From Nitrospira sp. (GTDB lineage Bacteria > Nitrospirota > Nitrospiria > Nitrospirales > Nitrospiraceae), in assembly GCA_005116745.1 (NCBI GenBank), contig SWDS01000006.1:917222-981221 (forward strand): a DNA stretch of 64,000 nucleotides. The letters run 5' to 3'. Numbering within the stretch: position 1 is the first letter of the stretch; each line of letters begins with the position of its first letter. The notes beneath the pieces were generated by a model. That model was not told the DNA's origin. It was given only the letters and a program-made list of their open reading frames with translations, and searched no databases. Shown here in pieces: positions 1 through 64,000 of the stretch. Position numbers and translations under genes: made by a program.

Positions 1-5
1 TGATC

Positions 6-260
6 GTGGCAACCACAGCATTATCCCAGAAGAATTTGAAAGGCCGGGAGAACCTCGCCGGTTCGATCCGTTGTCCCAGATGCATGGGGCTGATGGTGGT
101 AGAAGAGTCGTTCGATTCCATTACCGATGAAGGCCAGGCCGGTTCTCTGGTCAGGCGTTGTGTGCAATGTGGGGAGGTCGTCGATCCGGTTATTCTCCAG
201 AATCGGCAGTTGCAGCTCGGAACTGACGTGGGTCGAACCTACGAGGGAAGATTGCTGTGA
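6..260 (+). CDS. Zinc-ribbon microprotein (paralogue 1 of 3)
   Basis: Small soluble protein of 84 residues if the GTG at position 6 is the start. The frame is open to the window edge, so the true start may lie upstream. Two CxxC pairs (C23/C26 and C52/C55) predict one structural zinc site. The pattern CxxCxGLM, then RCxxCGxxxDxxIxxxR, recurs in two other small proteins of this window (19352-19600 and 42403-42576), so this is a paralogous family and not a chance ORF. The function is unknown; a protein- or nucleic-acid-binding adaptor is only a guess. It sits 10 bases upstream of the STAS-like gene and may be cotranscribed with it. Confidence 0.7.
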   Translation: MATTALSQKNLKGRENLAGSIRCPRCMGLMVVEESFDSITDEGQAGSLVRRCVQCGEVVDPVILQNRQLQLGTDVGRTYEGRLL

Positions 261-270
261 GGGTGAGTTC

Positions 271-612
271 ATGTTGAAGATCACCCCTCAGCGAGATGCG
301 GCGCGGTCGAGCGTTTCCCTCCTCGTCGAGGGTCGCTTAGCCGGTCCTTGGGTACAGGAGCTCAATGCCTATTGCCGTAAGATATCCGAGGACCACGAAC
401 GTTGTACGGTGGTCGACTTGACCGGTGTGACGTTCATCGATGCCGACGGCAAGGCGCTCTTGGCCAGTTTGTGGCGGCAGGGGGCTGAACTGTGGGCGTC
501 CGGCTGTTTGACGAAGTGTGTCGTTGAAGGGATCACAAGGCTGGATCGATGTGAGCCCTCAAAGAAGAATTGTGACACACGTACATTGAGGGTGACGGAA
601 GATGAATTCTGA
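271..612 (+). CDS. STAS-like domain protein
   Basis: A 113-residue protein starting at the ATG at 271; the frame is open further upstream but that part overlaps the zinc-ribbon gene. The core, residues about 45-75 (VVDLTGVTFIDADG followed by an amphipathic helix), resembles the STAS fold of anti-sigma-factor antagonists. The serine that is phosphorylated in SpoIIAA-type proteins (IDSSG) is replaced by alanine at residue 58, so phospho-switching there is unlikely. The last 20 residues look unrelated to STAS. It could modulate an anti-sigma factor or simply act as a binding module. It lies 136 bases before the RND operon, probably in a separate transcription unit. Confidence 0.6.
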   Translation: MLKITPQRDAARSSVSLLVEGRLAGPWVQELNAYCRKISEDHERCTVVDLTGVTFIDADGKALLASLWRQGAELWASGCLTKCVVEGITRLDRCEPSKKNCDTRTLRVTEDEF

Positions 613-748
613 AGTGGGGGTGTGGTTGCTGGTAATGGCGCGAAGTCTTGTCAGCCGCGGGCTTGCTCCCGTTGTGTTTTCCTGGGTAGAATGTAACGTT
701 TGTCTTCCTGAGGAATCGTACGTGAGGATTACTATATAAGGTGGTGGC

Positions 749-1924
749 ATGCTGAAGGATCATCTGTCTGTGCAATCTGTCGTGGTGTGCTTTGCCATTG
801 TGGGGCTAGGGTTATCGGCTGCCTGCAAACAGGAGGCCGGTTCCATGCCCGCGCCGCCGGTTGCCCAAGTAGAAGTCGTCACGGTTCAGACTCAAGTTGT
901 TCCCGATGAACCGGAGTTTATCGGTCGAGCGGAGGCATCCCGTCCGGTTGAGATCCGGTCGCAAGTCACGGGAATTTTGATGGCGGTGCTTTATCCTGAA
1001 GGCCGCGACGTGAAAAAAGGCGAGCGGCTGTATCAGATCGATCCCATTCCGTTTACGGCCGCTGCAGCCAGTGCCAAGGCTAAAATTGCCCAGGCCCAAG
1101 CTCGTGTCGTCCAAGCCAATCAGGACCTCGCGCGGGTGAAACCGTTGCTGGCAGAGCAGGCGGTCAGTCAAAAGGATGTCGATGATGCCATCGCGCAAGA
1201 GTTGTCCGCCAATGCGGCGCTGGAAGGAGCGCGGGCTGACCTCATCAAAGCCCAGTTCGATTTGGACAACACGCTCATCACCGCCCCGATCAGCGGAATT
1301 ATCGAGCGCAGTCGGTATTATGAAGGACGGTTGGTTTTGGCTCAAACCGATCTCTTGACCACGATCCATCGAGTTGACCCCATGTATGTGGTGGTGAACG
1401 TGCCGGAGACGTTCATTCTGAAACGGCGACGAGACATTGAAGCGAAGCGCATTACTCATCCGGGAGATTATCAATTGCGAGGACGGTTGACACTCATGGA
1501 TGGGACGGTCTATCCCCAGGAAGGCGTGCTCGATCTCTTCGAACCTGGGTTGCGGGCCGAAACCAGCACACGCCAAACGCGGACCACCTTTCCGAATCCC
1601 AATCGGATCATTCTCCCTGGACAATTTGTGAAAGTCCGATTCACGGGTGACACGAAAACGAACGCGATTCTCATTCCGCAGCGAGCGGTGTTACAAGGCC
1701 CACAGGGACCGTTTGTCTTCGTGGTCAATCGTGAGGATAAGGTCGAGATCCGAGACGTCGTGGCATCGGATTGGAAAGGGGATCATTGGCTTATCGATCA
1801 CGGCCTGAATGCCGGCGATCGGGTGGTCGTCAATGGGATCATGCAGATCGGTCCTGGGGCACCGGTGACTGCGGTGCCTTGGGTTGCCGCCAAGACGGAG
1901 CCTTCTCCTACCCATCCGCAGTAA
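749..1924 (+). CDS. RND efflux periplasmic adaptor (AcrA/MexA type)
   Basis: Membrane-fusion lipoprotein of 391 residues that links the inner-membrane RND pump to the outer-membrane channel. The N-terminus has a lipoprotein signal (LSAAC, lipidated Cys26). It is followed by the split lipoyl domain (VEIRSQVTG near 70 and the matching half LITAPISGIIERS near 180), an alpha-helical hairpin rich in Ala and Gln at about 100-165, and a beta-barrel with the usual PGQFVKV and IPQRAV segments. A purine-rich AAGGTGGTGG precedes the ATG. The pump gene starts 9 bases after its stop, so it is the first gene of a three-gene efflux operon. The substrate cannot be read from sequence. Confidence 0.93.
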   Translation: MLKDHLSVQSVVVCFAIVGLGLSAACKQEAGSMPAPPVAQVEVVTVQTQVVPDEPEFIGRAEASRPVEIRSQVTGILMAVLYPEGRDVKKGERLYQIDPIPFTAAAASAKAKIAQAQARVVQANQDLARVKPLLAEQAVSQKDVDDAIAQELSANAALEGARADLIKAQFDLDNTLITAPISGIIERSRYYEGRLVLAQTDLLTTIHRVDPMYVVVNVPETFILKRRRDIEAKRITHPGDYQLRGRLTLMDGTVYPQEGVLDLFEPGLRAETSTRQTRTTFPNPNRIILPGQFVKVRFTGDTKTNAILIPQRAVLQGPQGPFVFVVNREDKVEIRDVVASDWKGDHWLIDHGLNAGDRVVVNGIMQIGPGAPVTAVPWVAAKTEPSPTHPQ

Positions 1925-1933
1925 GGATCAACT

Positions 1934-4900
1934 GTGATTTCGAATATATTTATTGACCGGCCAATTTTTGCTTCGGTGGTGTCGATTGTTGTGGTTGTGA
2001 TGGGATTGCTGGCCATGCAGTTCCTGCCAATCGCGCAGTTTCCTGAAATCACTCCACCGGTGGTCCAGATCGATGCCGATTATCCTGGCGCCAGCGCCGA
2101 AGTGGCGGCGGAAGCTGTCGCACGTCCGATCGAGGTGACCCTGCCGGGTATCGACAATCTGCTGTACTACGAATCGACCAGTAGTAACGACGGACACGTC
2201 ACGATCAAGTTGACGTTCGAGATCGGAACGAATCCGGATATTGCACAAGTTCAGACGCAGAATCGGGAAAAACTGGCTGAACCGCAGCTGCCCCCGGAGG
2301 TCGTCCGACAGGGCGTCTCGGTCAAAAAGATGTCCCCCGATCTTATGTTGGTGGTGGCGCTCAAGTCGACCGACCCTCGGCACGATGCCGTCTTTCTCTC
2401 CAACTATGCCACGCTTCGGATCGTTGATGACCTGAAGCGCGTCAAGGGTGTCGGGGATGCCCTGGTGTTTGGCCAGCAAAATTACAGCATGCGGATCATC
2501 CTGAATCCACTGCTGATGGCTAAGCTGGATCTCACGCCGAGTGATATCACGGCCATCATCCGCGACCAGAATCGGGATTATCCAGCGGGGACGATTGGGC
2601 GTGAACCGGCTCCCAAGGGGACGGAGCTCACGATCCCGATCACCACCAAGGGCCGCTTGACCGAGGTCAAGGAGTTTGAAGAGCTGATTGTGCGCGCCCT
2701 TCCTGATGGTTCGACGGTGCGGCTCAAGGATGTCGCGCGCATTGAATTGGGAGCCCAGTCCTATGGGTTGGAAGGTCGATGGAACAGCAAACCGACGACC
2801 TTCATTCTCACGTTCTTGTCTCCTGGCGCGAATGCCCTTGATACCGTACGGCGTGTGCGGGCTCGAATGGATGAACTGGCTAAGAGTTTCCCCCCTAGTG
2901 TCTCCTATGACACCCCGTATGAACCCACTCGGTTCATCGAAATCTCGATCGAAGAAGTCATCAAGACCTTGGCGGAGGCCATGGTGCTGGTCGTCTTCGT
3001 CGTCTATCTGTTTCTTCAGACTTGGCGCGCCACCATCATTCCGACCGTTGCCGTTCCTGTCTCGCTGATCGGAACCTTCGCCGGTCTCTATGTCCTTGGT
3101 TTCTCCATCAATACGATCACCCTCTTTGGGATGGTCTTGGCGATCGGGATCGTGGTAGACGACGCGATTGTCGTGGTGGAAAACGTCGAACGGCATATGC
3201 GGGAAGGCCGTCTCACGGCGAAAGAGGCAGCTAAGCGGGCGATGAGCGAAGTGACCGAGCCGATCATTGCGATTGTGTTGGTTCTCGTAGCCGTCTTTGC
3301 CCCCGTCGGCTTTATCGGTGGGATTACCGGGGCTCTCTATAAACAATTTGCCGCGACGATCGCCATTTCCGTGACGGTCTCGGGGTTTGTCGCACTGACT
3401 CTGAGCCCTGCGCTCTGCGGGGTGGTTCTGACCTCTCACCAGGGGAGACGGAGCGGGTTTTGGGATTGGTTCGATCGCCTGTTTAATCGGACTCAGCAGG
3501 GCTATACACGTGTCACAGGTGCGCTGCTTGTGAGGCCGATTCGCGTCATGGCGGTATTTGTCCTGTTGCTGATTGCTTCGATCGGACTGTTTGAGAAGCT
3601 GCCCAAGAGTTTTCTGCCTGAGGAAGACCAAGGCTATTTCATCGTGATCGCGCAACTTCCCGATGGGGCGTCCTACCAGCGGACAGTCGCGGTGCTCGAG
3701 CGAGTCGAGCGATATTTCCAGACCATTCCGGCCGTCCACTCCACGGATGCCCTGACTGGGCAGAATTTCGTCTTCGGGACGAGAGGACCAAACTCAGCGA
3801 CCATGTTTGTCCCGTTACACCTGTGGGAGAAACGCCCTGAACCGCAGTACCATGTGAAGGCGATGGTTGGTGCGGCGTATGGAGAGTTTGCGAAGATTCC
3901 TGAAGCCCTGCTCCTTGCCTTCAATGCACCGGCTATTCGCGGAGTTGGCGTTTCCGGTGGGTTCTCAGCGCAACTCCAAGATCCCAGTAACGGCGATTTC
4001 AAGAAGTTCGCTATGGTAGCACAGCAATTCGTCGAACGTGCACAAAAGGAGCCGGCGATCGGACGGGTCGGAACCAATTTCCGCGTCTCTTCACCGAGAC
4101 TCTATGCCAATGTGAATCGGGAGCGAGCGAAAGCGCTGGGTGTGCCCATTTCGGATATTTTTGATACGCTCCAGGCGTACTTTGGGAATTTCTATATCAA
4201 TGATTTCATCAAGTCCGGTCGTGTCTATCATGTGCAGACCGAAGCCGAAGCTGAGTTTCGGGCGACACCGCAGAACCTGTCGAACATCTATGTGAGAGCC
4301 GTGAACGCACGGGGGGTCAACATGATCCCGCTCGATACGGTGGTGACGGCGGAGTATCAGAGCGGCCCGGACCCCGTCAACCACTTCAACGGGTACAACA
4401 CGGCATTGCTCATGGGCGCGGCAACGCCGGGCTTCAGCTCAGGACAAGCCTTGGAGGCCCTGGAACGAGTGGCGAAAGAGGTGCTGGTTCCTCAGGGATA
4501 TGCGATTGATTGGAGCAACATTTCTTTCCAAGAGCGACGGGCTGCGGGGCAATCCAATCAGGTCTTTATCATCGGATTGTTAATGGTCTTCCTGGTGTTG
4601 GCGGCCCAGTTTGAGAGTTGGGTCGTGCCGTTTGCGGTGATTTTGGCCGTTCCATTCGGGGTCTTCGGTGCGTTGACGGCGGTATGGCTTCGTGGGTTTG
4701 AGAACGATCTCTACTTCCAGATCGGATTGGTGACGTTGATCGGCTTGTCGGCGAAGAATGCGATTCTGATCGTCGAGTTTGCGAACACCCGATACGAGGC
4801 AGGGCGCCCTCTCATTGAGGCAGTCCTCGAGGCAGCACGGCTGCGGTTCCGACCAATTATCATGACGTCAATGGCGTTCATTTTTGGGATGTTCCCGTTA

Positions 4901-5104
4901 GTCATCGCCAGTGGCGCAGGAGCGGCAAGCCGGCAGGCGATTGGCACCGGTGTATTGGGTGGAATGTTGGGAGCGACCTTCCTCGCCATCTTTTTTGTTC
5001 CCCTATTCTATGTCTTGATTCGTCAGTGGACTCAAGGTAAAGCTCATACCGGTGCCGTCGCGACCCAGCTGACTGAGTCACCATCATCAGAGGGGAAGGT
5101 CTAA
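1934..5104 (+). CDS. RND multidrug efflux transporter (HAE1, AcrB/MexB type)
   Basis: Inner-membrane proton-driven pump of 1056 residues, the usual length for AcrB-type hydrophobic/amphiphilic efflux proteins. It begins at a GTG with the typical FIDRPIFA N-terminus. Two homologous halves each carry a porter domain and six membrane helices. The proton-relay aspartate pair in TM4 is present (IVVDDAIVVVENV, Asp409/Asp410), as is the LSAKNAILIVEFA segment of TM10. The gene lies between its adaptor (9-base gap) and its outer-membrane factor (1-base gap), giving a complete tripartite system. The class (HAE1, not HME metal export) follows from the DD pair and FIDRP start. A 603-residue minus-strand ORF here is a shadow. 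Confidence 0.95.
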   Translation: MISNIFIDRPIFASVVSIVVVVMGLLAMQFLPIAQFPEITPPVVQIDADYPGASAEVAAEAVARPIEVTLPGIDNLLYYESTSSNDGHVTIKLTFEIGTNPDIAQVQTQNREKLAEPQLPPEVVRQGVSVKKMSPDLMLVVALKSTDPRHDAVFLSNYATLRIVDDLKRVKGVGDALVFGQQNYSMRIILNPLLMAKLDLTPSDITAIIRDQNRDYPAGTIGREPAPKGTELTIPITTKGRLTEVKEFEELIVRALPDGSTVRLKDVARIELGAQSYGLEGRWNSKPTTFILTFLSPGANALDTVRRVRARMDELAKSFPPSVSYDTPYEPTRFIEISIEEVIKTLAEAMVLVVFVVYLFLQTWRATIIPTVAVPVSLIGTFAGLYVLGFSINTITLFGMVLAIGIVVDDAIVVVENVERHMREGRLTAKEAAKRAMSEVTEPIIAIVLVLVAVFAPVGFIGGITGALYKQFAATIAISVTVSGFVALTLSPALCGVVLTSHQGRRSGFWDWFDRLFNRTQQGYTRVTGALLVRPIRVMAVFVLLLIASIGLFEKLPKSFLPEEDQGYFIVIAQLPDGASYQRTVAVLERVERYFQTIPAVHSTDALTGQNFVFGTRGPNSATMFVPLHLWEKRPEPQYHVKAMVGAAYGEFAKIPEALLLAFNAPAIRGVGVSGGFSAQLQDPSNGDFKKFAMVAQQFVERAQKEPAIGRVGTNFRVSSPRLYANVNRERAKALGVPISDIFDTLQAYFGNFYINDFIKSGRVYHVQTEAEAEFRATPQNLSNIYVRAVNARGVNMIPLDTVVTAEYQSGPDPVNHFNGYNTALLMGAATPGFSSGQALEALERVAKEVLVPQGYAIDWSNISFQERRAAGQSNQVFIIGLLMVFLVLAAQFESWVVPFAVILAVPFGVFGALTAVWLRGFENDLYFQIGLVTLIGLSAKNAILIVEFANTRYEAGRPLIEAVLEAARLRFRPIIMTSMAFIFGMFPLVIASGAGAASRQAIGTGVLGGMLGATFLAIFFVPLFYVLIRQWTQGKAHTGAVATQLTESPSSEGKV

Positions 5105-5105
5105 C

Positions 5106-6515
5106 GTGCGTACGATTGCGATTATCGGACTGTCATTGCTGCTCTTGTCCTGTTCGATGGGGCCGGATTACAAACGACCCCCAACTGATGGAGACGATCG
5201 CTTCCGAATGGCCGACGGTTCTTCTGAACTGCCGTCCTTGGCAAACTTGCCTTGGTGGGACCTCCTCCGCGATGAACAGCTTCAACAGCTCATTCGGATG
5301 GCGCTTGCGGAAAATCATGATCTTCAGCGAGCAGTTGCAACTGTCGAAGAATTTAGAGCCAGAGCGCTCGTCGCGCGATCAGATTACCTTCCTGGTATCT
5401 CGTTGTCCTCCAGCCTCCCGGTCGGCCGAAAGGCAAACTTCCTCTTCCCTGGGTTTGCCAGCCCCTTCAACTATTATCTGTTGGGCAACCTCGCCTGGGA
5501 GGTCGATCTCTGGGGACGGATCAGACGGACCAACGAGGCTGCGCGTGCCGATCTATTATCGAAAGAAGAGAACCGCCGTGCCGTGACCGTTCAATTGGTC
5601 AGTGCTGTTGCGGAAGCCTATTTCAATCTGCTCCAGTTTGATCTCCAGCTTGATGTTGCGAAGCGGACCTTGCAGTCGTGGGAAGAATCGGTCCGCATCG
5701 CGCAGGCTCGCTTGCGTCAAGGCATGACCTCAAAACTCGATGCGGATCAGTTTGAGGCGGAGCGCGCCAATGCTGCGGCTCGCACGGCGGAGCTTGAACG
5801 GCAGATGATCCAAGCTGAGAATCACTTGAGCGTCTTGTTGGGACGGAAGCCCTTTAGCATCGCGCGCGGTCGTGCATTGGATGAACAGATTGTGCCTCCC
5901 ACTGTTCCTGCTGGTTTGCCTTCCGAGTTACTGCAGAGGCGGCCTGACATATTGGTTGCAGAGCAACAGTTGGCTGCCGCCACGGCTCGTATCGGTGCCG
6001 CAAAAGCCGATCGATTTCCGAAAATCACATTGACTGGCTTACTAGGTGTGGCGCACCCCACGCTCTCCTTGCTGTTTACCGATCCCTCTTCATTCGGCGT
6101 GTTCAGCGCTGCGATCGCGACGCCGTTGCTCAACGCACAAGTGTTGGGCTTTCAACAAGAAGCCGTCGAGGCACAACACAAGCAAGCGCTGGCGCAGTAC
6201 CAGCAAACCGTCTTGACGGCCTTTCGTGAGGTGGAAGACGCACTGGTCTCCGTGCGTACGGCTCGTGTGCAGGGTGAGGCGCAGCAACAGCAGGTTGCTG
6301 CGTTACAGTCGGCACTCAAGCTGGCGGAATTACGGTATAAGGGTGGGCTCGCGAACTATCTCGATGTCTTGGTTGCCAGAAGGAGTCTGTTCGAGGCGGA
6401 GCTGGCACTGACCAGCACACGCCGGTTGCTGCTGGCCTCGACCGTGCAGTTGTACAAAGCGCTTGGCGGCGGGTGGACCCCTGAGCCGCCATCAGCGGAG
6501 GAGAAGAAAGGATAG
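5106..6515 (+). CDS. RND outer-membrane channel lipoprotein (NodT/OprM family)
   Basis: TolC-fold outer-membrane factor of 469 residues that completes the tripartite pump. The GTG at 5106 starts one base after the pump stop. A lipoprotein signal ends in LLSC (Cys16), followed by MGPDYKRPP, which is characteristic of the NodT/OprM family. Two repeats of the outer-membrane efflux domain are visible, including the LAWEVDLWGRIRR segment in the first repeat and the RPDILVAEQQLAAATARIG segment at the start of the second. The next gene, a nitroreductase, starts 5 bases downstream and may be cotranscribed. Confidence 0.93.
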   Translation: MRTIAIIGLSLLLLSCSMGPDYKRPPTDGDDRFRMADGSSELPSLANLPWWDLLRDEQLQQLIRMALAENHDLQRAVATVEEFRARALVARSDYLPGISLSSSLPVGRKANFLFPGFASPFNYYLLGNLAWEVDLWGRIRRTNEAARADLLSKEENRRAVTVQLVSAVAEAYFNLLQFDLQLDVAKRTLQSWEESVRIAQARLRQGMTSKLDADQFEAERANAAARTAELERQMIQAENHLSVLLGRKPFSIARGRALDEQIVPPTVPAGLPSELLQRRPDILVAEQQLAAATARIGAAKADRFPKITLTGLLGVAHPTLSLLFTDPSSFGVFSAAIATPLLNAQVLGFQQEAVEAQHKQALAQYQQTVLTAFREVEDALVSVRTARVQGEAQQQQVAALQSALKLAELRYKGGLANYLDVLVARRSLFEAELALTSTRRLLLASTVQLYKALGGGWTPEPPSAEEKKG

Positions 6516-6520
6516 AGCCT

Positions 6521-7114
6521 GTGGATCAGCAGGGACATGCCCAATTCCCCATTCATGAGTTGCTCGCCCGCCGTTGGAGCCCTCGCGCATTTGATGAACG
6601 GCTGGTGGAGGCCGATACACTGCGGACGCTGTTCGAGGCGGCCCGCTGGGCGCCATCATCTAACAACGAACAGCCGTGGCGGTTTATCGTGGCGACCAAA
6701 GATCATGAAACGGAGTGGAATCGACTGGTCGCGTGTTTGGTGGAAGGCAACCGCACATGGGCTGCGCGAGCCCCGGTGTTAGTGCTTTCCGTGGCCAGTA
6801 TGTCCTTCGAGATGACTGGCAAGCCGAACCGGCATGCCTTTCACGATACAGGATTGGCGACGGAGAACCTTATCTTGCAGGCAGCAGCCTGTGGATTGAT
6901 GGCTCGTCAGATGGCGGGGTTTGATATGGAGAAGGCGCGGGCTGATCTTGGCATTCCGTCAGGCTGCGAGCCGGTTGCAATGATTGCGATTGGCTATCCA
7001 GGCGATCCGGATAGTCTGCCCGAACGGCTGCGGGAACGTGAATTACAACCACGGAGCCGCCGACCGATCGGAGAATGGACATTTTGGGGGCAGTGGGGAA
7101 CCCGAATTCCATAG
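6521..7114 (+). CDS. Nitroreductase-family FMN oxidoreductase
   Basis: A 197-residue cytoplasmic protein starting at GTG 6521, only 5 bases after the efflux operon. The N-terminal motif LLARRWSPRAFDERLV followed by LFEAARWAPSSNNEQPWRF is diagnostic of the nitroreductase superfamily, where the arginines and the SSNNEQPWRF stretch contact FMN. The C-terminal half (GCEPVAMIAIGYPG) matches the family flavin-binding strand and loop. It probably reduces nitroaromatics or quinones with NAD(P)H, but the substrate is not predictable. Its position after an RND pump suggests joint handling of toxic compounds, which is inference. Confidence 0.88.
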   Translation: MDQQGHAQFPIHELLARRWSPRAFDERLVEADTLRTLFEAARWAPSSNNEQPWRFIVATKDHETEWNRLVACLVEGNRTWAARAPVLVLSVASMSFEMTGKPNRHAFHDTGLATENLILQAAACGLMARQMAGFDMEKARADLGIPSGCEPVAMIAIGYPGDPDSLPERLRERELQPRSRRPIGEWTFWGQWGTRIP

Positions 7115-7147
7115 CCCGGTTCTGGTGTAAGAAGAGGAGTTCAGCCA

Positions 7148-7879
7148 ATGAAAGAGTTGAGCGGAAAAGTGGCGATTGTGACCGGGGCTTCCAACGGAAT
7201 CGGTCGAGCCATCGCAGAACGACTGGCGGAAGATGGCGCGATCGTCGTGGTCAACTATTCGAAGAGTTCAGAAAAAGCTCAACAGGTGGTCGTGGGGATT
7301 CAGGGCAAGGGGGGCAAGGCACTCGCGGTCCAAACCGACATGAGCCAGGTGGCGGAGGCTCGCCGTCTTGTGATCGACACCGTAAAACAATTCAATAGGC
7401 TGGATATTCTTGTGAATAATGCGGGCAAGTTCATGCCGAAGCCACTCGATGACACGACGGAAGAGGAGTTCGATAGTGTCATAGCCCTGAATGCCAAGGG
7501 GCCGTACTTTGCCATGCAGGAAGCCGCGAAGGTGCTCAAAGATGGGGGACGGATTGTGAATATCTCGACCGGTGGGACCCATCTCCACTTTCCCGGCGCC
7601 ACGGCCTATCTTGGGAGCAAGGCGGCGCTTGAGCAATATACCAAGGGGCTGGCGCAAGAACTGGCTTCGAAGGGGGTCACGGTGAATACCGTCTCGCCCG
7701 GCTTTACCGAAACGGGCATGATGACGGACGAGTATCGGCAGATCGGGATTCAGCTGACGCCGATGAAACGACTCGGTGTCCCCAAAGATATTGCTGACGT
7801 CGTGGCGTTCATCGTCAGTGAAGAGGCGCGGTGGCTGACAGGGCAGACGATCCAGGTCGGCGGCGGTATCGTCATGTAG
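7148..7879 (+). CDS. SDR-family oxidoreductase (FabG-like)
   Basis: Short-chain dehydrogenase of 243 residues. It shows the NAD(P)-binding TGASNGIG motif (12-19), NNAG (90-93), the catalytic Ser140 and the YxxxK pair Tyr154/Lys158. The C-terminal RWLTGQTIQVGGGIVM segment is typical of classical SDRs of the FabG and glucose-dehydrogenase kind. Two subfamily features (a Ser after VVNY and many basic residues nearby) suggest NADP(H) preference. It follows the nitroreductase by 33 bases and abuts the glycosylase gene with no gap. The true substrate is unknown. Confidence 0.9.
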   Translation: MKELSGKVAIVTGASNGIGRAIAERLAEDGAIVVVNYSKSSEKAQQVVVGIQGKGGKALAVQTDMSQVAEARRLVIDTVKQFNRLDILVNNAGKFMPKPLDDTTEEEFDSVIALNAKGPYFAMQEAAKVLKDGGRIVNISTGGTHLHFPGATAYLGSKAALEQYTKGLAQELASKGVTVNTVSPGFTETGMMTDEYRQIGIQLTPMKRLGVPKDIADVVAFIVSEEARWLTGQTIQVGGGIVM

Positions 7880-8551
7880 GTGAATCGGGATATCCAATCA
7901 GATCCCGCTGAAGCGATGTACCTCGTAAGTTCTGATTCAACGAACCATCTCTCAAAAATCGATCCGGTCATGCGCCGGTTGATCGGGGAAATTGGTCCTT
8001 GCTCCCTGAGGCCGAACGTTCGCCGCTCGCCGTTCGAATCACTTGCCCGAGCGATTGCCTATCAGCAGCTTCATGGCAAAGCGGCCGAGAGTATCCTCAA
8101 ACGGTTCATCGCGCTCTTTCCTGGACGGCGATTCCCTCGCCCCGAGGACCTCTTGGCGATGAAGGTGAGCGCCATCAGGAACGCCGGATTTTCGCGACCC
8201 AAAATCTTGGCGCTTCGTGATCTGGCCACAAAAACACTTGATGGGACGGTCCCGACAAACCGCATGATGAAGCGATTGGAAGATGAGGCCATTATCGAGC
8301 AGCTGATCAAAGTGCGAGGCATTGGGCGATGGACGGTCGAGATGATGTTGATCTTTCAGTTGGGGCGTCCGGATGTGTTGCCGGTCGACGATTTTGGTGT
8401 GCGGAATGGATTCCGGATCGCCTATGGTCGTCGTCTCCTGCCGACTGCACGCATTATGTTACGATACGGAGAGCGATGGAAACCGTATCGGACTATTGCA
8501 TCCTGGTATCTCTGGCGAGCTGCTGATCGGGAAAAGCAGAGACAAAAGTAA
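7880..8551 (+). CDS. DNA-3-methyladenine glycosylase II-like (HhH-GPD, AlkA type)
   Basis: Base-excision repair glycosylase of about 223 residues that removes alkylated purines. The helix-hairpin-helix (VRGIGRWT, 145-152) and the catalytic aspartate in LPVDDFGVRNG (Asp171 by analogy with AlkA Asp238) are both present. The start is uncertain: GTG 7880 directly follows the SDR stop, while ATG 7916 would remove 12 unconserved residues. It lacks the N-terminal AlkA beta domain and resembles the shorter bacterial and yeast Mag1-like forms. The downstream gene begins 4 bases after its stop, so these genes are probably one transcript. Confidence 0.88.
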   Translation: MNRDIQSDPAEAMYLVSSDSTNHLSKIDPVMRRLIGEIGPCSLRPNVRRSPFESLARAIAYQQLHGKAAESILKRFIALFPGRRFPRPEDLLAMKVSAIRNAGFSRPKILALRDLATKTLDGTVPTNRMMKRLEDEAIIEQLIKVRGIGRWTVEMMLIFQLGRPDVLPVDDFGVRNGFRIAYGRRLLPTARIMLRYGERWKPYRTIASWYLWRAADREKQRQK

Positions 8552-8555
8552 TCTG

Positions 8556-9437
8556 ATGGCAGACCAAAACAAACGACTCGATTCCAACGCTCAGGGTAAC
8601 TTCTACGTGGATGCCACGTGTATCAATTGTGACACCTGTCGTCAGTTGGCACCGCTGTGTTTCGAGGAGATCGGTGACTATTCCGCAGTCCATAACCAGC
8701 CGCAGGATGATATGCAAGCGCATCAGGCTTATCAGGCATTGCTTGCGTGTCCGGTTGGGTCAATCGGCACAGAGCACAGCGACAGGGTGCAGCTCCAAGC
8801 GGCGATGGCGAGCTTCCCACTACTCGTTGAAGACGGTGTGAGTTATTGCGGCTTTAATTCGGAGAAGTCGTTCGGCGCCAACAGTTTTTTCATTGAGCAT
8901 CCTGACGGGAATTGGCTGATCGATTCCCCGCGGTATCTCAAACATCTCGTTGATGTCTTTGCGCAGCGAGGAGGCATCGCCCACATCTTTTTGACCCACA
9001 AAGACGATGTGGCCGATGCGGATAAGTATGCCGCACATTTTGGCGCCAAGCGGATCATCCATCGAGCCGATGTGGATGCCGCACCCACTGCAGAACAGGT
9101 CATTGCTGGGGAAGAGCCGGTCTCTGTGGGATCGGAGTTCCAGATCATTCCTGTGCCAGGCCATACAGCCGGGAGTATGGCGCTGCTCTATCGGGAGCGA
9201 TTTCTCTTCACCGGCGATCATCTTTGGTGGGATTCACATACGCAGTCGTTGGAAGCCCCCACTCGCTTGATTTGGAGAAAATGGACCATGTTGGACTCTC
9301 TTCGTAAACTTCTCGACTACTCGTTCGAATGGGTGCTCGCGGGGCATGGCGATCGGGTGCATCTTTCCTCGATAGACCTGCAAAGACATCTGCTGGCATT
9401 GGTTGAGCGTCGTGAAAAAGGCAGATCATTGCGCTAG
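8556..9437 (+). CDS. Ferredoxin-MBL-fold hydrolase fusion
   Basis: A 293-residue protein starting at ATG 8556 (the frame is open upstream but overlaps the glycosylase). Residues about 15-70 form a minimal ferredoxin domain (CINCDTC, a later Cys, then ACPVGSI) able to hold one Fe-S cluster. Residues about 85-290 are a metallo-beta-lactamase fold with VPGHTAGS, FTGDHLWW and LAGHGD motifs. The first metal motif reads THKDDVAD, not the canonical HxHxDH, so only some of the usual metal ligands remain. This Fd-MBL arrangement is known from cyanobacteria, plants and other phyla, but its reaction is not established. It ends two bases before the next gene. Confidence 0.85.
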   Translation: MADQNKRLDSNAQGNFYVDATCINCDTCRQLAPLCFEEIGDYSAVHNQPQDDMQAHQAYQALLACPVGSIGTEHSDRVQLQAAMASFPLLVEDGVSYCGFNSEKSFGANSFFIEHPDGNWLIDSPRYLKHLVDVFAQRGGIAHIFLTHKDDVADADKYAAHFGAKRIIHRADVDAAPTAEQVIAGEEPVSVGSEFQIIPVPGHTAGSMALLYRERFLFTGDHLWWDSHTQSLEAPTRLIWRKWTMLDSLRKLLDYSFEWVLAGHGDRVHLSSIDLQRHLLALVERREKGRSLR

Positions 9438-9439
9438 CG

Positions 9440-11074
9440 ATGCTCACACTCGTCGCACAATGGATCGATCGGAACATTCTCTCGCTTGGCCGTGAAATGC
9501 GGTTGTCCTATCTGCCGCCGCTCATGGTCTATGTGGCGTACGGGATTTCTGGCCTCACCGGAATCGTCGGGACCTTCTTCGTCAAGGACTATCTTGGCCT
9601 TTCCGCGTCATTCCTTGCCGCGCTTGGATTCTGGGCCGGGATTCCCTGGGCTCTGAAGATGCCGATCGGGCATACCGTCGATCTTCTCTGGCGATGGAAG
9701 AGCTGGCTCGTTGGGGTGGGGGCCGGGCTGCTGACAATCAGTCTGGGCATCATGGCCCTGTTGATCGGCGATCGCGAGGCGATGACCGCCATCTGGCCGG
9801 CGGAAGTCTGGTATGTCCTCAGCGTGCTGCTGGCTCCTGTTGGGTATGTGATTCAAGACGCCGTTGCTGATGCGATGACGGTGGAAGCCGTGCCGCGAGT
9901 CGACGATCAGGGCGGGTCTTTCGATGACCAGACTCGCAAGCTCATGCATACAACCATGCAGACGCTCGGGCGTGTTGCGATTGTTGGGGGCGGTATCGCG
10001 GTTGCGCTGGTGAATGTCTATGTCTTCAGCGGAACCGAGGGATTGCCGCAGGCCGACCTCGTTCAGCTCTACAAACAGATCTATGTGATGGCCATGGCGA
10101 TTCCCGCGGTGTCAGTGGTGGGAGTCGGGCTGGCGTGGTGGCTGCAGCGTCGACAGACGCAACGACTTGTTCAAGAAGGATTCTCCACGGAACAGGCGCA
10201 ACAGATGGTGACCGTGCGGGACGCCCAAAGCGAACCGACGAAGCCGAACTGGTGGATCCTCATTGGCAGCATGGCCTTTGTCCTCTTCACTCTCACCGTG
10301 GGGCTGGGAGGATTTCCGTATCGCGAAGAGATCGTGTTTGCCGGTTCGATGACCATCGTCCTGTTTTTGATGTCGAGGCTGATGCGGGAACTGGAACCCG
10401 ACAAACGACTCACGTTGGTCGGCACCGCAGCCGTGGTCTTTTCGTTACGTGCGATTCCAGGGGCCGGCCCAGGCGCGACCTGGTGGATGATCGATCACTT
10501 GAAGTTCGATCAACAGTTCCTGTCGGTTCTCTCCCTGATCGGTGGCGTTGTGGCCTTGGTGGGGATGTTTGTGTTTCGGCGATTTATGGCTGAACGATCC
10601 ATCATGTACGTGGTTGGTTTCTTAACCATCGTTGGGACGATCCTCGCGCTTCCGATTGCGGGTCTCTACTATGGATTACACGAATGGACCGCGAGGCTCA
10701 GCGGAGGAGTCGTCGATGCCCGCTTCATTGCATTGGTCGACACGGCACTGGAATCGCCGCTGGTTCAGATTTCCATGATCCCGATGTTGGCCTGGATTGC
10801 GAATTCGGCTCCCGCCAATCTGAAGGCCACCTTCTTTGCCGTGATGGCGTCGTTCACCAATCTCGCGCTGTCCTTCAGCCAGCTCGGGACCAAGTATCTC
10901 AACGAGATCTTCGTCGTCACACGGGAAGTCCGAGACCAAGCCACCGACACCATTCAGATACCAGCCGACTACAGCCAGCTGGGCGAGCTCTTCATTGTGC
11001 AGCTCCTGCTCGGCCTGGCACTTCCCTTTTCCGCCATCCTGTTTGCCAAGCTCACAAAATTCAAGAGCGTGTGA
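9440..11074 (+). CDS. BT1/folate-biopterin-like MFS transporter
   Basis: Integral membrane protein of 544 residues with about 12-14 hydrophobic helices. The N-terminal pattern YVAYGISGLTGIVGTFFVKDYLGLS, then WALKMPIGHTVDLLW, resembles the BT1 (folate-biopterin) branch of the major facilitator superfamily seen in cyanobacteria, plants and Nitrospira. A hydrophilic loop near residues 235-270 separates the two halves. It starts 2 bases after the ferredoxin-MBL stop, so it closes that operon. It converges with the DUF3597 gene with a 3-base gap. The substrate (a pterin, folate or other anion) is inferred from the family only. Confidence 0.75.
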   Translation: MLTLVAQWIDRNILSLGREMRLSYLPPLMVYVAYGISGLTGIVGTFFVKDYLGLSASFLAALGFWAGIPWALKMPIGHTVDLLWRWKSWLVGVGAGLLTISLGIMALLIGDREAMTAIWPAEVWYVLSVLLAPVGYVIQDAVADAMTVEAVPRVDDQGGSFDDQTRKLMHTTMQTLGRVAIVGGGIAVALVNVYVFSGTEGLPQADLVQLYKQIYVMAMAIPAVSVVGVGLAWWLQRRQTQRLVQEGFSTEQAQQMVTVRDAQSEPTKPNWWILIGSMAFVLFTLTVGLGGFPYREEIVFAGSMTIVLFLMSRLMRELEPDKRLTLVGTAAVVFSLRAIPGAGPGATWWMIDHLKFDQQFLSVLSLIGGVVALVGMFVFRRFMAERSIMYVVGFLTIVGTILALPIAGLYYGLHEWTARLSGGVVDARFIALVDTALESPLVQISMIPMLAWIANSAPANLKATFFAVMASFTNLALSFSQLGTKYLNEIFVVTREVRDQATDTIQIPADYSQLGELFIVQLLLGLALPFSAILFAKLTKFKSV

Positions 11075-11077
11075 ACG

Positions 11078-11497
11078 CTAGTCGAGCAGCTCTTTTGGAA
11101 TATTTCCGCCGTTCTCGGCCAGTTTTTTCAGCACCGCTTTGTGTAACCACATATTCATCTGTGCCGAATCGCCCATCTTGTCGGACGGACAGTTCAGCTC
11201 TGTAGCGAGCGATTTGCGCGCATTCAAGCTACTATCGATTCCGAGGAGCTTGAGCAAGTCGACAATGGAAGTTTTCCAATTGAGCTTCTCCGCATGCTTC
11301 TGCGCGAGGCCTTCCAGCTTGGCCACGACGTTGACTGATGACATGGCAGCCGGTGGTGGAGCCACGGGTTTTGACACAGGTGCGCCTGCAGACGAGGGAG
11401 TTGGCGCTGCGGATGTAGGCGGGCTCGCCGATGGTGTTGCCGCATGCGCTGAAGAACCAAGCCCCAGTTTGTCCAGAATCGTACTAAACAGTCCCAT
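11078..11497 (-). CDS. DUF3597 domain protein
   Basis: A 139-residue protein: a short N-terminal helix (MGLFSTILDKLGLG), a low-complexity Pro/Ala/Ser linker at about 18-52, then a conserved C-terminal block with VNVVAKLEGLAQKH, NWKTSIVDLLKLLGIDSS and ARKSLATELNCP, typical of DUF3597. The conserved part resembles small peptidoglycan- or protein-binding helical modules, but no function has been shown. An AGGAGT ribosome site precedes the start. It is transcribed alone and meets the BT1-like gene tail to tail. Confidence 0.8.
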   Translation of the reverse strand: MGLFSTILDKLGLGSSAHAATPSASPPTSAAPTPSSAGAPVSKPVAPPPAAMSSVNVVAKLEGLAQKHAEKLNWKTSIVDLLKLLGIDSSLNARKSLATELNCPSDKMGDSAQMNMWLHKAVLKKLAENGGNIPKELLD

Positions 11498-11731
11498 GAT
11501 TACTCCTTCCTGATTGGCATGACGAAGAATGATTCGCCGTGTGAGATGAATCCTAATGATCGCTATGTAGGGTGATGTCTATGGACTGTACTGAGATGGT
11601 GTGTCGATGTCAATTGTGGTTTCTGCGAGAGAAGTCTGTTGCAAGTCAGCTGACGAGTAGGAGATTTCGATGGGTCTGTCTTGAGCACGTGGAAGGGTTC
11701 ACCGCAAACGCATGTTCAGATACAACACGAG

Positions 11732-12043
11732 CTAGGCCTTGATGGATTGCTTGGCCCAGCTCGTCAAGGCCTCGGGATCTTCGATCACGTCAACGGGTAC
11801 CTCGTAGAAGGATTTCAGTGTTTGTTTGGCATTCGGACGGAAGGGTTTCATGCCGTGGTCTTTGTAGGACGATGTCGTAATCGCCGTGACTTTGAAGTAT
11901 AGGTGGCCTTTATGGATGATGCCGAAAAACTTGGCTTTCTGATAGAGCCCGTAGCCACCGAACATGGCGCGACAGGTGAGTCCGCGCAGATCGGCCAACT
12001 GATCCACGATGAAGTCTTTAAAGCTGTCGCTCTTCGGCGACAT
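11732..12043 (-). CDS. TfoX N-terminal domain protein
   Basis: A 103-residue single-domain protein matching the TfoX/Sxy N-terminal fold: LRGLTCRAMFGGYGLYQKAKFFGIIHKGHLYFKV is the family signature. Only the N-terminal domain is present, as in many bacteria without known competence regulation, so a role in DNA uptake should not be assumed. It begins 3 bases after the methyltransferase gene stop and probably shares its transcript. The 230-base stretch downstream to the DUF3597 start holds no recognisable gene. Confidence 0.85.
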   Translation of the reverse strand: MSPKSDSFKDFIVDQLADLRGLTCRAMFGGYGLYQKAKFFGIIHKGHLYFKVTAITTSSYKDHGMKPFRPNAKQTLKSFYEVPVDVIEDPEALTSWAKQSIKA

Positions 12044-12046
12044 CAG

Positions 12047-12904
12047 TTATCCAGGCTTCTGAGCCGCAACTATCCGTACTGCGATCGGCAATGCGATGGT
12101 TTTTCCCTTACGATAGTGCTCGGATGTTTGAATGATACGCTGTTTTGCCTCTGTCTGTTGGGCCGCATCCAATTTAGCCCAAAGGTTTTGAATCGGCGCG
12201 GCAATATCCATTAGGCTGGAAAAGTAGTCATCTGCGGCCGCGAATCGCACGTCTCCAAGAAATTCTTGCTCGGAGATGTTGGCCAAACCTGCTTGTTCCA
12301 ACATGCTGGCTAACTCGCCAGGTTTTGCCAAGCGAAAGATTCCAGGAGCTGTCGGATCTGGTGGCGGGAGATCAACGAACTGCTTGATGCCGTCGATGGG
12401 TATCTTGAGGTAGAGATTCTTTTCCGGTGCAGACCAGACTGCTGCGGCGATCCAGGTGTCTGGCTTTAACATCCGGGCGATCTCGGCGACAGCCTTGGGA
12501 ATCTCGGGCAAGAACATCAGGCAGAAGCGGGTGGTTATGGCATCGAAGGAAGCGGCCTCAAAGGGTAATGTCGTGACATCACCAGTTTTGAACGTGATGT
12601 TGGAAAGCTTCAGTGAGGCTGCCTTACGCCTGGCGGCTTCTAACATCTGTTCAGCCAAATCGATACCAGTCACGTTGCCAGATGGCCCGACGGTTTGCGC
12701 GGCAAGTAGAGCCGGATAGCCCGTGCCTGATCCGAGGTCAAGGACTCGCATGCCCGATCTCAGGCGAGCATCGGCCACGAGTCGATGGTTCAGGAACGCC
12801 ATCTGCTCGTCGAAGAAACGATCCCATTTCTCCCAGCCACCGGCCACGCGGTTCCAATCCTGGCGCTGGGTCTCAATGATCTGCTCTGGCGATGGTGATG
12901 TCAC
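12047..12904 (-). CDS. Class I SAM-dependent methyltransferase
   Basis: A 285-residue cytoplasmic methyltransferase of the UbiE/arsenite-methyltransferase-like group. SAM motif I is MRVLDLGSGTGYPALLA (about 52-68), the acidic post-I loop is GIDLAEQMLE, and motif II lies in FDAITTRFCLMFLPE. The acceptor substrate is not evident. The N-terminal QDWNRVAGGWEKWDRFF stretch is common in ubiquinone/menaquinone-type and small-molecule methyltransferases. It lies 4 bases after the lipoprotein gene stop and 3 bases before the TfoX-like gene, so a small minus-strand operon is likely. Confidence 0.88.
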   Translation of the reverse strand: MTSPSPEQIIETQRQDWNRVAGGWEKWDRFFDEQMAFLNHRLVADARLRSGMRVLDLGSGTGYPALLAAQTVGPSGNVTGIDLAEQMLEAARRKAASLKLSNITFKTGDVTTLPFEAASFDAITTRFCLMFLPEIPKAVAEIARMLKPDTWIAAAVWSAPEKNLYLKIPIDGIKQFVDLPPPDPTAPGIFRLAKPGELASMLEQAGLANISEQEFLGDVRFAAADDYFSSLMDIAAPIQNLWAKLDAAQQTEAKQRIIQTSEHYRKGKTIALPIAVRIVAAQKPG

Positions 12905-12908
12905 GACG

Positions 12909-13343
12909 TTACCTCAGAGTTTGTAAGGTCTGACGCATCTCTTGGAGTTCCGAGGCAAAGAGGTCCAGGTGCTGATCCCGCTGCGGCTGATCATCCTTGA
13001 ATTTCCATAGCCGCTTGAAGATCGTCCCGAGTTCTTTGTTGTGTGTGACGGCCAGTGCATAGGCCGGCTGCTCTCTCACCGATTTCTCGACACTGCAGAT
13101 ACTGTTGTCGATGGCATGGAACTGATTGTGAAGGTCGTCGAATGGTTGATCGACCCCTTTGCCACCTTTGGCAGATTTGGCCGTGGCTTCCGCCATAGTC
13201 GTCAGATTGATCAAGGTTTCGACTCCCGTTGTTCCCTTTGCTTTCGCCGTAAAGTCCTTCGCGTGTGGGTAAAACAGGTAGCTACACCCGCTGGTGCTCA
13301 ATAGGAGAAGTAGTGTAATGGGTAGGACTGTTTTTAAGCCCAT
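12909..13343 (-). CDS. Hypothetical lipoprotein
   Basis: A 144-residue predicted lipoprotein: hydrophobic signal LPITLLLLLSTSGC with lipidated Cys20, then a largely helical, charged mature domain of about 120 residues with no recognised motif. A good AGGAGG ribosome site lies just upstream. The N-terminus resembles small cytochrome-c'-like or periplasmic helical lipoproteins, but there is no CxxCH motif. It is the first gene of a probable lipoprotein, methyltransferase and TfoX-like unit. Function unknown. Confidence 0.75.
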   Translation of the reverse strand: MGLKTVLPITLLLLLSTSGCSYLFYPHAKDFTAKAKGTTGVETLINLTTMAEATAKSAKGGKGVDQPFDDLHNQFHAIDNSICSVEKSVREQPAYALAVTHNKELGTIFKRLWKFKDDQPQRDQHLDLFASELQEMRQTLQTLR

Positions 13344-13438
13344 AAGTCCTCCTTGGTCAAAACTTGAATGCGAAAGGTGGAGGCCTCCCTGGCGCCTGAG
13401 GGTGCACAGGGAGGTCTGCTGACTGTGCCTAGCGATTG

Positions 13439-13645
13439 CTAGACTGCGACCGTGACGGTCTTGACCGCAGCCTGTACTGCAGACACCATCTCCGGTGGGA
13501 TCGTGTCCAACTTATGACATTGCTTGGCGTGAGTCGCCACGAGCTGCATCAGTTCCGCTTCCGTCTCCGCGCGCACTTGGAATCCGCAGCCGCCCGACGG
13601 CTGTACATCTAAACATCCGAGCTGTTTGTACTGTTTGTCTGCCAT
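13439..13645 (-). CDS. DUF1059-family small protein
   Basis: A 68-residue protein with CGFQVRAETEAELMQLVATHAKQCH, the core pattern of DUF1059 (a CxxxxRAET segment, an amphipathic helix and a final histidine near the C-terminus). Cysteines at about 11, 20 and 43 could bind metal or form a disulfide. A strong AGGAGGAGA site lies before the ATG. DUF1059 proteins are widespread in archaea and environmental bacteria, and their role is unknown. It lies between the NTF2-like gene and the lipoprotein gene. Confidence 0.8.
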   Translation of the reverse strand: MADKQYKQLGCLDVQPSGGCGFQVRAETEAELMQLVATHAKQCHKLDTIPPEMVSAVQAAVKTVTVAV

Positions 13646-13683
13646 GGTCTCCTCCTCTTGTTGGGGTTGGTTGGTGACGACAG

Positions 13684-14049
13684 TTACATGGAGTAGAAGA
13701 ACTCCTCCTTCATGATCTTTCCGTCTTGCACTGTGTAGAGACCGGTCTCGTCCAGAGTTATACGCTTCCCGGTCTGTTTCGGGGTGACGTCATACTTGAA
13801 ATGCAGGATAAAACGGTCGCCGTTCGGATAGGGCCCTTCGACGGTCCCTCCGTGAACTTCATGGTTCTCGACCCACCACTGGTTCTTTCCCTTGATGGCC
13901 TGAAGTCCTCTCTGGATTTGATCCATGCCTGGCATCGCACAGGTTTCAACACTCTCGATATTCGGTGAATAAAAACGGTCGATCGCTTCTTGATTTTTCC
14001 CCTGTCTACAGAGTGCGGCGATTTCCTTTGCGATGTCCATGGTCGTCAT
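13684..14049 (-). CDS. NTF2-like/SnoaL-like protein
   Basis: A 121-residue protein with the NTF2-like cone fold signature: N-terminal helix DIAKEIAALCRQGKNQEAIDRFYSP, a central GLQAIKGKNQWWVENHEVH helix, then antiparallel strands ending in ETGLYTVQDGKIMKEEFFY. SnoaL-type members bind small hydrophobic molecules or act as isomerases/cyclases. No catalytic dyad can be assigned here. A purine-rich ribosome site precedes the ATG. It is followed by the DUF1059 gene on the same strand. Confidence 0.8.
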   Translation of the reverse strand: MTTMDIAKEIAALCRQGKNQEAIDRFYSPNIESVETCAMPGMDQIQRGLQAIKGKNQWWVENHEVHGGTVEGPYPNGDRFILHFKYDVTPKQTGKRITLDETGLYTVQDGKIMKEEFFYSM

Positions 14050-14437
14050 AGCAAGATCCTCCGTATCTTGGCCAATTCTTGATCAACTGTCTGATCGTAG
14101 ATGATTTAGACTGAGCAGATCAACCCTCGATAAACTCCGGTTTCCCCTCCGGAAACGTACGTGCGAACTTGTCGGGACTGCTTCTACAATTCTGTGGTCA
14201 GATCCAGAGACATGAATGCGGAGTGGGACTTTGTTGCAGTCGCTCGGTTTACTGCGCTGATGTAGGAATGTCGGTACTATTCGCAATCAATGGAGGAGGG
14301 GAAGAGCATTTAGTGATACCGCTCTCCCTTAAATGAAATGTTCTAAAAAATGGAGCGAGACTGCTGATTTGAAAAGCGCAGAGGACACACCTTACCCCTT
14401 GCGTCCTATTGTTCGACAAGGAGGAAAGACTATACGA
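14050..14437. other. Intergenic region without a recognisable gene
   Basis: This 388-base stretch lies between two minus-strand small genes. I see no ORF with protein-like composition, no tRNA-like fold and no clear terminator. The part nearest 14049 should hold the promoter of the NTF2-like gene, but no convincing -35/-10 pair could be picked. Confidence 0.4.
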
Positions 14438-14626
14438 TCAGGCTGTCTGATCGTGTGGGCTTGGCCAGAGCGATAGCGCTACTCCCACAACCAGGTAGAC
14501 GATCGCCACAACAATTGCCCCTAAGTTGAGGTCGTACCAAGCGGTCATCCCAAGGAACAGCTCATTCAGAAGAAGCGCAAGAACTAACATCACAAACCCA
14601 GTCCAATTAATGAAAGTCATACCCAT
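14438..14626 (-). CDS. Small two-helix membrane protein (tandem copy 1)
   Basis: A 62-residue membrane protein. ATG 14626 is chosen because AAGGAG lies at the right distance before it; an upstream extension to 14680 would add an arginine/proline-rich stretch absent from the neighbour. Two hydrophobic helices (FINWTGFVMLVLALLLNELF and AIVVAIVYLVVGVALSLW) flank a short WYDLNLG loop. It is homologous to the protein at 14768-14953 (shared NELFLGMTAWYDLNLG versus NEVVYLNVWYNSNFA, and VAxxLSLW ends). Function unknown; small stress or assembly proteins of the inner membrane look like this. Confidence 0.7.
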   Translation of the reverse strand: MGMTFINWTGFVMLVLALLLNELFLGMTAWYDLNLGAIVVAIVYLVVGVALSLWPSPHDQTA

Positions 14627-14767
14627 GGATGGTCTCCTTTCCGGTGATGGTCTTTGCCCCGCGTTCGATGAACGCGTCAATAAATTGACCCTTCATGTTG
14701 GGTCGGAACGCTACCGCACGCTCAAGACGAAGTCCTAGACATTGAAAAGTTATGGCGGTGTACGACA

Positions 14768-14953
14768 TCATGCCTCCTGACAACGTGGTCCTCCCCACAG
14801 TGAGAGCCACACTCCAAAACCAAGGTACAGGATAGCCGGAACAATCAGCGCGAAGTTGGAGTTGTACCACACATTCAAGTAGACGACCTCATTCAGGAAC
14901 AGAGCAAAAAGCAACATCAAAGCTCCGATAATGTTGAACCATTGAAAAGCCAC
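14768..14953 (-). CDS. Small two-helix membrane protein (tandem copy 2)
   Basis: A 61-residue paralogue of the gene at 14438-14626. The start is taken as GTG 14953, because AGGAGG sits 6 bases before it; the ATG at 14971 would put this ribosome site inside the coding region. The protein has two membrane helices joined by a NVWYNSNF loop and ends GFGVWLSLWGG. It is 141 bases upstream of its sister gene, in the same orientation, so the pair looks like a tandem duplication that has diverged. Function unknown. Confidence 0.7.
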   Translation of the reverse strand: MAFQWFNIIGALMLLFALFLNEVVYLNVWYNSNFALIVPAILYLGFGVWLSLWGGPRCQEA

Positions 14954-15158
14954 GAATGACCTCCTGTTCATGTTGCTGGTTTGCGATCAACGATTGAGGA
15001 ATCGAACCATCTTGGCTCATAAACTGGCGCTAATTCTACGTCACCAAAGGCACGAAAAGCTACGATGAAAATGATGGAACTCCCCCTGAGGCGTCTTCTG
15101 ATCGGTGAGTATTGTCAGCCATGTGGTGGTACTCAGCATAGGACAAGACTGTAAAGTG

Positions 15159-16232
15159 ATGAGGATTATCGCCCACTTAGATATGGATGCGTTCTTTGCC
15201 GCGATTGAAGAGCGAGATACTCCGGCGTTTCGAGGGATGCCGCTTGTCGTTGGCGCAGATCCGAAGGGCGGGAACGGGCGCGGGGTTGCCTCTACGGCGA
15301 ACTATCTGGCGCGTGCGTACGGAATTTACTCGGCGACGCCAATCTCCACTGCGTGGCGCCTATCTGAAGCCGCCCGTCTGGCGGGGAAACCGCCGGTGAT
15401 CTTTGTCTCGGTCGATATGCATAAGTATGCACGGGTTTCAGAGGACGTGATGCGGATCGTACGGCGCTTCCTTCCTCTGGTGGAGCAGGCCAGTATCGAT
15501 GAATCGTATGGGGATGTGAGCTTTACGGAATCCTATGAAGCAGCGGAATCATTATGTCTTCGACTAAAGAACGCGATCCACGCAGAAGAACGGCTGACAG
15601 CTTCAGTCGGGATCGGGCCCAATAAGCTGATCGCGAAGATCGCGTCAGGATGGCGGAAACCTGACGGACTCACGGTCGTCCGCGAGGAAGAGGCTGAGAC
15701 GTTTCTGGCTCCACTCTCGATCCGAGTCATCCCTGGTATCGGACCTAAAACAGAAAGCATGCTGAATGCAAAACATATCAAGACGGTTACGGATCTGAGA
15801 GCGCTGACCGTCCATCAACTCGAAGCCTTGCTGGGGAAACGAGGGGTGGATTTTTACGAAAAGATTCGAGGACGGGATGATTCACCGGTTGAGGAATATT
15901 CGGAACCACAATCCATCGGTGAGCAGGAGACCTTTGACTCCGATACGCTCGACAGTCAAAGGCTAGTCACTCTGCTAGATGTGCTGGTTCACGGTGTGGT
16001 CGATCGGCTGCATCACGAAGGATTTCATTCGTTTCGGACCGTCGTGCTCACCGTCAGGTTTGCTGATTTTAAGACCACATCTCGGGCGCATACCTTGGCT
16101 GCACCGACCGACAATGTGGCGATGCTGCAGCGGGAGGGCCTGAAGCTGCTGCTGCCGTTTCTCGATCGGCGAGAAAACCCTCACCGAAAACTGATCCGTC
16201 TGCTCGGTCTGCGAGTGGAGAAGTTGAGCTGA
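15159..16232 (+). CDS. dinB: DNA polymerase IV (Y-family)
   Basis: Translesion polymerase of 357 residues. Catalytic carboxylates are visible in HLDMDAFFAAIE (Asp8) and QASIDESYGDV (Asp114, Glu115). The steric-gate region, the HhH motif VIPGIGPKTES and the little-finger domain ending RLLGLRVEKLS are present. ATG 15159 is used, as it directly precedes the conserved MRIIAHLDMD start. The protein stops right after the little finger, so the C-terminal clamp-binding tail (QLVLGL in Escherichia coli) is absent. It is transcribed alone; no LexA box was identified with confidence. Confidence 0.93.
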   Translation: MRIIAHLDMDAFFAAIEERDTPAFRGMPLVVGADPKGGNGRGVASTANYLARAYGIYSATPISTAWRLSEAARLAGKPPVIFVSVDMHKYARVSEDVMRIVRRFLPLVEQASIDESYGDVSFTESYEAAESLCLRLKNAIHAEERLTASVGIGPNKLIAKIASGWRKPDGLTVVREEEAETFLAPLSIRVIPGIGPKTESMLNAKHIKTVTDLRALTVHQLEALLGKRGVDFYEKIRGRDDSPVEEYSEPQSIGEQETFDSDTLDSQRLVTLLDVLVHGVVDRLHHEGFHSFRTVVLTVRFADFKTTSRAHTLAAPTDNVAMLQREGLKLLLPFLDRRENPHRKLIRLLGLRVEKLS

Positions 16233-16577
16233 CAGGATTAGGGTTGGTCGGTCCGCTCCTTATCGTGCGCGACTGATTCCGCTTGATGATTATGGGAGGC
16301 AATGTCCCTGCGGCCTACCTTTTGGTGAAGGAGAGACCTTCCTGCCATGTATGCTTTTATATTCACCATTTAATTATACTTACAATCAACTAGTTATCGT
16401 AATTATACTTCGGAATGATGAATCCATATCCCTTCGTTGTTTCATTTCGATACGTTTCCAAGACAAGAGGTTTGAAGTGGATTCATTGGCAATCCATGAG
16501 CGCATGTAAGAATGCTCTTAGGTACGGCACTTGCTCAAAGTTCCTGTAGTCTCGTTTGTTTGATCGTTGGAGGCATC
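16233..16577. other. AT-rich intergenic region with an 11-bp direct repeat
   Basis: A 345-base non-coding stretch, clearly richer in A and T than its surroundings around 16350-16420. It contains the direct repeat TAATTATACTT at 16371-16381 and 16400-16410, 29 bases apart, so on nearly the same face of the helix. This may be a regulator-binding region for the PilZ-like gene downstream. No ORF or RNA gene recognised. Confidence 0.45.
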
Positions 16578-17015
16578 ATGAATGTTGGAACCAAGGAGAT
16601 CATCCGTAAATCGCCTATATCCCGTGTGGGTAATCTGAACGCCGACGTTGCGATGGTCGGTGCCCACAAAGACGTGGAGGTTTCATTCCCTTCGCGACGA
16701 CGAGAGGAGCGGGTGAACGAACAAAAGGTGTGTGCCTATAGCTTATGCGAATCGCTTGATGGACAGCGAGTGACCATCCAGCAGGGCGAGGTCTACTGCA
16801 TCAATAGGAGTGAGCATGGGATCCTTGTGTTGATGGGGGGGCGGCCTCGGAAACAGCAACTGCTGGAACTTCATGTTGCTGAAACTCGATGGGAATATTC
16901 CCTGAGTTTGTATGAAGTCCAATGGATGAAACCTGTACTGGTTGAGTCTCACGGCGAACTGTTTCTCGTGGGGTGTCGTCTGGTATTTGGAGCTTCTCGA
17001 TATTGGGCGTTTTGA
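16578..17015 (+). CDS. PilZ-like hypothetical protein
   Basis: A 145-residue protein. ATG 16578 is preferred because GGAGG precedes it; the frame extends to 16512 without a ribosome site. The C-terminal part (SLDGQRVTIQQGEVYCINRSEHGILVLM) has the NxSxxG turn typical of PilZ domains, but the RxxxR c-di-GMP motif is not evident in the right place; RRREER at about 41-46 is a possible equivalent. The protein ends LVGCRLVFGASRYWAF. A c-di-GMP receptor role is possible but unproven. A minus-strand ORF overlapping it (16743-17315) lacks protein-like character. Confidence 0.6.
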   Translation: MNVGTKEIIRKSPISRVGNLNADVAMVGAHKDVEVSFPSRRREERVNEQKVCAYSLCESLDGQRVTIQQGEVYCINRSEHGILVLMGGRPRKQQLLELHVAETRWEYSLSLYEVQWMKPVLVESHGELFLVGCRLVFGASRYWAF

Positions 17016-17407
17016 CTGCGACTCAAGAACAGTGTCTGCTTTCTTGTCAGCTCGCCCAGACAAGACCCTTCTAGTTCCTAGTATCCTGTCTCTGAAGTTC
17101 GCATCATGACTTCCAGCTGCCAACTGGTTGATTTGCGGCGACTTGGTACACCGGATTTCTTTGACGAATTTTTGAGTCAGGACACTAGGATGCTCTTCCC
17201 TGGGCAATTCGTTTGGAACAGCGTATTTTGTGAGCGGGTAGGGCTTATGAAGCTGTTGGATCAATCTTAATAGTTGGCAAGCCCTGTCTTTCCCATACGA
17301 TCCCTTTCCTGCCATCTTCTGGTTTCTCGAAATAGTTGATCAATCTTTCCTGCGCAGGATTATGAATACTGATTGATTGCTCGCCGGTATGGCCTTATCC
17401 TGCGCGC
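17016..17407. other. Intergenic region without a recognisable gene
   Basis: This 392-base stretch between the PilZ-like and symporter genes shows no supported gene. A minus-strand frame crosses it but lacks a domain, a ribosome site or homology to neighbours. Confidence 0.4.
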
Positions 17408-18856
17408 GTGGTCTTCTGGTTCGTCATCCTCTATCTTCTCCTGTCTGTCGGCATCGGCCTGTTCGCTGCGACACGTGTGCGGAATTCAAAAGATTTTGCA
17501 GTCGCGGGAAGAAGCTTGCCGTTGCCCGTTGTCACAGCGACGGTATTTGCGACGTGGTTCGGCGCTGAAGCCGTCTTAGGCATCTCGGCAACCTTCGTCA
17601 AAGACGGGCTCCGTGGAGTGGTTGCCGATCCGTTCGGGTCCAGCATGTGTCTGATACTCGCCGGACTGTTTTTTGCTCCACGTTTATATCGACTGAACAT
17701 ATTGACAGTCGGTGATTACTATCGATTGCGCTATGACCGGACCATCGAAGTGCTGTGCACGCTCTGCATCGTGGCATCCTACCTAGGATGGGTAGCGGCT
17801 CAATTCAAAGTGCTGGGGTTAGTGCTCAACGTCGTGACGGAGGGCGCCATCAGCCAGTCGGTGGGTATCGTGCTCGGAGCGGCCATTGTTTTGACCTATA
17901 CGACATTCGGCGGCATGTTTTCTGTGGCGATTCTAGATTTTGTGCAGATTTCGGTCATCATGGGAGGCCTGCTGTATATTGCCTCGATTGTGAGTGAACT
18001 GGCTGGGGGAGCAGGAACCGTCATTGGTCATGCGGCTGCTACCGGAAAATTGGAGTTCTTTCCTCCCGCGACATTCACTGAGTGGATTCCCTTCGTCGGC
18101 GCGTGGATGACCATGATGCTTGGGTCGATCCCCCAACAAGATGTGTTTCAACGGATCACATCAGCGAAGGATGAACGAACAGCCGTTCGTGGTGCGCTGT
18201 TGGGCGCGGTGCTCTATTTCAGTTTCTGTTTTGTTCCAATGTTTCTTGCCTACGCGGCGACATTGATCGACCCAGCGAAGTTCGGCCTCCTGCTGGAGCA
18301 AGATTCACAGTTGATTTTGCCGACACTGATCTTGGAGCACACACCGATTGCTGCGCAGATCATTTTCTTTGGTGCCGTGCTTTCCGCAGTCATGAGCTGC
18401 TCAAGTGCGACACTCCTCGCGCCGTCGGTGGCACTGAGTGAGAACGTTGTCAAGCCGCTCTTGTCCAACCTCAATGATTCAGAATTCCTCCGACTCATGC
18501 GCGTTGTATTAATCAGTTTTGCATCGGTCGTGCTCATCATCGCCCTGTGGTCGGATGCTACCATCTATAAACTGGTTGTGAGTACCTACAAGGTTACGTT
18601 GGTGGCGGCGTTTATCCCATTATTCGCCGGATTGTATTGGAAACGCGCGACGACACAGGGTGCGCTTTGGGCCATTGTCGCCGGGCTCACAAGTTGGCTG
18701 GTCTTGGAGTTCGTCAGTCAGCCGACTGACGTCTGGCCTCCGCAGCTCGTCGGATTTGCGATGGCGGGACTCGGCATGCTTGCAGGGTCCTTGTGGCCTA
18801 ACCAGAGGTGTGAGCCACAGAGACCTATGGAGAGAGTCAAGGCCGGGCTAGGATGA
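17408..18856 (+). CDS. Sodium:solute symporter family protein
   Basis: Inner-membrane transporter of 482 residues with about 13 hydrophobic segments. SSF features include the N-terminal VGIGLFAATRVRNSKDFAVAGRSLP, ATWFGAEAVLGISATF, the TYTTFGGMFSVAILDFVQ segment in TM5-TM6 and IPQQDVFQRITSAKD. These match the PutP/PanF-type branch that couples Na+ to uptake of carboxylates, amino acids or similar solutes; the substrate is not deducible. GTG 17408 is the best start in frame, although no strong ribosome site precedes it. The C-terminus converges on the minus-strand receiver gene. Confidence 0.88.
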   Translation: MVFWFVILYLLLSVGIGLFAATRVRNSKDFAVAGRSLPLPVVTATVFATWFGAEAVLGISATFVKDGLRGVVADPFGSSMCLILAGLFFAPRLYRLNILTVGDYYRLRYDRTIEVLCTLCIVASYLGWVAAQFKVLGLVLNVVTEGAISQSVGIVLGAAIVLTYTTFGGMFSVAILDFVQISVIMGGLLYIASIVSELAGGAGTVIGHAAATGKLEFFPPATFTEWIPFVGAWMTMMLGSIPQQDVFQRITSAKDERTAVRGALLGAVLYFSFCFVPMFLAYAATLIDPAKFGLLLEQDSQLILPTLILEHTPIAAQIIFFGAVLSAVMSCSSATLLAPSVALSENVVKPLLSNLNDSEFLRLMRVVLISFASVVLIIALWSDATIYKLVVSTYKVTLVAAFIPLFAGLYWKRATTQGALWAIVAGLTSWLVLEFVSQPTDVWPPQLVGFAMAGLGMLAGSLWPNQRCEPQRPMERVKAGLG

Positions 18857-18918
18857 CACGCTATCTGTTTTCGGAGATGAGGCCGATTCTGTTCCTTCTA
18901 TTCATCTCAGTAGCCTGG

Positions 18919-19281
18919 CTAATGGTCGAGCGTGAACCGTACAACTCGACGAATGAGGTCAGGGGTAAAGGGTTTCTGAATGACGCGCCGCGCGCCGAAG
19001 AGTTTCGCGATGTTGAGGAAGTTCTGATCGCCGGTGGCGCCGGTCATGGCGATGACCCGAGCATCTAGAAATTCCTGTGTCAGTGCGAGTGTCACTTCCA
19101 TCCCATCCCGCTCCGGCATCAAAATGTCCGTGATCACGAGATCGGCGGGTGAGTCACGATAGAGCGTCAGGCCAATTTGGCCGTTCTCGGCCTCACGAAT
19201 GTGATGGCCATCTTCCTCAAGAATATCCCGCAACAAGGCCCGAACCGGCGCGTCATCCTCAACGATCAAGATAGAAGCCAT
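18919..19281 (-). CDS. Stand-alone receiver (CheY-like) response regulator
   Basis: A 120-residue single receiver domain with no output module. The acidic pair Glu8/Asp9/Asp10, phosphoacceptor Asp52 (VITDILMPERDG), Thr80 and Lys103 (VIQKPFTPD) are all in place, so it should be phosphorylated normally. Such proteins act as phosphate shuttles or as protein-protein switches. No cognate kinase gene is adjacent. A GAGAGGATG-like ribosome site precedes the ATG. The second zinc-ribbon gene lies 70 bases upstream on the same strand. Confidence 0.9.
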   Translation of the reverse strand: MASILIVEDDAPVRALLRDILEEDGHHIREAENGQIGLTLYRDSPADLVITDILMPERDGMEVTLALTQEFLDARVIAMTGATGDQNFLNIAKLFGARRVIQKPFTPDLIRRVVRFTLDH

Positions 19282-19351
19282 GGCTCACATCCTCTCGCGC
19301 GTAGAATGGTAGATAGCCGGCTCAAGGCAACTTCCAATCCGATAGACGGCA

Positions 19352-19600
19352 TCATGCTGCTCGCAGGGCGGCGGGTTGGATATCCTCGTCGCAATCATCG
19401 GCCTCGTAATCGTGCGCACTGCTAGCGAGCACGAGCGCCGGTTGTGGTTTGGCGAGACGGTGCTGCTCGATGACGGAATCGTGGACGTTTCCACAGTTCA
19501 TGCAGCGGTGTGCCGTGGCCCACATATGGCCATGGGTGCCTTCAAAATCCAAGCAGTAATCCTCGATCATGAGACCTTGGCAACGGGTGCACTTCGTCAT
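19352..19600 (-). CDS. Zinc-ribbon microprotein (paralogue 2 of 3)
   Basis: An 82-residue protein starting at ATG 19600, which has AGGAG at good spacing; the longer frame to 19741 lacks one. Cysteine pairs C4/C7 and C33/C36 form a predicted zinc ribbon: CTRCQGLM, later HRCMNCGNVHDSVIEQHR. It belongs to the family of 6-260 and 42403-42576. The C-terminus is acidic (DYEADDCDED), unlike the other two copies. Function unknown. It lies upstream of the receiver gene on the same strand and may be cotranscribed. Confidence 0.72.
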   Translation of the reverse strand: MTKCTRCQGLMIEDYCLDFEGTHGHMWATAHRCMNCGNVHDSVIEQHRLAKPQPALVLASSAHDYEADDCDEDIQPAALRAA

Positions 19601-19998
19601 GATGTTCTCCTGGTTAGAAGTGATGGAACGTGTGCCATGAGAGAAAGGTATCGAAATCCACGAGAATGAGTAGACTCGGATGGGGTAACTCGGAAGGTGG
19701 GAGTTGTGAGACGAGTAGTCGATGAACCGCTTACTTGTCAATGCCTTAGGGGCTAGAGATCTCGATGCGTCCTAAACCATACCGTAACGATTTCCTGAGA
19801 AAGGTGACCTCCATGCAGAGACCGGTGAAAGCCTTGCCGTGCCAGTTGTTTCTGCCCCTGTAGCTGGTTCCTCAATAGATAAACGCAGTTCAGCTCCAAT
19901 CTCTTCGGTTGGATCAAGTTTGTCCACCACTTAGCCGATACCATCACTGGATACCCATAGTCGATAGGAGATCGAGGTCCTCTGTGGCAGGCATCACT
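19601..19998. other. Divergent intergenic region
   Basis: About 400 bases between the zinc-ribbon gene (minus) and the export locus (plus). It should contain both divergent promoters. No ORF with protein-like composition, terminator or RNA fold was recognised. Confidence 0.4.
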
Positions 19999-21558
19999 AT
20001 GTGCCCACATGTGCACGTTGGGGCGGGTCGTACCGCGAGCTGGGCGGCCATGGCGTTGGTGGCTCTGTTCTCACTGAGCGGGTGCCTTGTCAAACCCCAT
20101 GCATTGAACAAGGAAGACGTAAAGGCGCGGGTGGTGAAAGATTTTCACGCGATTTCATCAGTTGAAGAACCAGTAGTGGGGCCGATCAATCTCTATGAGG
20201 CGGTCGCGCGGGCGTTGAAGTATAACTTGGACGCAAAAGTCAAAACCATACAAGTGCAGCTGGCGCATCAACAGCTCAATATCGCGCACTATTCCTTGCT
20301 CCCTCATGTCTCGGCCAATGCCGGTTTCGATGGCCGCAATAACTTCGCCGGCGGTGTCGGACAATCGATCATCACCGGGCGTCAGGCGATTGAGCCGTTC
20401 ACTTCTTCTGAAAAGAATGTGACGTCGGGGAATCTTGCCTTGAGTTGGGATGTGCTGGATTTCGGCTTGTCGTTTATACGTGCGCAACAGGCGGCCGACA
20501 ATGTGATGATTGCCGAGGAGGAAAAGCGGCGCATCGCGGTTCGGCTGGTTCAGGACGTCAGAAGTGCGTACTGGCGAGCCGTGAGCGCGGAACGGGTGCT
20601 TCCGAGGGTTCAATTTCTCAATGATTCAGTCGAGAGGGCATTGGGGAGCACACAGCGGATCGTCGATCAGAAGCTTCAAGCGCCATTGACGCCACTCAAC
20701 TATCAGCGGGATTTGCTCAATATCCAACGAGAAGTCCGGCGACTCGTTCGGGAACTGAGTACCGCGAAGACACAACTGGCCTCAATGATGGGCTTGCCGC
20801 CTGGAACCATGTTCGATCTAGTCATTCCGCCGCGGGAGACCGCGATGCCGATGGTGAACCTCGATAGTCAAAAGATGGAGGAGCAGGCGCTCTTGCTCAG
20901 ACCAGAACTCCGCGCCATCGACTACAAGAAACGGATTAATGCCAAAGAAGTCAAAGCGGTATTCCTGGAACTCTTTCCCAGCATGAAACTCTCGTTTGGC
21001 GGGTACTACAACAGCAACAATTTCCTGCTGTATCAGAACTGGCTAACCTATGCGGCGCAAGTGAGTTGGAATTTACTCTCAGTATTTCGCACGCCGGCCA
21101 AACTCAAAGCGATCGATGCCAATGGACAGCTGCTGGACGTCCAAAGTCTGGCTCTGAGTCTCTCGATTCTGACGGAGGTGCATGTGGGTGCGACCCAGTT
21201 CGTACTCGCCAAGCAGGAATACCAGGATGCCGGGAATTACCAGCGGACACAGGCGGCTATTGCTGAGCACACCAAAAAGTTATGGCTCACGCAACGGACG
21301 AATGATCTCACCTTGATCCGAGAACAAGCCAACGATGTCGCGGCGGATGTGCGACTGGACACCGCACGGTCAGGGTTGGAAACGGCCTATGCAACCTTGA
21401 TGGCATCCTTAGGGGAAGAAGCAGTTCCCGCCAGCATGGGGCAGCAAAGTCTTGCGGAATTAGCTGAGTCGATCAAGAAGTATTGGGAACCCAGCGGCTT
21501 TTCGATGTCGGAAACGGAAAGGAGGTCGGCAGCCCATGCGACACCCGTGGCGCACTAG
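19999..21558 (+). CDS. TolC-like outer-membrane channel lipoprotein
   Basis: A 519-residue outer-membrane efflux-type protein. The ATG at 19999 gives a lipoprotein signal ending LFSLSGC (Cys29); a longer frame starts at 19909 without signal-like sequence. The mature part has two outer-membrane-efflux repeats: PINLYEAVARALKYNLD at the first start, LALSWDVLDFGLSFIRAQQAADN, and ELRAIDYKKRINAKEVKAVFLELFPS in the second. It is first of four export genes, and the next gene overlaps its end by 23 bases. It is distinct in sequence from the NodT-type factor at 5106-6515 and probably serves the HlyD-like genes downstream. Confidence 0.88.
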   Translation: MCPHVHVGAGRTASWAAMALVALFSLSGCLVKPHALNKEDVKARVVKDFHAISSVEEPVVGPINLYEAVARALKYNLDAKVKTIQVQLAHQQLNIAHYSLLPHVSANAGFDGRNNFAGGVGQSIITGRQAIEPFTSSEKNVTSGNLALSWDVLDFGLSFIRAQQAADNVMIAEEEKRRIAVRLVQDVRSAYWRAVSAERVLPRVQFLNDSVERALGSTQRIVDQKLQAPLTPLNYQRDLLNIQREVRRLVRELSTAKTQLASMMGLPPGTMFDLVIPPRETAMPMVNLDSQKMEEQALLLRPELRAIDYKKRINAKEVKAVFLELFPSMKLSFGGYYNSNNFLLYQNWLTYAAQVSWNLLSVFRTPAKLKAIDANGQLLDVQSLALSLSILTEVHVGATQFVLAKQEYQDAGNYQRTQAAIAEHTKKLWLTQRTNDLTLIREQANDVAADVRLDTARSGLETAYATLMASLGEEAVPASMGQQSLAELAESIKKYWEPSGFSMSETERRSAAHATPVAH

Positions 21559-22315
21559 AGAGATGGTATTAGTGCTTCTGGTTGCCATGGCCATCATCCC
21601 TTCGACGGGATGGCCGAGGGGTGAGCAAGGGGGGCCTGCACTACGGTCCGAGCATGGCGTCGCACGGGGAATCGTCAAAGCGGCGGCCCAGGCGATCTTA
21701 TATGCCCAAGTCCAGGGCCGTGTCAGCATGCTTCCATACAAGGAAGGGCAACGCTTCGGAAAGGGACACACGCTGGTGCAGATCGACTGTGACAAATATC
21801 AGGCGGAATTAGCTGTCGCTCAGGCTGAATATGAGTCTAAAGACAAAGTGTATAAAAACAACCTGGAGCTTGAGAAACTCAATGCCGTGAGCAAGCTGGA
21901 TCTCGAGACCTCAGCGGCTGACGCGAAAAAGGCGTCGGCATCGGTGCGCGTCGTCGGGATCAATGTGAAAGGATGCCAGATTGTCGCTCCATTTGGAGGG
22001 CGAGTCGTCAGTGTCATGGTCAATGAGCATGAGAATGTCTTTCCCAACGACAAGTTGATCAGTCTGTTAGACGATAGCAGCTTGGAAATTGAACTCGTAC
22101 TCCCGTCTGCTTCGCTGTCCTGGCTTCAACGCAAGTCGGCGTTTACCTTTGTGGTGGATGAGACTCGACGCAGTTATCCGGCAAGGGTCAAAGAAATCGG
22201 GGCATCGGTGGATGCTGCCAGTCAGACCATCAAGGTCATAGGGGCGTTCGAGAAATTGCCGACGGAAGTGTTGGCTGGTATGAGCGGATCCGCGCAGTTT
22301 GCAGAGCAACCGTAG
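21536..22315 (+). CDS. Short HlyD-like periplasmic adaptor
   Basis: A 259-residue adaptor with an N-terminal signal or anchor (MVLVLLVAMAIIPSTGW, about 10-26), the first lipoyl half QVQGRVSMLPYKEGQRFGKGHTLVQID, a short hairpin (about 90-140), the second half CQIVAPFGGRVVSVMVNEHENV and a truncated beta-barrel. It is much shorter than a standard HlyD/AcrA (about 370-450 residues) because the hairpin and barrel are reduced. GGAGG precedes its ATG inside the end of the tolC-like gene (23-base overlap), implying translational coupling. Confidence 0.82.
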   Translation: MRHPWRTREMVLVLLVAMAIIPSTGWPRGEQGGPALRSEHGVARGIVKAAAQAILYAQVQGRVSMLPYKEGQRFGKGHTLVQIDCDKYQAELAVAQAEYESKDKVYKNNLELEKLNAVSKLDLETSAADAKKASASVRVVGINVKGCQIVAPFGGRVVSVMVNEHENVFPNDKLISLLDDSSLEIELVLPSASLSWLQRKSAFTFVVDETRRSYPARVKEIGASVDAASQTIKVIGAFEKLPTEVLAGMSGSAQFAEQP

Positions 22316-22323
22316 GGAGCATA

Positions 22324-23691
22324 ATGGCCACGACAGCCGAACCAACCGCGCAGCAGCTTCCGGCACTGATTCATCTGGCGGCCCTGACGCACTTGGAGGG
22401 GCAGATCCGGGCGGCCAAAACGATCCAAGAACTGCAGTTTCTCTCCGTCAACGAGACCAGACGGTTGATTCCCTACGATCAGGCATTTCTGCTCAGCAAC
22501 TCCGGCGCAACCGACGAGGCCTATCGTCTGCTGAACGCAGCAAGCGTCGCCGTTGTGGATCGCGATGCCCCGGTGATCGTGTGGCTTGAACAGGCGGTGC
22601 AGGCGCTGCGCCGAGCTGGGGCCACGAGTGAGCAACCGATGGTCGTGACGGAAGAGTTGCTGCCGGAATCACTCCGCAGTGGCTGGCGGGAATTCGTCAA
22701 GGGGCAAGTCTTTTGGTGTCCGTTACAACATCCTGACGAAACCTTGCTAGGAGTGTGGTGGTTCGAGCGGGACTTCCCGTGGGCAGAGAACGATGTGGCC
22801 ATCGTCCATCGGTTGGCGGGGAGCTATGCCTATGCGTGGAAGGCTCTCTCGAAGAAGGAGCGAAGTTGGTCGAAGCAGATCAAGAAGCCGACCTGGTGGT
22901 TGATTCCCATCGCCATCGTGGCTGCGCTGTGCTTTCCGATCAGAATTTCATCCGTGGCCCCGGTCAAAGTGATGGCCAAAGATCCCATTATCGTGAGCGC
23001 CCCCATCGACGGGGTGATTGCCGACATGCGTGTGCATCCCAACCAAACCGTGCAAGCCGGCACGGCATTATTTCGCTACGAAGACACGACGCTACGCAAC
23101 CAATTCCTTATTGCGGAAAAACAATTGACCGTCGCACGGGCGGAGCAGAGCCAGTCGATTCAAGCGGGATTTGGTGATTCACAGCGGAAGGCCGAGGTGC
23201 CGTTGAAGGAAGCGGAGGTTGATCTCCGACAAACCGAATTACAGTACGCGAAGGAAATGCTCGATCAGGTCGAAGTCATCGCCCCTCAAGCCGGGTTGCT
23301 GCTCTATTCAGATAAGTCTGATTGGATCGGCCGGCCGGTCACCGTCGGTGAGCGGATCATGGAGATCGCCGATCCCAGACAGATCGAACTGCGTATCGAT
23401 CTGCCGGTGGCCGATGCCATTGTGCTCAAAGAAGGAGCTGAGGCGCTGATCTTCCTCAACGCGCTCGCACTGGAATCGTTTCCTGCGACCGTGGTGCATG
23501 CCAGTTACCACGCCGAGGTTTTGCCGGGCGATGTGTTGGCGTACCGAGTGACGGCACAGCTCGCCACATCGGATCCCCGCATTCGAATCGGATGGCAAGG
23601 GACGGCCAAGGTCTACGGGGAGCAAGGGCCGCTGGCCTATCTGCTCCTTCGCCGCCCGATCACGGCGCTTCGGCAATGGATAGGCTGGTAA
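22324..23691 (+). CDS. GAF-TM-HlyD fusion protein
   Basis: A 455-residue fusion. Residues about 25-175 resemble a cytoplasmic GAF domain (AAKTIQELQFLSVNETRRLIPYDQAFLL, then a C-terminal FPWAENDVAIVHRLAGSYAYAW helix). A single membrane helix follows at about 190-207 (WWLIPIAIVAALCFPI). The periplasmic part (about 210-440) is HlyD-like, with SAPIDGVIADMRVHPNQTVQAG and VIAPQAGLLLYSDKSDWIGRPV lipoyl halves around a helical hairpin. A sensor domain on an efflux/secretion adaptor suggests that export is gated from the cytoplasm; this is inference. It starts 8 bases after the short adaptor and ends 3 bases before the M50 fusion. Confidence 0.82.
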   Translation: MATTAEPTAQQLPALIHLAALTHLEGQIRAAKTIQELQFLSVNETRRLIPYDQAFLLSNSGATDEAYRLLNAASVAVVDRDAPVIVWLEQAVQALRRAGATSEQPMVVTEELLPESLRSGWREFVKGQVFWCPLQHPDETLLGVWWFERDFPWAENDVAIVHRLAGSYAYAWKALSKKERSWSKQIKKPTWWLIPIAIVAALCFPIRISSVAPVKVMAKDPIIVSAPIDGVIADMRVHPNQTVQAGTALFRYEDTTLRNQFLIAEKQLTVARAEQSQSIQAGFGDSQRKAEVPLKEAEVDLRQTELQYAKEMLDQVEVIAPQAGLLLYSDKSDWIGRPVTVGERIMEIADPRQIELRIDLPVADAIVLKEGAEALIFLNALALESFPATVVHASYHAEVLPGDVLAYRVTAQLATSDPRIRIGWQGTAKVYGEQGPLAYLLLRRPITALRQWIGW

Positions 23692-23694
23692 ACC

Positions 23695-25836
23695 ATGAGT
23701 CCCCCTGGAGCTCCGGACGCCAAGCCACAAGAACGAAAGCTGCCGACCCTCCGACCAAATCTGCAATTCAACCGTGGGACCCCCACGCCTGATGGGGTGC
23801 CGACCTGGACCATCGTCGATCCAATTCGCAATCGGTATTTCCAGATCGAGTGGCCGGTCTATCAGATGATCCAACGTTGGAGCGCAGGAACCATCGAGAA
23901 GCTCCATGCCGCGATGACGAAGGACACGACCTGCCACACGACCATCGCGGATGTCGAAGATCTGGTGAAGTTTCTCTATGCGAATAATTTGACGGAGCAG
24001 TCCGCAAGCGGGAAGCACACGGATTACCAGACTCAGGCCCAAGCCGGTGAACACAACTGGTTGATGTGGGTGGTCCATCATTATCTCTTCATCAAGATTC
24101 CGCTTGTGCATCCGCACAATTTTCTGAAGGCGACGCTCCCGTTCGTGGAGCCGCTCTATACCGCAGTGGTCGGGTGGACCTTTGGTGTCCTGGGACTTTT
24201 CGGGCTGATCTTGGTCGGCCGTCAATGGGATACGTTTGTCTCAACCTTTCTCTATTTCTTCAACTGGCGAGGGGCCATCCTCTATAGTCTTACGCTCGGG
24301 GTGGTGAAGGTCGTGCACGAACTCGGCCATGCCTATACGGCGACCAGGTTCGGGTGCCGGGTCCCGACCATGGGCGTGGCGTTTATGGTCATGATGCCGG
24401 TCATGTACTCGGACGTGACCGATTCGTACCGCCTGACGTCCAAACGGAAGCGACTCCTCATCGCAGCCGGTGGGGTCATCGCTGAGCTGGGATTGGCTGC
24501 ACTGGCGCTCTTTTGCTGGGGCTTCTTGCCGGAAGGGACGGCACGGAGTATTGCCTTTATCGTGGCGACGACCAGTTTGGCGATGAGTTTGATCGTCAAC
24601 TTAAATCCGTTGATGCGGTTCGACGGGTACTATCTCCTCGCCGATGGATTAGGCCTTCCGAATCTACAAGATCGGGCGTTTGCCTTCGGACAATGGCGAT
24701 TGCGGAGCCTGCTGTTCGGCCAGCAGAGTCCACCTCCAGAAACGGTCTCCCTAGGGGTGCGGCACACTATGGTGGTGTACGCCTGGGCGATCTGGCTCTA
24801 TCGGCTCATCCTGTTCACCGGGATCGCGGTGATGGTCTACCACTACTTCTTTAAAGCCCTCGGCATCCTGCTCTTCCTGGTTGAGATCGCGTGGTTCATC
24901 GCCATGCCGATTTATCGGGAACTGACCGTGTGGTGGGGGAGTCGAACGCTGTATGCGGCCTCACCACGGACGTGGATGACAGCGGCCGGTTTTGGAGTCG
25001 TCGTGGCCTCCACGCTCATTCCATTGCACACGAGCGTCTCGGTTCCGGCCGTCCTGCAAGCGTCATCGTACACGACCATTTTCGCACCGACCCCGGGGCG
25101 GCTGCAGCAGGTGTTGGTGCGCGATGGGCAGGTGGTGAAGGCAGGGGATGCCCTCGTGGTCCTCGAGAATCCGTTGTTGGAAAAGGAAGTCCGGCTGGCC
25201 GAGACGAAAGTTGCGAAATGGGACTATCGGCTTGGCCGGATGGCCGGCTACGGCCAAGATCGCGATCAGCGACAGGTCATTGGAGAATCACTGCGAGCCG
25301 GGCTTGCCGAACTGACGGGGCTGGAGGCCAAACGGGACAATCTCACTTTGCGGGCACCCATCACCGGGGTGGTACGCGATCGAGCGGATTCCCTCACCGT
25401 CGGGCGATGGATCGATCAGAAACTCCCCATTGCCTATCTCGTCGACGATCGGCAGGTGGAAATAGAAAGCTTCGTCCCGGTCGACGAGTTAGCTTATGTT
25501 ACCGTGGGACAGCCGGCACGATTCGTCCCGTTGGATCTTACCAGGCCGTCGGTCGAAGCCCATGTGACGCAGATTGCGGAGGTGGACGAGCGCGAGTTCA
25601 TGGTGCCCTATCTCGCCTCAGTCTATGGTGGCGATGTCCCGGTGCGAAAAGACGACAAGGGACGGCTCAAGCCGGAAGTCTCCGTGTATCGTGTGCGGCT
25701 GAGTCTGGACGACGCGAAGACGTCTCCAAACCACATCCTCGCCGGCCATGTTCAGATCGAGGGCCAACCATCGAGCCTCGCACAACGGGCATGGGATCAA
25801 GTGGTTGCCACTGTCGTGAGAGAAAGCGGGTTCTAG
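23695..25836 (+). CDS. PqqD-like/M50 protease/HlyD fusion
   Basis: A 713-residue membrane protein. Residues about 20-105 resemble a PqqD-like peptide-binding module. Residues about 125-420 form an M50 (site-2-protease type) membrane metalloprotease with HELGH at 208-212 and NLNPLMRFDGYY at 302-313, including the third zinc ligand Asp310. Residues about 430-690 are a HlyD-type lipoyl/barrel domain (PAVLQASSYTTIFAPTPGRLQQVLVRDGQVVKAG and ITGVVRDRADSLTVGRWI). All catalytic residues are present, so it should cleave a substrate within the membrane. It is last of the four-gene export unit, and 331 bases separate it from the adhesin gene. Confidence 0.87.
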   Translation: MSPPGAPDAKPQERKLPTLRPNLQFNRGTPTPDGVPTWTIVDPIRNRYFQIEWPVYQMIQRWSAGTIEKLHAAMTKDTTCHTTIADVEDLVKFLYANNLTEQSASGKHTDYQTQAQAGEHNWLMWVVHHYLFIKIPLVHPHNFLKATLPFVEPLYTAVVGWTFGVLGLFGLILVGRQWDTFVSTFLYFFNWRGAILYSLTLGVVKVVHELGHAYTATRFGCRVPTMGVAFMVMMPVMYSDVTDSYRLTSKRKRLLIAAGGVIAELGLAALALFCWGFLPEGTARSIAFIVATTSLAMSLIVNLNPLMRFDGYYLLADGLGLPNLQDRAFAFGQWRLRSLLFGQQSPPPETVSLGVRHTMVVYAWAIWLYRLILFTGIAVMVYHYFFKALGILLFLVEIAWFIAMPIYRELTVWWGSRTLYAASPRTWMTAAGFGVVVASTLIPLHTSVSVPAVLQASSYTTIFAPTPGRLQQVLVRDGQVVKAGDALVVLENPLLEKEVRLAETKVAKWDYRLGRMAGYGQDRDQRQVIGESLRAGLAELTGLEAKRDNLTLRAPITGVVRDRADSLTVGRWIDQKLPIAYLVDDRQVEIESFVPVDELAYVTVGQPARFVPLDLTRPSVEAHVTQIAEVDEREFMVPYLASVYGGDVPVRKDDKGRLKPEVSVYRVRLSLDDAKTSPNHILAGHVQIEGQPSSLAQRAWDQVVATVVRESGF

Positions 25837-26167
25837 AATACAGACGAGATCGTGCTAGGCGGATCGGCTTGGGTTCCTTCACGGGATAGTCAGAAATCGT
25901 ACTCTCCCGTTTCAGTTACAGAAGAGCAGATCTTGACCGATCAGAGCTTTGATGCCGATTTTTGTCATCGAGCCACAATCGGTACCCTCACAATATCGTC
26001 ACGAGCCTCTTTCAGCCCGTTAGTGGTGGTTAAGGCGCCTTCTTCCCATCGCTACCTTCCCTGTACTGGACAAAAAACCTGCACGGTTTCAAAAGGATCT
26101 CCAGCATTGAACGGAATGAGCCGATGAAGACCTGACAGGGTATTGCAGTAGCAGAGGGGGCCTACGC
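25837..26167. other. Leader region of the adhesin gene
   Basis: This 331-base gap between the M50 fusion and the adhesin gene carries no supported ORF. It ends in a purine-rich GAGGGGG ribosome site before ATG 26168. It should hold the adhesin promoter; no -35/-10 pair could be assigned with confidence. Confidence 0.4.
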
Positions 26168-27544
26168 ATGTTCAGACAAAAAAAACGCACAGCGCCACAG
26201 CAGAATAACAGGCCGAAGCCAGCTCCAAAGGCTCCGGGCACCTCCCGAGTCAAGGCATCCCTGCTCTCCCTCGAATCCCGCCTCATGTTCGATGCAGCAG
26301 CAGCGGCCACAGCAGCTGAAGTCAATCAAGAACAAGTCGCGCAGGAGCAGGCCGAGTCGGTGGTGTCCGCAGAAGGCGGTGGAGAGCCAACCGCGGTCGA
26401 GAATGAGTCGCAAGAACTGCTTCAAGCCATTACGACCTATAACCCTGGCGAGTCCAGGACAGAGATTGTCTTCGTTGATCCCACCGTCCAGAATTATCAG
26501 GAGCTCCTGAGCGGCATGGACCCGAATATCGCAGTCATCATGCTCGATGGTGAGCAGGATGGCGTGGAACAGATGGCGAGCGCACTGGCCGGTCGCACAG
26601 GGATCGATGCGATCCATCTGATCTCGCACGGCGGCGAGGGAGAACTCCAACTCGGCACGGGCACCTTGACTACGGAGTCGATGTCGGGTCAGTACGCCGA
26701 CGAACTCGCCATCATCCAACAGGCGCTGTCAGGGCAGGCCGACATTCTGGTCTACGGTTGCGACTTCGCCGAAGGCCAGGCCGGGCAAGAGGCGGCCATG
26801 TTGCTGAGTCAGTTGACTGGCGCCGACGTCGCCGCGAGCACGGATGCCACCGGCTTCGCTGCATTGGGTGGCGACTGGGTGCTGGAGACGCAGATCGGGA
26901 CTATCGAAACGCACATAGCCGTGGACGACGGGATCCAGGCAAATTGGGTTGGCTTGCTCGCCGCGCCGGTGGCAGATCTGAACGCGGGTGGGGTAGGCAA
27001 TAATGTAACGACGGCGTTTACCGAGCAGACGTCGGTGCTGATGACCCCGGTGGGGACGCTGAGTGATGTGGATAGCGCCACTCTCAACCGCTTGACCGTG
27101 ACACTGACGGCGCGGCCCAATGGCAATGCGGTGGAGTCGCTCTCCCTCAACGCGGCGGCGACGACGGTGGCTTCGGGGGCCGGCTTAACGGTGAGCTATA
27201 CGGCGAGTACCGGCGTACTGTTGATCACGGGTACGGCGAGCACTGCGACCTATCAGACGATCTTGCAGGGCATTCTCTATAACAACACGAGCGACCAACC
27301 GACCACGAGCAACCGCTCGATCACCGTGGTGGCCCGTGACAGCACCAATGCCAGTAGTACATCGCGAACAGCGACTATCACCGTGACGACCGTGAACGAT
27401 GCGTCGACGATCACGAGCTTGAGCGGCGACAGCCGGGCGTACAGCGAGGGGGCTGGAGCGGTGGTCATTGAAAGCGGCAACGCGCTGGTGGCCGATGTGG
27501 ATAGCACGAACTTCGACACCGGGACCCTCAGCGGAAAACCCTGA
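26168..27544 (+). pseudogene. Truncated LEPR-XLL/DUF4347 cadherin-like adhesin
   Basis: The first 458 codons of what is normally a very large surface protein. A basic N-terminus leads to LESRLMFDAAAAAT (35-48), a LEPR-XLL-type motif found on giant bacterial adhesins. Residues about 98-265 form a DUF4347 domain (IHLISHGGEGELQLG, DILVYGCDFAEG). Then come the starts of cadherin-like repeats (TFSDVDS-type segments such as TLSDVDSATLNRLTVTL, and a second ALVADVDSTNFDTGTL). The reading frame stops at 27544, where sequence of an IS30-type transposase begins at about 27533-27535, so the repeats and any C-terminal secretion signal are gone. Full-length members are typically thousands of residues long. 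Confidence 0.8.
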
Positions 27545-27878
27545 CGTATGATCGGGGCAAAGAGATGGCCGAGCATGAGCAGTTGGCTCAGCGGCTCGCG
27601 ATTCAGATCTTCTTTGCCGAGCCGTACAGCCCCTGGCAACGTGGTACCAACGAAAACACCAATGGCCTGCTGCGCCAGTACCTGCCCAAGGGCACCGATT
27701 TATCGGGGTACACGCAACGTGAGTTGAACGTCATCGCCCATCGGCTGAACACGCGCCCGAGAAAATGTCTCGACTTTGCCACGCCCTTGGAAGCCTACGC
27801 GCAGTGGCGCCTTCATTCACCCGTTGCACTTGGAACTTGAAACCGCCCATCATAATAAGCTGGTCGCTGTGCACTTCA
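27535..27878 (+). mobile_element. IS30-family transposase 3' remnant
   Basis: From about 27535 the frame reads KTLTYDRGKE and continues to the stop at 27840. It matches the last hundred or so residues of IS30-type DDE transposases: the second Asp (TYDRGKE), the FAEPYSPWQRGTNENTNGLLRQYLPKG block with the Glu, and the TRPRKCLDFATPLEA tail. The first catalytic Asp, the N-terminal HTH region and the left IS end are missing, so it is inactive. The stretch after the stop to about 27878 (CACTTGGAACTTGAAACC, later GTGCACTTCA) is probably the right IS end. It directly follows adhesin coding sequence and directly precedes the broken caspase gene. Confidence 0.82.
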
Positions 27879-28598
27879 GGTAAGTTGAACGACTTCATCC
27901 CTGACCTTGATGGTTAACTCTTGAATAGTCAGATCCGACCTGCCTAAGAGAGAAAGTAAGACTCGTGTGAATACAGAGTACTCGACTGGATCATTTGTCG
28001 AAAGGCGATCGAGCGCGGTCCTGTTACTTGCCGCCGCATACATGACAAAGATTCCATCCGACTCCGGCACTCTGGCGAGCCCCTTCGGAGCCGAGACGCT
28101 TTTGCTATGTCCCGGCGGGATGAGTGGGTTATCTCTACACGCATCTAAGATTACAACCGAACTCTTAGGGTGAGGCCGATCGCCTTTAGCCAAGTCGGCT
28201 AAGAGCTCATTGAGGCTAATAGATTCCCGTTTCAGTTGTTCATTCCGACCATACTCTATGTATGGGACGTCTCGGGGCAAGAGATAGTTCCCCCCATCAT
28301 CTAACTGAATGCCATGACCGGAAAAGAACAAAACGAACGTGTCTTCTTTGGTAAGACTGTTGAGAACATCTTGCCACTTGGCATTGAAGGCTGAGCGGGT
28401 CAGGTTAGACGCCTTCGTCACCTGAAACCCGATCTCAGTCAGCTTGGCCGACACACCCTCCGCATCATTGACCGCATTCCTGAGCTGTTTATCAGCTGAA
28501 AGGTTGTCATAGGTTCCAATTCCGACGACAAACGCGACACGCTTACCTTCTGCTGCCGCTGTCGGCCATGCGATCATGGTTACCAGGAGCGCTGCCAT
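27876..28598 (-). CDS. Caspase-like protease, C-terminally truncated (copy B)
   Basis: Exported peptidase C14 (caspase-fold) protein of 240 residues if ATG 28598 is used. That start gives a good signal peptide (MAALLVTMIAWPTAAAE); the frame stays open to 28874, but the extra part lacks similarity to copy A. The catalytic dyad is intact: His95 in FFSGHGIQ and Cys154 in VVILDACRDNP. Compared with copy A (29475-30479) it ends early, at VRDEVVQLT, where copy A continues LAKSVGREQRPTYYNG. The last shared codons lie one or two codons from the probable IS30 end, so the C-terminus was lost through that insertion. Whether it stays active is unknown. Confidence 0.8.
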   Translation of the reverse strand: MAALLVTMIAWPTAAAEGKRVAFVVGIGTYDNLSADKQLRNAVNDAEGVSAKLTEIGFQVTKASNLTRSAFNAKWQDVLNSLTKEDTFVLFFSGHGIQLDDGGNYLLPRDVPYIEYGRNEQLKRESISLNELLADLAKGDRPHPKSSVVILDACRDNPLIPPGHSKSVSAPKGLARVPESDGIFVMYAAASNRTALDRLSTNDPVEYSVFTRVLLSLLGRSDLTIQELTIKVRDEVVQLT

Positions 28599-28882
28599 CA
28601 CCACCGTCCATAGGCAGGGGCCTGAGTGGCGTTCCGTGAGGGCATGCTCCCAGGCCTCGATTCTGATGGGTAACTGGTGCGGCACAGGTCGGAGCTGACA
28701 CGACTGACGAAGACAACCGGGGTGCGATTCAGTTACGTGCCTGGCGTGGCAACGGGAGCCGTCGTCATCTGCCACCACGCCCCACGAGTCGAAAGAGAGT
28801 CCAGGCTGTGTCTTGCCCTCTTGACCGGAGCCTTCGCAATGGGCGACCCATTGTATTCTTCCCCTTGGTCCCATTCGTGGCG
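28599..28882 (-). other. Spacer upstream of caspase copy B
   Basis: About 284 bases between the chosen start of caspase copy B and the secreted-protein gene. The caspase frame remains open through it, but the translation is unlike caspase or signal sequence and has no ribosome site at its far end. It may be a leader or decayed sequence. No other gene recognised. Confidence 0.35.
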
Positions 28883-29461
28883 CTATTTTGAGTTGGCAGC
28901 CTTTACGTTGTCGAAGGAAAAGGTATGATCCACCGCATTGTCAATCCGGAGCGTAATCGTGACATCATACGAGAAATTCGCCGCACCGTCGGAACCATCA
29001 TTCTCTTTCTTCGTAAAGTACAATATATTGTCGGTATTCTCTTTAGATTTCACTGTGGTGCTGTATGAATGAACTGATCTATATGGGTATTGCTCGCCAT
29101 GACTATCGCCGAGTGCCGCTGAAAGGAAAGTGATTTGGGCATCCTTCCCGTTGTTTAATACATTGAAATTTACCTTCACCTGGTCCTGGGTAAGCAAGAG
29201 CTTTTGAATTGTCACAGTGTAGTGGCTAGTTGTTTTGCTGATGGCGGCGGCGGGCCCACCCCCGCCAGGCGACGGGGTGCGCTGGCTTTGCTCTAAGGCC
29301 GATATGCGAGAGTAGAGACAACGCAAAGCCCCATTAAGGGTTTCATAGGTATCATCCTTCTTTAATGTTGTATCAGGACAGCCATCAGAGAGAGCAGAGA
29401 GAGCAAGGGCGGGTATGAAGCATAAGGCAATCACTGCAAAGGCTACACACAATCTCTTCAT
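28883..29461 (-). CDS. Hypothetical secreted protein
   Basis: A 192-residue protein with an N-terminal signal peptide (MKRLCVAFAVIALCFIPALALSAL, cleavage likely near 22). It has a short coiled stretch LRCLYSRISALEQSQR, a Pro/Gly linker (TPSPGGGGPAAA) and a beta-rich C-terminal domain of about 115 residues (YTVTIQKLLLTQDQVKVNFNVLNNG to VTITLRIDNAVDHTFSFDNV), which looks immunoglobulin-like. No known family was recognised. It lies between the two caspase genes on the same strand, 13 bases after copy A, so it is likely cotranscribed and may be a partner or substrate. Confidence 0.7.
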   Translation of the reverse strand: MKRLCVAFAVIALCFIPALALSALSDGCPDTTLKKDDTYETLNGALRCLYSRISALEQSQRTPSPGGGGPAAAISKTTSHYTVTIQKLLLTQDQVKVNFNVLNNGKDAQITFLSAALGDSHGEQYPYRSVHSYSTTVKSKENTDNILYFTKKENDGSDGAANFSYDVTITLRIDNAVDHTFSFDNVKAANSK

Positions 29462-29474
29462 AAGATTACTCCAT

Positions 29475-30479
29475 TCACCGCCAAAGACATGTAATTGGCG
29501 GATCTGGCACGTTGCAAGATCTTGAAGGGGTTAGATTTTCCGTGGCCGGGCGCAACGGAGTGTTAGAAATGGGTCGTTCATTTGACCTTCCTAAACCTTG
29601 ATCGGACGCGGTGAAGCACCCCGCGAGACAAAAACGCCCAACCATCCCATTGTAGTAGGTCGGCCGTTGCTCGCGCCCAACACTCTTGGCAAGTTTCCAT
29701 ACCTGATCTTTCAGTGCCTCGCTTAGGTCCTGGATGCTGAGATCTCTACGCCCCATGAGGGGCAGCAATGTTCGCGTGAAGACTGAGTACTTGTCGTTCT
29801 CACTGGGGGAGAGCCGATCTAAGGCCGTTCGATTACTGGCCGCCGCATACATGACGAATATTCCATCCGATTCCGGTAGCCCCGCGAGACCCCTCGCAGT
29901 TGAGGCGCTCTTGTAGCCAGGCGGGATGAGAGGATTATCCCGACAGGCATCTAAAATCACGACTGAACTTTGGGGATGGGGTCGGTCGCCGGACGACAAG
30001 TCGGCCAACAGTTCATTCAGGCTAATCGACTCTCGCTTCAGCTGCTCGTCCCGGCCATATTCAATAAATTTAATATCACGCGGCAACAGATAGTTCTGCC
30101 CGCTGATCTGTACGCCATGCCCGGAAAAATACAGGACGAATGTGTCGTCTTTAGCGAGACGATCGAGGATAGTTTGCCACTTTTCATTGAAGTCTGAGCG
30201 AGTAATATTTGGAGCCTTCGTCACCTGAAATCCGATTTCAGTCAGCTTTGCCGACACCCCATCTGCATCATTCACCGCATTCCTGAGCTGTTTATCAGCT
30301 GAAAGGTTGTCATAGGTTCCAATTCCGACGACAAACGCCACACGTTTCCCTTCGGCTGCCTCCACCAATTGCCCCGTTGTAAGAATGGAGAGAAGCGAAA
30401 CGAGCATGTGAAACCACTTCGTTCGCCAAGTGAAGTTCTGGAAGAATCGCATGCCCATGTTCATCAGACTCTCGCTCAT
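29475..30479 (-). CDS. Caspase-like protease (peptidase C14, copy A)
   Basis: A 334-residue exported or membrane-anchored caspase-fold protein. ATG 30479 overlaps the stop of the DUF1353 gene by 4 bases (ATGA), which decides the start. A hydrophobic segment (WFHMLVSLLSILTTGQL, about 22-38) precedes the p20-like domain KRVAFVVGIGTYDNL. Catalytic His121 (LYFSGHGVQ) and Cys179 (VVILDACRDNP) are present. The family (metacaspase/orthocaspase-like) cleaves after basic residues, but specificity here is unknown. The C-terminus, after RFCLAGCF, is Pro/Arg-rich and probably disordered. It is the full-length sister of the truncated copy B. Confidence 0.87.
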   Translation of the reverse strand: MSESLMNMGMRFFQNFTWRTKWFHMLVSLLSILTTGQLVEAAEGKRVAFVVGIGTYDNLSADKQLRNAVNDADGVSAKLTEIGFQVTKAPNITRSDFNEKWQTILDRLAKDDTFVLYFSGHGVQISGQNYLLPRDIKFIEYGRDEQLKRESISLNELLADLSSGDRPHPQSSVVILDACRDNPLIPPGYKSASTARGLAGLPESDGIFVMYAAASNRTALDRLSPSENDKYSVFTRTLLPLMGRRDLSIQDLSEALKDQVWKLAKSVGREQRPTYYNGMVGRFCLAGCFTASDQGLGRSNERPISNTPLRPATENLTPSRSCNVPDPPITCLWR

Positions 30480-31126
30480 GGAGCAAATACCCCAGGTCGT
30501 TGCTTCCAATCCTCCCACTTCATACGTGGGTCCTGCGGAAATTTAGCGAGGATGCGCTTTTCACCCTGAGATTTTTTCTGTGCATTGCCATCCCAAGATG
30601 ACCCACCACCAACCCGGACGGCACTATACATTGCTCCAACCGTCAAAGCGCTGATCTTGAAATCTTCCATCGCCATCTTGAGAATTTGGTCAGCCTCTTC
30701 CCGAGAGCGGGTCTGAGTCCAGTAGAGATAGTCGTGGACGACGGCGGCGTAGGCATATTCCCCATCGGGACGCAATGCGGACCAGAAGATTCTAGGAATG
30801 CTGGCAAAGTCGGTCACGAAGCCCTTCGGAACCGTCACCGCTGCATAGCGCTCCTGCCCTGGGTTGGGCGTCCAAGAGATCGGTGCCGTGAGAAAATAAA
30901 TGGGCTCGCGGAACCTGGAGATCCTGAGCATTCCACCCGGCGCTTTGGAGACACTCATCCACTCATTCATCCAGGTCTCCATCGACATATTCTGAGCTGG
31001 CTGCCTGGGTTCTTGGGCGTCGCTTGTTCGGAAAAGACGTCCTCGTGTCATCGATTCTAGGTCTGCCGCCAGAACAGCCGCGACTCCTACGGACCACCGC
31101 AGTAGCGTCCGTCTGCTGAGCATCAT
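30476..31126 (-). CDS. DUF1353 protein with Tat-like signal
   Basis: A 216-residue protein. The N-terminus SRRTLLRWSVGVAAVLAADL resembles a twin-arginine signal. The C-terminal domain has TVPKGFVTDFASIPRIFWSAL, then YAYAAVVHDYLYWTQTRSREEADQILKMAM, the full DUF1353 signature with its conserved TDFASIP and HDYLY motifs. DUF1353 is known mainly from phage and environmental proteins without an assigned reaction; its conserved Asp/His residues could be catalytic or bind metal. Its stop overlaps the caspase copy A start by 4 bases, so the two are translationally coupled. It is the first gene of the caspase cluster. Confidence 0.85.
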   Translation of the reverse strand: MMLSRRTLLRWSVGVAAVLAADLESMTRGRLFRTSDAQEPRQPAQNMSMETWMNEWMSVSKAPGGMLRISRFREPIYFLTAPISWTPNPGQERYAAVTVPKGFVTDFASIPRIFWSALRPDGEYAYAAVVHDYLYWTQTRSREEADQILKMAMEDFKISALTVGAMYSAVRVGGGSSWDGNAQKKSQGEKRILAKFPQDPRMKWEDWKQRPGVFAP

Positions 31127-31284
31127 GCCGTCCCCTCTCCTTCACACTGGACCATGGTTCACCGGTGGCCGAGGAGTGTAGCGTACGTAGTTCAACCTGT
31201 CTAGAAGCTGGATATGGCACAGATGGCACCCTGTGACCTATCATCATTCTTCCAAAACATGACGTGCAGATCAAAGCGATTTAG

Positions 31285-31302
31285 GTTATATTTTGATATA
31301 AC
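31285..31302. promoter_or_regulatory. Palindromic operator of the MazEF-like pair
   Basis: A perfect 7-bp inverted repeat, GTTATAT-TTTG-ATATAAC, lies 22 bases before the antitoxin ATG. It is AT-rich and overlaps the region where the promoter -10 element should be. Autoregulated toxin-antitoxin operons of the AbrB/MazE class normally have such an operator bound by the antitoxin, so it is probably that site. Confidence 0.6.
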
Positions 31303-31323
31303 TTAAACAAAGAGAGGCGCCTC

Positions 31324-31587
31324 ATGCACACAACCAGTCTACGCAAGGTCGGCGGCTCGATTATGTTGACCGTGCCACCTGCCTTCCTTGATCAACTACA
31401 CCTGCAAGCTGGTGCGACGGTCGGCCTCGTGATCGATAACGGCCGCCTCGTTGTCGAGCCTGCGGCACGACCGCGTTACACAATGGCCGAACTGCTGGCC
31501 GAAGCAGAAGCGGCGGGCGTGTATCCACTGCCGGCGGAAGAACGCGAATGGATCGACGCACCGGCTGTCGGAAAAGAGCTAATCTGA
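31324..31587 (+). CDS. AbrB/MazE-type antitoxin
   Basis: An 87-residue DNA-binding antitoxin. The N-terminal 45 residues (SLRKVGGSIMLTVPPAFLDQLHLQAGATVGLVIDNGRLVVEP) are a typical AbrB/MazE swapped-hairpin domain with the conserved GGS and LTVP motifs. The remaining 40 residues (YTMAELLAEAEAAG and an acidic tail) should wrap around the toxin to neutralise it. AGAGAGG precedes the ATG. It overlaps the toxin gene by 3 bases (TGATG), as usual in such pairs, and is probably autoregulated through the palindrome at 31285-31302. Confidence 0.88.
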   Translation: MHTTSLRKVGGSIMLTVPPAFLDQLHLQAGATVGLVIDNGRLVVEPAARPRYTMAELLAEAEAAGVYPLPAEEREWIDAPAVGKELI

Positions 31588-31913
31588 TGAAGCGCGGCGA
31601 TATTTACATGGTTGATCTTGAGCCGACAACGGGGCATGAGCAACGCGGCCAACGGCCAGTGCTGATCCTGACCCCAGAGGCATTCAATCGCCTCACGGCC
31701 TATCCTGTGATTGTGCCCATTACCCGCGGCGGTGACTTTGCTCGCCGGGTCGGTTTTGCTGTTCCCATTAGCGGCATCAAGACAACAGGTGTTGTGCGCT
31801 GCGACCAACCTCGTGCGCTGGATCTCGCCACACGCGGTGGACACAAGGTGGATACCTTGCCGGCATCGATCATGGACGAAGTGCTGGCAACGGTTGCGAC
31901 GCTCTTTGCGTGA
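31587..31913 (+). CDS. MazF/PemK-type endoribonuclease toxin
   Basis: A 108-residue toxin starting inside the antitoxin stop (TGATG). The start MKRGDIYMVDLEPTTGHEQRGQRPVLIL is the standard MazF N-terminus, with Arg-Gly-Asp near the active groove, GHEQRGQRPV for the beta-barrel loop and TTGVVRCDQPRALDL for the conserved strand containing the catalytic Thr/Ser. It would cut mRNA in a sequence-specific way once the antitoxin is degraded; the recognised bases cannot be inferred. No phage or transposon gene adjoins it directly, but the caspase cluster and IS30 remnant lie just upstream. Confidence 0.9.
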   Translation: MKRGDIYMVDLEPTTGHEQRGQRPVLILTPEAFNRLTAYPVIVPITRGGDFARRVGFAVPISGIKTTGVVRCDQPRALDLATRGGHKVDTLPASIMDEVLATVATLFA

Positions 31914-32032
31914 GCGCCGTATCGACACACTTCAGTAGCCCATCGCCCCTGTAAAATAGGTCGACCAGTATCCCCCGCTCCGTTCTCGCCACCACTTGCC
32001 TTCGTGCATCGCTCCTCGCATAATTCGATGGC

Positions 32033-34137
<2,105 letters not shown>

Positions 34138-34142
34138 ATCAA

Positions 34143-34736
34143 TTACCGTTTGGACTGTTCCAACGCCTTTTGTTTGATAATACGAAAGTGGGCTTCCAGT
34201 TCCTGCCGCATGGCGATCGCCACCAGCCAATCCGGCACCATGGATTCGATTTCAATCACGAGTTCGAATGCCGCACGCGTCTGATTCCCCGCTCCAGCCG
34301 GTTCGAACATCCACACTCGATGATAACGTTTGAAGTCCCCACCCTTCAGATCAGTCACCAAGCCGCCGTTCGGCAAGCGCCTCGATTCCGTCACCAACCG
34401 ATGTTCTCCTGGCATCAGAGGATGCTCGATACGAAGATCGATGGTGGCCACCCCTTCACGGATAGTCAACTCGGCGACCCGCATCCGAACTTCAAAGAGA
34501 TCCGGCCAATGGGAGTAATCGGCCAACAATGCTTGTATCACTTCTGGCTTGGCTGGAAAAAGCGGATGGGCCGTTGCACGGATTCCTCCACCAGGTTCTA
34601 CCGTCACCTCTAATCCATCTGTATCAGCCACCGCCAGAGCATCCGCCTCCCATAGGGGAACGAGCAGCAGCATATGGAGGGCCAATAACAGGACAAGGCC
34701 TTGTGATGAGGCTGCTCGTTTATCCAACAATCGCAT
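34143..34736 (-). CDS. SRPBCC-like (START/polyketide-cyclase fold) exported protein
   Basis: A 197-residue protein. ATG 34736 gives a signal-like N-terminus (GLVLLLALHMLLLVPLWEADA); a longer frame reaches 34814 inside the next gene. The rest matches a SRPBCC/START beta-barrel with the pattern FPAKPEVIQALLADYSHWPDLFEV, and a C-terminal helix WLVAIAMRQELEAHFRIIKQKALEQ. The fold binds hydrophobic ligands; the ligand here is unknown. The start overlaps a possible short gene (34720-34938) by 17 bases. thiE follows after 5 bases. Confidence 0.78.
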   Translation of the reverse strand: MRLLDKRAASSQGLVLLLALHMLLLVPLWEADALAVADTDGLEVTVEPGGGIRATAHPLFPAKPEVIQALLADYSHWPDLFEVRMRVAELTIREGVATIDLRIEHPLMPGEHRLVTESRRLPNGGLVTDLKGGDFKRYHRVWMFEPAGAGNQTRAAFELVIEIESMVPDWLVAIAMRQELEAHFRIIKQKALEQSKR

Positions 34737-34938
34737 CCAGTAGCCGCTGGTGAATCTTCCGTACCCGTTCAAACTGTCCTTTAGCTGGAAACCGTTCGTA
34801 GAAACCCTCGGCACGGCACTCCTTCGTCAGCGGTGCCCAGGGCTTGACGATTGCAGCAAACGGTTTGTGTGAACGCTGTTCATCCCAGTCATTGATGAGA
34901 TTGCGATCTACGACCAGATCATCCAATACGCGAATCAA
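34720..34938 (-). CDS. Possible small basic protein
   Basis: A 72-residue frame from a TTG at 34938, continuing to a stop at 34720; the frame is open a little further upstream (to about 34980), so the start is uncertain. The sequence LDDLVVDRNLINDWDEQRSHKPFAAIVKPWAPLTKECR looks protein-like, not shadow-like, with a helical C-terminus (GQFERVRKIHQRLLDAIVG). No domain is recognised and no clear ribosome site precedes it. It overlaps the start of the SRPBCC-like gene by 17 bases. It may be real and coupled, or the 3' remnant of a longer gene. Confidence 0.35.
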   Translation of the reverse strand: MIRVLDDLVVDRNLINDWDEQRSHKPFAAIVKPWAPLTKECRAEGFYERFPAKGQFERVRKIHQRLLDAIVG

Positions 34939-35074
34939 CGCCTTAGGTGGTCGCGCACCAGGGCGTAGCAGCGATCAGGCTTCATCCCTTAGTTTGAATA
35001 GAAGCCGGCGCGAGGATTCTACGCGGCCCTCTCCATGGCCGCAAGACAAGCTCCTGTGCTACGATTCTCCACCG

Positions 35075-35449
35075 ATGATCTCACACTGCGGCAAGTTTAC
35101 CCTGTTCATAGCACTCCTGGTACCAGGACTCGCGATGTCCTCCAACACCAGCGCACAGGACCAGGAAGACTCAGGTGCCACGACGGAACTATCCTGCAGC
35201 TTCATGATGGAAAAAGGTGAAACCGGACGACCTTGCCACGTACCATTTCCACAAGGCTGCCTGGTCGCCTCCATTCCCGGAACCAAGCACCCCTGGACTA
35301 CGATCTCGAAAGGCGGTCGCTTGCAGTGCCGGTTTGACGAAGCGAAGACGGATTGGAAAACAAACATTGTCGGCACCTGCGACCGATGCCAATCGGTCCG
35401 ATGTTCGGCCCACTTCAGTGTTCGCTTTGATTGTTCCGCTCAGCACTAA
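35075..35449 (+). CDS. Cysteine-rich secreted protein
   Basis: A 124-residue protein starting at ATG 35075 with a signal peptide (KFTLFIALLVPGLAMSSNTSA, cleavage near 27). The mature chain has about eight cysteines (CSFMMEK, RPCHVPFPQGC, LQCRFD, GTCDRCQSVRC, FDCSAQH), so it is probably disulfide-rich and extracytoplasmic. No family was recognised. A longer upstream frame (to 34844) has shadow-like composition and overlaps minus-strand genes, so it was dropped. queG follows 16 bases downstream in the same direction. Confidence 0.6.
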   Translation: MISHCGKFTLFIALLVPGLAMSSNTSAQDQEDSGATTELSCSFMMEKGETGRPCHVPFPQGCLVASIPGTKHPWTTISKGGRLQCRFDEAKTDWKTNIVGTCDRCQSVRCSAHFSVRFDCSAQH

Positions 35450-35465
35450 CTCTCCCAGCTATCCC

Positions 35466-36473
35466 ATGTCCATCACGGTCGCCATCAAACAAGAAGCCCA
35501 TGCGCTGGGGTTCGATGCAGTTGGGATTACACACGTGTCGGGTGACCATACACAGTCAGCTGCCGGCGACCAGGGAAACAGCTCCCCCTTCAATTCCGAA
35601 GCTGCGGTACCCCAGCGCCTCTTTGATCGTCTCACCGAATGGCTCCGGCGAGGCTATCACGGCACCATGGCCTGGATGGAGCGGGCTCCGGATAAACGTG
35701 CCGATCCTTGCCAGGTGCTTCCCGGCTGCCGGTCAATCATCTCCTTGGGAACCAACTACCTCACCGACCATCGTGCCAACGAACAACCTGGCTACGGCCG
35801 CATTGCGCGATATGCTTGGGGGAAGGACTATCACAAGACCCTAACCAAACGGCTGAAGCAGCTGGAGCAACGCATCTCCAGCCTCGCACCTGACGCTCAA
35901 ACCCGTTCGTACTCCGACACCGGCCCAATCATGGAGAAAGCCTGGGCGGAACAGGCGGGCCTAGGCTGGATCGGGAAACATTCCAATCTCGTGTCAGCTG
36001 AGCATGGTTCATGGCTGCTGCTGGGAGAAGTTCTGACCACGTTGGAACTAGAAGCTGATGAGCCGGCGACTGATCTCTGTGGTAGCTGCACGCTCTGCAT
36101 TCAAGCCTGCCCCACGGGAGCGATCACCGAGCCCTACGTGGTTGATGCCACTCGTTGTATTTCCTACTTGACCATCGAACTGCGCGGTGATGAGGCCGCT
36201 ATTTCTCAGGAGTTACAAGGGGGTATGGGGAACAAGATCTTTGGATGCGACGATTGCCTTGACGTGTGCCCCTTTAATCTCCGAGCCGAACCGACTCAGG
36301 AACCTGCGTTTCAACCGTCACGCTGGAGCCTTGCACCGCACCTCAACGAACTGGCTCAGCTCGATGAGCAGACCTTCACCACAATATTTCAACACAGCCC
36401 GATTCGGCGCGCAAAACACCAAGGGCTTCTCCGGAACGTCGCCATCGCCCAACGCAACCTGAAGCCCATGTAA
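35466..36473 (+). CDS. queG: Epoxyqueuosine reductase
   Basis: Cobalamin- and Fe-S-dependent enzyme of 335 residues that reduces epoxyqueuosine to queuosine in tRNA. The N-terminal DUF1730-like part has YGTMAWM, YGRIARYAWGKDYHK and PIMEKAWAEQAGLGWIGKHSN, which form the cobalamin site. Two ferredoxin motifs follow: CGSCTLCIQACPTGAI and CDDCLDVCPFN. ATG 35466 matches the usual start. It ends just before the 37-bp palindrome at 36507-36543. It covers the full family length (about 340-380 residues), lacking any C-terminal HEAT repeats. Confidence 0.93.
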   Translation: MSITVAIKQEAHALGFDAVGITHVSGDHTQSAAGDQGNSSPFNSEAAVPQRLFDRLTEWLRRGYHGTMAWMERAPDKRADPCQVLPGCRSIISLGTNYLTDHRANEQPGYGRIARYAWGKDYHKTLTKRLKQLEQRISSLAPDAQTRSYSDTGPIMEKAWAEQAGLGWIGKHSNLVSAEHGSWLLLGEVLTTLELEADEPATDLCGSCTLCIQACPTGAITEPYVVDATRCISYLTIELRGDEAAISQELQGGMGNKIFGCDDCLDVCPFNLRAEPTQEPAFQPSRWSLAPHLNELAQLDEQTFTTIFQHSPIRRAKHQGLLRNVAIAQRNLKPM

Positions 36474-36912
36474 ACTCCACCAAAGCTTCTCACCGCGCTC
36501 TAGCCTGAATCGAATCAGATACAGGCTGTATCGTATTCGATTCTTCTATCTTAGCCTGACCACTTAATCCACAACATCAACTTCTTTACAACGGAACCAT
36601 TCAATCTCTACCAACAACCTAAGAAATTATTAATTTTGCACGGAAATTATAGCTACTTCACTCAAGAACCACACGCGCGGCATGTATTGTGCTGCATCGC
36701 AAAATCCTAGGGGTCTCAGTCTTGGCGAAACAGGGCCATTTGGACTCAAATGAATGCACAACCGAAAATTTTTTCTTTGTATTTTTTCTTCTAAATTTGG
36801 TAGATAGTCCACTGGACGTTTGTCGATAAAGGGTGGGAGGGGGATCAATTCGCCACGCTTATTCGGGGGCAGCGTCTTTTTTCCATAAAATACAGTCATA
36901 AGGGAGGCAACT
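36474..36912. other. Non-coding region upstream of nirK
   Basis: A 439-base gap holding the imperfect palindrome at 36507-36543, an AT-rich stretch around 36600-36800, the small palindrome GTCCACTGGAC at 36807-36817 and a -10-like CATAAAAT near 36890. A strong AAGGGAGG ribosome site precedes nirK. A long untranslated leader or complex regulation of nirK is likely. Confidence 0.5.
36507..36543. repeat. 37-bp imperfect palindrome
   Basis: Arms GAATCGAAT-CA-GATACAG and CTGTATC-GT-ATTCGATTC surround a single G; only the two central bases of each arm fail to pair. A T-rich stretch follows. It could be the queG terminator or an operator for nirK. The low GC content of the stem fits an operator slightly better. 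Confidence 0.55.
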
Positions 36913-37866
36913 ATGCAGAGGTTTCGTGTGCTCACAGCTACATTAGGGCTTGCCGTCCTCGTGGGGGCCAGCGGCTGTATCACTATGCCGGGGTCCGCAG
37001 GGGCGAAGGTTCACGATGTCACGTTTACGGCGATGGAAACAGAAATCGTCATCGACGGGAACGGGACGAAATACAAGGCGTGGACCTTTAACGGTCAGAT
37101 GCCGGGCCCGGTCGTTCGGGTCACTGAAGGCGATACGGTGAACTTCACCCTGATCGGCGACAAGAATAACTCCTTCCCGCATTCAATGGACTTTCATGCG
37201 GCCGAGCTCGACTTCCTGAAGAACTACCACAAGACAGTTTCAGCGGGCGAGACACACCAGTACTCCTTCGTCGCGAAGAAGCCTGGCGTGTTTTTCTACC
37301 ACTGCGGCGCGGGCCCCATGATCCAGCACGTCGCGCGTGGTATGTTCGGTGCGATCATCGTGGATCCGAAGGACGCCAGTGTGTGGCCAAAGGCGGATCG
37401 TGAATTTGTCTTGGTGCAGTCCGAGTTCTGGAAGAACCCAGACAACGTGCAGGCAATGTTTGATCGGAAGTGGGACAATACGGTTTTCAACGGCGGGATC
37501 TTCAAGTACCATCCGTTCTTCCCGGGGGGAGAGCCGTTGGAAGTCAAGGTTGGTGAACGGGTACGCATCTATTTCGTCAATGCCGGCCCGAACGAGTTCT
37601 CCTCGCTCCATCCGATCGCCGAAATCTGGGACAATGTCTATGAAAGCGGCAATCCGGCCAACAAGTTCGTCGGGGTCCAGACCTATGTGGTCGGTCCAGG
37701 GAGCGCCGCCACCTTTGACCTGATCGCGGACAACCCAGGGGCGTATCCAGTCGTGACCCACTCCTTGACGGGCGCCTTGCGTGGTGCGATTGCGGTTGTG
37801 ATCGCCAACCAGAATCCCAAGGACTATAAAGGTCAGTTGATGCCCAACACTCCCTGGAACCCGTAA
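36913..37866 (+). CDS. nirK: Copper-containing nitrite reductase
   Basis: Periplasmic or membrane-tethered enzyme of 317 residues reducing nitrite to NO. A signal ends at GASGC (Cys22, possible lipidation). Domain 1 carries the type 1 copper ligands His90, Cys131, His139 and Met144, type 2 ligands His95 and His130, and the catalytic Asp93 (HSMDFHAA). Domain 2 supplies His283 (VTHSLTG) as third type 2 ligand and His233 as the second catalytic histidine candidate. All ligands are present. A strong AAGGGAGG site precedes the ATG. In nitrite-oxidising Nitrospira its role may be NO production or redox balance. The haemoglobin gene follows. Confidence 0.93.
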   Translation: MQRFRVLTATLGLAVLVGASGCITMPGSAGAKVHDVTFTAMETEIVIDGNGTKYKAWTFNGQMPGPVVRVTEGDTVNFTLIGDKNNSFPHSMDFHAAELDFLKNYHKTVSAGETHQYSFVAKKPGVFFYHCGAGPMIQHVARGMFGAIIVDPKDASVWPKADREFVLVQSEFWKNPDNVQAMFDRKWDNTVFNGGIFKYHPFFPGGEPLEVKVGERVRIYFVNAGPNEFSSLHPIAEIWDNVYESGNPANKFVGVQTYVVGPGSAATFDLIADNPGAYPVVTHSLTGALRGAIAVVIANQNPKDYKGQLMPNTPWNP

Positions 37867-37929
37867 TGAATGAGCGGGCTACGGAGATTTAACAGTCAAT
37901 TCATTCGCATACATAAAGGAGTAGATAAT

Positions 37930-38373
37930 ATGTCGTTGAGCAAGAAAATGATGAGTATGGTGGTTGCCGTGGCAGCCGCCTGGACACTGAGCAGCGCGAC
38001 ATCCTTTGCCGCAGATGCGTCGCTCTATGATCGGCTCGGCGGACAGGGCGCGATTCAAGCCGTTGTAACCAAGTTCATTGCTAACGTGGGCGGAGACAAG
38101 CGCATTAATAGCTATTTCGCGACCACCGACCTCAAGAAGCTCAACAAGCTCCTGGTCGAACAGGTGTGTGCAGCGAGCGGTGGCCCCTGCACCTACTCGG
38201 GCCGTGATATGAAGACGACACACAAGGGCATGAAGGTTACGGGAGCTGCCTTCAACGCACTCGTGGAAGACCTGGTCAGCGCATTGGATACCTTCAACGT
38301 CCCAGCGAAAGAAAAGGGCGAGTTGCTCTCCGTGCTCGGACCGATGAATAAAGATATCGTCGAAATTCCCTAA
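37930..38373 (+). CDS. Exported group 1 truncated haemoglobin
   Basis: A 147-residue protein starting at ATG 37930 (AAAGGAG upstream). It has a clear Sec signal peptide (MMSMVVAVAAAWTLSSATSFA, cleavage near 28), which is rare for truncated haemoglobins. The globin part runs SLYDRLGGQGAIQAVVTKFI, the Tyr/Phe-rich B-E region, and RDMKTTHKGMKVTGAAFNALVEDL with proximal His98. It should bind haem and react with O2 or NO in the periplasm. It lies 63 bases after nirK and before a strong terminator, so NO scavenging or delivery linked to nitrite reduction is plausible. Confidence 0.88.
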   Translation: MSLSKKMMSMVVAVAAAWTLSSATSFAADASLYDRLGGQGAIQAVVTKFIANVGGDKRINSYFATTDLKKLNKLLVEQVCAASGGPCTYSGRDMKTTHKGMKVTGAAFNALVEDLVSALDTFNVPAKEKGELLSVLGPMNKDIVEIP

Positions 38374-38414
38374 TGACGTGCAGTGGTAAACACTGCAGTA
38401 GCTCCTCGTGAGTC

Positions 38415-38460
38415 TCTCGCCGGTCCGGGCCAATGAGTTCGGACCGGCGAGATCATTTCT
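38415..38460 (+). terminator. Rho-independent terminator after the globin gene
   Basis: A perfect 13-bp stem (TCTCGCCGGTCCG at 38415-38427 with its complement at 38440-38452) closes a 12-base loop, followed by TCATTTCT. It lies 42 bases after the globin stop and should end the nirK-globin transcript. Confidence 0.85.
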
Positions 38461-38628
38461 ACTGCTAGATCAGCCCCCCTCCACCCCAATCAAGCCACAT
38501 TCCATGAGATAGAGGCACTGCCACGTAGAAGAATATCGTGTTAACATAAGCTTCGAATCTGTGCCTCTAGATGCGCAGCGAGAGCAGCCATCTGGTAGGA
38601 GCCCAGTTGCCATCACCAAGGAGGAACC

Positions 38629-39087
38629 ATGAGAGGGACGCGTTTGATTGTGACGTTGTGTAGTTTCGTCGCCGTTGCCTTGTGGAGTACGGCTGGTTGG
38701 TCTGGCCCCGAGTCCGACCCACTGAAGCCGCGTGTTCCAGACGCTGAACGTGGGGAAGCACGAAAAATGAAGAGCCCGATCACCGTCACTCCTGACACCA
38801 TCGCCAAGGGCAAGGAGCTCTATGAGGGCAAGGGTACCTGCGTAAACTGTCATGGTCAGGGTGGCGAGGGCGATGGGGCGGGCGGAATGCTGCTCACACC
38901 GGGTCCACGAAATCTTACGAACTGTAAGTTCCATAAGAAGCGGAATGACGGGGAGCTGTTCTGGGTTGTGAAGAATGGAAGTCCCGGCACTGGTATGCCG
39001 GGCCTCGTAAAGGGCGGCATGCTCACTGAAGAAGAAGCCTGGACGATCATCGCCTACGAACGAGCATTTTGTGTGGATAAGGAGTAG
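38629..39087 (+). CDS. Monohaem c-type cytochrome
   Basis: A 152-residue exported cytochrome c. A signal peptide (LIVTLCSFVAVALWSTAGWS) is followed by a Lys/Pro-rich spacer and a class I haem domain with CVNCH at 71-75 and probable sixth ligand Met123 in GTGMPG. Cys99 and Cys147 may form a disulfide. It probably carries electrons in the periplasm, possibly to NirK two genes upstream; this pairing is inferred from position only. GGAGG precedes the ATG. A terminator lies 35 bases after its stop. Confidence 0.92.
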   Translation: MRGTRLIVTLCSFVAVALWSTAGWSGPESDPLKPRVPDAERGEARKMKSPITVTPDTIAKGKELYEGKGTCVNCHGQGGEGDGAGGMLLTPGPRNLTNCKFHKKRNDGELFWVVKNGSPGTGMPGLVKGGMLTEEEAWTIIAYERAFCVDKE

Positions 39088-39397
39088 CGGCTAAAGAGAA
39101 TCTTGCAGAGCACTATTGACGGCGAACTGTCAGTCAAGGCCATTGGCTGACGGTTCGCGTTCCCCTTCATCATCGATCTCCAGCCAGAAGTTCACAACCC
39201 CTTTCAGCGACCCCTCCGTATGGACCAATATGATCCTCATTCAATCACTGGTATGACCGTAACCGACCGTGCCTTTCAGGCATGACGCGTGCTCTCTCCC
39301 TCTGTTCCCCTCACCCCTTTCTTTCTCTGTGCACAGAGGTGTAGGCTAGTGCCAATTCACCTGGTTCTACAGGAGCTCTGCATAAAGGAGTCCTCCG
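39088..39397. other. Intergenic region holding a terminator and a leader
   Basis: A 310-base gap. Besides the terminator at 39122-39165 it contains only the leader of the sigma-54 regulator gene, with an AAAGGAG ribosome site before 39398. No small ORF is supported. Confidence 0.5.
39122..39165 (+). terminator. Terminator after the cytochrome gene
   Basis: A 12-bp stem (GCGAACTGTCAG at 39122-39133 pairing with CTGACGGTTCGC at 39147-39158, one G-U pair) with a 13-base loop, followed by GTTCCCCTTC. It is a moderately good intrinsic terminator for the cytochrome transcript. Confidence 0.7.
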
Positions 39398-40735
39398 ATG
39401 AACCTTCAGACATTTCTCCTCTTTTCTAAAGACTCCGAGCTCAAGCAGCTCCTCCACGCAGCTTCGCCTCACACCAGTATTCACGCAGCCAGTACGATAT
39501 CTGAAGGGCTCGCGCTCTGGTCTGATATTTCACCCACCGTGGTCATTGCCGAGGGGAATGCCCATACCCTGGCTCCCCTCTTTGAATATGCTCATCAGGC
39601 GCCCCACTCTCCACCCCTCCTTGTGATCGGAGACCGCCACTCCATCAGAGATGCGGTGGAGATCATGCGTGCCGGTGCCGCGGATTACCTGGCCAAACCG
39701 ATTCTTCTTGATGACTTGAAGACCGCCATCACCCGTACGCTTCACCATCCTGGTCCGGCAGCCTCCTCATCACCACACGATCCGTTCGCATCCATCATCA
39801 GTGTCTCGCCACAAATGAATCTCATGAAGCAACTGGCCAAAGAAGTGGCATTGACGGACGCAACCGTCCTCATCACCGGTGAAAGCGGAACCGGCAAGGA
39901 ACTGTTTGCCGAGGCGATTCATCACTATAGTCCACGAGCCAAGGGTCCGCTGATTGCGCTGAATTGTGCCGGCATCCCGGAGAATCTCTTGGAGTCAGAG
40001 TTATTCGGATATGAATCGGGCGCCTTTACCGATGCCAAGCGAGCAAAGCCTGGACGATTCCAACTGGCGGAGGGGGGAACGTTGTTTCTCGATGAGATTG
40101 GAGAAATGAGTTTGTCTGCGCAAGCCAAGCTCCTCCGTGTGCTGGAAAACCATACGATTGATCCCTTGGGCGATACCCGCAGCCACAAGGTCAACATCCG
40201 CATCATTGCCGCCACAAATGAAGATCTGCTGGCCCACATCAAGGCCGGTCGGTTCCGCCTCGATCTTTACTATCGGCTGAATGTGTACCAGCTCCGGATT
40301 CCTCCGTTGCGCGAACGGCTCGAAGACATCGAGCCGATTCTCTTGATTTTCTTGGAACGAGCCAAACAGGAGCGCGGGTGTCGTATTAGGGCTATCGACC
40401 CGGCAGCCCTTGCCGTCCTTCACAACCACGACTGGCCTGGAAACGTCCGCGAGCTCCACAATGTTGTCGAATGGCTGACCATCACCTGCAAAGCAGAAAT
40501 CATTCAACCTGCTCATTTACCAGCCTCCGTGAAAACCGTCTCCTCGAGCATTAGCCTAAGCCAGGGCCCCACGCCGTCGTTCCTAGCCTTCGGCCTATCG
40601 TTTCAGGACATGGAAAAACGGATGCTCGAAGAAGCGCTGCGAAAGACATTCGGCAATATCTCGGAAGCCAGCCGTCTCCTGAAAATGACCCGCAATACGC
40701 TCCGCTACCGCATGGCCAAGTATCACTTGTCTTGA
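39398..40735 (+). CDS. Sigma-54 activator with degenerate receiver domain
   Basis: A 445-residue NtrC-family protein: receiver-like domain (1-115), AAA+ domain (about 130-370) and Fis-type HTH (about 400-445). The receiver lacks the phosphoacceptor: its position reads VVIAEGNA (Glu52), and the acidic pair at the N-terminus is absent (LLFSKDSEL), so phosphorylation is unlikely; Lys100 is kept. The AAA+ part is intact (Walker A GESGTGKE 161-168, GAFTDA sigma-54 loop, [11 protein letters not shown]). It ends [13 protein letters not shown]. It probably acts by expression level, ligand or partner binding. It is the only unit before the HD-GYP gene. Confidence 0.88.
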
Positions 40736-40888
40736 AGAAACAGCGCTAGTTTCAGATACCACATCCATCTTCCGGTAGCGTTGGCGCCTTCATATGCGCA
40801 CGGCTGTGTTGCAGTCACTCGAGCCTTAAGATTTGCTGACGCGGACCGATAATGCTCTGGAGAAGGAGCGCTTCAACCAGATGTTCCC

Positions 40889-42109
40889 ATGACAAAGCGG
40901 ATTGGAATCGACGAATTGCAACCGGGCATGCTGGTCGAACAGCTCGATCGGTCCTGGTTGAGTACGCCATTTTTCTCCCACAAGATGACGATTACGTCGC
41001 ATCAGCAAATCGCACAGCTGAAGGCCTGCGGAGTCCAGACACTGGTCGTCCGCATTGATGCAGAACCAGTCCAGGAAGCGTCGGCACCGAAGCAGAGTCT
41101 TGCCGATGATTCCAGTGTCCCAGTTGTGGAGGAATTGGTGTCAGCGCCGCCGGTGGTCCCCTTCGAAGAAGAGCTGGCTGTTGCCAGGGAGGTATACCAG
41201 GCTGCAAAGACCGTCATTCAAGAGGCCATGGATGACACGCGGCTGGGACGGGCGATCAACGTCGATGCCGTGAGGGCGGTCGTAACGGACATGACCGACA
41301 GCGTCTTTCGGAATCCAGACGCCTTATCTAGCCTGTCGAGACTCAAGCGATTCGATGAATACACGTTTTACCACTCCGTGAACACCTCACTGCTGGCCAT
41401 GTCCTTGGGCAAGAGCCTCGGGTTCGACCGGTCAATGTTGCATTTAGCCGGAGTCGGCACGCTGCTGCATGACATCGGCAAAACAAAAGTGCCTCTTGAA
41501 ATCCTGAACAAACCTGGCCGGTTTGAAGCGCATGAGATGGAAATCATGAAGCAACATGTTCTCAGGGGAGTTGAGGTCTTGGCCAGCACAACCGACTTAG
41601 GAGAGTCGTACGTCCAGCCAGCGCTTGAGCATCATGAGCGAGTGAACGGGGCCGGATATCCGCATCAGCGCGCGCAGAAAGACATCAGCCAATTCGGCCT
41701 CATCACAGCCATCGTCGATATCTATGACGCGATGACGAGCGATCGGTGCTACCACAAGGGGCAACCTGCGCATCAAACCCTTCAGTTGCTCTATCGCCTC
41801 TCGCTCGAAGGCCACCTTGACCCGACATTAGTCCAGCAATTCATCCAGGTCGTGGGAGTCTACCCCGTCGGCTCGGTCGTGGAGCTGAACACAGGCGAGA
41901 CAGGCATCGTCCAACAGGTCAACCATGAGGCGCCATTGGCGCCGGTCGTGCTCCTCGTGAAGAGTGCGGGGAATACCCTACTTTCTCACCCACAGGAGCA
42001 CGATCTCTCCCGGCAGGACACGACGCCCCGCCGGAACGTCACATCCGTTTTGCATCCTCACCAAACAGGGATCGATCCCGCCAATTACCTCGACAAGAAA
42101 GCGGCATAA
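40889..42109 (+). CDS. DUF3391-HD-GYP phosphodiesterase
   Basis: A 406-residue cyclic-di-GMP phosphodiesterase candidate. The N-terminal DUF3391 part (IGIDELQPGMLVEQLDRSWLSTPFF) is followed by a helical linker and an HD-GYP domain (about 155-330): His162, HD at 194-195 (LLHDIGK), HHE (248-250) and GYP at 256-258 (NGAGYP). All metal ligands are present. A C-terminal beta segment (YPVGSVVELNTGETGIVQQ) follows. It likely cleaves c-di-GMP to pGpG or GMP. A decayed copy of its C-terminal segment lies about 600 bases downstream (42655-42927). Confidence 0.9.
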   Translation: MTKRIGIDELQPGMLVEQLDRSWLSTPFFSHKMTITSHQQIAQLKACGVQTLVVRIDAEPVQEASAPKQSLADDSSVPVVEELVSAPPVVPFEEELAVAREVYQAAKTVIQEAMDDTRLGRAINVDAVRAVVTDMTDSVFRNPDALSSLSRLKRFDEYTFYHSVNTSLLAMSLGKSLGFDRSMLHLAGVGTLLHDIGKTKVPLEILNKPGRFEAHEMEIMKQHVLRGVEVLASTTDLGESYVQPALEHHERVNGAGYPHQRAQKDISQFGLITAIVDIYDAMTSDRCYHKGQPAHQTLQLLYRLSLEGHLDPTLVQQFIQVVGVYPVGSVVELNTGETGIVQQVNHEAPLAPVVLLVKSAGNTLLSHPQEHDLSRQDTTPRRNVTSVLHPHQTGIDPANYLDKKAA

Positions 42110-42402
42110 GCACCCTCATCGCAGGAATACATGCACCGCTATCGTCAGGCAGCCACTAGCACCTCTCTCGATCACTCGTGAGAGAACACCATCTATTAAA
42201 GACTCCCGACCCCATTTATGCATCATGCAACCGACAAACCATTGACACATTTAGCTCCTTGAAAGCGTCAATGATGTGACAACTATTACTCAAGTCAAAT
42301 ACGTAACTCATGAATCCTTGCAATACTGACATATGACACCTTGGTACAGCTCTTGCTGTACTTCGATAGTAGCTGTGAACCTAACCACCCGAGGAGGGGT
42401 CA

Positions 42403-42576
42403 ATGGAATGTCCGAAGTGCAAAGGGATGCTGATGTTGGAGCGATTCTCGGATTTCTTTCTCGTGTTCTACGCATGGAAATGCATGAACTGTGGAGCGAT
42501 TATCGACCGCACCATTTCCAACAATCGAAGAAAGAGTCTGGCGGCCCGAGAGCCTCAGGCCGTTGCGACGCGTTAG
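42403..42576 (+). CDS. Zinc-ribbon microprotein (paralogue 3 of 3)
   Basis: A 57-residue protein. GAGGAGGGG lies directly before ATG 42403. Cysteines C3/C6 and C27/C30 form a predicted zinc ribbon in the same arrangement as at 6-260 and 19352-19600 (CPKCKGML, KCMNCGAIIDRTISNNRR). It has a hydrophobic middle (FFLVFYAWK). It is followed at 42589 by a 9-bp perfect stem-loop that may end transcription. Function unknown, but the ribosome site and family conservation support a real gene. Confidence 0.72.
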   Translation: MECPKCKGMLMLERFSDFFLVFYAWKCMNCGAIIDRTISNNRRKSLAAREPQAVATR

Positions 42577-42588
42577 GTTTCTGCCGCA

Positions 42589-42609
42589 CGGGCTCGGATT
42601 CCGAGCCCG
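42589..42609 (+). terminator. Stem-loop after zinc-ribbon gene 3
   Basis: A perfect 9-bp stem CGGGCTCGG/CCGAGCCCG around an ATT loop starts 12 bases after the stop codon. No T-run follows, so intrinsic termination is uncertain; it may instead stabilise the mRNA end. Confidence 0.45.
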
Positions 42610-42654
42610 CAAGGACCGAGTGGCAGCCAAGGCTGATTACAAGGATTCTTTGCT

Positions 42655-42927
42655 AGAGTATCCCCAAGTCCTAGCCATCTGTACGGTTGGGTTAGTTGTG
42701 GCGCTCAATACAGACGAGATAGGGATTGTCAAATAGATCCTTCATCACGTGCCGCTGATGCCGGTGCTACTGCTGGTCAAGAGCGCGGGAGATACCCTAC
42801 TTTCAAGTCTTCATGAGCAAATCTCTCCGGGCAAACGGAGACATCGCGTCGAAGCATCACAGCCGTCCTAGCCTCTGAACAAGCATGCCTTGACCCGACT
42901 CTCTACCGCGACAAGAAAGCCGCATAA
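42655..42927 (+). pseudogene. Decayed C-terminal remnant of an HD-GYP gene
   Basis: Translation of this stretch reads EYPQVLAICTVGLVVALNTDEIGIVK, a stop, then LHHVPLMPVLLLVKSAGDTLLSSLHEQ. This matches the last third of the intact HD-GYP protein at 40889-42109 (YPVGSVVELNTGETGIVQQVNHEAPLAPVVLLVKSAGNTLLSHPQEH). The remnant even ends in CGACAAGAAAGC-like sequence followed by GCATAA, as in the intact gene. In-frame stops and lost upstream domains show it cannot work. It is a decayed paralogue or tandem duplicate. Confidence 0.72.
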
Positions 42928-42991
42928 AACCCCGCATCGCTGAAACGAACGGATACCTAGATTTAGCTCCTCGGCCATCTGTTTCCAGGCT

Positions 42992-44095
42992 CTAAAGTTG
43001 GAGCATCTCTTTAATAATGTGGCTAACTCCCGAGAATACAAATGGATGAAAAACGAATCCCTTTTCACTCATCGGTCCCAGTAAATTCTCAAACCTCTCG
43101 CGTGTTGTTTCACTACCAGGCCCATTTACAACAACAAACTTTTCGAGATGGATGTCGCTGTCACTACCTAGAGCGAACAGATACTTGAAGAACATATCTG
43201 TTGCTGGGAACGAATAACCAATCACCATAATGTTGTCAGCAGTCGCAAGCTCCGACGCAGCCTGCCTCCAAACATTACGAAGACTGTCCAAGCCCGAGGA
43301 TTTATTCCAGGTTGGTGGCACAATCACCGGCAGGGGATGTAAGGGGGAGCCACAAGCGTGGCTTTGACCGGCAATGCGGCTTCCCAAGCGTAGTTGTAGT
43401 TCTCGTCCCTGGTCAATCATCGAGAAAACCCCTGAGCGCTTCCATGGATTGATTTCAGTCGCCACTATGGTATTGCATTTTTGACACGTCGTCCAGTTGA
43501 TGGACCCATGAAGCTTAAGAACCGGAACCTTTACTTGGAACTGGTTCGCGAAGCTGTCAATGAACGGTTCACTTAGACCATAGTCTACCCCAAGTCCATA
43601 CTTATCCAATGCCAACTCTAGACAGGTGTCATAATTGAAAGTGATAAAGGAAACATCTTTCAAGCCGAGACGGGCACTACGACTCACCTTCTCGTAGACA
43701 TGTTGAGCAAGATTGTCATACCCTTTCGTTGCTCTGATCATCGTCCCGTCAAAAGGTATTCGTATGGATTCCTCGATGGTGCGATAGATGAAGATCACTA
43801 TTGAGTTTCGGAGAGCTTCAATACTCTCTGGAGGGCGCGATCCGAACCGTCGTATCACCTGAGCGATGTCGATCGCACTGAACAGCTCCTCAACATTCTC
43901 GTAATCTATTGTCGATTTAGAGTGTATGGATCGGAGCTCCTTGTATGCCGCATCCAAAACAGCCTGGACATGGTGGCCCTCATCGCCATACGCGCCCTTT
44001 GCCTGAAGCTGCTTGGCTCGCTTAACAAAGTCCGACATGAGCGGAGCACCCGATTCCGCCGACGCCCCAGCTCCAAGGATAAAAACTGTCTTCAT
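42992..44095 (-). CDS. SIR2-domain protein (orphan NADase/deacylase candidate)
   Basis: A 367-residue SIR2-like protein: NAD-binding GAGAS at 8-12, FNYD at 153-156, catalytic-position His196 in KLHGSINW, and a partial zinc site C204/C207 plus C248. The C-terminal VIGYSFPATDMFFKYLF segment fits the SIR2 Rossmann end. Such long stand-alone SIR2 proteins often serve as NAD-depleting effectors in phage defence, but here no partner gene (Argonaute, HerA, DSR-type or toxin module) is next to it. Its surroundings (decayed HD-GYP tail, AT-richer flanks) look accessory. Deacylase activity cannot be excluded. Confidence 0.8.
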   Translation of the reverse strand: MKTVFILGAGASAESGAPLMSDFVKRAKQLQAKGAYGDEGHHVQAVLDAAYKELRSIHSKSTIDYENVEELFSAIDIAQVIRRFGSRPPESIEALRNSIVIFIYRTIEESIRIPFDGTMIRATKGYDNLAQHVYEKVSRSARLGLKDVSFITFNYDTCLELALDKYGLGVDYGLSEPFIDSFANQFQVKVPVLKLHGSINWTTCQKCNTIVATEINPWKRSGVFSMIDQGRELQLRLGSRIAGQSHACGSPLHPLPVIVPPTWNKSSGLDSLRNVWRQAASELATADNIMVIGYSFPATDMFFKYLFALGSDSDIHLEKFVVVNGPGSETTRERFENLLGPMSEKGFVFHPFVFSGVSHIIKEMLQL

Positions 44096-44339
44096 AATTC
44101 GAACTATTCTGGTTATGTTTCAGCTGCCCAGATAAGCGCTTAATGGGACGTGATTTCTATTGCATACCACGCCATCGTACCATCACCGCTTACAATACAA
44201 ATATAATGTCGACAACAAATCGAAAGAACCGTGGTGCCTTTTCAGTAGATTCATGAACCGTGTCGCGCCCTACATAGTGGTATACAACTATTGCGAGCGT
44301 GAGGTTTAGATATGACCGAGGAAGGCTCAGGCTTGCCTG

Positions 44340-45206
44340 CTACAGTTTCTTCCTCACATCCTTCCAATCCTTCGCCACCTTCGCCTTGCGCGGCACCTCC
44401 CCTTTTGATGGTTCCGGCACCATGATCACGTCGAGGCGGCGCTGGACAAAAGACTCAACGAAGGCTTTCGATCGGCCAACGCCGACCTTCACCGTCCTCC
44501 AACCGGCTGCATGGAACTCGTCAATCTTTGCCCCCAAGGCGTTGGTGTCAGCTGGCAGCACCAAGACATAGCCGGGTGGAAACTTGTGTCTCTTCAACCA
44601 ATCCCTGACCTCTGCGCTCCGCTGAAATCCGTCTATCCCCACAGGGACATGCATCACATAAACGACCTTGTAATAAAACTGGGTGAGCTTCCCAAGCTCA
44701 TACACGGCCTCGGCTATCGGTTTCCGTTCCGATTCAAACCCGATTCCGATGGGAGGGACTCGACTTGGTAGTGGATCCTCGATCAGGGACGACAGTTCGA
44801 CCACAAGGATTGCCTGCCGTTTCTCCCACACCGCGAGATTGGCCTGACCTTCTGCCTGGTCGACTCGTGGACTGTTGCCAATGCGGACGTGGACTGGTGC
44901 GAGCCCTTGCGCCTTGGGAGTATAGGTGAAGAACGCCCTGCCATCACCGCCGGTCAGCGCCGTGGCGACCACCTTCCCATCCACGACGAGTTCAAGTGGT
45001 TCCCCGCCCAATGCAGCAATGAGCATGAGCCGTTTCGAGATGAGTTTCGCCTCTACGGTAGCTGGCTGGCCCGGAGCAGTCAGCGCGTCTCTGACGAGAA
45101 TCGCGGCGGAACTTTTCTCCGCAGCGAACAGCAGACCCGGCGAGGCAACAATGAGAAGGAAGAGAGAGAAACAGGCTCTGCGGGTGTGGCTCATCATCTG
45201 CCGCAT
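44340..45206 (-). CDS. Exported Ig-like protein with possible HAD-like C-terminus
   Basis: A 288-residue exported protein from ATG 45206, with signal peptide HTRRACFSLFLLIVASPGLLFA. Residues about 30-130 look like an Ig-like strand domain (TVEAKLISKRLMLIAALGGEPLELVVDGK...FFTYTP). The remainder (AILVVELSSLIEDP, REVRDWLKRHKFPPGYVLVLPAD, MVPEP) is weakly like a HAD-type phosphatase fold (APP1/LNS2 kind), but the catalytic aspartates are not in place. Function unknown; the HAD call is tentative. It is downstream of bcp, separated by 47 bases, same strand. Confidence 0.5.
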   Translation of the reverse strand: MRQMMSHTRRACFSLFLLIVASPGLLFAAEKSSAAILVRDALTAPGQPATVEAKLISKRLMLIAALGGEPLELVVDGKVVATALTGGDGRAFFTYTPKAQGLAPVHVRIGNSPRVDQAEGQANLAVWEKRQAILVVELSSLIEDPLPSRVPPIGIGFESERKPIAEAVYELGKLTQFYYKVVYVMHVPVGIDGFQRSAEVRDWLKRHKFPPGYVLVLPADTNALGAKIDEFHAAGWRTVKVGVGRSKAFVESFVQRRLDVIMVPEPSKGEVPRKAKVAKDWKDVRKKL

Positions 45207-45253
45207 CGCCTTACTGGACAAGAAAGGACGGATCACAAAATCCTGAGTGAACG

Positions 45254-45721
45254 CTAGGCCTTGAGCGCTTTCAGCACCTCGTCCGCGTGACCGTCGACGC
45301 TCACCTTCCGAAAGATGGCCTTGAGCTTGCCTTCGAGATCGATAACGAACGTGCTGCGCTCGATCCCCCAATACTTTCTCCCGTACATATTCTTCTCTTT
45401 GTACACGCCGTAGGCCTTGGAGATCGCCGCATCTTCATCGCTGAGGAGGGGGAACGGCAGTCCGAATTTCTTGATGAACTTCTGGTGTGATTCCTTTCCA
45501 TCCAAACTCACTCCCACGATGGCGCCTCCCGCTCGGAGGATCTGCGACTCCACATCACGAAAATCACAGGACTCTTTCGTGCAGCCAGGGGTATCGTCTT
45601 TCGGATAGAAATAGAGGACGATTTGTTTACCCTTGAAACTCTTCAAGGTCATGGATTTCCCATGCTGGTCCGGAATTGAGAGTTCCGGTGCCTGATCCCC
45701 TACCGCGAGTTCTTTGCTCAT
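45254..45721 (-). CDS. bcp: Thioredoxin-dependent peroxiredoxin (Bcp/PrxQ)
   Basis: A 155-residue atypical two-cysteine peroxiredoxin that reduces H2O2 and organic peroxides using thioredoxin. ATG 45721 has AAAGGGATG upstream; the longer frame runs into the TPR gene. DTPGCTKESCDF carries the peroxidatic Cys47 and resolving Cys52. KFGLPFPLLSDEDAAISKAYGVY and GIERSTFVIDLEGKL are typical of Bcp. It lies 13 bases after the TPR lipoprotein gene and probably shares a transcript. A thioredoxin gene at 61432 could be a partner. Confidence 0.95.
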   Translation of the reverse strand: MSKELAVGDQAPELSIPDQHGKSMTLKSFKGKQIVLYFYPKDDTPGCTKESCDFRDVESQILRAGGAIVGVSLDGKESHQKFIKKFGLPFPLLSDEDAAISKAYGVYKEKNMYGRKYWGIERSTFVIDLEGKLKAIFRKVSVDGHADEVLKALKA

Positions 45722-45734
45722 AGATTCATCCCTT

Positions 45735-46184
45735 TCAATATCTCGGCATCCCGCCGAAGTTCGGTCGGTGGGTCCCATAGGGACGATCCTTCGTGCGGCC
45801 CTTGTTCTCAGGATTCCCGTACGCTGAAAGCGCCGGTGAGTCCCAGATGGTCTTGTCTCCAGGAGACAGGTTGGCCGCTTCCAAAAAATGCTGCCTGGCG
45901 ACTTCTGAATCGCCAAGTGCATTCAAGGCCAAGGCATAGTTGTAATGGGCCGGTCCGGATTGCGGAGCCGCTGCCATGGCTTGTTCGAAATACCGTTTGG
46001 CCTCCTCGTACTGTTTCGCCTGATACGCTTGCGTACCCTCTTCTGTCAGCGCCGTGGCCTGAGCCTTTACCTCATTTTCAAGGCCAAGCGGGACAAGCGG
46101 TTTACGTTTCTGCGAACACGCCGTTATGCCGACAAGTACCAGCACGATACCCAAGATGGCCAATTGGTGTATGGTTTTTCTCAT
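45735..46184 (-). CDS. TPR lipoprotein
   Basis: A 149-residue predicted lipoprotein starting at ATG 46184: lipobox LVLVGITAC near 14-22, then two TPR units (TALTEEGTQAYQAKQYEEAKRYFEQAMAAAPQ, GPAHYNYALALNALGDSEVARQHFLEAANLSP) and a Pro/Gly/Arg-rich tail (NKGRTKDRPYGTHRPNFGGMP). TPR lipoproteins of this size act as scaffolds in envelope assembly; the partner here is unknown. It precedes bcp by 13 bases and follows the first DUF507 gene by 19. Confidence 0.83.
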   Translation of the reverse strand: MRKTIHQLAILGIVLVLVGITACSQKRKPLVPLGLENEVKAQATALTEEGTQAYQAKQYEEAKRYFEQAMAAAPQSGPAHYNYALALNALGDSEVARQHFLEAANLSPGDKTIWDSPALSAYGNPENKGRTKDRPYGTHRPNFGGMPRY

Positions 46185-46203
46185 AGCACTGCAACCTCGG
46201 TCT

Positions 46204-46479
46204 TCAGACCCTCGTCTGTTTGCGCGTCTCTTCTTCGAACGTCTTGCGATACAAGACATCCCACTCCGTGCTTCCTTCAACAATCCCCCGAGCATACGAT
46301 GCCAACTTGGCTTTCACCCTTTGATCAATCCCCTGTTCCTGCATCAACTCAGCGGCCACCACCTGCTTAATCGCTTTTAAGACCTGCCCATCATTGCCCG
46401 TCACTTTCACTCCCGTATATGTCTTGACAGCCGTGAGAATGACATGAGCCAGATGATTCGCCTTGTCTTCGCTCAACAT
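46204..46479 (-). CDS. DUF507 protein (copy 1)
   Basis: A 91-residue protein matching the DUF507 fold: LSEDKANHLAHVILTAVKTY start, a helical middle KAIKQVVAAEL and a C-terminal STEWDVLYRKTFEEE motif where an invariant EWxxL(Y/F)xK-like signature ends the family. Function of DUF507 is unknown. A homologous gene lies about 100 bases upstream (46579-46860). It is in a minus-strand cluster with the TPR and bcp genes and is probably cotranscribed with some of them. Confidence 0.78.
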   Translation of the reverse strand: MLSEDKANHLAHVILTAVKTYTGVKVTGNDGQVLKAIKQVVAAELMQEQGIDQRVKAKLASYARGIVEGSTEWDVLYRKTFEEETRKQTRV

Positions 46480-46578
46480 ACGAAATACGAACTACGTGAA
46501 ACATGAGCAGTGCGCGGTGAAGAGGCCGGGCTAACACCCAGCTGTTCTTTCACCTTTTGCACTTCACGTTATCACGTC

Positions 46579-46860
46579 CTATAGGATGATACCTCGTTCA
46601 CGGACCAACTTCTGCTTCACCATCAGGAACATCTTTTGGTAATCCACCTGCCCTCGATCAATTTGCTCTTCATAGGCCTTCAGCAACTGTCGCACTTCCG
46701 CATTTACACAATCCTCAACAGATAACTCAGAGGTGATGGCCTGCTCTAATCCCTCGACAAATCCCTTCCGCTCTCCGATGAGTTCAATGTGGCCTTCCTC
46801 TTGGAGACGACCGGTCAGGCTCTCAGCCATGTGTCGTACACGCTCTTTGGACAGCCGCAT
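46579..46860 (-). CDS. DUF507 protein (copy 2)
   Basis: A 93-residue DUF507 protein (MRLSKERVRHMAESLTGRLQEEGHIEL ... LLKAYEEQIDRGQVDYQKMFLMVKQKLVRERGI). ATG 46860 is preferred, with GGTGAGG before it; GTG 46869 would overlap the stop of the upstream cyclophilin-like gene as GTGA and is possible. It has the same fold as the copy at 46204-46479 but only moderate identity. The last residues (MVKQKLVRERGIIL) are typical of the family. Function unknown. The two copies lie 99 bases apart and probably form one operon. Confidence 0.8.
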   Translation of the reverse strand: MRLSKERVRHMAESLTGRLQEEGHIELIGERKGFVEGLEQAITSELSVEDCVNAEVRQLLKAYEEQIDRGQVDYQKMFLMVKQKLVRERGIIL

Positions 46861-46865
46861 GGCCC

Positions 46866-47249
46866 TCACCCCGGTTCAAGATGTATTGTCGGGACTTCCA
46901 TCACCTGTCGAAGTCGGGTCGCATCCCCTATAATCGCCCCGATGATATTCACGCGATCAGCCGGGACGGGATCCGCCCCCACACTCATGGGGGTTCTTCC
47001 AAAAAAGATTGCCAGGACTTTCCCTGCTCCCCAGAAAGCGATGTCTCCGACTTTCACCTGAGTCGTCGCGGTTTCTCGATAGTCGCGGACTCCGGAAATT
47101 GGAAAGTAGAATTCTTCTCCCCACGTGGTCATGGCAGCCGTGACGGGAAGCGCAGCATAGACTTCGTCAGCCGTCTTCGTTTTTCTGAGTTCTGCCTCCA
47201 GCTGAACTCCGCCCACGGTAATACGAATTCTCTTCGCTGGCGCAGTCAT
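46866..47249 (-). CDS. Cyclophilin-like fold protein
   Basis: A 127-residue protein like the TM1367 family (COG2164): RIRITVGGVQLEAELRKTKTADEVYAALPVTAAMTTWGEEFYFPISG then GDIAFWGAGKVLAIFFGRTPMS. It has a cyclophilin-like beta-barrel but lacks the classic peptidyl-prolyl isomerase active site, so that activity should not be assumed. It may be an early gene of the DUF507 operon, since the next gene begins inside or just after its stop. Function unknown. Confidence 0.78.
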   Translation of the reverse strand: MTAPAKRIRITVGGVQLEAELRKTKTADEVYAALPVTAAMTTWGEEFYFPISGVRDYRETATTQVKVGDIAFWGAGKVLAIFFGRTPMSVGADPVPADRVNIIGAIIGDATRLRQVMEVPTIHLEPG

Positions 47250-47345
47250 ACGATCAATGGCTCCACCCGTTCTTTCACTGCATTCTTCGTGATACTGAGA
47301 ACTCTAGCTTGTCTCCTATACGAAATCAAGGCTACAATCCACGGG

Positions 47346-48137
47346 ATGCTGACCTCTAGCTTCATCTTTCTCCCCGGTGTCGGACCAGTCACGGAAAGGC
47401 GTTGGTGGCAAGAGGGCCTGCTCGATTGGCAAAGTTTCCTGGATCGTCCGTCCGTAGCCGGTCTCTCCGAGCAGCGCAAGACCTGGTACGATGAAGAGCT
47501 TCGAGAGGCGCAATCGCTGACAGAAATGGGACAGATTCATTTGTTTGGCTCACGCCTTCCACGGCGAGAACATTGGCGACTCTACAAAGCCTGCCGACCT
47601 CGGACAAGCTTTCTCGACATCGAAACAACCGGCGCATCGCCGGAATCAGGAGAGGTGACTGTCGTTGGGCTTCATCACGGAGGAAACACGACAAGCTTGG
47701 TTCGTGGCGAAACTCTGACGACCGAGCGGTTGCAGACGGAGCTTGATCACTGTGACCTCCTTGTGACATTTTTCGGATCCGTCTTTGATGTCCCCTATCT
47801 CCGTGCTAAGTTTCCTGATCTCCGGTTTCCCACACTGCACTTCGACCTCTGTTTTGCCGCCCGTCGGCTTGCGTTACGTGGAGGACTGAAACACATCGAA
47901 CAAGAACTGGGCATCGAGCGCAACCGGACCATCAGCGGTCTCGACGGATTGGATGCGGTCCGCCTATGGTTCCTGTGGCGAGGAGGGGACATGATCGCTC
48001 GTGATACGCTCTTGACCTACAATCGGGCGGATACCGAAAACCTCGTACTCCTTGCCGATCGCTTCTATGAGGACATGATGTCACGGTTTGGCCCTTCCTC
48101 ATTGTCGATCACCCTTCAACCGGCCTATTCCCAATGA
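47346..48137 (+). CDS. RNase H-like exonuclease (YprB type)
   Basis: A 263-residue 3'-5' exonuclease-like protein. Start ATG 47346 follows an upstream frame with shadow composition. The YprB-type N-terminus (HLFGSRLPRREHWRLYKACRPRTSFLDIETTGAS) carries the first acidic motif DIETTG; DVPYLRAKFPDL and NRADTENLVLLADRFYE supply further conserved acidic residues of the RNase H fold. It probably trims RNA or DNA 3' ends. Its stop overlaps the phosphatase start by 4 bases (ATGA), implying coupled translation. It has no signal peptide. Confidence 0.82.
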   Translation: MLTSSFIFLPGVGPVTERRWWQEGLLDWQSFLDRPSVAGLSEQRKTWYDEELREAQSLTEMGQIHLFGSRLPRREHWRLYKACRPRTSFLDIETTGASPESGEVTVVGLHHGGNTTSLVRGETLTTERLQTELDHCDLLVTFFGSVFDVPYLRAKFPDLRFPTLHFDLCFAARRLALRGGLKHIEQELGIERNRTISGLDGLDAVRLWFLWRGGDMIARDTLLTYNRADTENLVLLADRFYEDMMSRFGPSSLSITLQPAYSQ

Positions 48138-48889
48138 GCAGCTGGATCGGCGTCGGTCGGAGCGAGATCGGACACGTGCGCACCCTGAACCAGGATGCGT
48201 TCGCCGTCCTCGATGAGGTGGGTGTCTGGGCCGTCGCGGATGGAATGGGTGGTCATGTTGGCGGCGAAGTCGCCGCTCAAACGGCCATTGCAACCGTACA
48301 AGCCGAAGCACGAACAACAAGCACTCTGCTTTATAACGATCAAGCATCCGCTGTGGAGGTGTTAACAGACCTAATCAGCCAAGCGCATGACGCGATTCTC
48401 AATCAGGTTCGATCAAAATCCAAGCTGAAAGGGATGGGCACGACCATCGTGCTACTGGCGATCGTCTCCGGCCCCGCCCCGCTTGCCTATCTCGCCCATG
48501 TCGGCGACAGTCGTGCCTATCGGTTTCGATCCGGCACGTTGACCCCTCTAACCAAAGACCATACGTTGATCGAAAAATACCTGGAACGCGGTATCCTCAC
48601 GGTAGAAACGGCGAAGACTCATCCAGAACGACATGTGTTAACACGTGCCTTGGGGGTCGGCTCGACGATGAAACCTACCGTCACGGCCCTTCCCCTACTC
48701 CCTGAGGACCTGGTCCTGCTTTGCTCGGATGGGCTGACCAAGATGTTAGAGGACGAAGAGATCCGTACCGTGGTCGCTGCGGGCGAGCTCGACCCAACTC
48801 ATGTCTGCAACCGCCTCGTCACCGCAGCACTCGATCGGGGAGGTGAAGATAACGTCACTGTGGTAGTGGTCGCGCCTCATTACTCCTGA
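48134..48889 (+). CDS. PP2C-type Ser/Thr protein phosphatase
   Basis: A 251-residue cytoplasmic phosphatase with the metal-binding and catalytic motifs of bacterial PP2C (PppA/Stp1-like): RTLNQDAF (Asp21), VADGMGGH (Asp36), HVGDSRAYRF, and CSDGLTKML plus RGGEDNVTVVV at the C-terminus. It dephosphorylates Ser/Thr residues on proteins using Mn2+ or Mg2+. ATG 48134 overlaps the exonuclease stop. No Hanks-type kinase gene is adjacent, so its kinase partner lies elsewhere. Confidence 0.93.
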   Translation: MSSWIGVGRSEIGHVRTLNQDAFAVLDEVGVWAVADGMGGHVGGEVAAQTAIATVQAEARTTSTLLYNDQASAVEVLTDLISQAHDAILNQVRSKSKLKGMGTTIVLLAIVSGPAPLAYLAHVGDSRAYRFRSGTLTPLTKDHTLIEKYLERGILTVETAKTHPERHVLTRALGVGSTMKPTVTALPLLPEDLVLLCSDGLTKMLEDEEIRTVVAAGELDPTHVCNRLVTAALDRGGEDNVTVVVVAPHYS

Positions 48890-48967
48890 CTCTACTTCGT
48901 TATTGACAAGGCTCACCAGCCCGTGTAGTTTTTCTCGACATCTCACCCATTACTTGTACGGAGTCCT

Positions 48968-49846
48968 ATGATAATTCGATCGAGGTCTGCAGTGTGCTGG
49001 AGTCTCCTCCTCGCTGCAGGTATGGCTACGACTGCACTGGCAGCCGAACCTTCTGACCCGGAGTCGACCATTCGCCAACTGGTTCGCGCAAACGCTGAGA
49101 AGGACTTGCCAACCCTTTCCCGCTTGATGGCCCACGATGCCGACATCGTGAGTTATACCGTAGGTGGCCGCAAGTATGTCGGCTGGCCGGAGTTCGAACG
49201 GGAAATGCGCGAGGAGTTTGCCAACACGCAGAAAATAGAAACCCCCATTACGGAACTCAAGGTCTGGACGAAAGGCGATCTCGCCTGGTTTACCATGGAG
49301 ATGGATTACACTCGCTATACCGGCGAGGGGTCTGCTGTGAAACGGATGGTTCTTCCCCTCCGTGAGACCGGCGTCCTGGAACGTCGTGCCGGGCGTTGGC
49401 AATTGCTGTCCTGGCACGAGTCCTTCCGATCCGCTCAGCCTGGAGGCCCACTTGCGTCGCCGTCAGCGGCAGCAGGCTCACAAAAGCTCGTCAGCACGAC
49501 GGCTGCTGCCTTGCCTGATGTGAGCGGGGAATGGGATATCCTCGAAGTCGAGGATGATAAACGCTACAAAGCGACGTTAGACAAGAATGGGAACGGACCC
49601 TACACACAACAGGGTGGACGGTTCGTCACAACAAAAATTGAGAACCGACTGTGGCACGGCACCTGGCACCAACCCGGCAACGACCGCGAAGGCGGGTTTG
49701 AGGTTCTGCTTTCAGAAGACGGCACACAAGCCAAAGGAATCTGGTGGTACACACGAGTCGACACGAGAAAGAATATACCGCCAAAGGAACACGGTGGCAC
49801 ATACCACTGGAAAAAGGCAACATCATCGCCGGCCAGCGCCCAATGA
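48968..49846 (+). CDS. Exported SnoaL-like protein with C-terminal beta domain
   Basis: A 292-residue exported protein. Signal peptide: SAVCWSLLLAAGMATTALAAE. Residues about 30-160 resemble a DUF4440/SnoaL-like NTF2 fold (TIRQLVRANAEKDLPTLSRLMAHDADIVSY, then WTKGDLAWFTMEMDYTRY). A Ser/Ala-rich linker leads to a beta-rich C-terminal domain at about 180-290 of unknown kind (WDILEVEDDKRYKATLDKNGN, GIWWYTRVDTRK). It may bind a ligand in the periplasm. It is followed by another exported protein at 80 bases. Confidence 0.7.
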   Translation: MIIRSRSAVCWSLLLAAGMATTALAAEPSDPESTIRQLVRANAEKDLPTLSRLMAHDADIVSYTVGGRKYVGWPEFEREMREEFANTQKIETPITELKVWTKGDLAWFTMEMDYTRYTGEGSAVKRMVLPLRETGVLERRAGRWQLLSWHESFRSAQPGGPLASPSAAAGSQKLVSTTAAALPDVSGEWDILEVEDDKRYKATLDKNGNGPYTQQGGRFVTTKIENRLWHGTWHQPGNDREGGFEVLLSEDGTQAKGIWWYTRVDTRKNIPPKEHGGTYHWKKATSSPASAQ

Positions 49847-49926
49847 GCCCGTTTATTTTCTCTGAGCCATACCAAGACATCGGAGTCCGGTTTATCATCA
49901 CCGCTTCACTTCCTCTGGGAGGTCTT

Positions 49927-50931
49927 ATGCGCAGGTCCCTCGTTCTTTTTATCTCTCTCTTCTTCATGATCTCATCAGCCTACGCTGATGGGGGCCATGA
50001 GCATCACGCCATTCCCACCCTCAAAAAGCAGGTGGGCTCAAAGATTACCTACGGGGAAAACACGGCGACCCTGACCTTTGGCCCCATCGATCTTCCTACA
50101 GGCCACGGCGAAGGCGATATGGGCGATTCCATGCCGCGATTCAACTTCCAGTTGCCCGAAGACAAGTATTTGATCGGATTCAAGTCGGCTCTTTCTACAG
50201 TCGATGGGAAAGAATTGCCGAGAAACTATCTGCACCATATTTTGATGATCAACAACACCAAGCCTAGCGTGTCCTGCCCTGGTGAGCCGCTCTTCTACGG
50301 TGGAGCTGGACTCGAAATGTCGGAGACACAATTCCCTGATGGATACGGCGTCCAACTTTCGGCAACCGATAAGCTCATGACGGTGGTCGCGTTCTATCAC
50401 GGCGCCCCAGTCACCAAGGACGTCATCGCAACGTTTACGATGTATTTCGCCCCGAAGGCCAAACCGGTCAAAGCAATGGATGTCTATCAAGTTGGCGTCA
50501 ACATCGTCTGTTTTACCAAGTTCGGTGATCGCCCTGCCGATCAGACAGACGAAGGAATTGAAATCGGTCCGGGTGTCCAAGTCCGCACGGCTCCACTGAA
50601 GTTCAGCATGGACGGCTGCGTCAAATACGCGTATCCGCACGGCCACGATGAATTGCTCCTGATCGCTTTGGAAAATAAGACCAAGAAACAGACCCTTCTC
50701 CGGACTATTCCGGATGCCGAGCGCGATGGAACACTTCGGGAATTCCTACCCCATCAAGTCTATAAAGACGGCCAGGGATTCCCCATCTCCAAAGACGAGG
50801 ACTATGAGATGGTGATGGTCTACCACCATGCTCTAGAAAAAACTGAAGCCCAACATGGGATGGGCAATTATCTGCTGTATATGACGCCAGGTGCCTGCTC
50901 GGAAAAGGGCAAGACTGCCGCGGCGCATTGA
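49927..50931 (+). CDS. Exported protein with possible PHM-like copper domain
   Basis: A 334-residue exported protein from ATG 49927 (GGGAGG upstream; the longer frame overlaps the previous gene). It has a signal peptide (LFISLFFMISSAYA) and a His-rich start (GGHEHHA). Segments LHHILMINN, CPGEPLFYGGAGLEM, FPDGYGVQLSATDKLMTVVAFYHG and VVFTMYFAPKA-like strands resemble the jelly-roll of copper type II ascorbate-dependent monooxygenases, including the LHH histidines. A second half (YAYPHGHDELLLIAL) repeats a similar pattern. Copper-binding is plausible but unproven. A strong stem-loop follows the stop. Confidence 0.6.
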   Translation: MRRSLVLFISLFFMISSAYADGGHEHHAIPTLKKQVGSKITYGENTATLTFGPIDLPTGHGEGDMGDSMPRFNFQLPEDKYLIGFKSALSTVDGKELPRNYLHHILMINNTKPSVSCPGEPLFYGGAGLEMSETQFPDGYGVQLSATDKLMTVVAFYHGAPVTKDVIATFTMYFAPKAKPVKAMDVYQVGVNIVCFTKFGDRPADQTDEGIEIGPGVQVRTAPLKFSMDGCVKYAYPHGHDELLLIALENKTKKQTLLRTIPDAERDGTLREFLPHQVYKDGQGFPISKDEDYEMVMVYHHALEKTEAQHGMGNYLLYMTPGACSEKGKTAAAH

Positions 50932-51231
50932 TCTCCCCTTGCAGGCCTGCCGACAAGAACATTCGGCAGGCCTGCAAGCGGTCCGCAGTTTCCCTACCGT
51001 CCAAAATTGTCCATTCAAACAGCCCGTAACCACCCTTCCCCTACGAAAGAACCGGCCACCAGCCTGGGTTTCTCGTCACCACTTGTGATATCACAATCAC
51101 TCTGTCTGTACTAACGTAGCAAGCAGTATTTTGTAGCTGAGTTGCTTGATTGGCACGCGGCAGCAACATGCAGCAGCCCCGTTGGATGACCTCCCTGACC
51201 GCAGACTTGCCCACAAACACAGGAATCGGCC
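50932..51231. other. Intergenic region before the 1403-residue gene
   Basis: A 300-base gap. It holds the 16-bp hairpin at 50938-50978 and then the leader of the large signalling gene. I see no further ORF and no clear promoter motif. The stretch before ATG 51232 has only a weak purine-rich ribosome site. Confidence 0.45.
50938..50978 (+). terminator. Strong hairpin terminator after the PHM-like gene
   Basis: A perfect 16-bp stem, 50938-50953 with 50963-50978, with a 9-base loop. It starts 6 bases after the stop codon. No T-run follows, so it may be a terminator of the long-stem type or one acting in both directions. Confidence 0.7.
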
Positions 51232-54200
51232 ATGCCGCAGAGTGAGCCTGTTACCATCCTCCTCGTCAATGCGATCGCCGAGGAAATCAAACTGGCCACG
51301 CGCACCCTCAGAAGATTCTTCCCAAACTGCCGCGTCGACGCAGTCTACACCGTGGAGGAAGCGCTTCAGTGGGGACCTCGGGCATCATGGCAGCTCATCG
51401 TAATCGATGAGGATGTGATCGCCCAGCACGTTGGGCCCATTTTCTCGGAACTGAAGCGGCTTGTTCCCTATACCACGCTCGTGCTGCAAACGGATCATAG
51501 CGACTCTACCACCGCCTTGAATGCGCTTCAGTCGGGTGCAGATATTATCCTCTACAAGAAATCACCAGGTTTTCTCGAGGAACTGGTCTTGTCCATAAGA
51601 GGTGCGCTCGAAACACGTGCCATCCGCATGACGCTCAAACAGACACAGGAACGTCACGACCGTCTCATCGATATCCTCAGCGATGGATTATACGAACTCG
51701 ATGTGGATGGACGATTCGTATCTCTAAGCCCGCTCGTCACCGACATGCTGGGCTACAGGCAGGACGAGTTACTCGGCATTCTCTACACCGCCGTCGTACC
51801 GTCTGATCAACAAGCTCTCGCGCATCATCGTTTCAATGACCGTAGAACAGGGCCGCGAGCAGCCCAGCGCATGGAAATCGACCTCCTCCGCAAGACCTCC
51901 GCTGACACACCAGCCCACACCCGAGTCAGAGCCGAGATCAGCGCGAGGGGACTGTACGATGTGAATCACCGGTATCTTGGAACGCTGGGTCTGATGCGCG
52001 ATATCTCACAACACCACCGGCAGACCAAGACCATCCACCAGCTTGAGCATCAACTTCGTGAGTCCGATCAACTTCTCGCTATTGCACTGCGCGTGTCAAC
52101 CTTATCAAAAACTCTGCATGCCCCCCACCGTGCGATTCAAGCCCAATCTCAACTCCTGCTCAAAACCATCCGTGATGCGCATCTGATAGAACAAGTCGAT
52201 TCGCTTGCGACGTACGCTGCTGAAGCCATTCATCTAGGAAGCGAACTCATCCAGACCGCGACGGACATCGTTATCCGCCGAGACACCATCAACGACATCA
52301 TCGAAGCCGTCCTGACCTCCGCTCAACCTCCCCTCACAAACACCGATTGGATTGAACGGGCATATGGACAGAATCTTCCGCCTTACGCCGGAAGCCTCGA
52401 CTCCATAGTGGATCTCGTGGGCATGCTCCTCTCACATGCCCACCGCTATATGGCGGCTATGGGAAACCCACATCGACTACGAGTCAGTACCAGGATCAGC
52501 CCATCCGGATCCCCTATAGATCAAGAAACAGACCCGATTCGACAAGCGACGGCCACCGAATTCGAAATTCACATCCAAGAAACTGACATCATGGTTGAGG
52601 TTGAGGAACCGACCCTGCAAGCAACAACCGGTGATCTCTTTGCGGCCTATGCAGTAATCAGACAGCTCGGAGGCCGTTTGGATTTTCAGGCCCCGATCAA
52701 CGGTTTCTTGTCGATCAAGGTGTGGATTCCGGTGGAACCACCTCCCTTACTGGACAGTCCCACTGTCCCTGTACCCTCCGTGTTTTCTTCGGCAGGCGGC
52801 GCAGTCGAACGGAATGTCGAGGCGATTTTTCAGACTGCAGCACACACCTTGCCGCCCACACCCCTCTCCTTCACCCAATCAACGAAGCCTTTGCCTGAGC
52901 GCCGCAAATACATTCGGACGGTCGTCACCCTGCCAGCACGCGTTACCATTGGTAATAGGCTACATGAAGGTATCATGGTCGATCTGAGCCCAAGCGGAGC
53001 CTCGTTGGAGGTCAACGGTGCACTTCCATCATTCGAGCAACAGCCCGTCTACCTGCTCCTGAAAACAGTCGTGAGCATGGTGGAACTAGATGCCACCGCG
53101 TATAACCGAGGAGCCCCACCCAGACAAGCCGGCATCGAGCGGCAAGCGTCCCGTCTTGCACTCGAGTTCAAGGCAGTCGATGAGAACCACCGAAAGATCC
53201 TCGCGTCGTTTATTGACGCAGCGCATGTACGCGCACTGACCATAACGGTCGAAGCTCAGCTGCCATCAATGGATAGGGCTGGTGACCTTGCAGCACCCTT
53301 TACCGTGACGGGACTACCAGGCACGGAAGCTCGTGAGACCGTGAGAGTTCAAGTCGCGCTGCGGGTCCACATTGAAACTTCTAACGTTGCAGCCGGACGT
53401 CTGTTGGGCCTCGTCACCAACTTTAGCAGAGGTGGTGTATGCCTGCTCACAGAGCCGTTCCTGAAAATGACTGACGAGGTAGTTGCACTTCACTTTCCTT
53501 CGATCAGCACTCGTACTCAACCAACGCAACAGAAGCCAGAAACACCAGACGCGATTCTGATCGGCCGCATTGTCCATCTGGCGCCTGATGCGACCGCTCC
53601 ATCCGAGCTAACACCAGGTCTATCACAGCCGAGACAGCGCATCGGCATCCGTTTTTCCCAACTGACGCCGTTTGCAGAACGGGAAATCAACCGCGTGATT
53701 GCACAACACATCGGCTCTTCCCTAGACGTTGCCAATCTGGACAGCCAACCAGTGATCGTCAGCGACAGATGGGAATGCCGGAATACACACGGTCAAGCTA
53801 TTGCAGTGACGGCCGACCATGCTCGCCATCACATATCACCCGACACCCCGATCGTGATCGTGATTCCGGGATTCGGATCGACCCAAACTGATTACGTCCC
53901 ACTCTCGTTTCACCTCGCTGCCAACTATCTGCGCGTGCTTCGCTATGACCACTCGAACCATGTCGGCCACAGCGAGGGCAGTGTCCTACACATCACTCTA
54001 AGCAGCTTACAGACTGATCTCCAGAGCGTTCTGGACCTTGTCCACACCACATGGCCCGCCGCTCCAGTCACGCTCCTCGCCGAGGATATTACTGCGCGAG
54101 TGGCAATCAAAGTTACGGCACAAAGCACAGCGGCTGATCGGCTTTTCTTGTTGAATCCTGTCCTCGATCTAGAAACCGCTCTGTCTACCATCACTGGCAC

Positions 54201-55443
54201 CAATGTCATTGAAACCTACCGACAAGGCCATCGTCGGGGCGTGGTCAATCTCTGGGGCCTCAATGTCGACTTCGACAAGTTTGTCGGCGATGCAATCACT
54301 GGAGGGTATATCGACTTATCCTCGTTACCGACAAACCTCGCTCAACTCGTGACTCCGCCAATTATTCTCGCCTCTCCCCGAAAGAACCGTCCCATTGAAG
54401 ACATCTTCGGCCCTCAACATGAGCCTGTTCGTGCCATGGAAGCCGCCCCACCCGTTGTATCGCTGCCGGCCGACCTGTCTGGAGAATCCTGCGACGACGA
54501 TCGTCGTACCGAAGCCTTCGAGATAATCTTGCAGTTGATCTCAACTCCCCTGATCGACAGTCTTCCCTTGGCTCAGAGCCAGGAATCGAACCACCGCGAG
54601 GTGCATCAGCAACGGCAGTTGGAGCATGAGCGCATCCGCCTTCGATACCACGTCTCGCAGGCCACACGTAGCGCCCTGTGGGGGGCTCATTTGGCCCACC
54701 TGCCTGAACTCGAACGCTTGCCGAACTATGAGGGCATGACGAATGACCTGTATCGACAGCTTCTTCCCCTTGAACCAGGCAAGACTGTCCTCGATATCGG
54801 CTGCGGCCAACGACACTTCGCCCGTCTCATGTTGACCAATCAGGCCTATCGGTTGGCGCATCACAGCAAACGGACGACCGTCCCTCTCCGCTACGTCGGG
54901 TTGGAGCAATCGCATGAATCGCTTAGACTTGCAGAACAGCAGTTCCATACATTCGCTAAGGAACTGCCCGGCACGCTCAGGGCTGCCGTCCCAACTGCTC
55001 AATTGGTAACAACAAGCTGGATGCGCACAGACTGGAATGCACCGCTTCCTTTCACCAACGGATCGATTGAGCGCATTCTCTGCCATCTCTCGCTCTCCTT
55101 CACGTCCTCACCCCTTCATTGCCTCAAACAGATGCTCCGCGTCTTGCATCTGGACGGAACGGTCGTCGTGACCTGTCTTCAACCGCACACTGACCTCTCG
55201 ACACTGTTTCGCCGCCACCTGCTCGCCAAAGACCACGATGAATTTGGGTCTCCGGCTCAGATCGTCCTTCACTATCTCGGCCGTCTGCGTGAAGCCATTT
55301 GCCATGGCTTATTGCATGTCTATGAGCGGGATGAGTTGTCCCGTCTACTGGCTCATGCAGGTGCGGGCCCAGTCCAGTTTTTCACTGTCCTCGACAACCA
55401 ACTTCTACTCGCCGTTGTACGGAAGACCAAATCTGCTGGGTAA
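51232..55443 (+). CDS. Multidomain regulator-hydrolase-methyltransferase fusion (1403 aa)
   Basis: A single 1403-residue frame without breaks. Domains in order: receiver-like (6-128, Asp59 at the usual phosphorylation position), PAS (141-260, DGLYELDVDGRFVSLSP), a coil and degenerate histidine-kinase part (265-500: no HExR box; HATPase end YAVIRQLGGRLDF), PilZ-like 1 (556-665, RRKYIR and VDLSPSGASL), PilZ-like 2 (700-828, TNFSRGGVCL), a LuxD-like alpha/beta-hydrolase (842-1050, IPGFGSTQTDY and RYDHSNHVGHSEG) whose usual nucleophile Ser site reads AEDIT, and a SAM methyltransferase (1160-1320, VLDIGCGQRHFA). It could couple c-di-GMP or redox sensing to acyl or small-molecule modification; this is inference. 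Confidence 0.85.
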   Translation: MPQSEPVTILLVNAIAEEIKLATRTLRRFFPNCRVDAVYTVEEALQWGPRASWQLIVIDEDVIAQHVGPIFSELKRLVPYTTLVLQTDHSDSTTALNALQSGADIILYKKSPGFLEELVLSIRGALETRAIRMTLKQTQERHDRLIDILSDGLYELDVDGRFVSLSPLVTDMLGYRQDELLGILYTAVVPSDQQALAHHRFNDRRTGPRAAQRMEIDLLRKTSADTPAHTRVRAEISARGLYDVNHRYLGTLGLMRDISQHHRQTKTIHQLEHQLRESDQLLAIALRVSTLSKTLHAPHRAIQAQSQLLLKTIRDAHLIEQVDSLATYAAEAIHLGSELIQTATDIVIRRDTINDIIEAVLTSAQPPLTNTDWIERAYGQNLPPYAGSLDSIVDLVGMLLSHAHRYMAAMGNPHRLRVSTRISPSGSPIDQETDPIRQATATEFEIHIQETDIMVEVEEPTLQATTGDLFAAYAVIRQLGGRLDFQAPINGFLSIKVWIPVEPPPLLDSPTVPVPSVFSSAGGAVERNVEAIFQTAAHTLPPTPLSFTQSTKPLPERRKYIRTVVTLPARVTIGNRLHEGIMVDLSPSGASLEVNGALPSFEQQPVYLLLKTVVSMVELDATAYNRGAPPRQAGIERQASRLALEFKAVDENHRKILASFIDAAHVRALTITVEAQLPSMDRAGDLAAPFTVTGLPGTEARETVRVQVALRVHIETSNVAAGRLLGLVTNFSRGGVCLLTEPFLKMTDEVVALHFPSISTRTQPTQQKPETPDAILIGRIVHLAPDATAPSELTPGLSQPRQRIGIRFSQLTPFAEREINRVIAQHIGSSLDVANLDSQPVIVSDRWECRNTHGQAIAVTADHARHHISPDTPIVIVIPGFGSTQTDYVPLSFHLAANYLRVLRYDHSNHVGHSEGSVLHITLSSLQTDLQSVLDLVHTTWPAAPVTLLAEDITARVAIKVTAQSTAADRLFLLNPVLDLETALSTITGTNVIETYRQGHRRGVVNLWGLNVDFDKFVGDAITGGYIDLSSLPTNLAQLVTPPIILASPRKNRPIEDIFGPQHEPVRAMEAAPPVVSLPADLSGESCDDDRRTEAFEIILQLISTPLIDSLPLAQSQESNHREVHQQRQLEHERIRLRYHVSQATRSALWGAHLAHLPELERLPNYEGMTNDLYRQLLPLEPGKTVLDIGCGQRHFARLMLTNQAYRLAHHSKRTTVPLRYVGLEQSHESLRLAEQQFHTFAKELPGTLRAAVPTAQLVTTSWMRTDWNAPLPFTNGSIERILCHLSLSFTSSPLHCLKQMLRVLHLDGTVVVTCLQPHTDLSTLFRRHLLAKDHDEFGSPAQIVLHYLGRLREAICHGLLHVYERDELSRLLAHAGAGPVQFFTVLDNQLLLAVVRKTKSAG

Positions 55444-55544
55444 AACAGTCTTTCGGGTGTATACTTCAAACCTAGTGATGATACGTAGACTCGTTTCCAC
55501 CACAACGAACTACGCGGACGGATACAACTTCGCGCACCACACTC

Positions 55545-56822
55545 ATGACAGATCATGCCGCTCCTCAATCGAACCCTAATCAGCCAGGCACAGCTTCACT
55601 GCAACGACTTACGAAGTTCGCACGGGACATAGGGCACCCGACAAGCCTTCCCATCATCGCAGAACGGATTCTTTCTGGCCTCTCTGACGCATCCCGGCAC
55701 CCTCTAGGGCTACTGTATCTGCTTGATCGTGAGCGAGAATGTTTTCGCCTGGTGAATGTACCCACGCCGACCTCTTTAATAGCCGCGCCTCTCGTCGTTC
55801 CTCTCAAGCACCCCCTCGTTCAACAACTGGCTGATCGCAAGGACATCCTCAACTCGTCCCTGCTGGCCGACTCCCTACGCACGACATTGCTGGATAACAC
55901 AGCAGATGCCCAGTTCGCCACACCTCCCATTAATCTGGCCATCCCGCTGCTGAATCAAGGTCGGTTGATCGCTTTCGTCGTCCTCCAATCTCAAAAAGAA
56001 TCCACGATCATCCCTTCCGATACCCTTGAACTACTGACCGCGATGGCCCAGAGCGCCGCCAATGCGCTCGACTCTTTCCTATTGTACGAAGACCTTCGGC
56101 AATCTCAGGTCCTCATGCGGCGAACTGATCGACTGCGTTCTTTAGAAACCATTGCAGGGGGCTTCGCGCATGAAATCAGAAACCCCTTGACGTCGATCAA
56201 GACGTTCATCCAACTGGCTCCAGAACGGAAGGATGACAGTCAGTTCATCGGAGAATTCAGCCGCATTGTGCTCGAGGACGTCAATCGGATTGAGCGGTTG
56301 ATTCAGGAGATTCTCGACTACGCTCGATATATGGAACCTCAGTTGACCGATGAAGATCTGAATGAAATCGTCTCGTCGTGCCTGTACTTCATCCAAGTGA
56401 AGGCAGACAGCCGCGGGATCAAGATTGAAAAAGATTTGGCATCGGAGCTTCCTCGTGGCATGTTAGATCGGCAGCAAATCAAACAGGTTCTCTTAAACCT
56501 GCTCTTGAATGCGATGGATGCCATCGGCGACAAAAGTGGAACTCTTCGAGTACGAACCACTCGACTCGCAAAAGTGGGCGGTGAGATGTGGATGCAGATA
56601 CAGATCGAGGATACAGGGCACGGCATCTCCGCTGAAAACCTTGACCACATCTTCGATCCTTTCTTTACCACGAAATATGCGAGTACCCTAAACGAAGGAA
56701 CTGGTTTGGGACTGACCATTGCTCATCAGATCGTTCGGGAGCATCGAGGAGAGATTCAAGTGCAGAGTACGGAAGGAAGTGGAACAACCTTCCTCATCAA
56801 TCTTCCCTCCCATCAAGGTTAG
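55545..56822 (+). CDS. GAF-domain sensor histidine kinase
   Basis: A 425-residue soluble kinase. Residues about 20-180 form a GAF domain (GLLYLLDRERECFRLV, AIPLLNQGRLIAFVVL). The kinase core has the H-box FAHEIRNPLTS (His209), N-box NLLLNAMDAIGDKSG, G1 DTGHGIS, F-box DPFFTTK and G2 GTGLGLTIA, all intact. It lies between the 1403-residue fusion and an NtrC-family regulator (16 bases downstream), which is its likely partner. No transmembrane segment, so it senses a cytoplasmic signal or receives input from the upstream protein. Confidence 0.92.
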   Translation: MTDHAAPQSNPNQPGTASLQRLTKFARDIGHPTSLPIIAERILSGLSDASRHPLGLLYLLDRERECFRLVNVPTPTSLIAAPLVVPLKHPLVQQLADRKDILNSSLLADSLRTTLLDNTADAQFATPPINLAIPLLNQGRLIAFVVLQSQKESTIIPSDTLELLTAMAQSAANALDSFLLYEDLRQSQVLMRRTDRLRSLETIAGGFAHEIRNPLTSIKTFIQLAPERKDDSQFIGEFSRIVLEDVNRIERLIQEILDYARYMEPQLTDEDLNEIVSSCLYFIQVKADSRGIKIEKDLASELPRGMLDRQQIKQVLLNLLLNAMDAIGDKSGTLRVRTTRLAKVGGEMWMQIQIEDTGHGISAENLDHIFDPFFTTKYASTLNEGTGLGLTIAHQIVREHRGEIQVQSTEGSGTTFLINLPSHQG

Positions 56823-56838
56823 AACGTAAGGAGTGCAT

Positions 56839-58269
56839 GTGGAAAGTTTGGCTGTTAGGAAACGGGTTCTGCTGATCGATGACGATCCCCGAGTCCGTGC
56901 CTCCCTCAAAATGGTTCTCGAACCAATCTATGACATTCTCCAGGCCGGTGATGCTCAAGAGGGTCTCGATGTGTTTCGAAAAGATGAACCCAACCTCATC
57001 CTCCTTGATGTCATTCTCCCGGGAACCGACGGCCTCACAGTGCTTCAAACGCTCCGCATGGAGAGCAAGATGACTCCTGTCATCATGCTCACAGGTACCA
57101 AATCTGTCAAAACAGCCGTCGATGCCATGAAGTTCGGCGCTGCTGACTATCTCTCAAAACCATTCGACGTCGATGAACTCCGTATCATCATCGATCGCGT
57201 CCTGAACTCTTCTGAATTAGAGCGAGAAGTGAAGCAGTTGCGGGCTCAAGTCGTCCAGCGCTATGCCTTCCATAATCTGATCGGCAAAAGCCAGGTCATG
57301 CAGGAGATCTACTCAAAAATCGAGCAGGTCGCCGATAGCCGCACCACGGTACTCATTACTGGAGAAAGTGGCACAGGAAAGGAATTAGTCGCAAAAGCCT
57401 TGCACTACAACAGTTCCCGACGCGAGCGCCCCTTCATTGCCCTGAACTGCGCCGCGTTGCCTGAAACGCTCATAGAAAGCGAACTCTTTGGCCATGAAAA
57501 AGGGTCGTTCACGGATGCCACAGCCCGACGCGTCGGACAGTTTGAATTGGCGAACACCGGAACGCTGTTCCTTGACGAAATCGGTGACTTGAGTCCGATC
57601 ACGCAAGCGAAGCTCCTGCGTGTCATCCAAGAGCGCGAATTTACGAGAATCGGGGGAGTTCAGCCAATCAAGGTCGATGTCCGCATCGTGACAGCGACGA
57701 ACAAGAATCTTGATGACCTTGTTCGAAAATCGCAGTTTCGAGAAGACCTCTACTACCGCATCAATGTCATTGCGCTCGTTCTCCCCCCACTCCGTGAACG
57801 CGGCGAGGATATTCCCCTCCTGGCCAAGCATTTCCTCGAGAAACGGCTGGACGAGGAACGACGACCTCGTATCGAATTCGGAAAAGAAGCATTGGAGCTT
57901 CTGACTCGATATTCTTGGCCTGGCAATGTTCGCGAGTTGGAAAACTTCGTCGAGCAGGCGTTCATCTGGTCCCAAAATGCGACACAAATCACTCCAGAGC
58001 ATTTGCCGACTCTAATCAAGAATGACTCTCGTTCAACATCGCTTCGAGACGATACCCTCGCCGGTCGCATGTCGCTTGAAAAAGCCGTGATGGAGTTTGA
58101 ACGGGAGATTATCCTTGATGCGTTGAAACGGACCAATTACGTACAAACCCACGCCGCGAACCTACTTGGAATTAGCCGACGGATGCTGAAATATCGAATG
58201 GACACCCTCAGCATCGGTCGTCCGGACAATTCCTCGACCCAAGAGCCCGACCTGCCCATACAAGAATGA
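56839..58269 (+). CDS. NtrC-family sigma-54 response regulator
   Basis: A 476-residue regulator. GTG 56839 is preferred, since AAGGAG lies 5 bases before it. The receiver (Asp57 in LILLDVILPGTDG; acidic pair IDDD) is intact, followed by the AAA+ domain ([14 protein letters not shown] variant of the sigma-54 loop, [24 protein letters not shown]) and a Fis-type HTH (ANLLGISRRMLKYRMD). It activates sigma-54 promoters after phosphorylation by the GAF kinase next door (16-base gap). Compared with the regulator at 39398 this one keeps all phosphorylation residues. Confidence 0.94.
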   Translation: MESLAVRKRVLLIDDDPRVRASLKMVLEPIYDILQAGDAQEGLDVFRKDEPNLILLDVILPGTDGLTVLQTLRMESKMTPVIMLTGTKSVKTAVDAMKFGAADYLSKPFDVDELRIIIDRVLNSSELEREVKQLRAQVVQRYAFHNLIGKSQVMQEIYSKIEQVADSRTTVLITGESGTGKELVAKALHYNSSRRERPFIALNCAALPETLIESELFGHEKGSFTDATARRVGQFELANTGTLFLDEIGDLSPITQAKLLRVIQEREFTRIGGVQPIKVDVRIVTATNKNLDDLVRKSQFREDLYYRINVIALVLPPLRERGEDIPLLAKHFLEKRLDEERRPRIEFGKEALELLTRYSWPGNVRELENFVEQAFIWSQNATQITPEHLPTLIKNDSRSTSLRDDTLAGRMSLEKAVMEFEREIILDALKRTNYVQTHAANLLGISRRMLKYRMDTLSIGRPDNSSTQEPDLPIQE

Positions 58270-58440
58270 CACACTTATACACACATTATCCCCACATCCC
58301 TGTTATCAACATAGGTATCCTAGCATTGATGATATCTACGTATAGTTGCCCACTATGCCACCACCACTCTATATTGAAATCTCTCGCAACCTCATAAAAA
58401 TGAACGGGAATTGCTTATCGTTAACCTACTCCTGGAGTAG

Positions 58441-59577
58441 GTGTCGCACATGATCACGGCCTCTCGTCAGTCAGGAACACAACCGACAGTCCTCGTAGTT
58501 GATGATGAAGCGGGGCCCCGCGATGCTCTTAAAATCATACTTCGTACTTTCTGCAACGTTCGTTCTGCAGAGAACGCCAAGATGGCCCTCGAGGTCCTCA
58601 GCCAGGGACCCATTGACCTGATCACACTCGATCAAAAGCTTCCGGATCGTCATGGACTCGAGCTTCTCAGAGACATCAAGCACCATCACCCCGACGTGGA
58701 AGTCATTATCGTCACGGGATACGGGAGCCTGACGTCTGCCATGGAGGGTATCCGTCAGGGCGCTGCGGGTTACTTACTGAAGCCTTTCAACGTGAACGAA
58801 CTGACCACCCTCATTCAACAGACGATGGACAAGAAGCGCCGACTCGACTTTCTTCGCTACTGCCTTCGGACGCTACCAGACCTGTGGGGATCGGAGGAAG
58901 AGAGTGGACGTGCATGGGACACAGTTAAGACGGAATATGCGTTGCTTTCCATTCACCCGCAGAACCATGATGTTTTGCAGCAAGACGAGATGACCTTACT
59001 TCCCCTCCTATCCGATTTTTTGGAAGCCACAGACCGCCAATTACTCAATCATTCGAGCCGAGTCAGTTTCTATGTTACGCTGATGGCTAGCCAACTCAAC
59101 CTTACCGTATCGGAACAAAAAGCGTTGGCCTTGGGAGCCTTTCTGCATGATGTAGGAAAAACAAGTCTGCCATCATATAAGTTTTCAGAGGACCAGATCC
59201 TCCCGTCGGGTGAAGCATCCCTCTGTAGGGAACACATCGACAGAGGTGCACGAATGATTGCCCCGTTGGGTTTCTCGATTGAGACGAGAGAAATCATCAC
59301 ATCCCACCACGAACGATGGGATGGACAGGGCTACCCTCATGGACTCCAAGGCACGGATATTCCCTTACTAGCCCGCATTGTCGGTATTGCCCAAACATTT
59401 GATCATCTAACCGCCGACGCACCTGGACGCGTCACCCTTCCTCTGGAGGCCGCAATCCGTCAGATCTCGCTTCAATCTGATACGCATTTTGACCCGCAGT
59501 TACTTGAACTCTTCGTTCAGGTCGTAAAGGACTCCCCCGTCTCTCCTCGTGCCATGGAGATCGCTCCCGCCGCTTGA
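58441..59577 (+). CDS. Receiver-HD-GYP response regulator
   Basis: A 378-residue two-domain protein. Start GTG 58441 (GGAG close upstream) or ATG 58450. The receiver keeps acidic Asp21/Asp22, phosphoacceptor Asp64 (LITLDQKLPDRHG) and Lys114. The C-terminal half (about 175-375) is HD-GYP: HDVGK (236-240), HHE (289-291), GYP (297-299). It should cleave c-di-GMP under control of phosphorylation. It ends 5 bases before the convergent recN gene. With the kinase and NtrC regulator upstream, it completes a signalling block. Confidence 0.9.
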   Translation: MSHMITASRQSGTQPTVLVVDDEAGPRDALKIILRTFCNVRSAENAKMALEVLSQGPIDLITLDQKLPDRHGLELLRDIKHHHPDVEVIIVTGYGSLTSAMEGIRQGAAGYLLKPFNVNELTTLIQQTMDKKRRLDFLRYCLRTLPDLWGSEEESGRAWDTVKTEYALLSIHPQNHDVLQQDEMTLLPLLSDFLEATDRQLLNHSSRVSFYVTLMASQLNLTVSEQKALALGAFLHDVGKTSLPSYKFSEDQILPSGEASLCREHIDRGARMIAPLGFSIETREIITSHHERWDGQGYPHGLQGTDIPLLARIVGIAQTFDHLTADAPGRVTLPLEAAIRQISLQSDTHFDPQLLELFVQVVKDSPVSPRAMEIAPAA

Positions 59578-59582
59578 TCTAT

Positions 59583-61259
59583 TCATTGCGTTCCATCAAT
59601 CAACTCTGCCGCTGCAGATCGAGTCTTGGCAGTGATTCGCTCTCCACCAAGCATGCGCGCAATTTCACCCTCGCGACTTATGCCAGTCAACAAACGCACC
59701 GTCGCTACCGTTCGCCCCTTGACCTCCAATTTTTCGACAGAGAAATGATGCTGGGCTTGAGAGGCGACCTGCGGAAGATGCGTGATGCACAGCACTTGAT
59801 GGTAGCGGCCCAACTCCCGTAGCCGTTTCCCAATCGTGGCTGCGACCGCTCCTCCCACCCCTGTATCGATCTCATCGAAGATCAAGACCGGCACATGATC
59901 GACCTCAGCAAGGACGGATTTCAACGCCAGCATCACCCGCGAGAGTTCACCTCCCGATGCCACACGAGATATCGGTTTCAACGGCTCGCCTGCATTGGTC
60001 GACAGGTGAAATTCGACACGATCGGCACCATCAGAACCGTACATTTCGTCAGGCCACGAAGGCATAACTTGGACCAGAAACCGTACCGATCCCATTTTCA
60101 ACGCACTAAGTTCTTTGTCCACCAATTTCGTCAACCGCTTGGCTGCTTCCGTTCGCTTCCCTGAGAGCGATCTGGCCAGTACCGAGACGTTCTGTTGTTG
60201 CTCCGCAATAAGACGATCATATCGATTGATCTCGCTGTCCACCCCGCGAAGTTGGCCTAGTTCTTCTTTCACTCGCCTCTGAGTCTCGAGAACGGCTTCA
60301 ATCGTCCCCCCGTATTTCTTTTTCATCTTCTGGATGACAGCCAAACGATCTTCGATCGTACTGAGTCGCTGAGGATCTGCGTCTAGCCCCTCGGCATAGC
60401 CGCGAAGGGAATCGGCGACCTCTTTTAGAAGCACTTTGGCCTCGGACGCGAGCCGACCCGTCCCCCCCATCGCAGGGTCGATCTGAGTGAGTTCTCCTAA
60501 CACACGCTCCATCGACACCAGATTCGTCAAGATACCAGCCGCATCGCCCTGAATTTGTTCCTGAGCTTCCGATGCCAATTCAGTCAGACGCCGAGACGCC
60601 CCCAACCGATGACGTTCAGCCTGTAGCAGCTCTTCCTCCCCCAGACGGCAGGCAGCCTCATCCAATTCCTCCTGCTGAAAACTCAACAGGTCTTCTTGCT
60701 GGGCTCGCTGTTGGAGCGAGATGGCAAGCGCAGTACGTTGCTCACGGAAACTCACTAACTCACGATGGAGTGATTGATATTGGGACCGCAGTTCCAGCAG
60801 ACGACCAAAGGCATCCAGAACCTCAAGCTGAGCGGAGCTGGATAGAAGCGATTGCTGGTCATGCTGGCCATGGATATCGACAAGCGTACCGGCGAACTCC
60901 TCCAGCACATGGACAGGGCTGAGGATTCCGTTCAGATACACCCGGTTTCTTCCTGAGCGTGCAATGATGCGTCGAATGATGAGTTGAGAATCGTGTGGGC
61001 CAAGGACTTCTTTGGCCCGCAGCCGTTGAAGAAGAGGATGCGCGAGCGGAATCTCAAACGACGCTTCAAGTTGGGCTTCGTCTTCACCAAAACGAATTTG
61101 CTCGCTTGAGGCTCGCCCACCGACAAGAAGCGCCACTGCATCGATTAATAACGACTTACCGGTCCCTGTCTCTCCAGTCAACACGGCAAACCCTGAGTCC
61201 ATGTTCAGACTCAGTCGTTCAATCACAGCGAAATTCGTAATACGCAGCTCAGTGAGCAT
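59583..61259 (-). CDS. recN: DNA repair protein RecN
   Basis: A 558-residue SMC-like repair protein of full family length. Walker A GETGTGKSLLIDA (about 29-41), the FAGTLVDIHGQHDQQSLLSS segment, a coiled-coil arm (about 180-400), the signature VASGGELSRVMLALK and Walker B VPVLIFDEIDTGVGG are all present. RecN gathers broken DNA ends during double-strand break repair. It is transcribed divergently from nothing close; thioredoxin lies 173 bases upstream on the same strand. Confidence 0.96.
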   Translation of the reverse strand: MLTELRITNFAVIERLSLNMDSGFAVLTGETGTGKSLLIDAVALLVGGRASSEQIRFGEDEAQLEASFEIPLAHPLLQRLRAKEVLGPHDSQLIIRRIIARSGRNRVYLNGILSPVHVLEEFAGTLVDIHGQHDQQSLLSSSAQLEVLDAFGRLLELRSQYQSLHRELVSFREQRTALAISLQQRAQQEDLLSFQQEELDEAACRLGEEELLQAERHRLGASRRLTELASEAQEQIQGDAAGILTNLVSMERVLGELTQIDPAMGGTGRLASEAKVLLKEVADSLRGYAEGLDADPQRLSTIEDRLAVIQKMKKKYGGTIEAVLETQRRVKEELGQLRGVDSEINRYDRLIAEQQQNVSVLARSLSGKRTEAAKRLTKLVDKELSALKMGSVRFLVQVMPSWPDEMYGSDGADRVEFHLSTNAGEPLKPISRVASGGELSRVMLALKSVLAEVDHVPVLIFDEIDTGVGGAVAATIGKRLRELGRYHQVLCITHLPQVASQAQHHFSVEKLEVKGRTVATVRLLTGISREGEIARMLGGERITAKTRSAAAELIDGTQ

Positions 61260-61431
61260 AGCTGCAACAGTGGGAAAGCCTAACTACCGGCAGAAAACAC
61301 CTAGGGGCACTGAATATCCCTCCCGCCGACTAGAACGCATTGCTGAAACAGCGAGTGAGCCTACACTTGGTACGCTGAACGCCACCGAGCGCCACCTGGA
61401 CGAGACCCAAGGCCCTTATTTTAGCATCACG

Positions 61432-61809
61432 CTAGGCAGTCCCGGCATGCTGAGCCAGCAGTGAGTCGATCAGTTCTTTAAACTGTCGCTTTGGTCTAGC
61501 ACCCACCAGCTTTTCGACGGGCTGGCCGTTCTTAAAGAATAGAATCGTGGGGATACTCATCACCTGATAACGACCCGCCACCTCAGGATTCTCGTCAGTG
61601 TTCAGTTTTCGAACCTTCAGCTTCCCGACGTATTCATTTGCCAATTCCTCCACGATGGGAGCCACCATTTGACATGGGCCGCACCACACCGCCCAAAAAT
61701 CGACCATGACGAGTTCGGAGGCCTTCATCACTTCGGCATCCCAAGTAGAATCTTCGACTTTCAAGGCGTCACCAGCCACGTCTGCGCCCTCCTTTAGGGT
61801 TGAGATCAT
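61432..61809 (-). CDS. trxA: Thioredoxin
   Basis: A 125-residue cytoplasmic thioredoxin. WCGPC active site at 42-46, cis-Pro in MSIPTILFFKNG and the canonical LVMVDFWA lead strand. The N-terminal 20 residues are slightly extended compared with E. coli TrxA. It supplies electrons to reductases and peroxiredoxins, for example Bcp at 45254. Start AGGAGG-like site precedes ATG 61809. The lptD stop lies 58 bases downstream. Confidence 0.93.
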   Translation of the reverse strand: MISTLKEGADVAGDALKVEDSTWDAEVMKASELVMVDFWAVWCGPCQMVAPIVEELANEYVGKLKVRKLNTDENPEVAGRYQVMSIPTILFFKNGQPVEKLVGARPKRQFKELIDSLLAQHAGTA

Positions 61810-61866
61810 TGATACGTGATTGCGTAGGCATCGTACCCCACCGCTGTTTTTAGTGTCAAACAGGGA

Positions 61867-64000
61867 TCACCGTCCCGTGTGAACTCCGGACACTGGAGTA
61901 CCTGTCTCGGAGGTCTGCGGAGAAATACCATAGGGCCCGCCCAGCGTCGCCCACGGGAGGCCCCGTTCACCCCACAGCAGCGGGCTCAGAAGCGTCCGCA
62001 TGACGGCAGTTCCGGCACTTTCAGTCCAACCAATTCCAGTGAGGCTCAACATAAAGCTGTATTGCTCACGGTCCGGAAACTTCAAGTAATACAGCCCCAC
62101 CGACCAACATCTGCATGGATTCTGATACAACGCGACCGCGTCCAATTCTGGACTTCGTCCATTTTTGACATCGTAGTAGGCCTTGGCTCCGACTGTCCAC
62201 CCCCACGGAGTGCGGAAGGCCCCGCCCATCGTCACAAACTGAATGTCCTTTGTCGGAGCAAACACCTCATTAAATGAGATCGGGTTCCAGACGTCGCCTC
62301 GCCTAACCCGATTCCCATCTCTCGTGTACCGTTGTCCCACTTCGAAATACCAGTTGGTTCCCTCTTGAAATCGAAGATCCGCGTTGAATTGACTCACCCC
62401 TGGTTGATAGGGATCGAGGAACGCGTCGACCGTCAGGTACCGGTTGATCGGTGGCCGAAGAGCCCACGCCTGTGCCGCACGCCCAATTACTGGGGTATCC
62501 AACCACGCCGTCGACAGCAGCGTCGGTAGGTTATTACCGATCACAGCCCGCATCCAGATATCAGAAAACTTCTTGCCTTGGATGGGCACCGTGGCCGGCT
62601 GGAGCGGTTGGGTGAATGATCCGAGGAAAGGGGCAACTCCTGGCGTAAACTCACGCGCCAGCGTTTGTACATCGCCGACATGATAACTCTGCGCCAACGT
62701 GAGATCGAGCCAGTTGAAGGCATTGGTCTTCCCTGATTCCAACACCCGACTACGCAGCATATACGTCAGCAAATTCTTCTTCGGAAGATCATCAACTTGG
62801 TCGATTTGCGTCAACTTCGATTGATCAGTTGATGGCACATATTCGTAGGTGACCGTGGGCTCGAGGGTATGTAACAGACTATTCCCGTCAGCAAGGGCGA
62901 ATCGGCGCGTCACTTTTGACGTAGCATCCACCCCCAACCAAAACGTCTCTCGATGTTGTCCATCATCGGTTGCGGCTCCTCTGGTATAATACACCTCCCG
63001 GAACTTCGCTTGAGGTCGAATCCCGATCACATGCCCGAGCTGCAGTACATCTGTCGAAATACTAGGAACGACATTGATCCGATTCAGCGTAAATCCTTGA
63101 TCGCGATAGAAGTTGACATAGTTCCCTTCCATGCCCAACAAGATAGGAGAATTGAATAGTGAGGTGTGGGGCAGGCTATAACCGGCCTCTGGAAGCCGTT
63201 GAAATGTATCCTTTCCTCCGGCTTGTAACGGTTGCAAATAGAGGCCAAGAAGGTACAGATTGCCGTAGGGCAAGCGCTGGGTCAGCAAGAGGTTTGATTC
63301 GCTGCTCGGCGAAGCACGGAGTATCCCTGAATTGCTCAGTTGTTGGAAATAGTTCGGGTCGGTGACCAAATTGGCGTTGGCGCGGAGCAGCAACGTATCG
63401 GTGAGATATTGCGTATGGGTTCCGATGAGTGCGGCGCGTGCCTGCTTGACATCTTCCCCGTTGTCAGTGATGCCGGAGACGTTGGGGAGCTGTGTCTGTT
63501 GCAGATAGCTCACGTACCACTTGCCCCGCGATCGCCGGTCCAAGACATACCGATACTCAAAATCAGACCCATATCCGAGGTCACTGTAATAGGAGGGTGT
63601 GACCGTCAAGTCTTGACTTGGATTAATCGCCCAAAAAAAGCTCTGCTTCAGGTGGAATCCAAATCGATTGTCATAACTCGGGCTAGGAATCAGAAAACCG
63701 GTTTGTCGCTTGGTCATAGGAAAGGAGAAGGTGGGTAGTGGAATCGTGGGCACGTCCAAGACACAGAACCACCCGCCTTTGGATCCCAATGTGTCTCCCA
63801 TAGTCAGATCCAGATCCTTAAACCGAAAGCGCCACGCCGGTACTTCTCCGTCTTGCGCATCACAGTTCGTGAAACTGCCATCTTTCACTCGATAGTGATA
63901 TTCAGAAAATCTCCGCAGGAGGCGGCCGGATATCGATGAGTTGGTTGTCGGAGCATAGAGCTGGGCATGTGTTGCCACGCCAGCCTCTGTATTGACATTG
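61867..64000 (-). CDS. lptD: LptD/OstA-type LPS-assembly outer-membrane protein (5' truncated by window)
   Basis: The C-terminal 711 residues of a large outer-membrane protein whose gene continues beyond the right window edge; the last visible codons (NVNTEAGVATHAQLYAP) lie in frame, and the GTG at 63978 is not a start. Cys residues, alternating beta-strands (SYYSDLGYGSDFEYRYVLD, YLQQTQLPNV, TVTYEYVPS) and DNRFGFHLKQSFFW segments match the LptD barrel and the LptD-type N-terminal OstA-like region. It would insert lipopolysaccharide at the cell surface with LptE. The barrel runs to the final residues near 61867. Confidence 0.82.
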   Translation of the reverse strand, partial: NVNTEAGVATHAQLYAPTTNSSISGRLLRRFSEYHYRVKDGSFTNCDAQDGEVPAWRFRFKDLDLTMGDTLGSKGGWFCVLDVPTIPLPTFSFPMTKRQTGFLIPSPSYDNRFGFHLKQSFFWAINPSQDLTVTPSYYSDLGYGSDFEYRYVLDRRSRGKWYVSYLQQTQLPNVSGITDNGEDVKQARAALIGTHTQYLTDTLLLRANANLVTDPNYFQQLSNSGILRASPSSESNLLLTQRLPYGNLYLLGLYLQPLQAGGKDTFQRLPEAGYSLPHTSLFNSPILLGMEGNYVNFYRDQGFTLNRINVVPSISTDVLQLGHVIGIRPQAKFREVYYTRGAATDDGQHRETFWLGVDATSKVTRRFALADGNSLLHTLEPTVTYEYVPSTDQSKLTQIDQVDDLPKKNLLTYMLRSRVLESGKTNAFNWLDLTLAQSYHVGDVQTLAREFTPGVAPFLGSFTQPLQPATVPIQGKKFSDIWMRAVIGNNLPTLLSTAWLDTPVIGRAAQAWALRPPINRYLTVDAFLDPYQPGVSQFNADLRFQEGTNWYFEVGQRYTRDGNRVRRGDVWNPISFNEVFAPTKDIQFVTMGGAFRTPWGWTVGAKAYYDVKNGRSPELDAVALYQNPCRCWSVGLYYLKFPDREQYSFMLSLTGIGWTESAGTAVMRTLLSPLLWGERGLPWATLGGPYGISPQTSETGTPVSGVHTGR

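Follow-up and report, generated by a model that had tools for sequence, protein, structure and literature searches.

Comparison with described systems

In the Rpf/DSF systems (RpfF, RpfC, and RpfG), an acyl-signal synthase is encoded beside a multi-transmembrane kinase, and an RR-HD-GYP protein provides the output. RpfF is a crotonase-fold enzyme, and these systems have neither a methyltransferase nor a PilZ domain. The Phc system of Ralstonia includes the methyltransferase PhcB (methyl 3-hydroxymyristate) and the histidine kinase PhcS, with methyl transfer the only activity ascribed to PhcB (PMC8578825, PMC11960443). For a nitrifying community, a report about quorum sensing concerns acyl-homoserine lactones (PMC8553950).

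We analyzed a window of 64,000 nucleotides from a Nitrospira genome (contig SWDS01000006.1) that encodes a long fusion protein with LuxD-like and methyltransferase domains. (The host is a comammox Nitrospira. All features described below are on the + strand.) The gene family resembles Phc in that a methyltransferase gene and a sensor kinase gene share an operon, and its product could plausibly be a fatty-acid methyl ester. Comparing the systems by their descriptions, the fused LuxD domain, the PilZ domains, the 7TM kinase, and the NtrC regulator set the family apart from Phc. The likeness to Rpf/DSF is a proposed acyl-signal synthase beside a multi-transmembrane kinase, with RR-HD-GYP output (58441-59577 in the window, and also at locus L125), but the synthase is LuxD-like with a methyltransferase rather than crotonase-fold. 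LuxD (1tht; PF02273, NF052253) is homologous in both fold and sequence, and active relatives of our protein keep the Ser-Asp-His triad and match LuxD over all of it. Unlike LuxD, the window copy has no triad, is fused to PilZ and methyltransferase domains, and is in a genome with no convincing LuxC.

A conserved fusion gene

The gene is a single open frame (51232-55443) of 1403 amino acids, with a pseudo-receiver, a PAS domain, a histidine-kinase-like module, two PilZ domains, a LuxD-like domain, and a methyltransferase. Single-gene homologs of the same length are found in about 85 genomes of the order Nitrospirales, at 30-90% identity, so a fusion created by sequencing or assembly error is ruled out. 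The initial annotation was thus right about one unbroken fusion, and its reading of each domain agrees with Pfam and with predicted structures, including profile matches for both the hydrolase and the methyltransferase. It also knew of no system with this order. We found no description of this system in open-access papers on LuxD with PilZ and methyltransferases, on PilZ and quorum sensing in Nitrospira, or on PhcB and Nitrospira; given that coverage, the absence is weak evidence. The order is not unique, however: the family is spread through the phylum Nitrospirota in several domain arrangements. Among plasmids (PLSDB), the only relatives were distant luxD genes and generic methyltransferases.

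Wherever the flanks could be read, the gene order was the same: PP2C phosphatase, NTF2-like protein, secreted protein, the fusion gene, GAF histidine kinase, NtrC-like regulator, RR-HD-GYP, and recN. In the window, the first three (48134-50931; the third is secreted-looking) were identified by Pfam and conserved synteny. The kinase (55545-56822; 425 amino acids; GAF, HisKA, and HATPase by Pfam) has no 7TM sensor, which its orthologs beside active synthases have. It is followed by the NtrC-like sigma-54 response regulator (56833-58269; Sigma54_activat at 7e-73, with a receiver and a Fis HTH) and by a receiver-HD-GYP protein (58441-59577; HD_5 at 1e-34), a predicted c-di-GMP phosphodiesterase that is found beside the fusion gene throughout.

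The sensor-like half and the PilZ domains

The domain anatomy was computed directly. The receiver-like domain (amino acids 5-125; 51244-51606) matches Response_reg in Pfam below the cut-off (residues 15-110, 0.0016). It keeps D59 and K109, but the acidic pair is lost (N-A in our protein), and position 13 is N or S in 39/39 long forms, so judging by these residues conventional phosphorylation of the domain is improbable. The PAS domain (140-262; 51649-52017) is supported by a fold match and by PF00989 (2.1e-8, residues 143-258). Next comes a kinase-like module (265-500; 52024-52731) with a DHp and ATPase-like fold and no catalytic motifs: it matches the folds of LOV-HK (4gcz) and NtrB (1r62), and Pfam finds no HisKA or HATPase match anywhere in the protein. 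The phospho-His position is K293, and only 5 of the 39 long forms have H there. When residues 1-545 were modeled with AlphaFold (pLDDT 78), the structure matched those of LOV/PAS histidine kinases and of the ATP-binding domain of NtrB, with the domains apart and a low overall pTM (0.38).

Pfam matches PilZ twice (PF07238, 9e-13), and both stretches have the c-di-GMP motifs RxxxR and (D/N)xSxxG. The first (554-665; 52891-53226) has RKYIR and DLSPSG, with RxxxR in 39/39 long forms. The second (697-835; 53320-53736) has RETVR and NFSRGG, with RxxxR in 39/39, N/D in 39/39, and S in 37/39.

Loss of the hydrolase active site

The LuxD-like alpha/beta hydrolase (845-1110; 53764-54561) matches Acyl_transf_2/LuxD above the cut-off (PF02273, residues 866-964, 5.9e-9), and its score against NF052253 is far under the equivalog cut-off (34 vs. 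420 bits). For a model of residues 546-1403 (pLDDT 81, pTM 0.75), LuxD (1tht, a myristoyl-ACP thioesterase) was the best match in the PDB (E = 1.4e-12), and methyltransferases were matched as well. All three catalytic positions are lost in this protein and in its closest relatives, as computed directly. Asp952 (codon at 54085-54087) replaces the nucleophilic Ser, which is present in 15/15 active relatives, and the acid and base positions are scrambled (Pro and Gly in our protein). Asp occupies the nucleophile position in 38/39 long forms; the remaining one (L062) has Gly. This invariance counts against plain decay, as random decay would not give it.

The methyltransferase (class I, SAM-dependent; 1130-1403; 54619-55440) matches Methyltransf_23 above the cut-off (PF13489, residues 1173-1377, 1.7e-7). 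Motif I (DxGxGxG) is complete in the active relatives, as D(A/V/P)GCGNG. In our protein it is DIGCGQRH: the first part is kept and the last Gly is lost. With DIGCG kept, the domain may still bind SAM. We rejected a role in phage defense: the PADLOC mad2 match that would point to it is confined to the methyltransferase and probably reflects generic similarity.

The initial annotation suggested that this protein directly controls acyl transfer or hydrolysis and methylation. Because the nucleophile, acid, and base are lost and part of the SAM-binding motif has eroded, this is unsupported for the window copy, and an annotation by domains alone would misleadingly call it an acyltransferase and methyltransferase. 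The suggestion that a lipid or signal molecule is made suits those family members that are active; in our protein, the active site of the acyl enzyme is gone. Could Asp952 take over as nucleophile, as Asp does in epoxide hydrolases or haloalkane dehalogenases, with an active methyltransferase and with PilZ and PAS controlling live chemistry? Asp952 is found in 38/38 long forms if L062 is set apart, the fold is preserved along with the RYDxxxHxGxSxG motif, the gene is under purifying selection (dN/dS about 0.3), and DIGCG is retained in our protein. However, Asp-nucleophile hydrolases require a His base, and the long forms have no conserved His or acid after strand 6; also, sister genera have a degraded motif I and the gene is often deleted. 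We consider it very unlikely that the protein is still an enzyme.

A role in bioluminescence was rejected, as the genome has no convincing LuxC: the one marginal match (20.8 bits) is inside an unrelated 1020-amino-acid frame elsewhere. Neither LuxC nor LuxE was seen near the gene, and there are no other LuxD-like proteins in this genome.

Active relatives and their partner kinases

In other Nitrospirota, LuxD-methyltransferase proteins, with or without PilZ, retain Ser-Asp-His (they align to 1tht across the triad, E = 4.9e-34) and have as partner a histidine kinase with a 7TM sensor, encoded downstream. These kinases, which are orthologous to the one in the window, have one or two HisKA_7TM regions (PF16927); the window kinase has lost the region, and no HisKA_7TM kinase is found in its genome. 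In four distant loci, the active synthase and 7TM kinase genes overlap or are at most 4 nt apart, and the methyltransferase gene adjoins the sensor kinase gene in the window operon and in all active loci. The gene pairing and the sensor loss were computed directly: in 74 of the 75 gene pairs, the catalytic Ser and the 7TM region are either both present or both missing, although these co-losses amount to only 1-2 independent events. A test on independent pairs was uninformative because only 1-3 such pairs exist. In the exception (L079), and also in L123, which lacks LuxD, a PilZ-KAS III gene separates the synthase from the kinase. L125, L127, and L128-L130 have KAS or acyl-CoA dehydrogenase genes upstream, and L125 also has an RR-HD-GYP gene. 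A sigma-54 promoter is predicted ahead of the synthase gene in 13 active loci; before the window gene, we found none above chance.

We propose that the enzyme of the active relatives probably makes a fatty-acid-based signal. As we infer its chemistry, acyl-ACP would supply a fatty-acyl group, which the LuxD-like thioesterase/acyltransferase domain would either set free or pass on. The resulting compound would be methylated by the methyltransferase fused to that domain, perhaps yielding a fatty-acid methyl ester. (That the methyl group goes to a carboxyl is a guess because the similarities of the methyltransferase, to BioC, UbiE, and ArsM, are generic.) The PilZ domains would bring c-di-GMP input to the synthase. 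The partner 7TM kinase would perceive the lipid and phosphorylate the NtrC-type regulator, which could act back on the synthase's sigma-54 promoter in several lineages, and the RR-HD-GYP protein would be a further output.

Instead of signaling, the active enzyme might make or remodel a membrane or storage lipid, with the 7TM kinase sensing the state of the membrane. LuxD itself feeds a metabolic pathway, and we know of no ligand for HisKA_7TM kinases. But several features recall Phc and Rpf signaling: each synthase has a single partner kinase, KAS III can stand in for LuxD as the acyl enzyme while the receptor is retained, the synthase gene has a sigma-54 promoter, and there is an HD-GYP output. 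We think that a role in making or remodeling lipids without signaling is unlikely.

Constraint and probable decay

Deletions and constraint levels were also computed directly. Among 80 genomes of the genus, 41 yielded no copy of the fusion gene, and in 5 of the 6 loci that were read, it alone had been cleanly deleted. Broken copies exist (such as L048), and L088 is a transitional form that has lost the Ser and the 7TM region but keeps the Asp and His. Active synthases have dN/dS of 0.06-0.09, as compared to 0.16-0.32 for dead forms. The window gene evolves faster than its neighbors (0.32 vs. 0.07 for NtrC).

On balance, we favor the view that the window protein is a catalytically dead, decaying descendant of a bifunctional acyl-signal synthase from an ancestral, Phc- or Rpf-like synthase/receptor circuit. 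This lineage has lost both the active site of the synthase and the 7TM sensor of the kinase. The remnant, which is under weak constraint and has been deleted in many relatives, would be a protein with a regulatory or scaffold role that binds c-di-GMP and carries a PAS domain.

A variant of this explanation stresses new function over decay: the dead protein may have been co-opted as a c-di-GMP-binding and perhaps acyl-binding adaptor that modulates the adjacent kinase, NtrC, and HD-GYP proteins and replaces the lost 7TM sensor. Both PilZ motifs are invariant, as is a hydrolase motif kept without the triad; the operon is conserved; the kinase-like module is present, as an addition, in exactly the dead long forms; and dN/dS is well under 1. 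Set against this are the rapid evolution of the gene relative to its neighbors, its absence from 41 of the 80 genomes, and the broken copies. Co-option is a real possibility that we would put somewhat short of even.

Implications for Nitrospirota

If the protein is a decaying descendant, then the window copy illustrates stepwise decay of a synthase and its receptor, from a transitional form to a full pseudoenzyme to clean deletion. More broadly, and tentatively, since we rate the chances at slightly under even, Nitrospirota may carry an undescribed class of cell-cell signaling. A PilZ-gated LuxD-methyltransferase synthase would make a fatty-acid methyl ester or related lipid for the adjacent 7TM histidine kinase to read; feedback would run through NtrC/sigma-54, and HD-GYP would provide an output. 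This comammox species and many other Nitrospira would be mute and deaf through joint loss of the synthase active site and the receptor. If this reading of the active relatives is true, they offer Nitrospirota a lipid-signal system that can be tested and in which a single polypeptide links c-di-GMP with synthesis of the signal, and their fatty-acid-based signal would be an undescribed system of bacterial communication.

Domains and active site of the long protein

The gene at 51232-55443 (+ strand) encodes 1403 residues in a single uninterrupted frame. The initial annotation listed its parts correctly, as judged by Pfam and NCBIfam matches, structure models, and an alignment with relatives. Pfam and NCBIfam matched PAS, two PilZ domains, a LuxD-type acyltransferase, and a class I methyltransferase; the receiver match was weak, and the kinase-like part (residues 265-500) had no HMM match. 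In a structure search, the predicted model of residues 1-545 matched LOV/PAS histidine kinases and the ATP-binding domain of NtrB, while for residues 546-1403 the best PDB match was LuxD (1tht) and methyltransferases were also matched. By a hand count, the same frame of ~1400 amino acids is present in about 85 genomes of the order (30-90% identity), so this is not a case of separate genes being joined by a sequencing error.

We found no support for the proposal that the protein drives acyl transfer. In the alignment, Asp952 of the hydrolase lies at the position of LuxD's nucleophilic serine, and this Asp is fixed in 38/38 long forms (leaving aside L062, which has Gly); the acid and base positions are variable among the long forms. 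The receiver's acidic pair is absent from all 39 long forms, and only five of the 39 have H at the kinase module's phospho-His position (K293 in the window). The motif RYDxxxHxGxSxG and R956 are invariant or nearly so, and both PilZ domains in the window retain RxxxR and (D/N)xSxxG. The methyltransferase retains DIGCG but not the NG that follows it in active relatives; in sister genera, even the GCG is lost.

Active relatives

Shorter homologs (750-1080 amino acids; PilZ-LuxD-methyltransferase) keep Ser, Asp, and His, as do the proteins at L074, L075, and L084, which have the receiver and PAS domains without the histidine kinase module. A profile of the active relatives aligns to 1tht over the triad (E = 4.9e-34). 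In some genomes, a dead long copy coexists with an active short one (for example, L058 and L070 in G045, or L060 and L071 in G025). In other Nitrospirota families, LuxD-methyltransferase is accompanied by a single PilZ (L124, by Pfam) or stands alone as a fusion of 549-554 amino acids (L125 and L127). L073 has a naturally split form, with a receiver-PAS-PilZ gene (4893-6242) followed by a gene with three PilZ domains and LuxD-methyltransferase (6371-9601).

The gene context of these putative synthases includes lipid genes. In L125 and L127, a FabF-like KAS gene is immediately upstream. L128-L130 have a gene for acyl-CoA dehydrogenase upstream, which overlaps in L128 and is 22 nt away in L129 and about 640 nt away in L130. 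In 13 active loci, all from family f4 and genera g19/g20, there is one strong sigma-54 (-24/-12) site 31-273 bp before the earliest possible start of the synthase (overall rate, 0.03 strong sites per kb of strand). Strong sites are absent upstream of the synthase in g14, g2, and g10 loci, and window-type genes have no upstream site clearly above chance.

The partner kinase

The partner of an active synthase is a histidine kinase with one or two 7TM sensor regions (PF16927) followed by GAF, HisKA, and HATPase domains. The two genes overlap or are at most 4 nt apart in L124-L127 and are 50-430 nt apart in family f4. Downstream of window-type synthases, the orthologous kinase is about 425-485 amino acids and has no 7TM region. 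The states of the serine and the 7TM region agree in 74 of 75 pairs (both present in 25, neither in 49). L128-L130, in which a Ser-containing relative adjoins a different multi-TM hybrid kinase, are excluded from this count. (In L128:5385-12642, genes for acyl-CoA dehydrogenase, PilZ...LuxD-methyltransferase, and this kinase overlap, a further variant with another sensor.) The kinase tree implies only 1-2 independent co-losses of the serine and 7TM, so the pattern is striking rather than statistically strong. L088 looks like a transitional form: its Ser is replaced by Asp, it retains the Asp and His of the triad, and the 7TM region has already been lost.

The sole discordant pair, L079, has Ser replaced by Asn and 7TM kept; similarly, L123 has lost the LuxD domain and kept the 7TM kinase. 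In both loci, the gene for the PilZ-methyltransferase protein is separated from that for the 7TM kinase by a fusion of PilZ and a FabH-like KAS III (about 530 amino acids; L079:5162-6757 and L123:5936-7519), and in L079 the Cys (NACNGF), His, and Asn motifs of this fusion are apparently intact. This protein seems to substitute for the LuxD activity.

At L077:6908-11905, a 1666-residue frame combines PilZ-PilZ-LuxD-methyltransferase with a 7TM-GAF histidine kinase, that is, synthase and receptor, although an assembly frameshift might have created it.

Signs of decay and loss

Pairwise dN/dS (Nei-Gojobori) for the hydrolase and methyltransferase was 0.06-0.09 in active pairs versus 0.16-0.22 in dead pairs of the same genus (the L069/L086 pair is near saturation). 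Between the window and L038, it was 0.32 for the whole gene and 0.07 for the neighboring NtrC. A hand count over 80 genomes from the window's genus left 41, some of them incomplete, with no strong match to the protein. In five of the six such loci that we read, the genes for PP2C, NTF2-like, secreted protein, kinase, NtrC, HD-GYP, and recN are kept and only this gene is gone; L151, the sixth, also lacks the upstream trio. The secreted-looking protein (window 49744-50931) has no Pfam match and is strongly conserved at this locus across genomes (58-97% identity), even where the long gene is absent. At L048:2456-6372 and L046:7983-11890, the long gene is in several frames within otherwise intact operons; these could be pseudogenes or poor assembly.

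The window's protein could be a drifting relic or an adaptor. That Asp952 is invariant and dN/dS is below 1 argues for some function, and the protein's repeated absence argues against an essential one.

A proposed lipid-signal circuit

The findings are most simply explained by an ancestral pair, a lipid-signal synthase and a 7TM receptor kinase. What the enzyme does chemically, what the signal is, and that the receptor binds it are inferred. An RR-HD-GYP gene ends both the L125 locus and the window's operon, and Rpf systems have an HD-GYP output, which the proposed circuit would share. The circuit would also resemble Phc in working by a methyltransferase and a kinase with a methyl-ester signal (PMC8578825, PMC11960443). 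By the tests made, it is a member of neither system.

The organism is probably a comammox Nitrospira, since the window's genome contains an amoA-family gene (L149, G000:C8:50735-51442; PF02461, E = 2.7e-99). We found no second LuxD-like protein and no PF16927 kinase in this genome. In this lineage, both the synthase's active site and the receptor were lost, and the protein that is left may retain binding of c-di-GMP, and perhaps of an acyl ligand as well.
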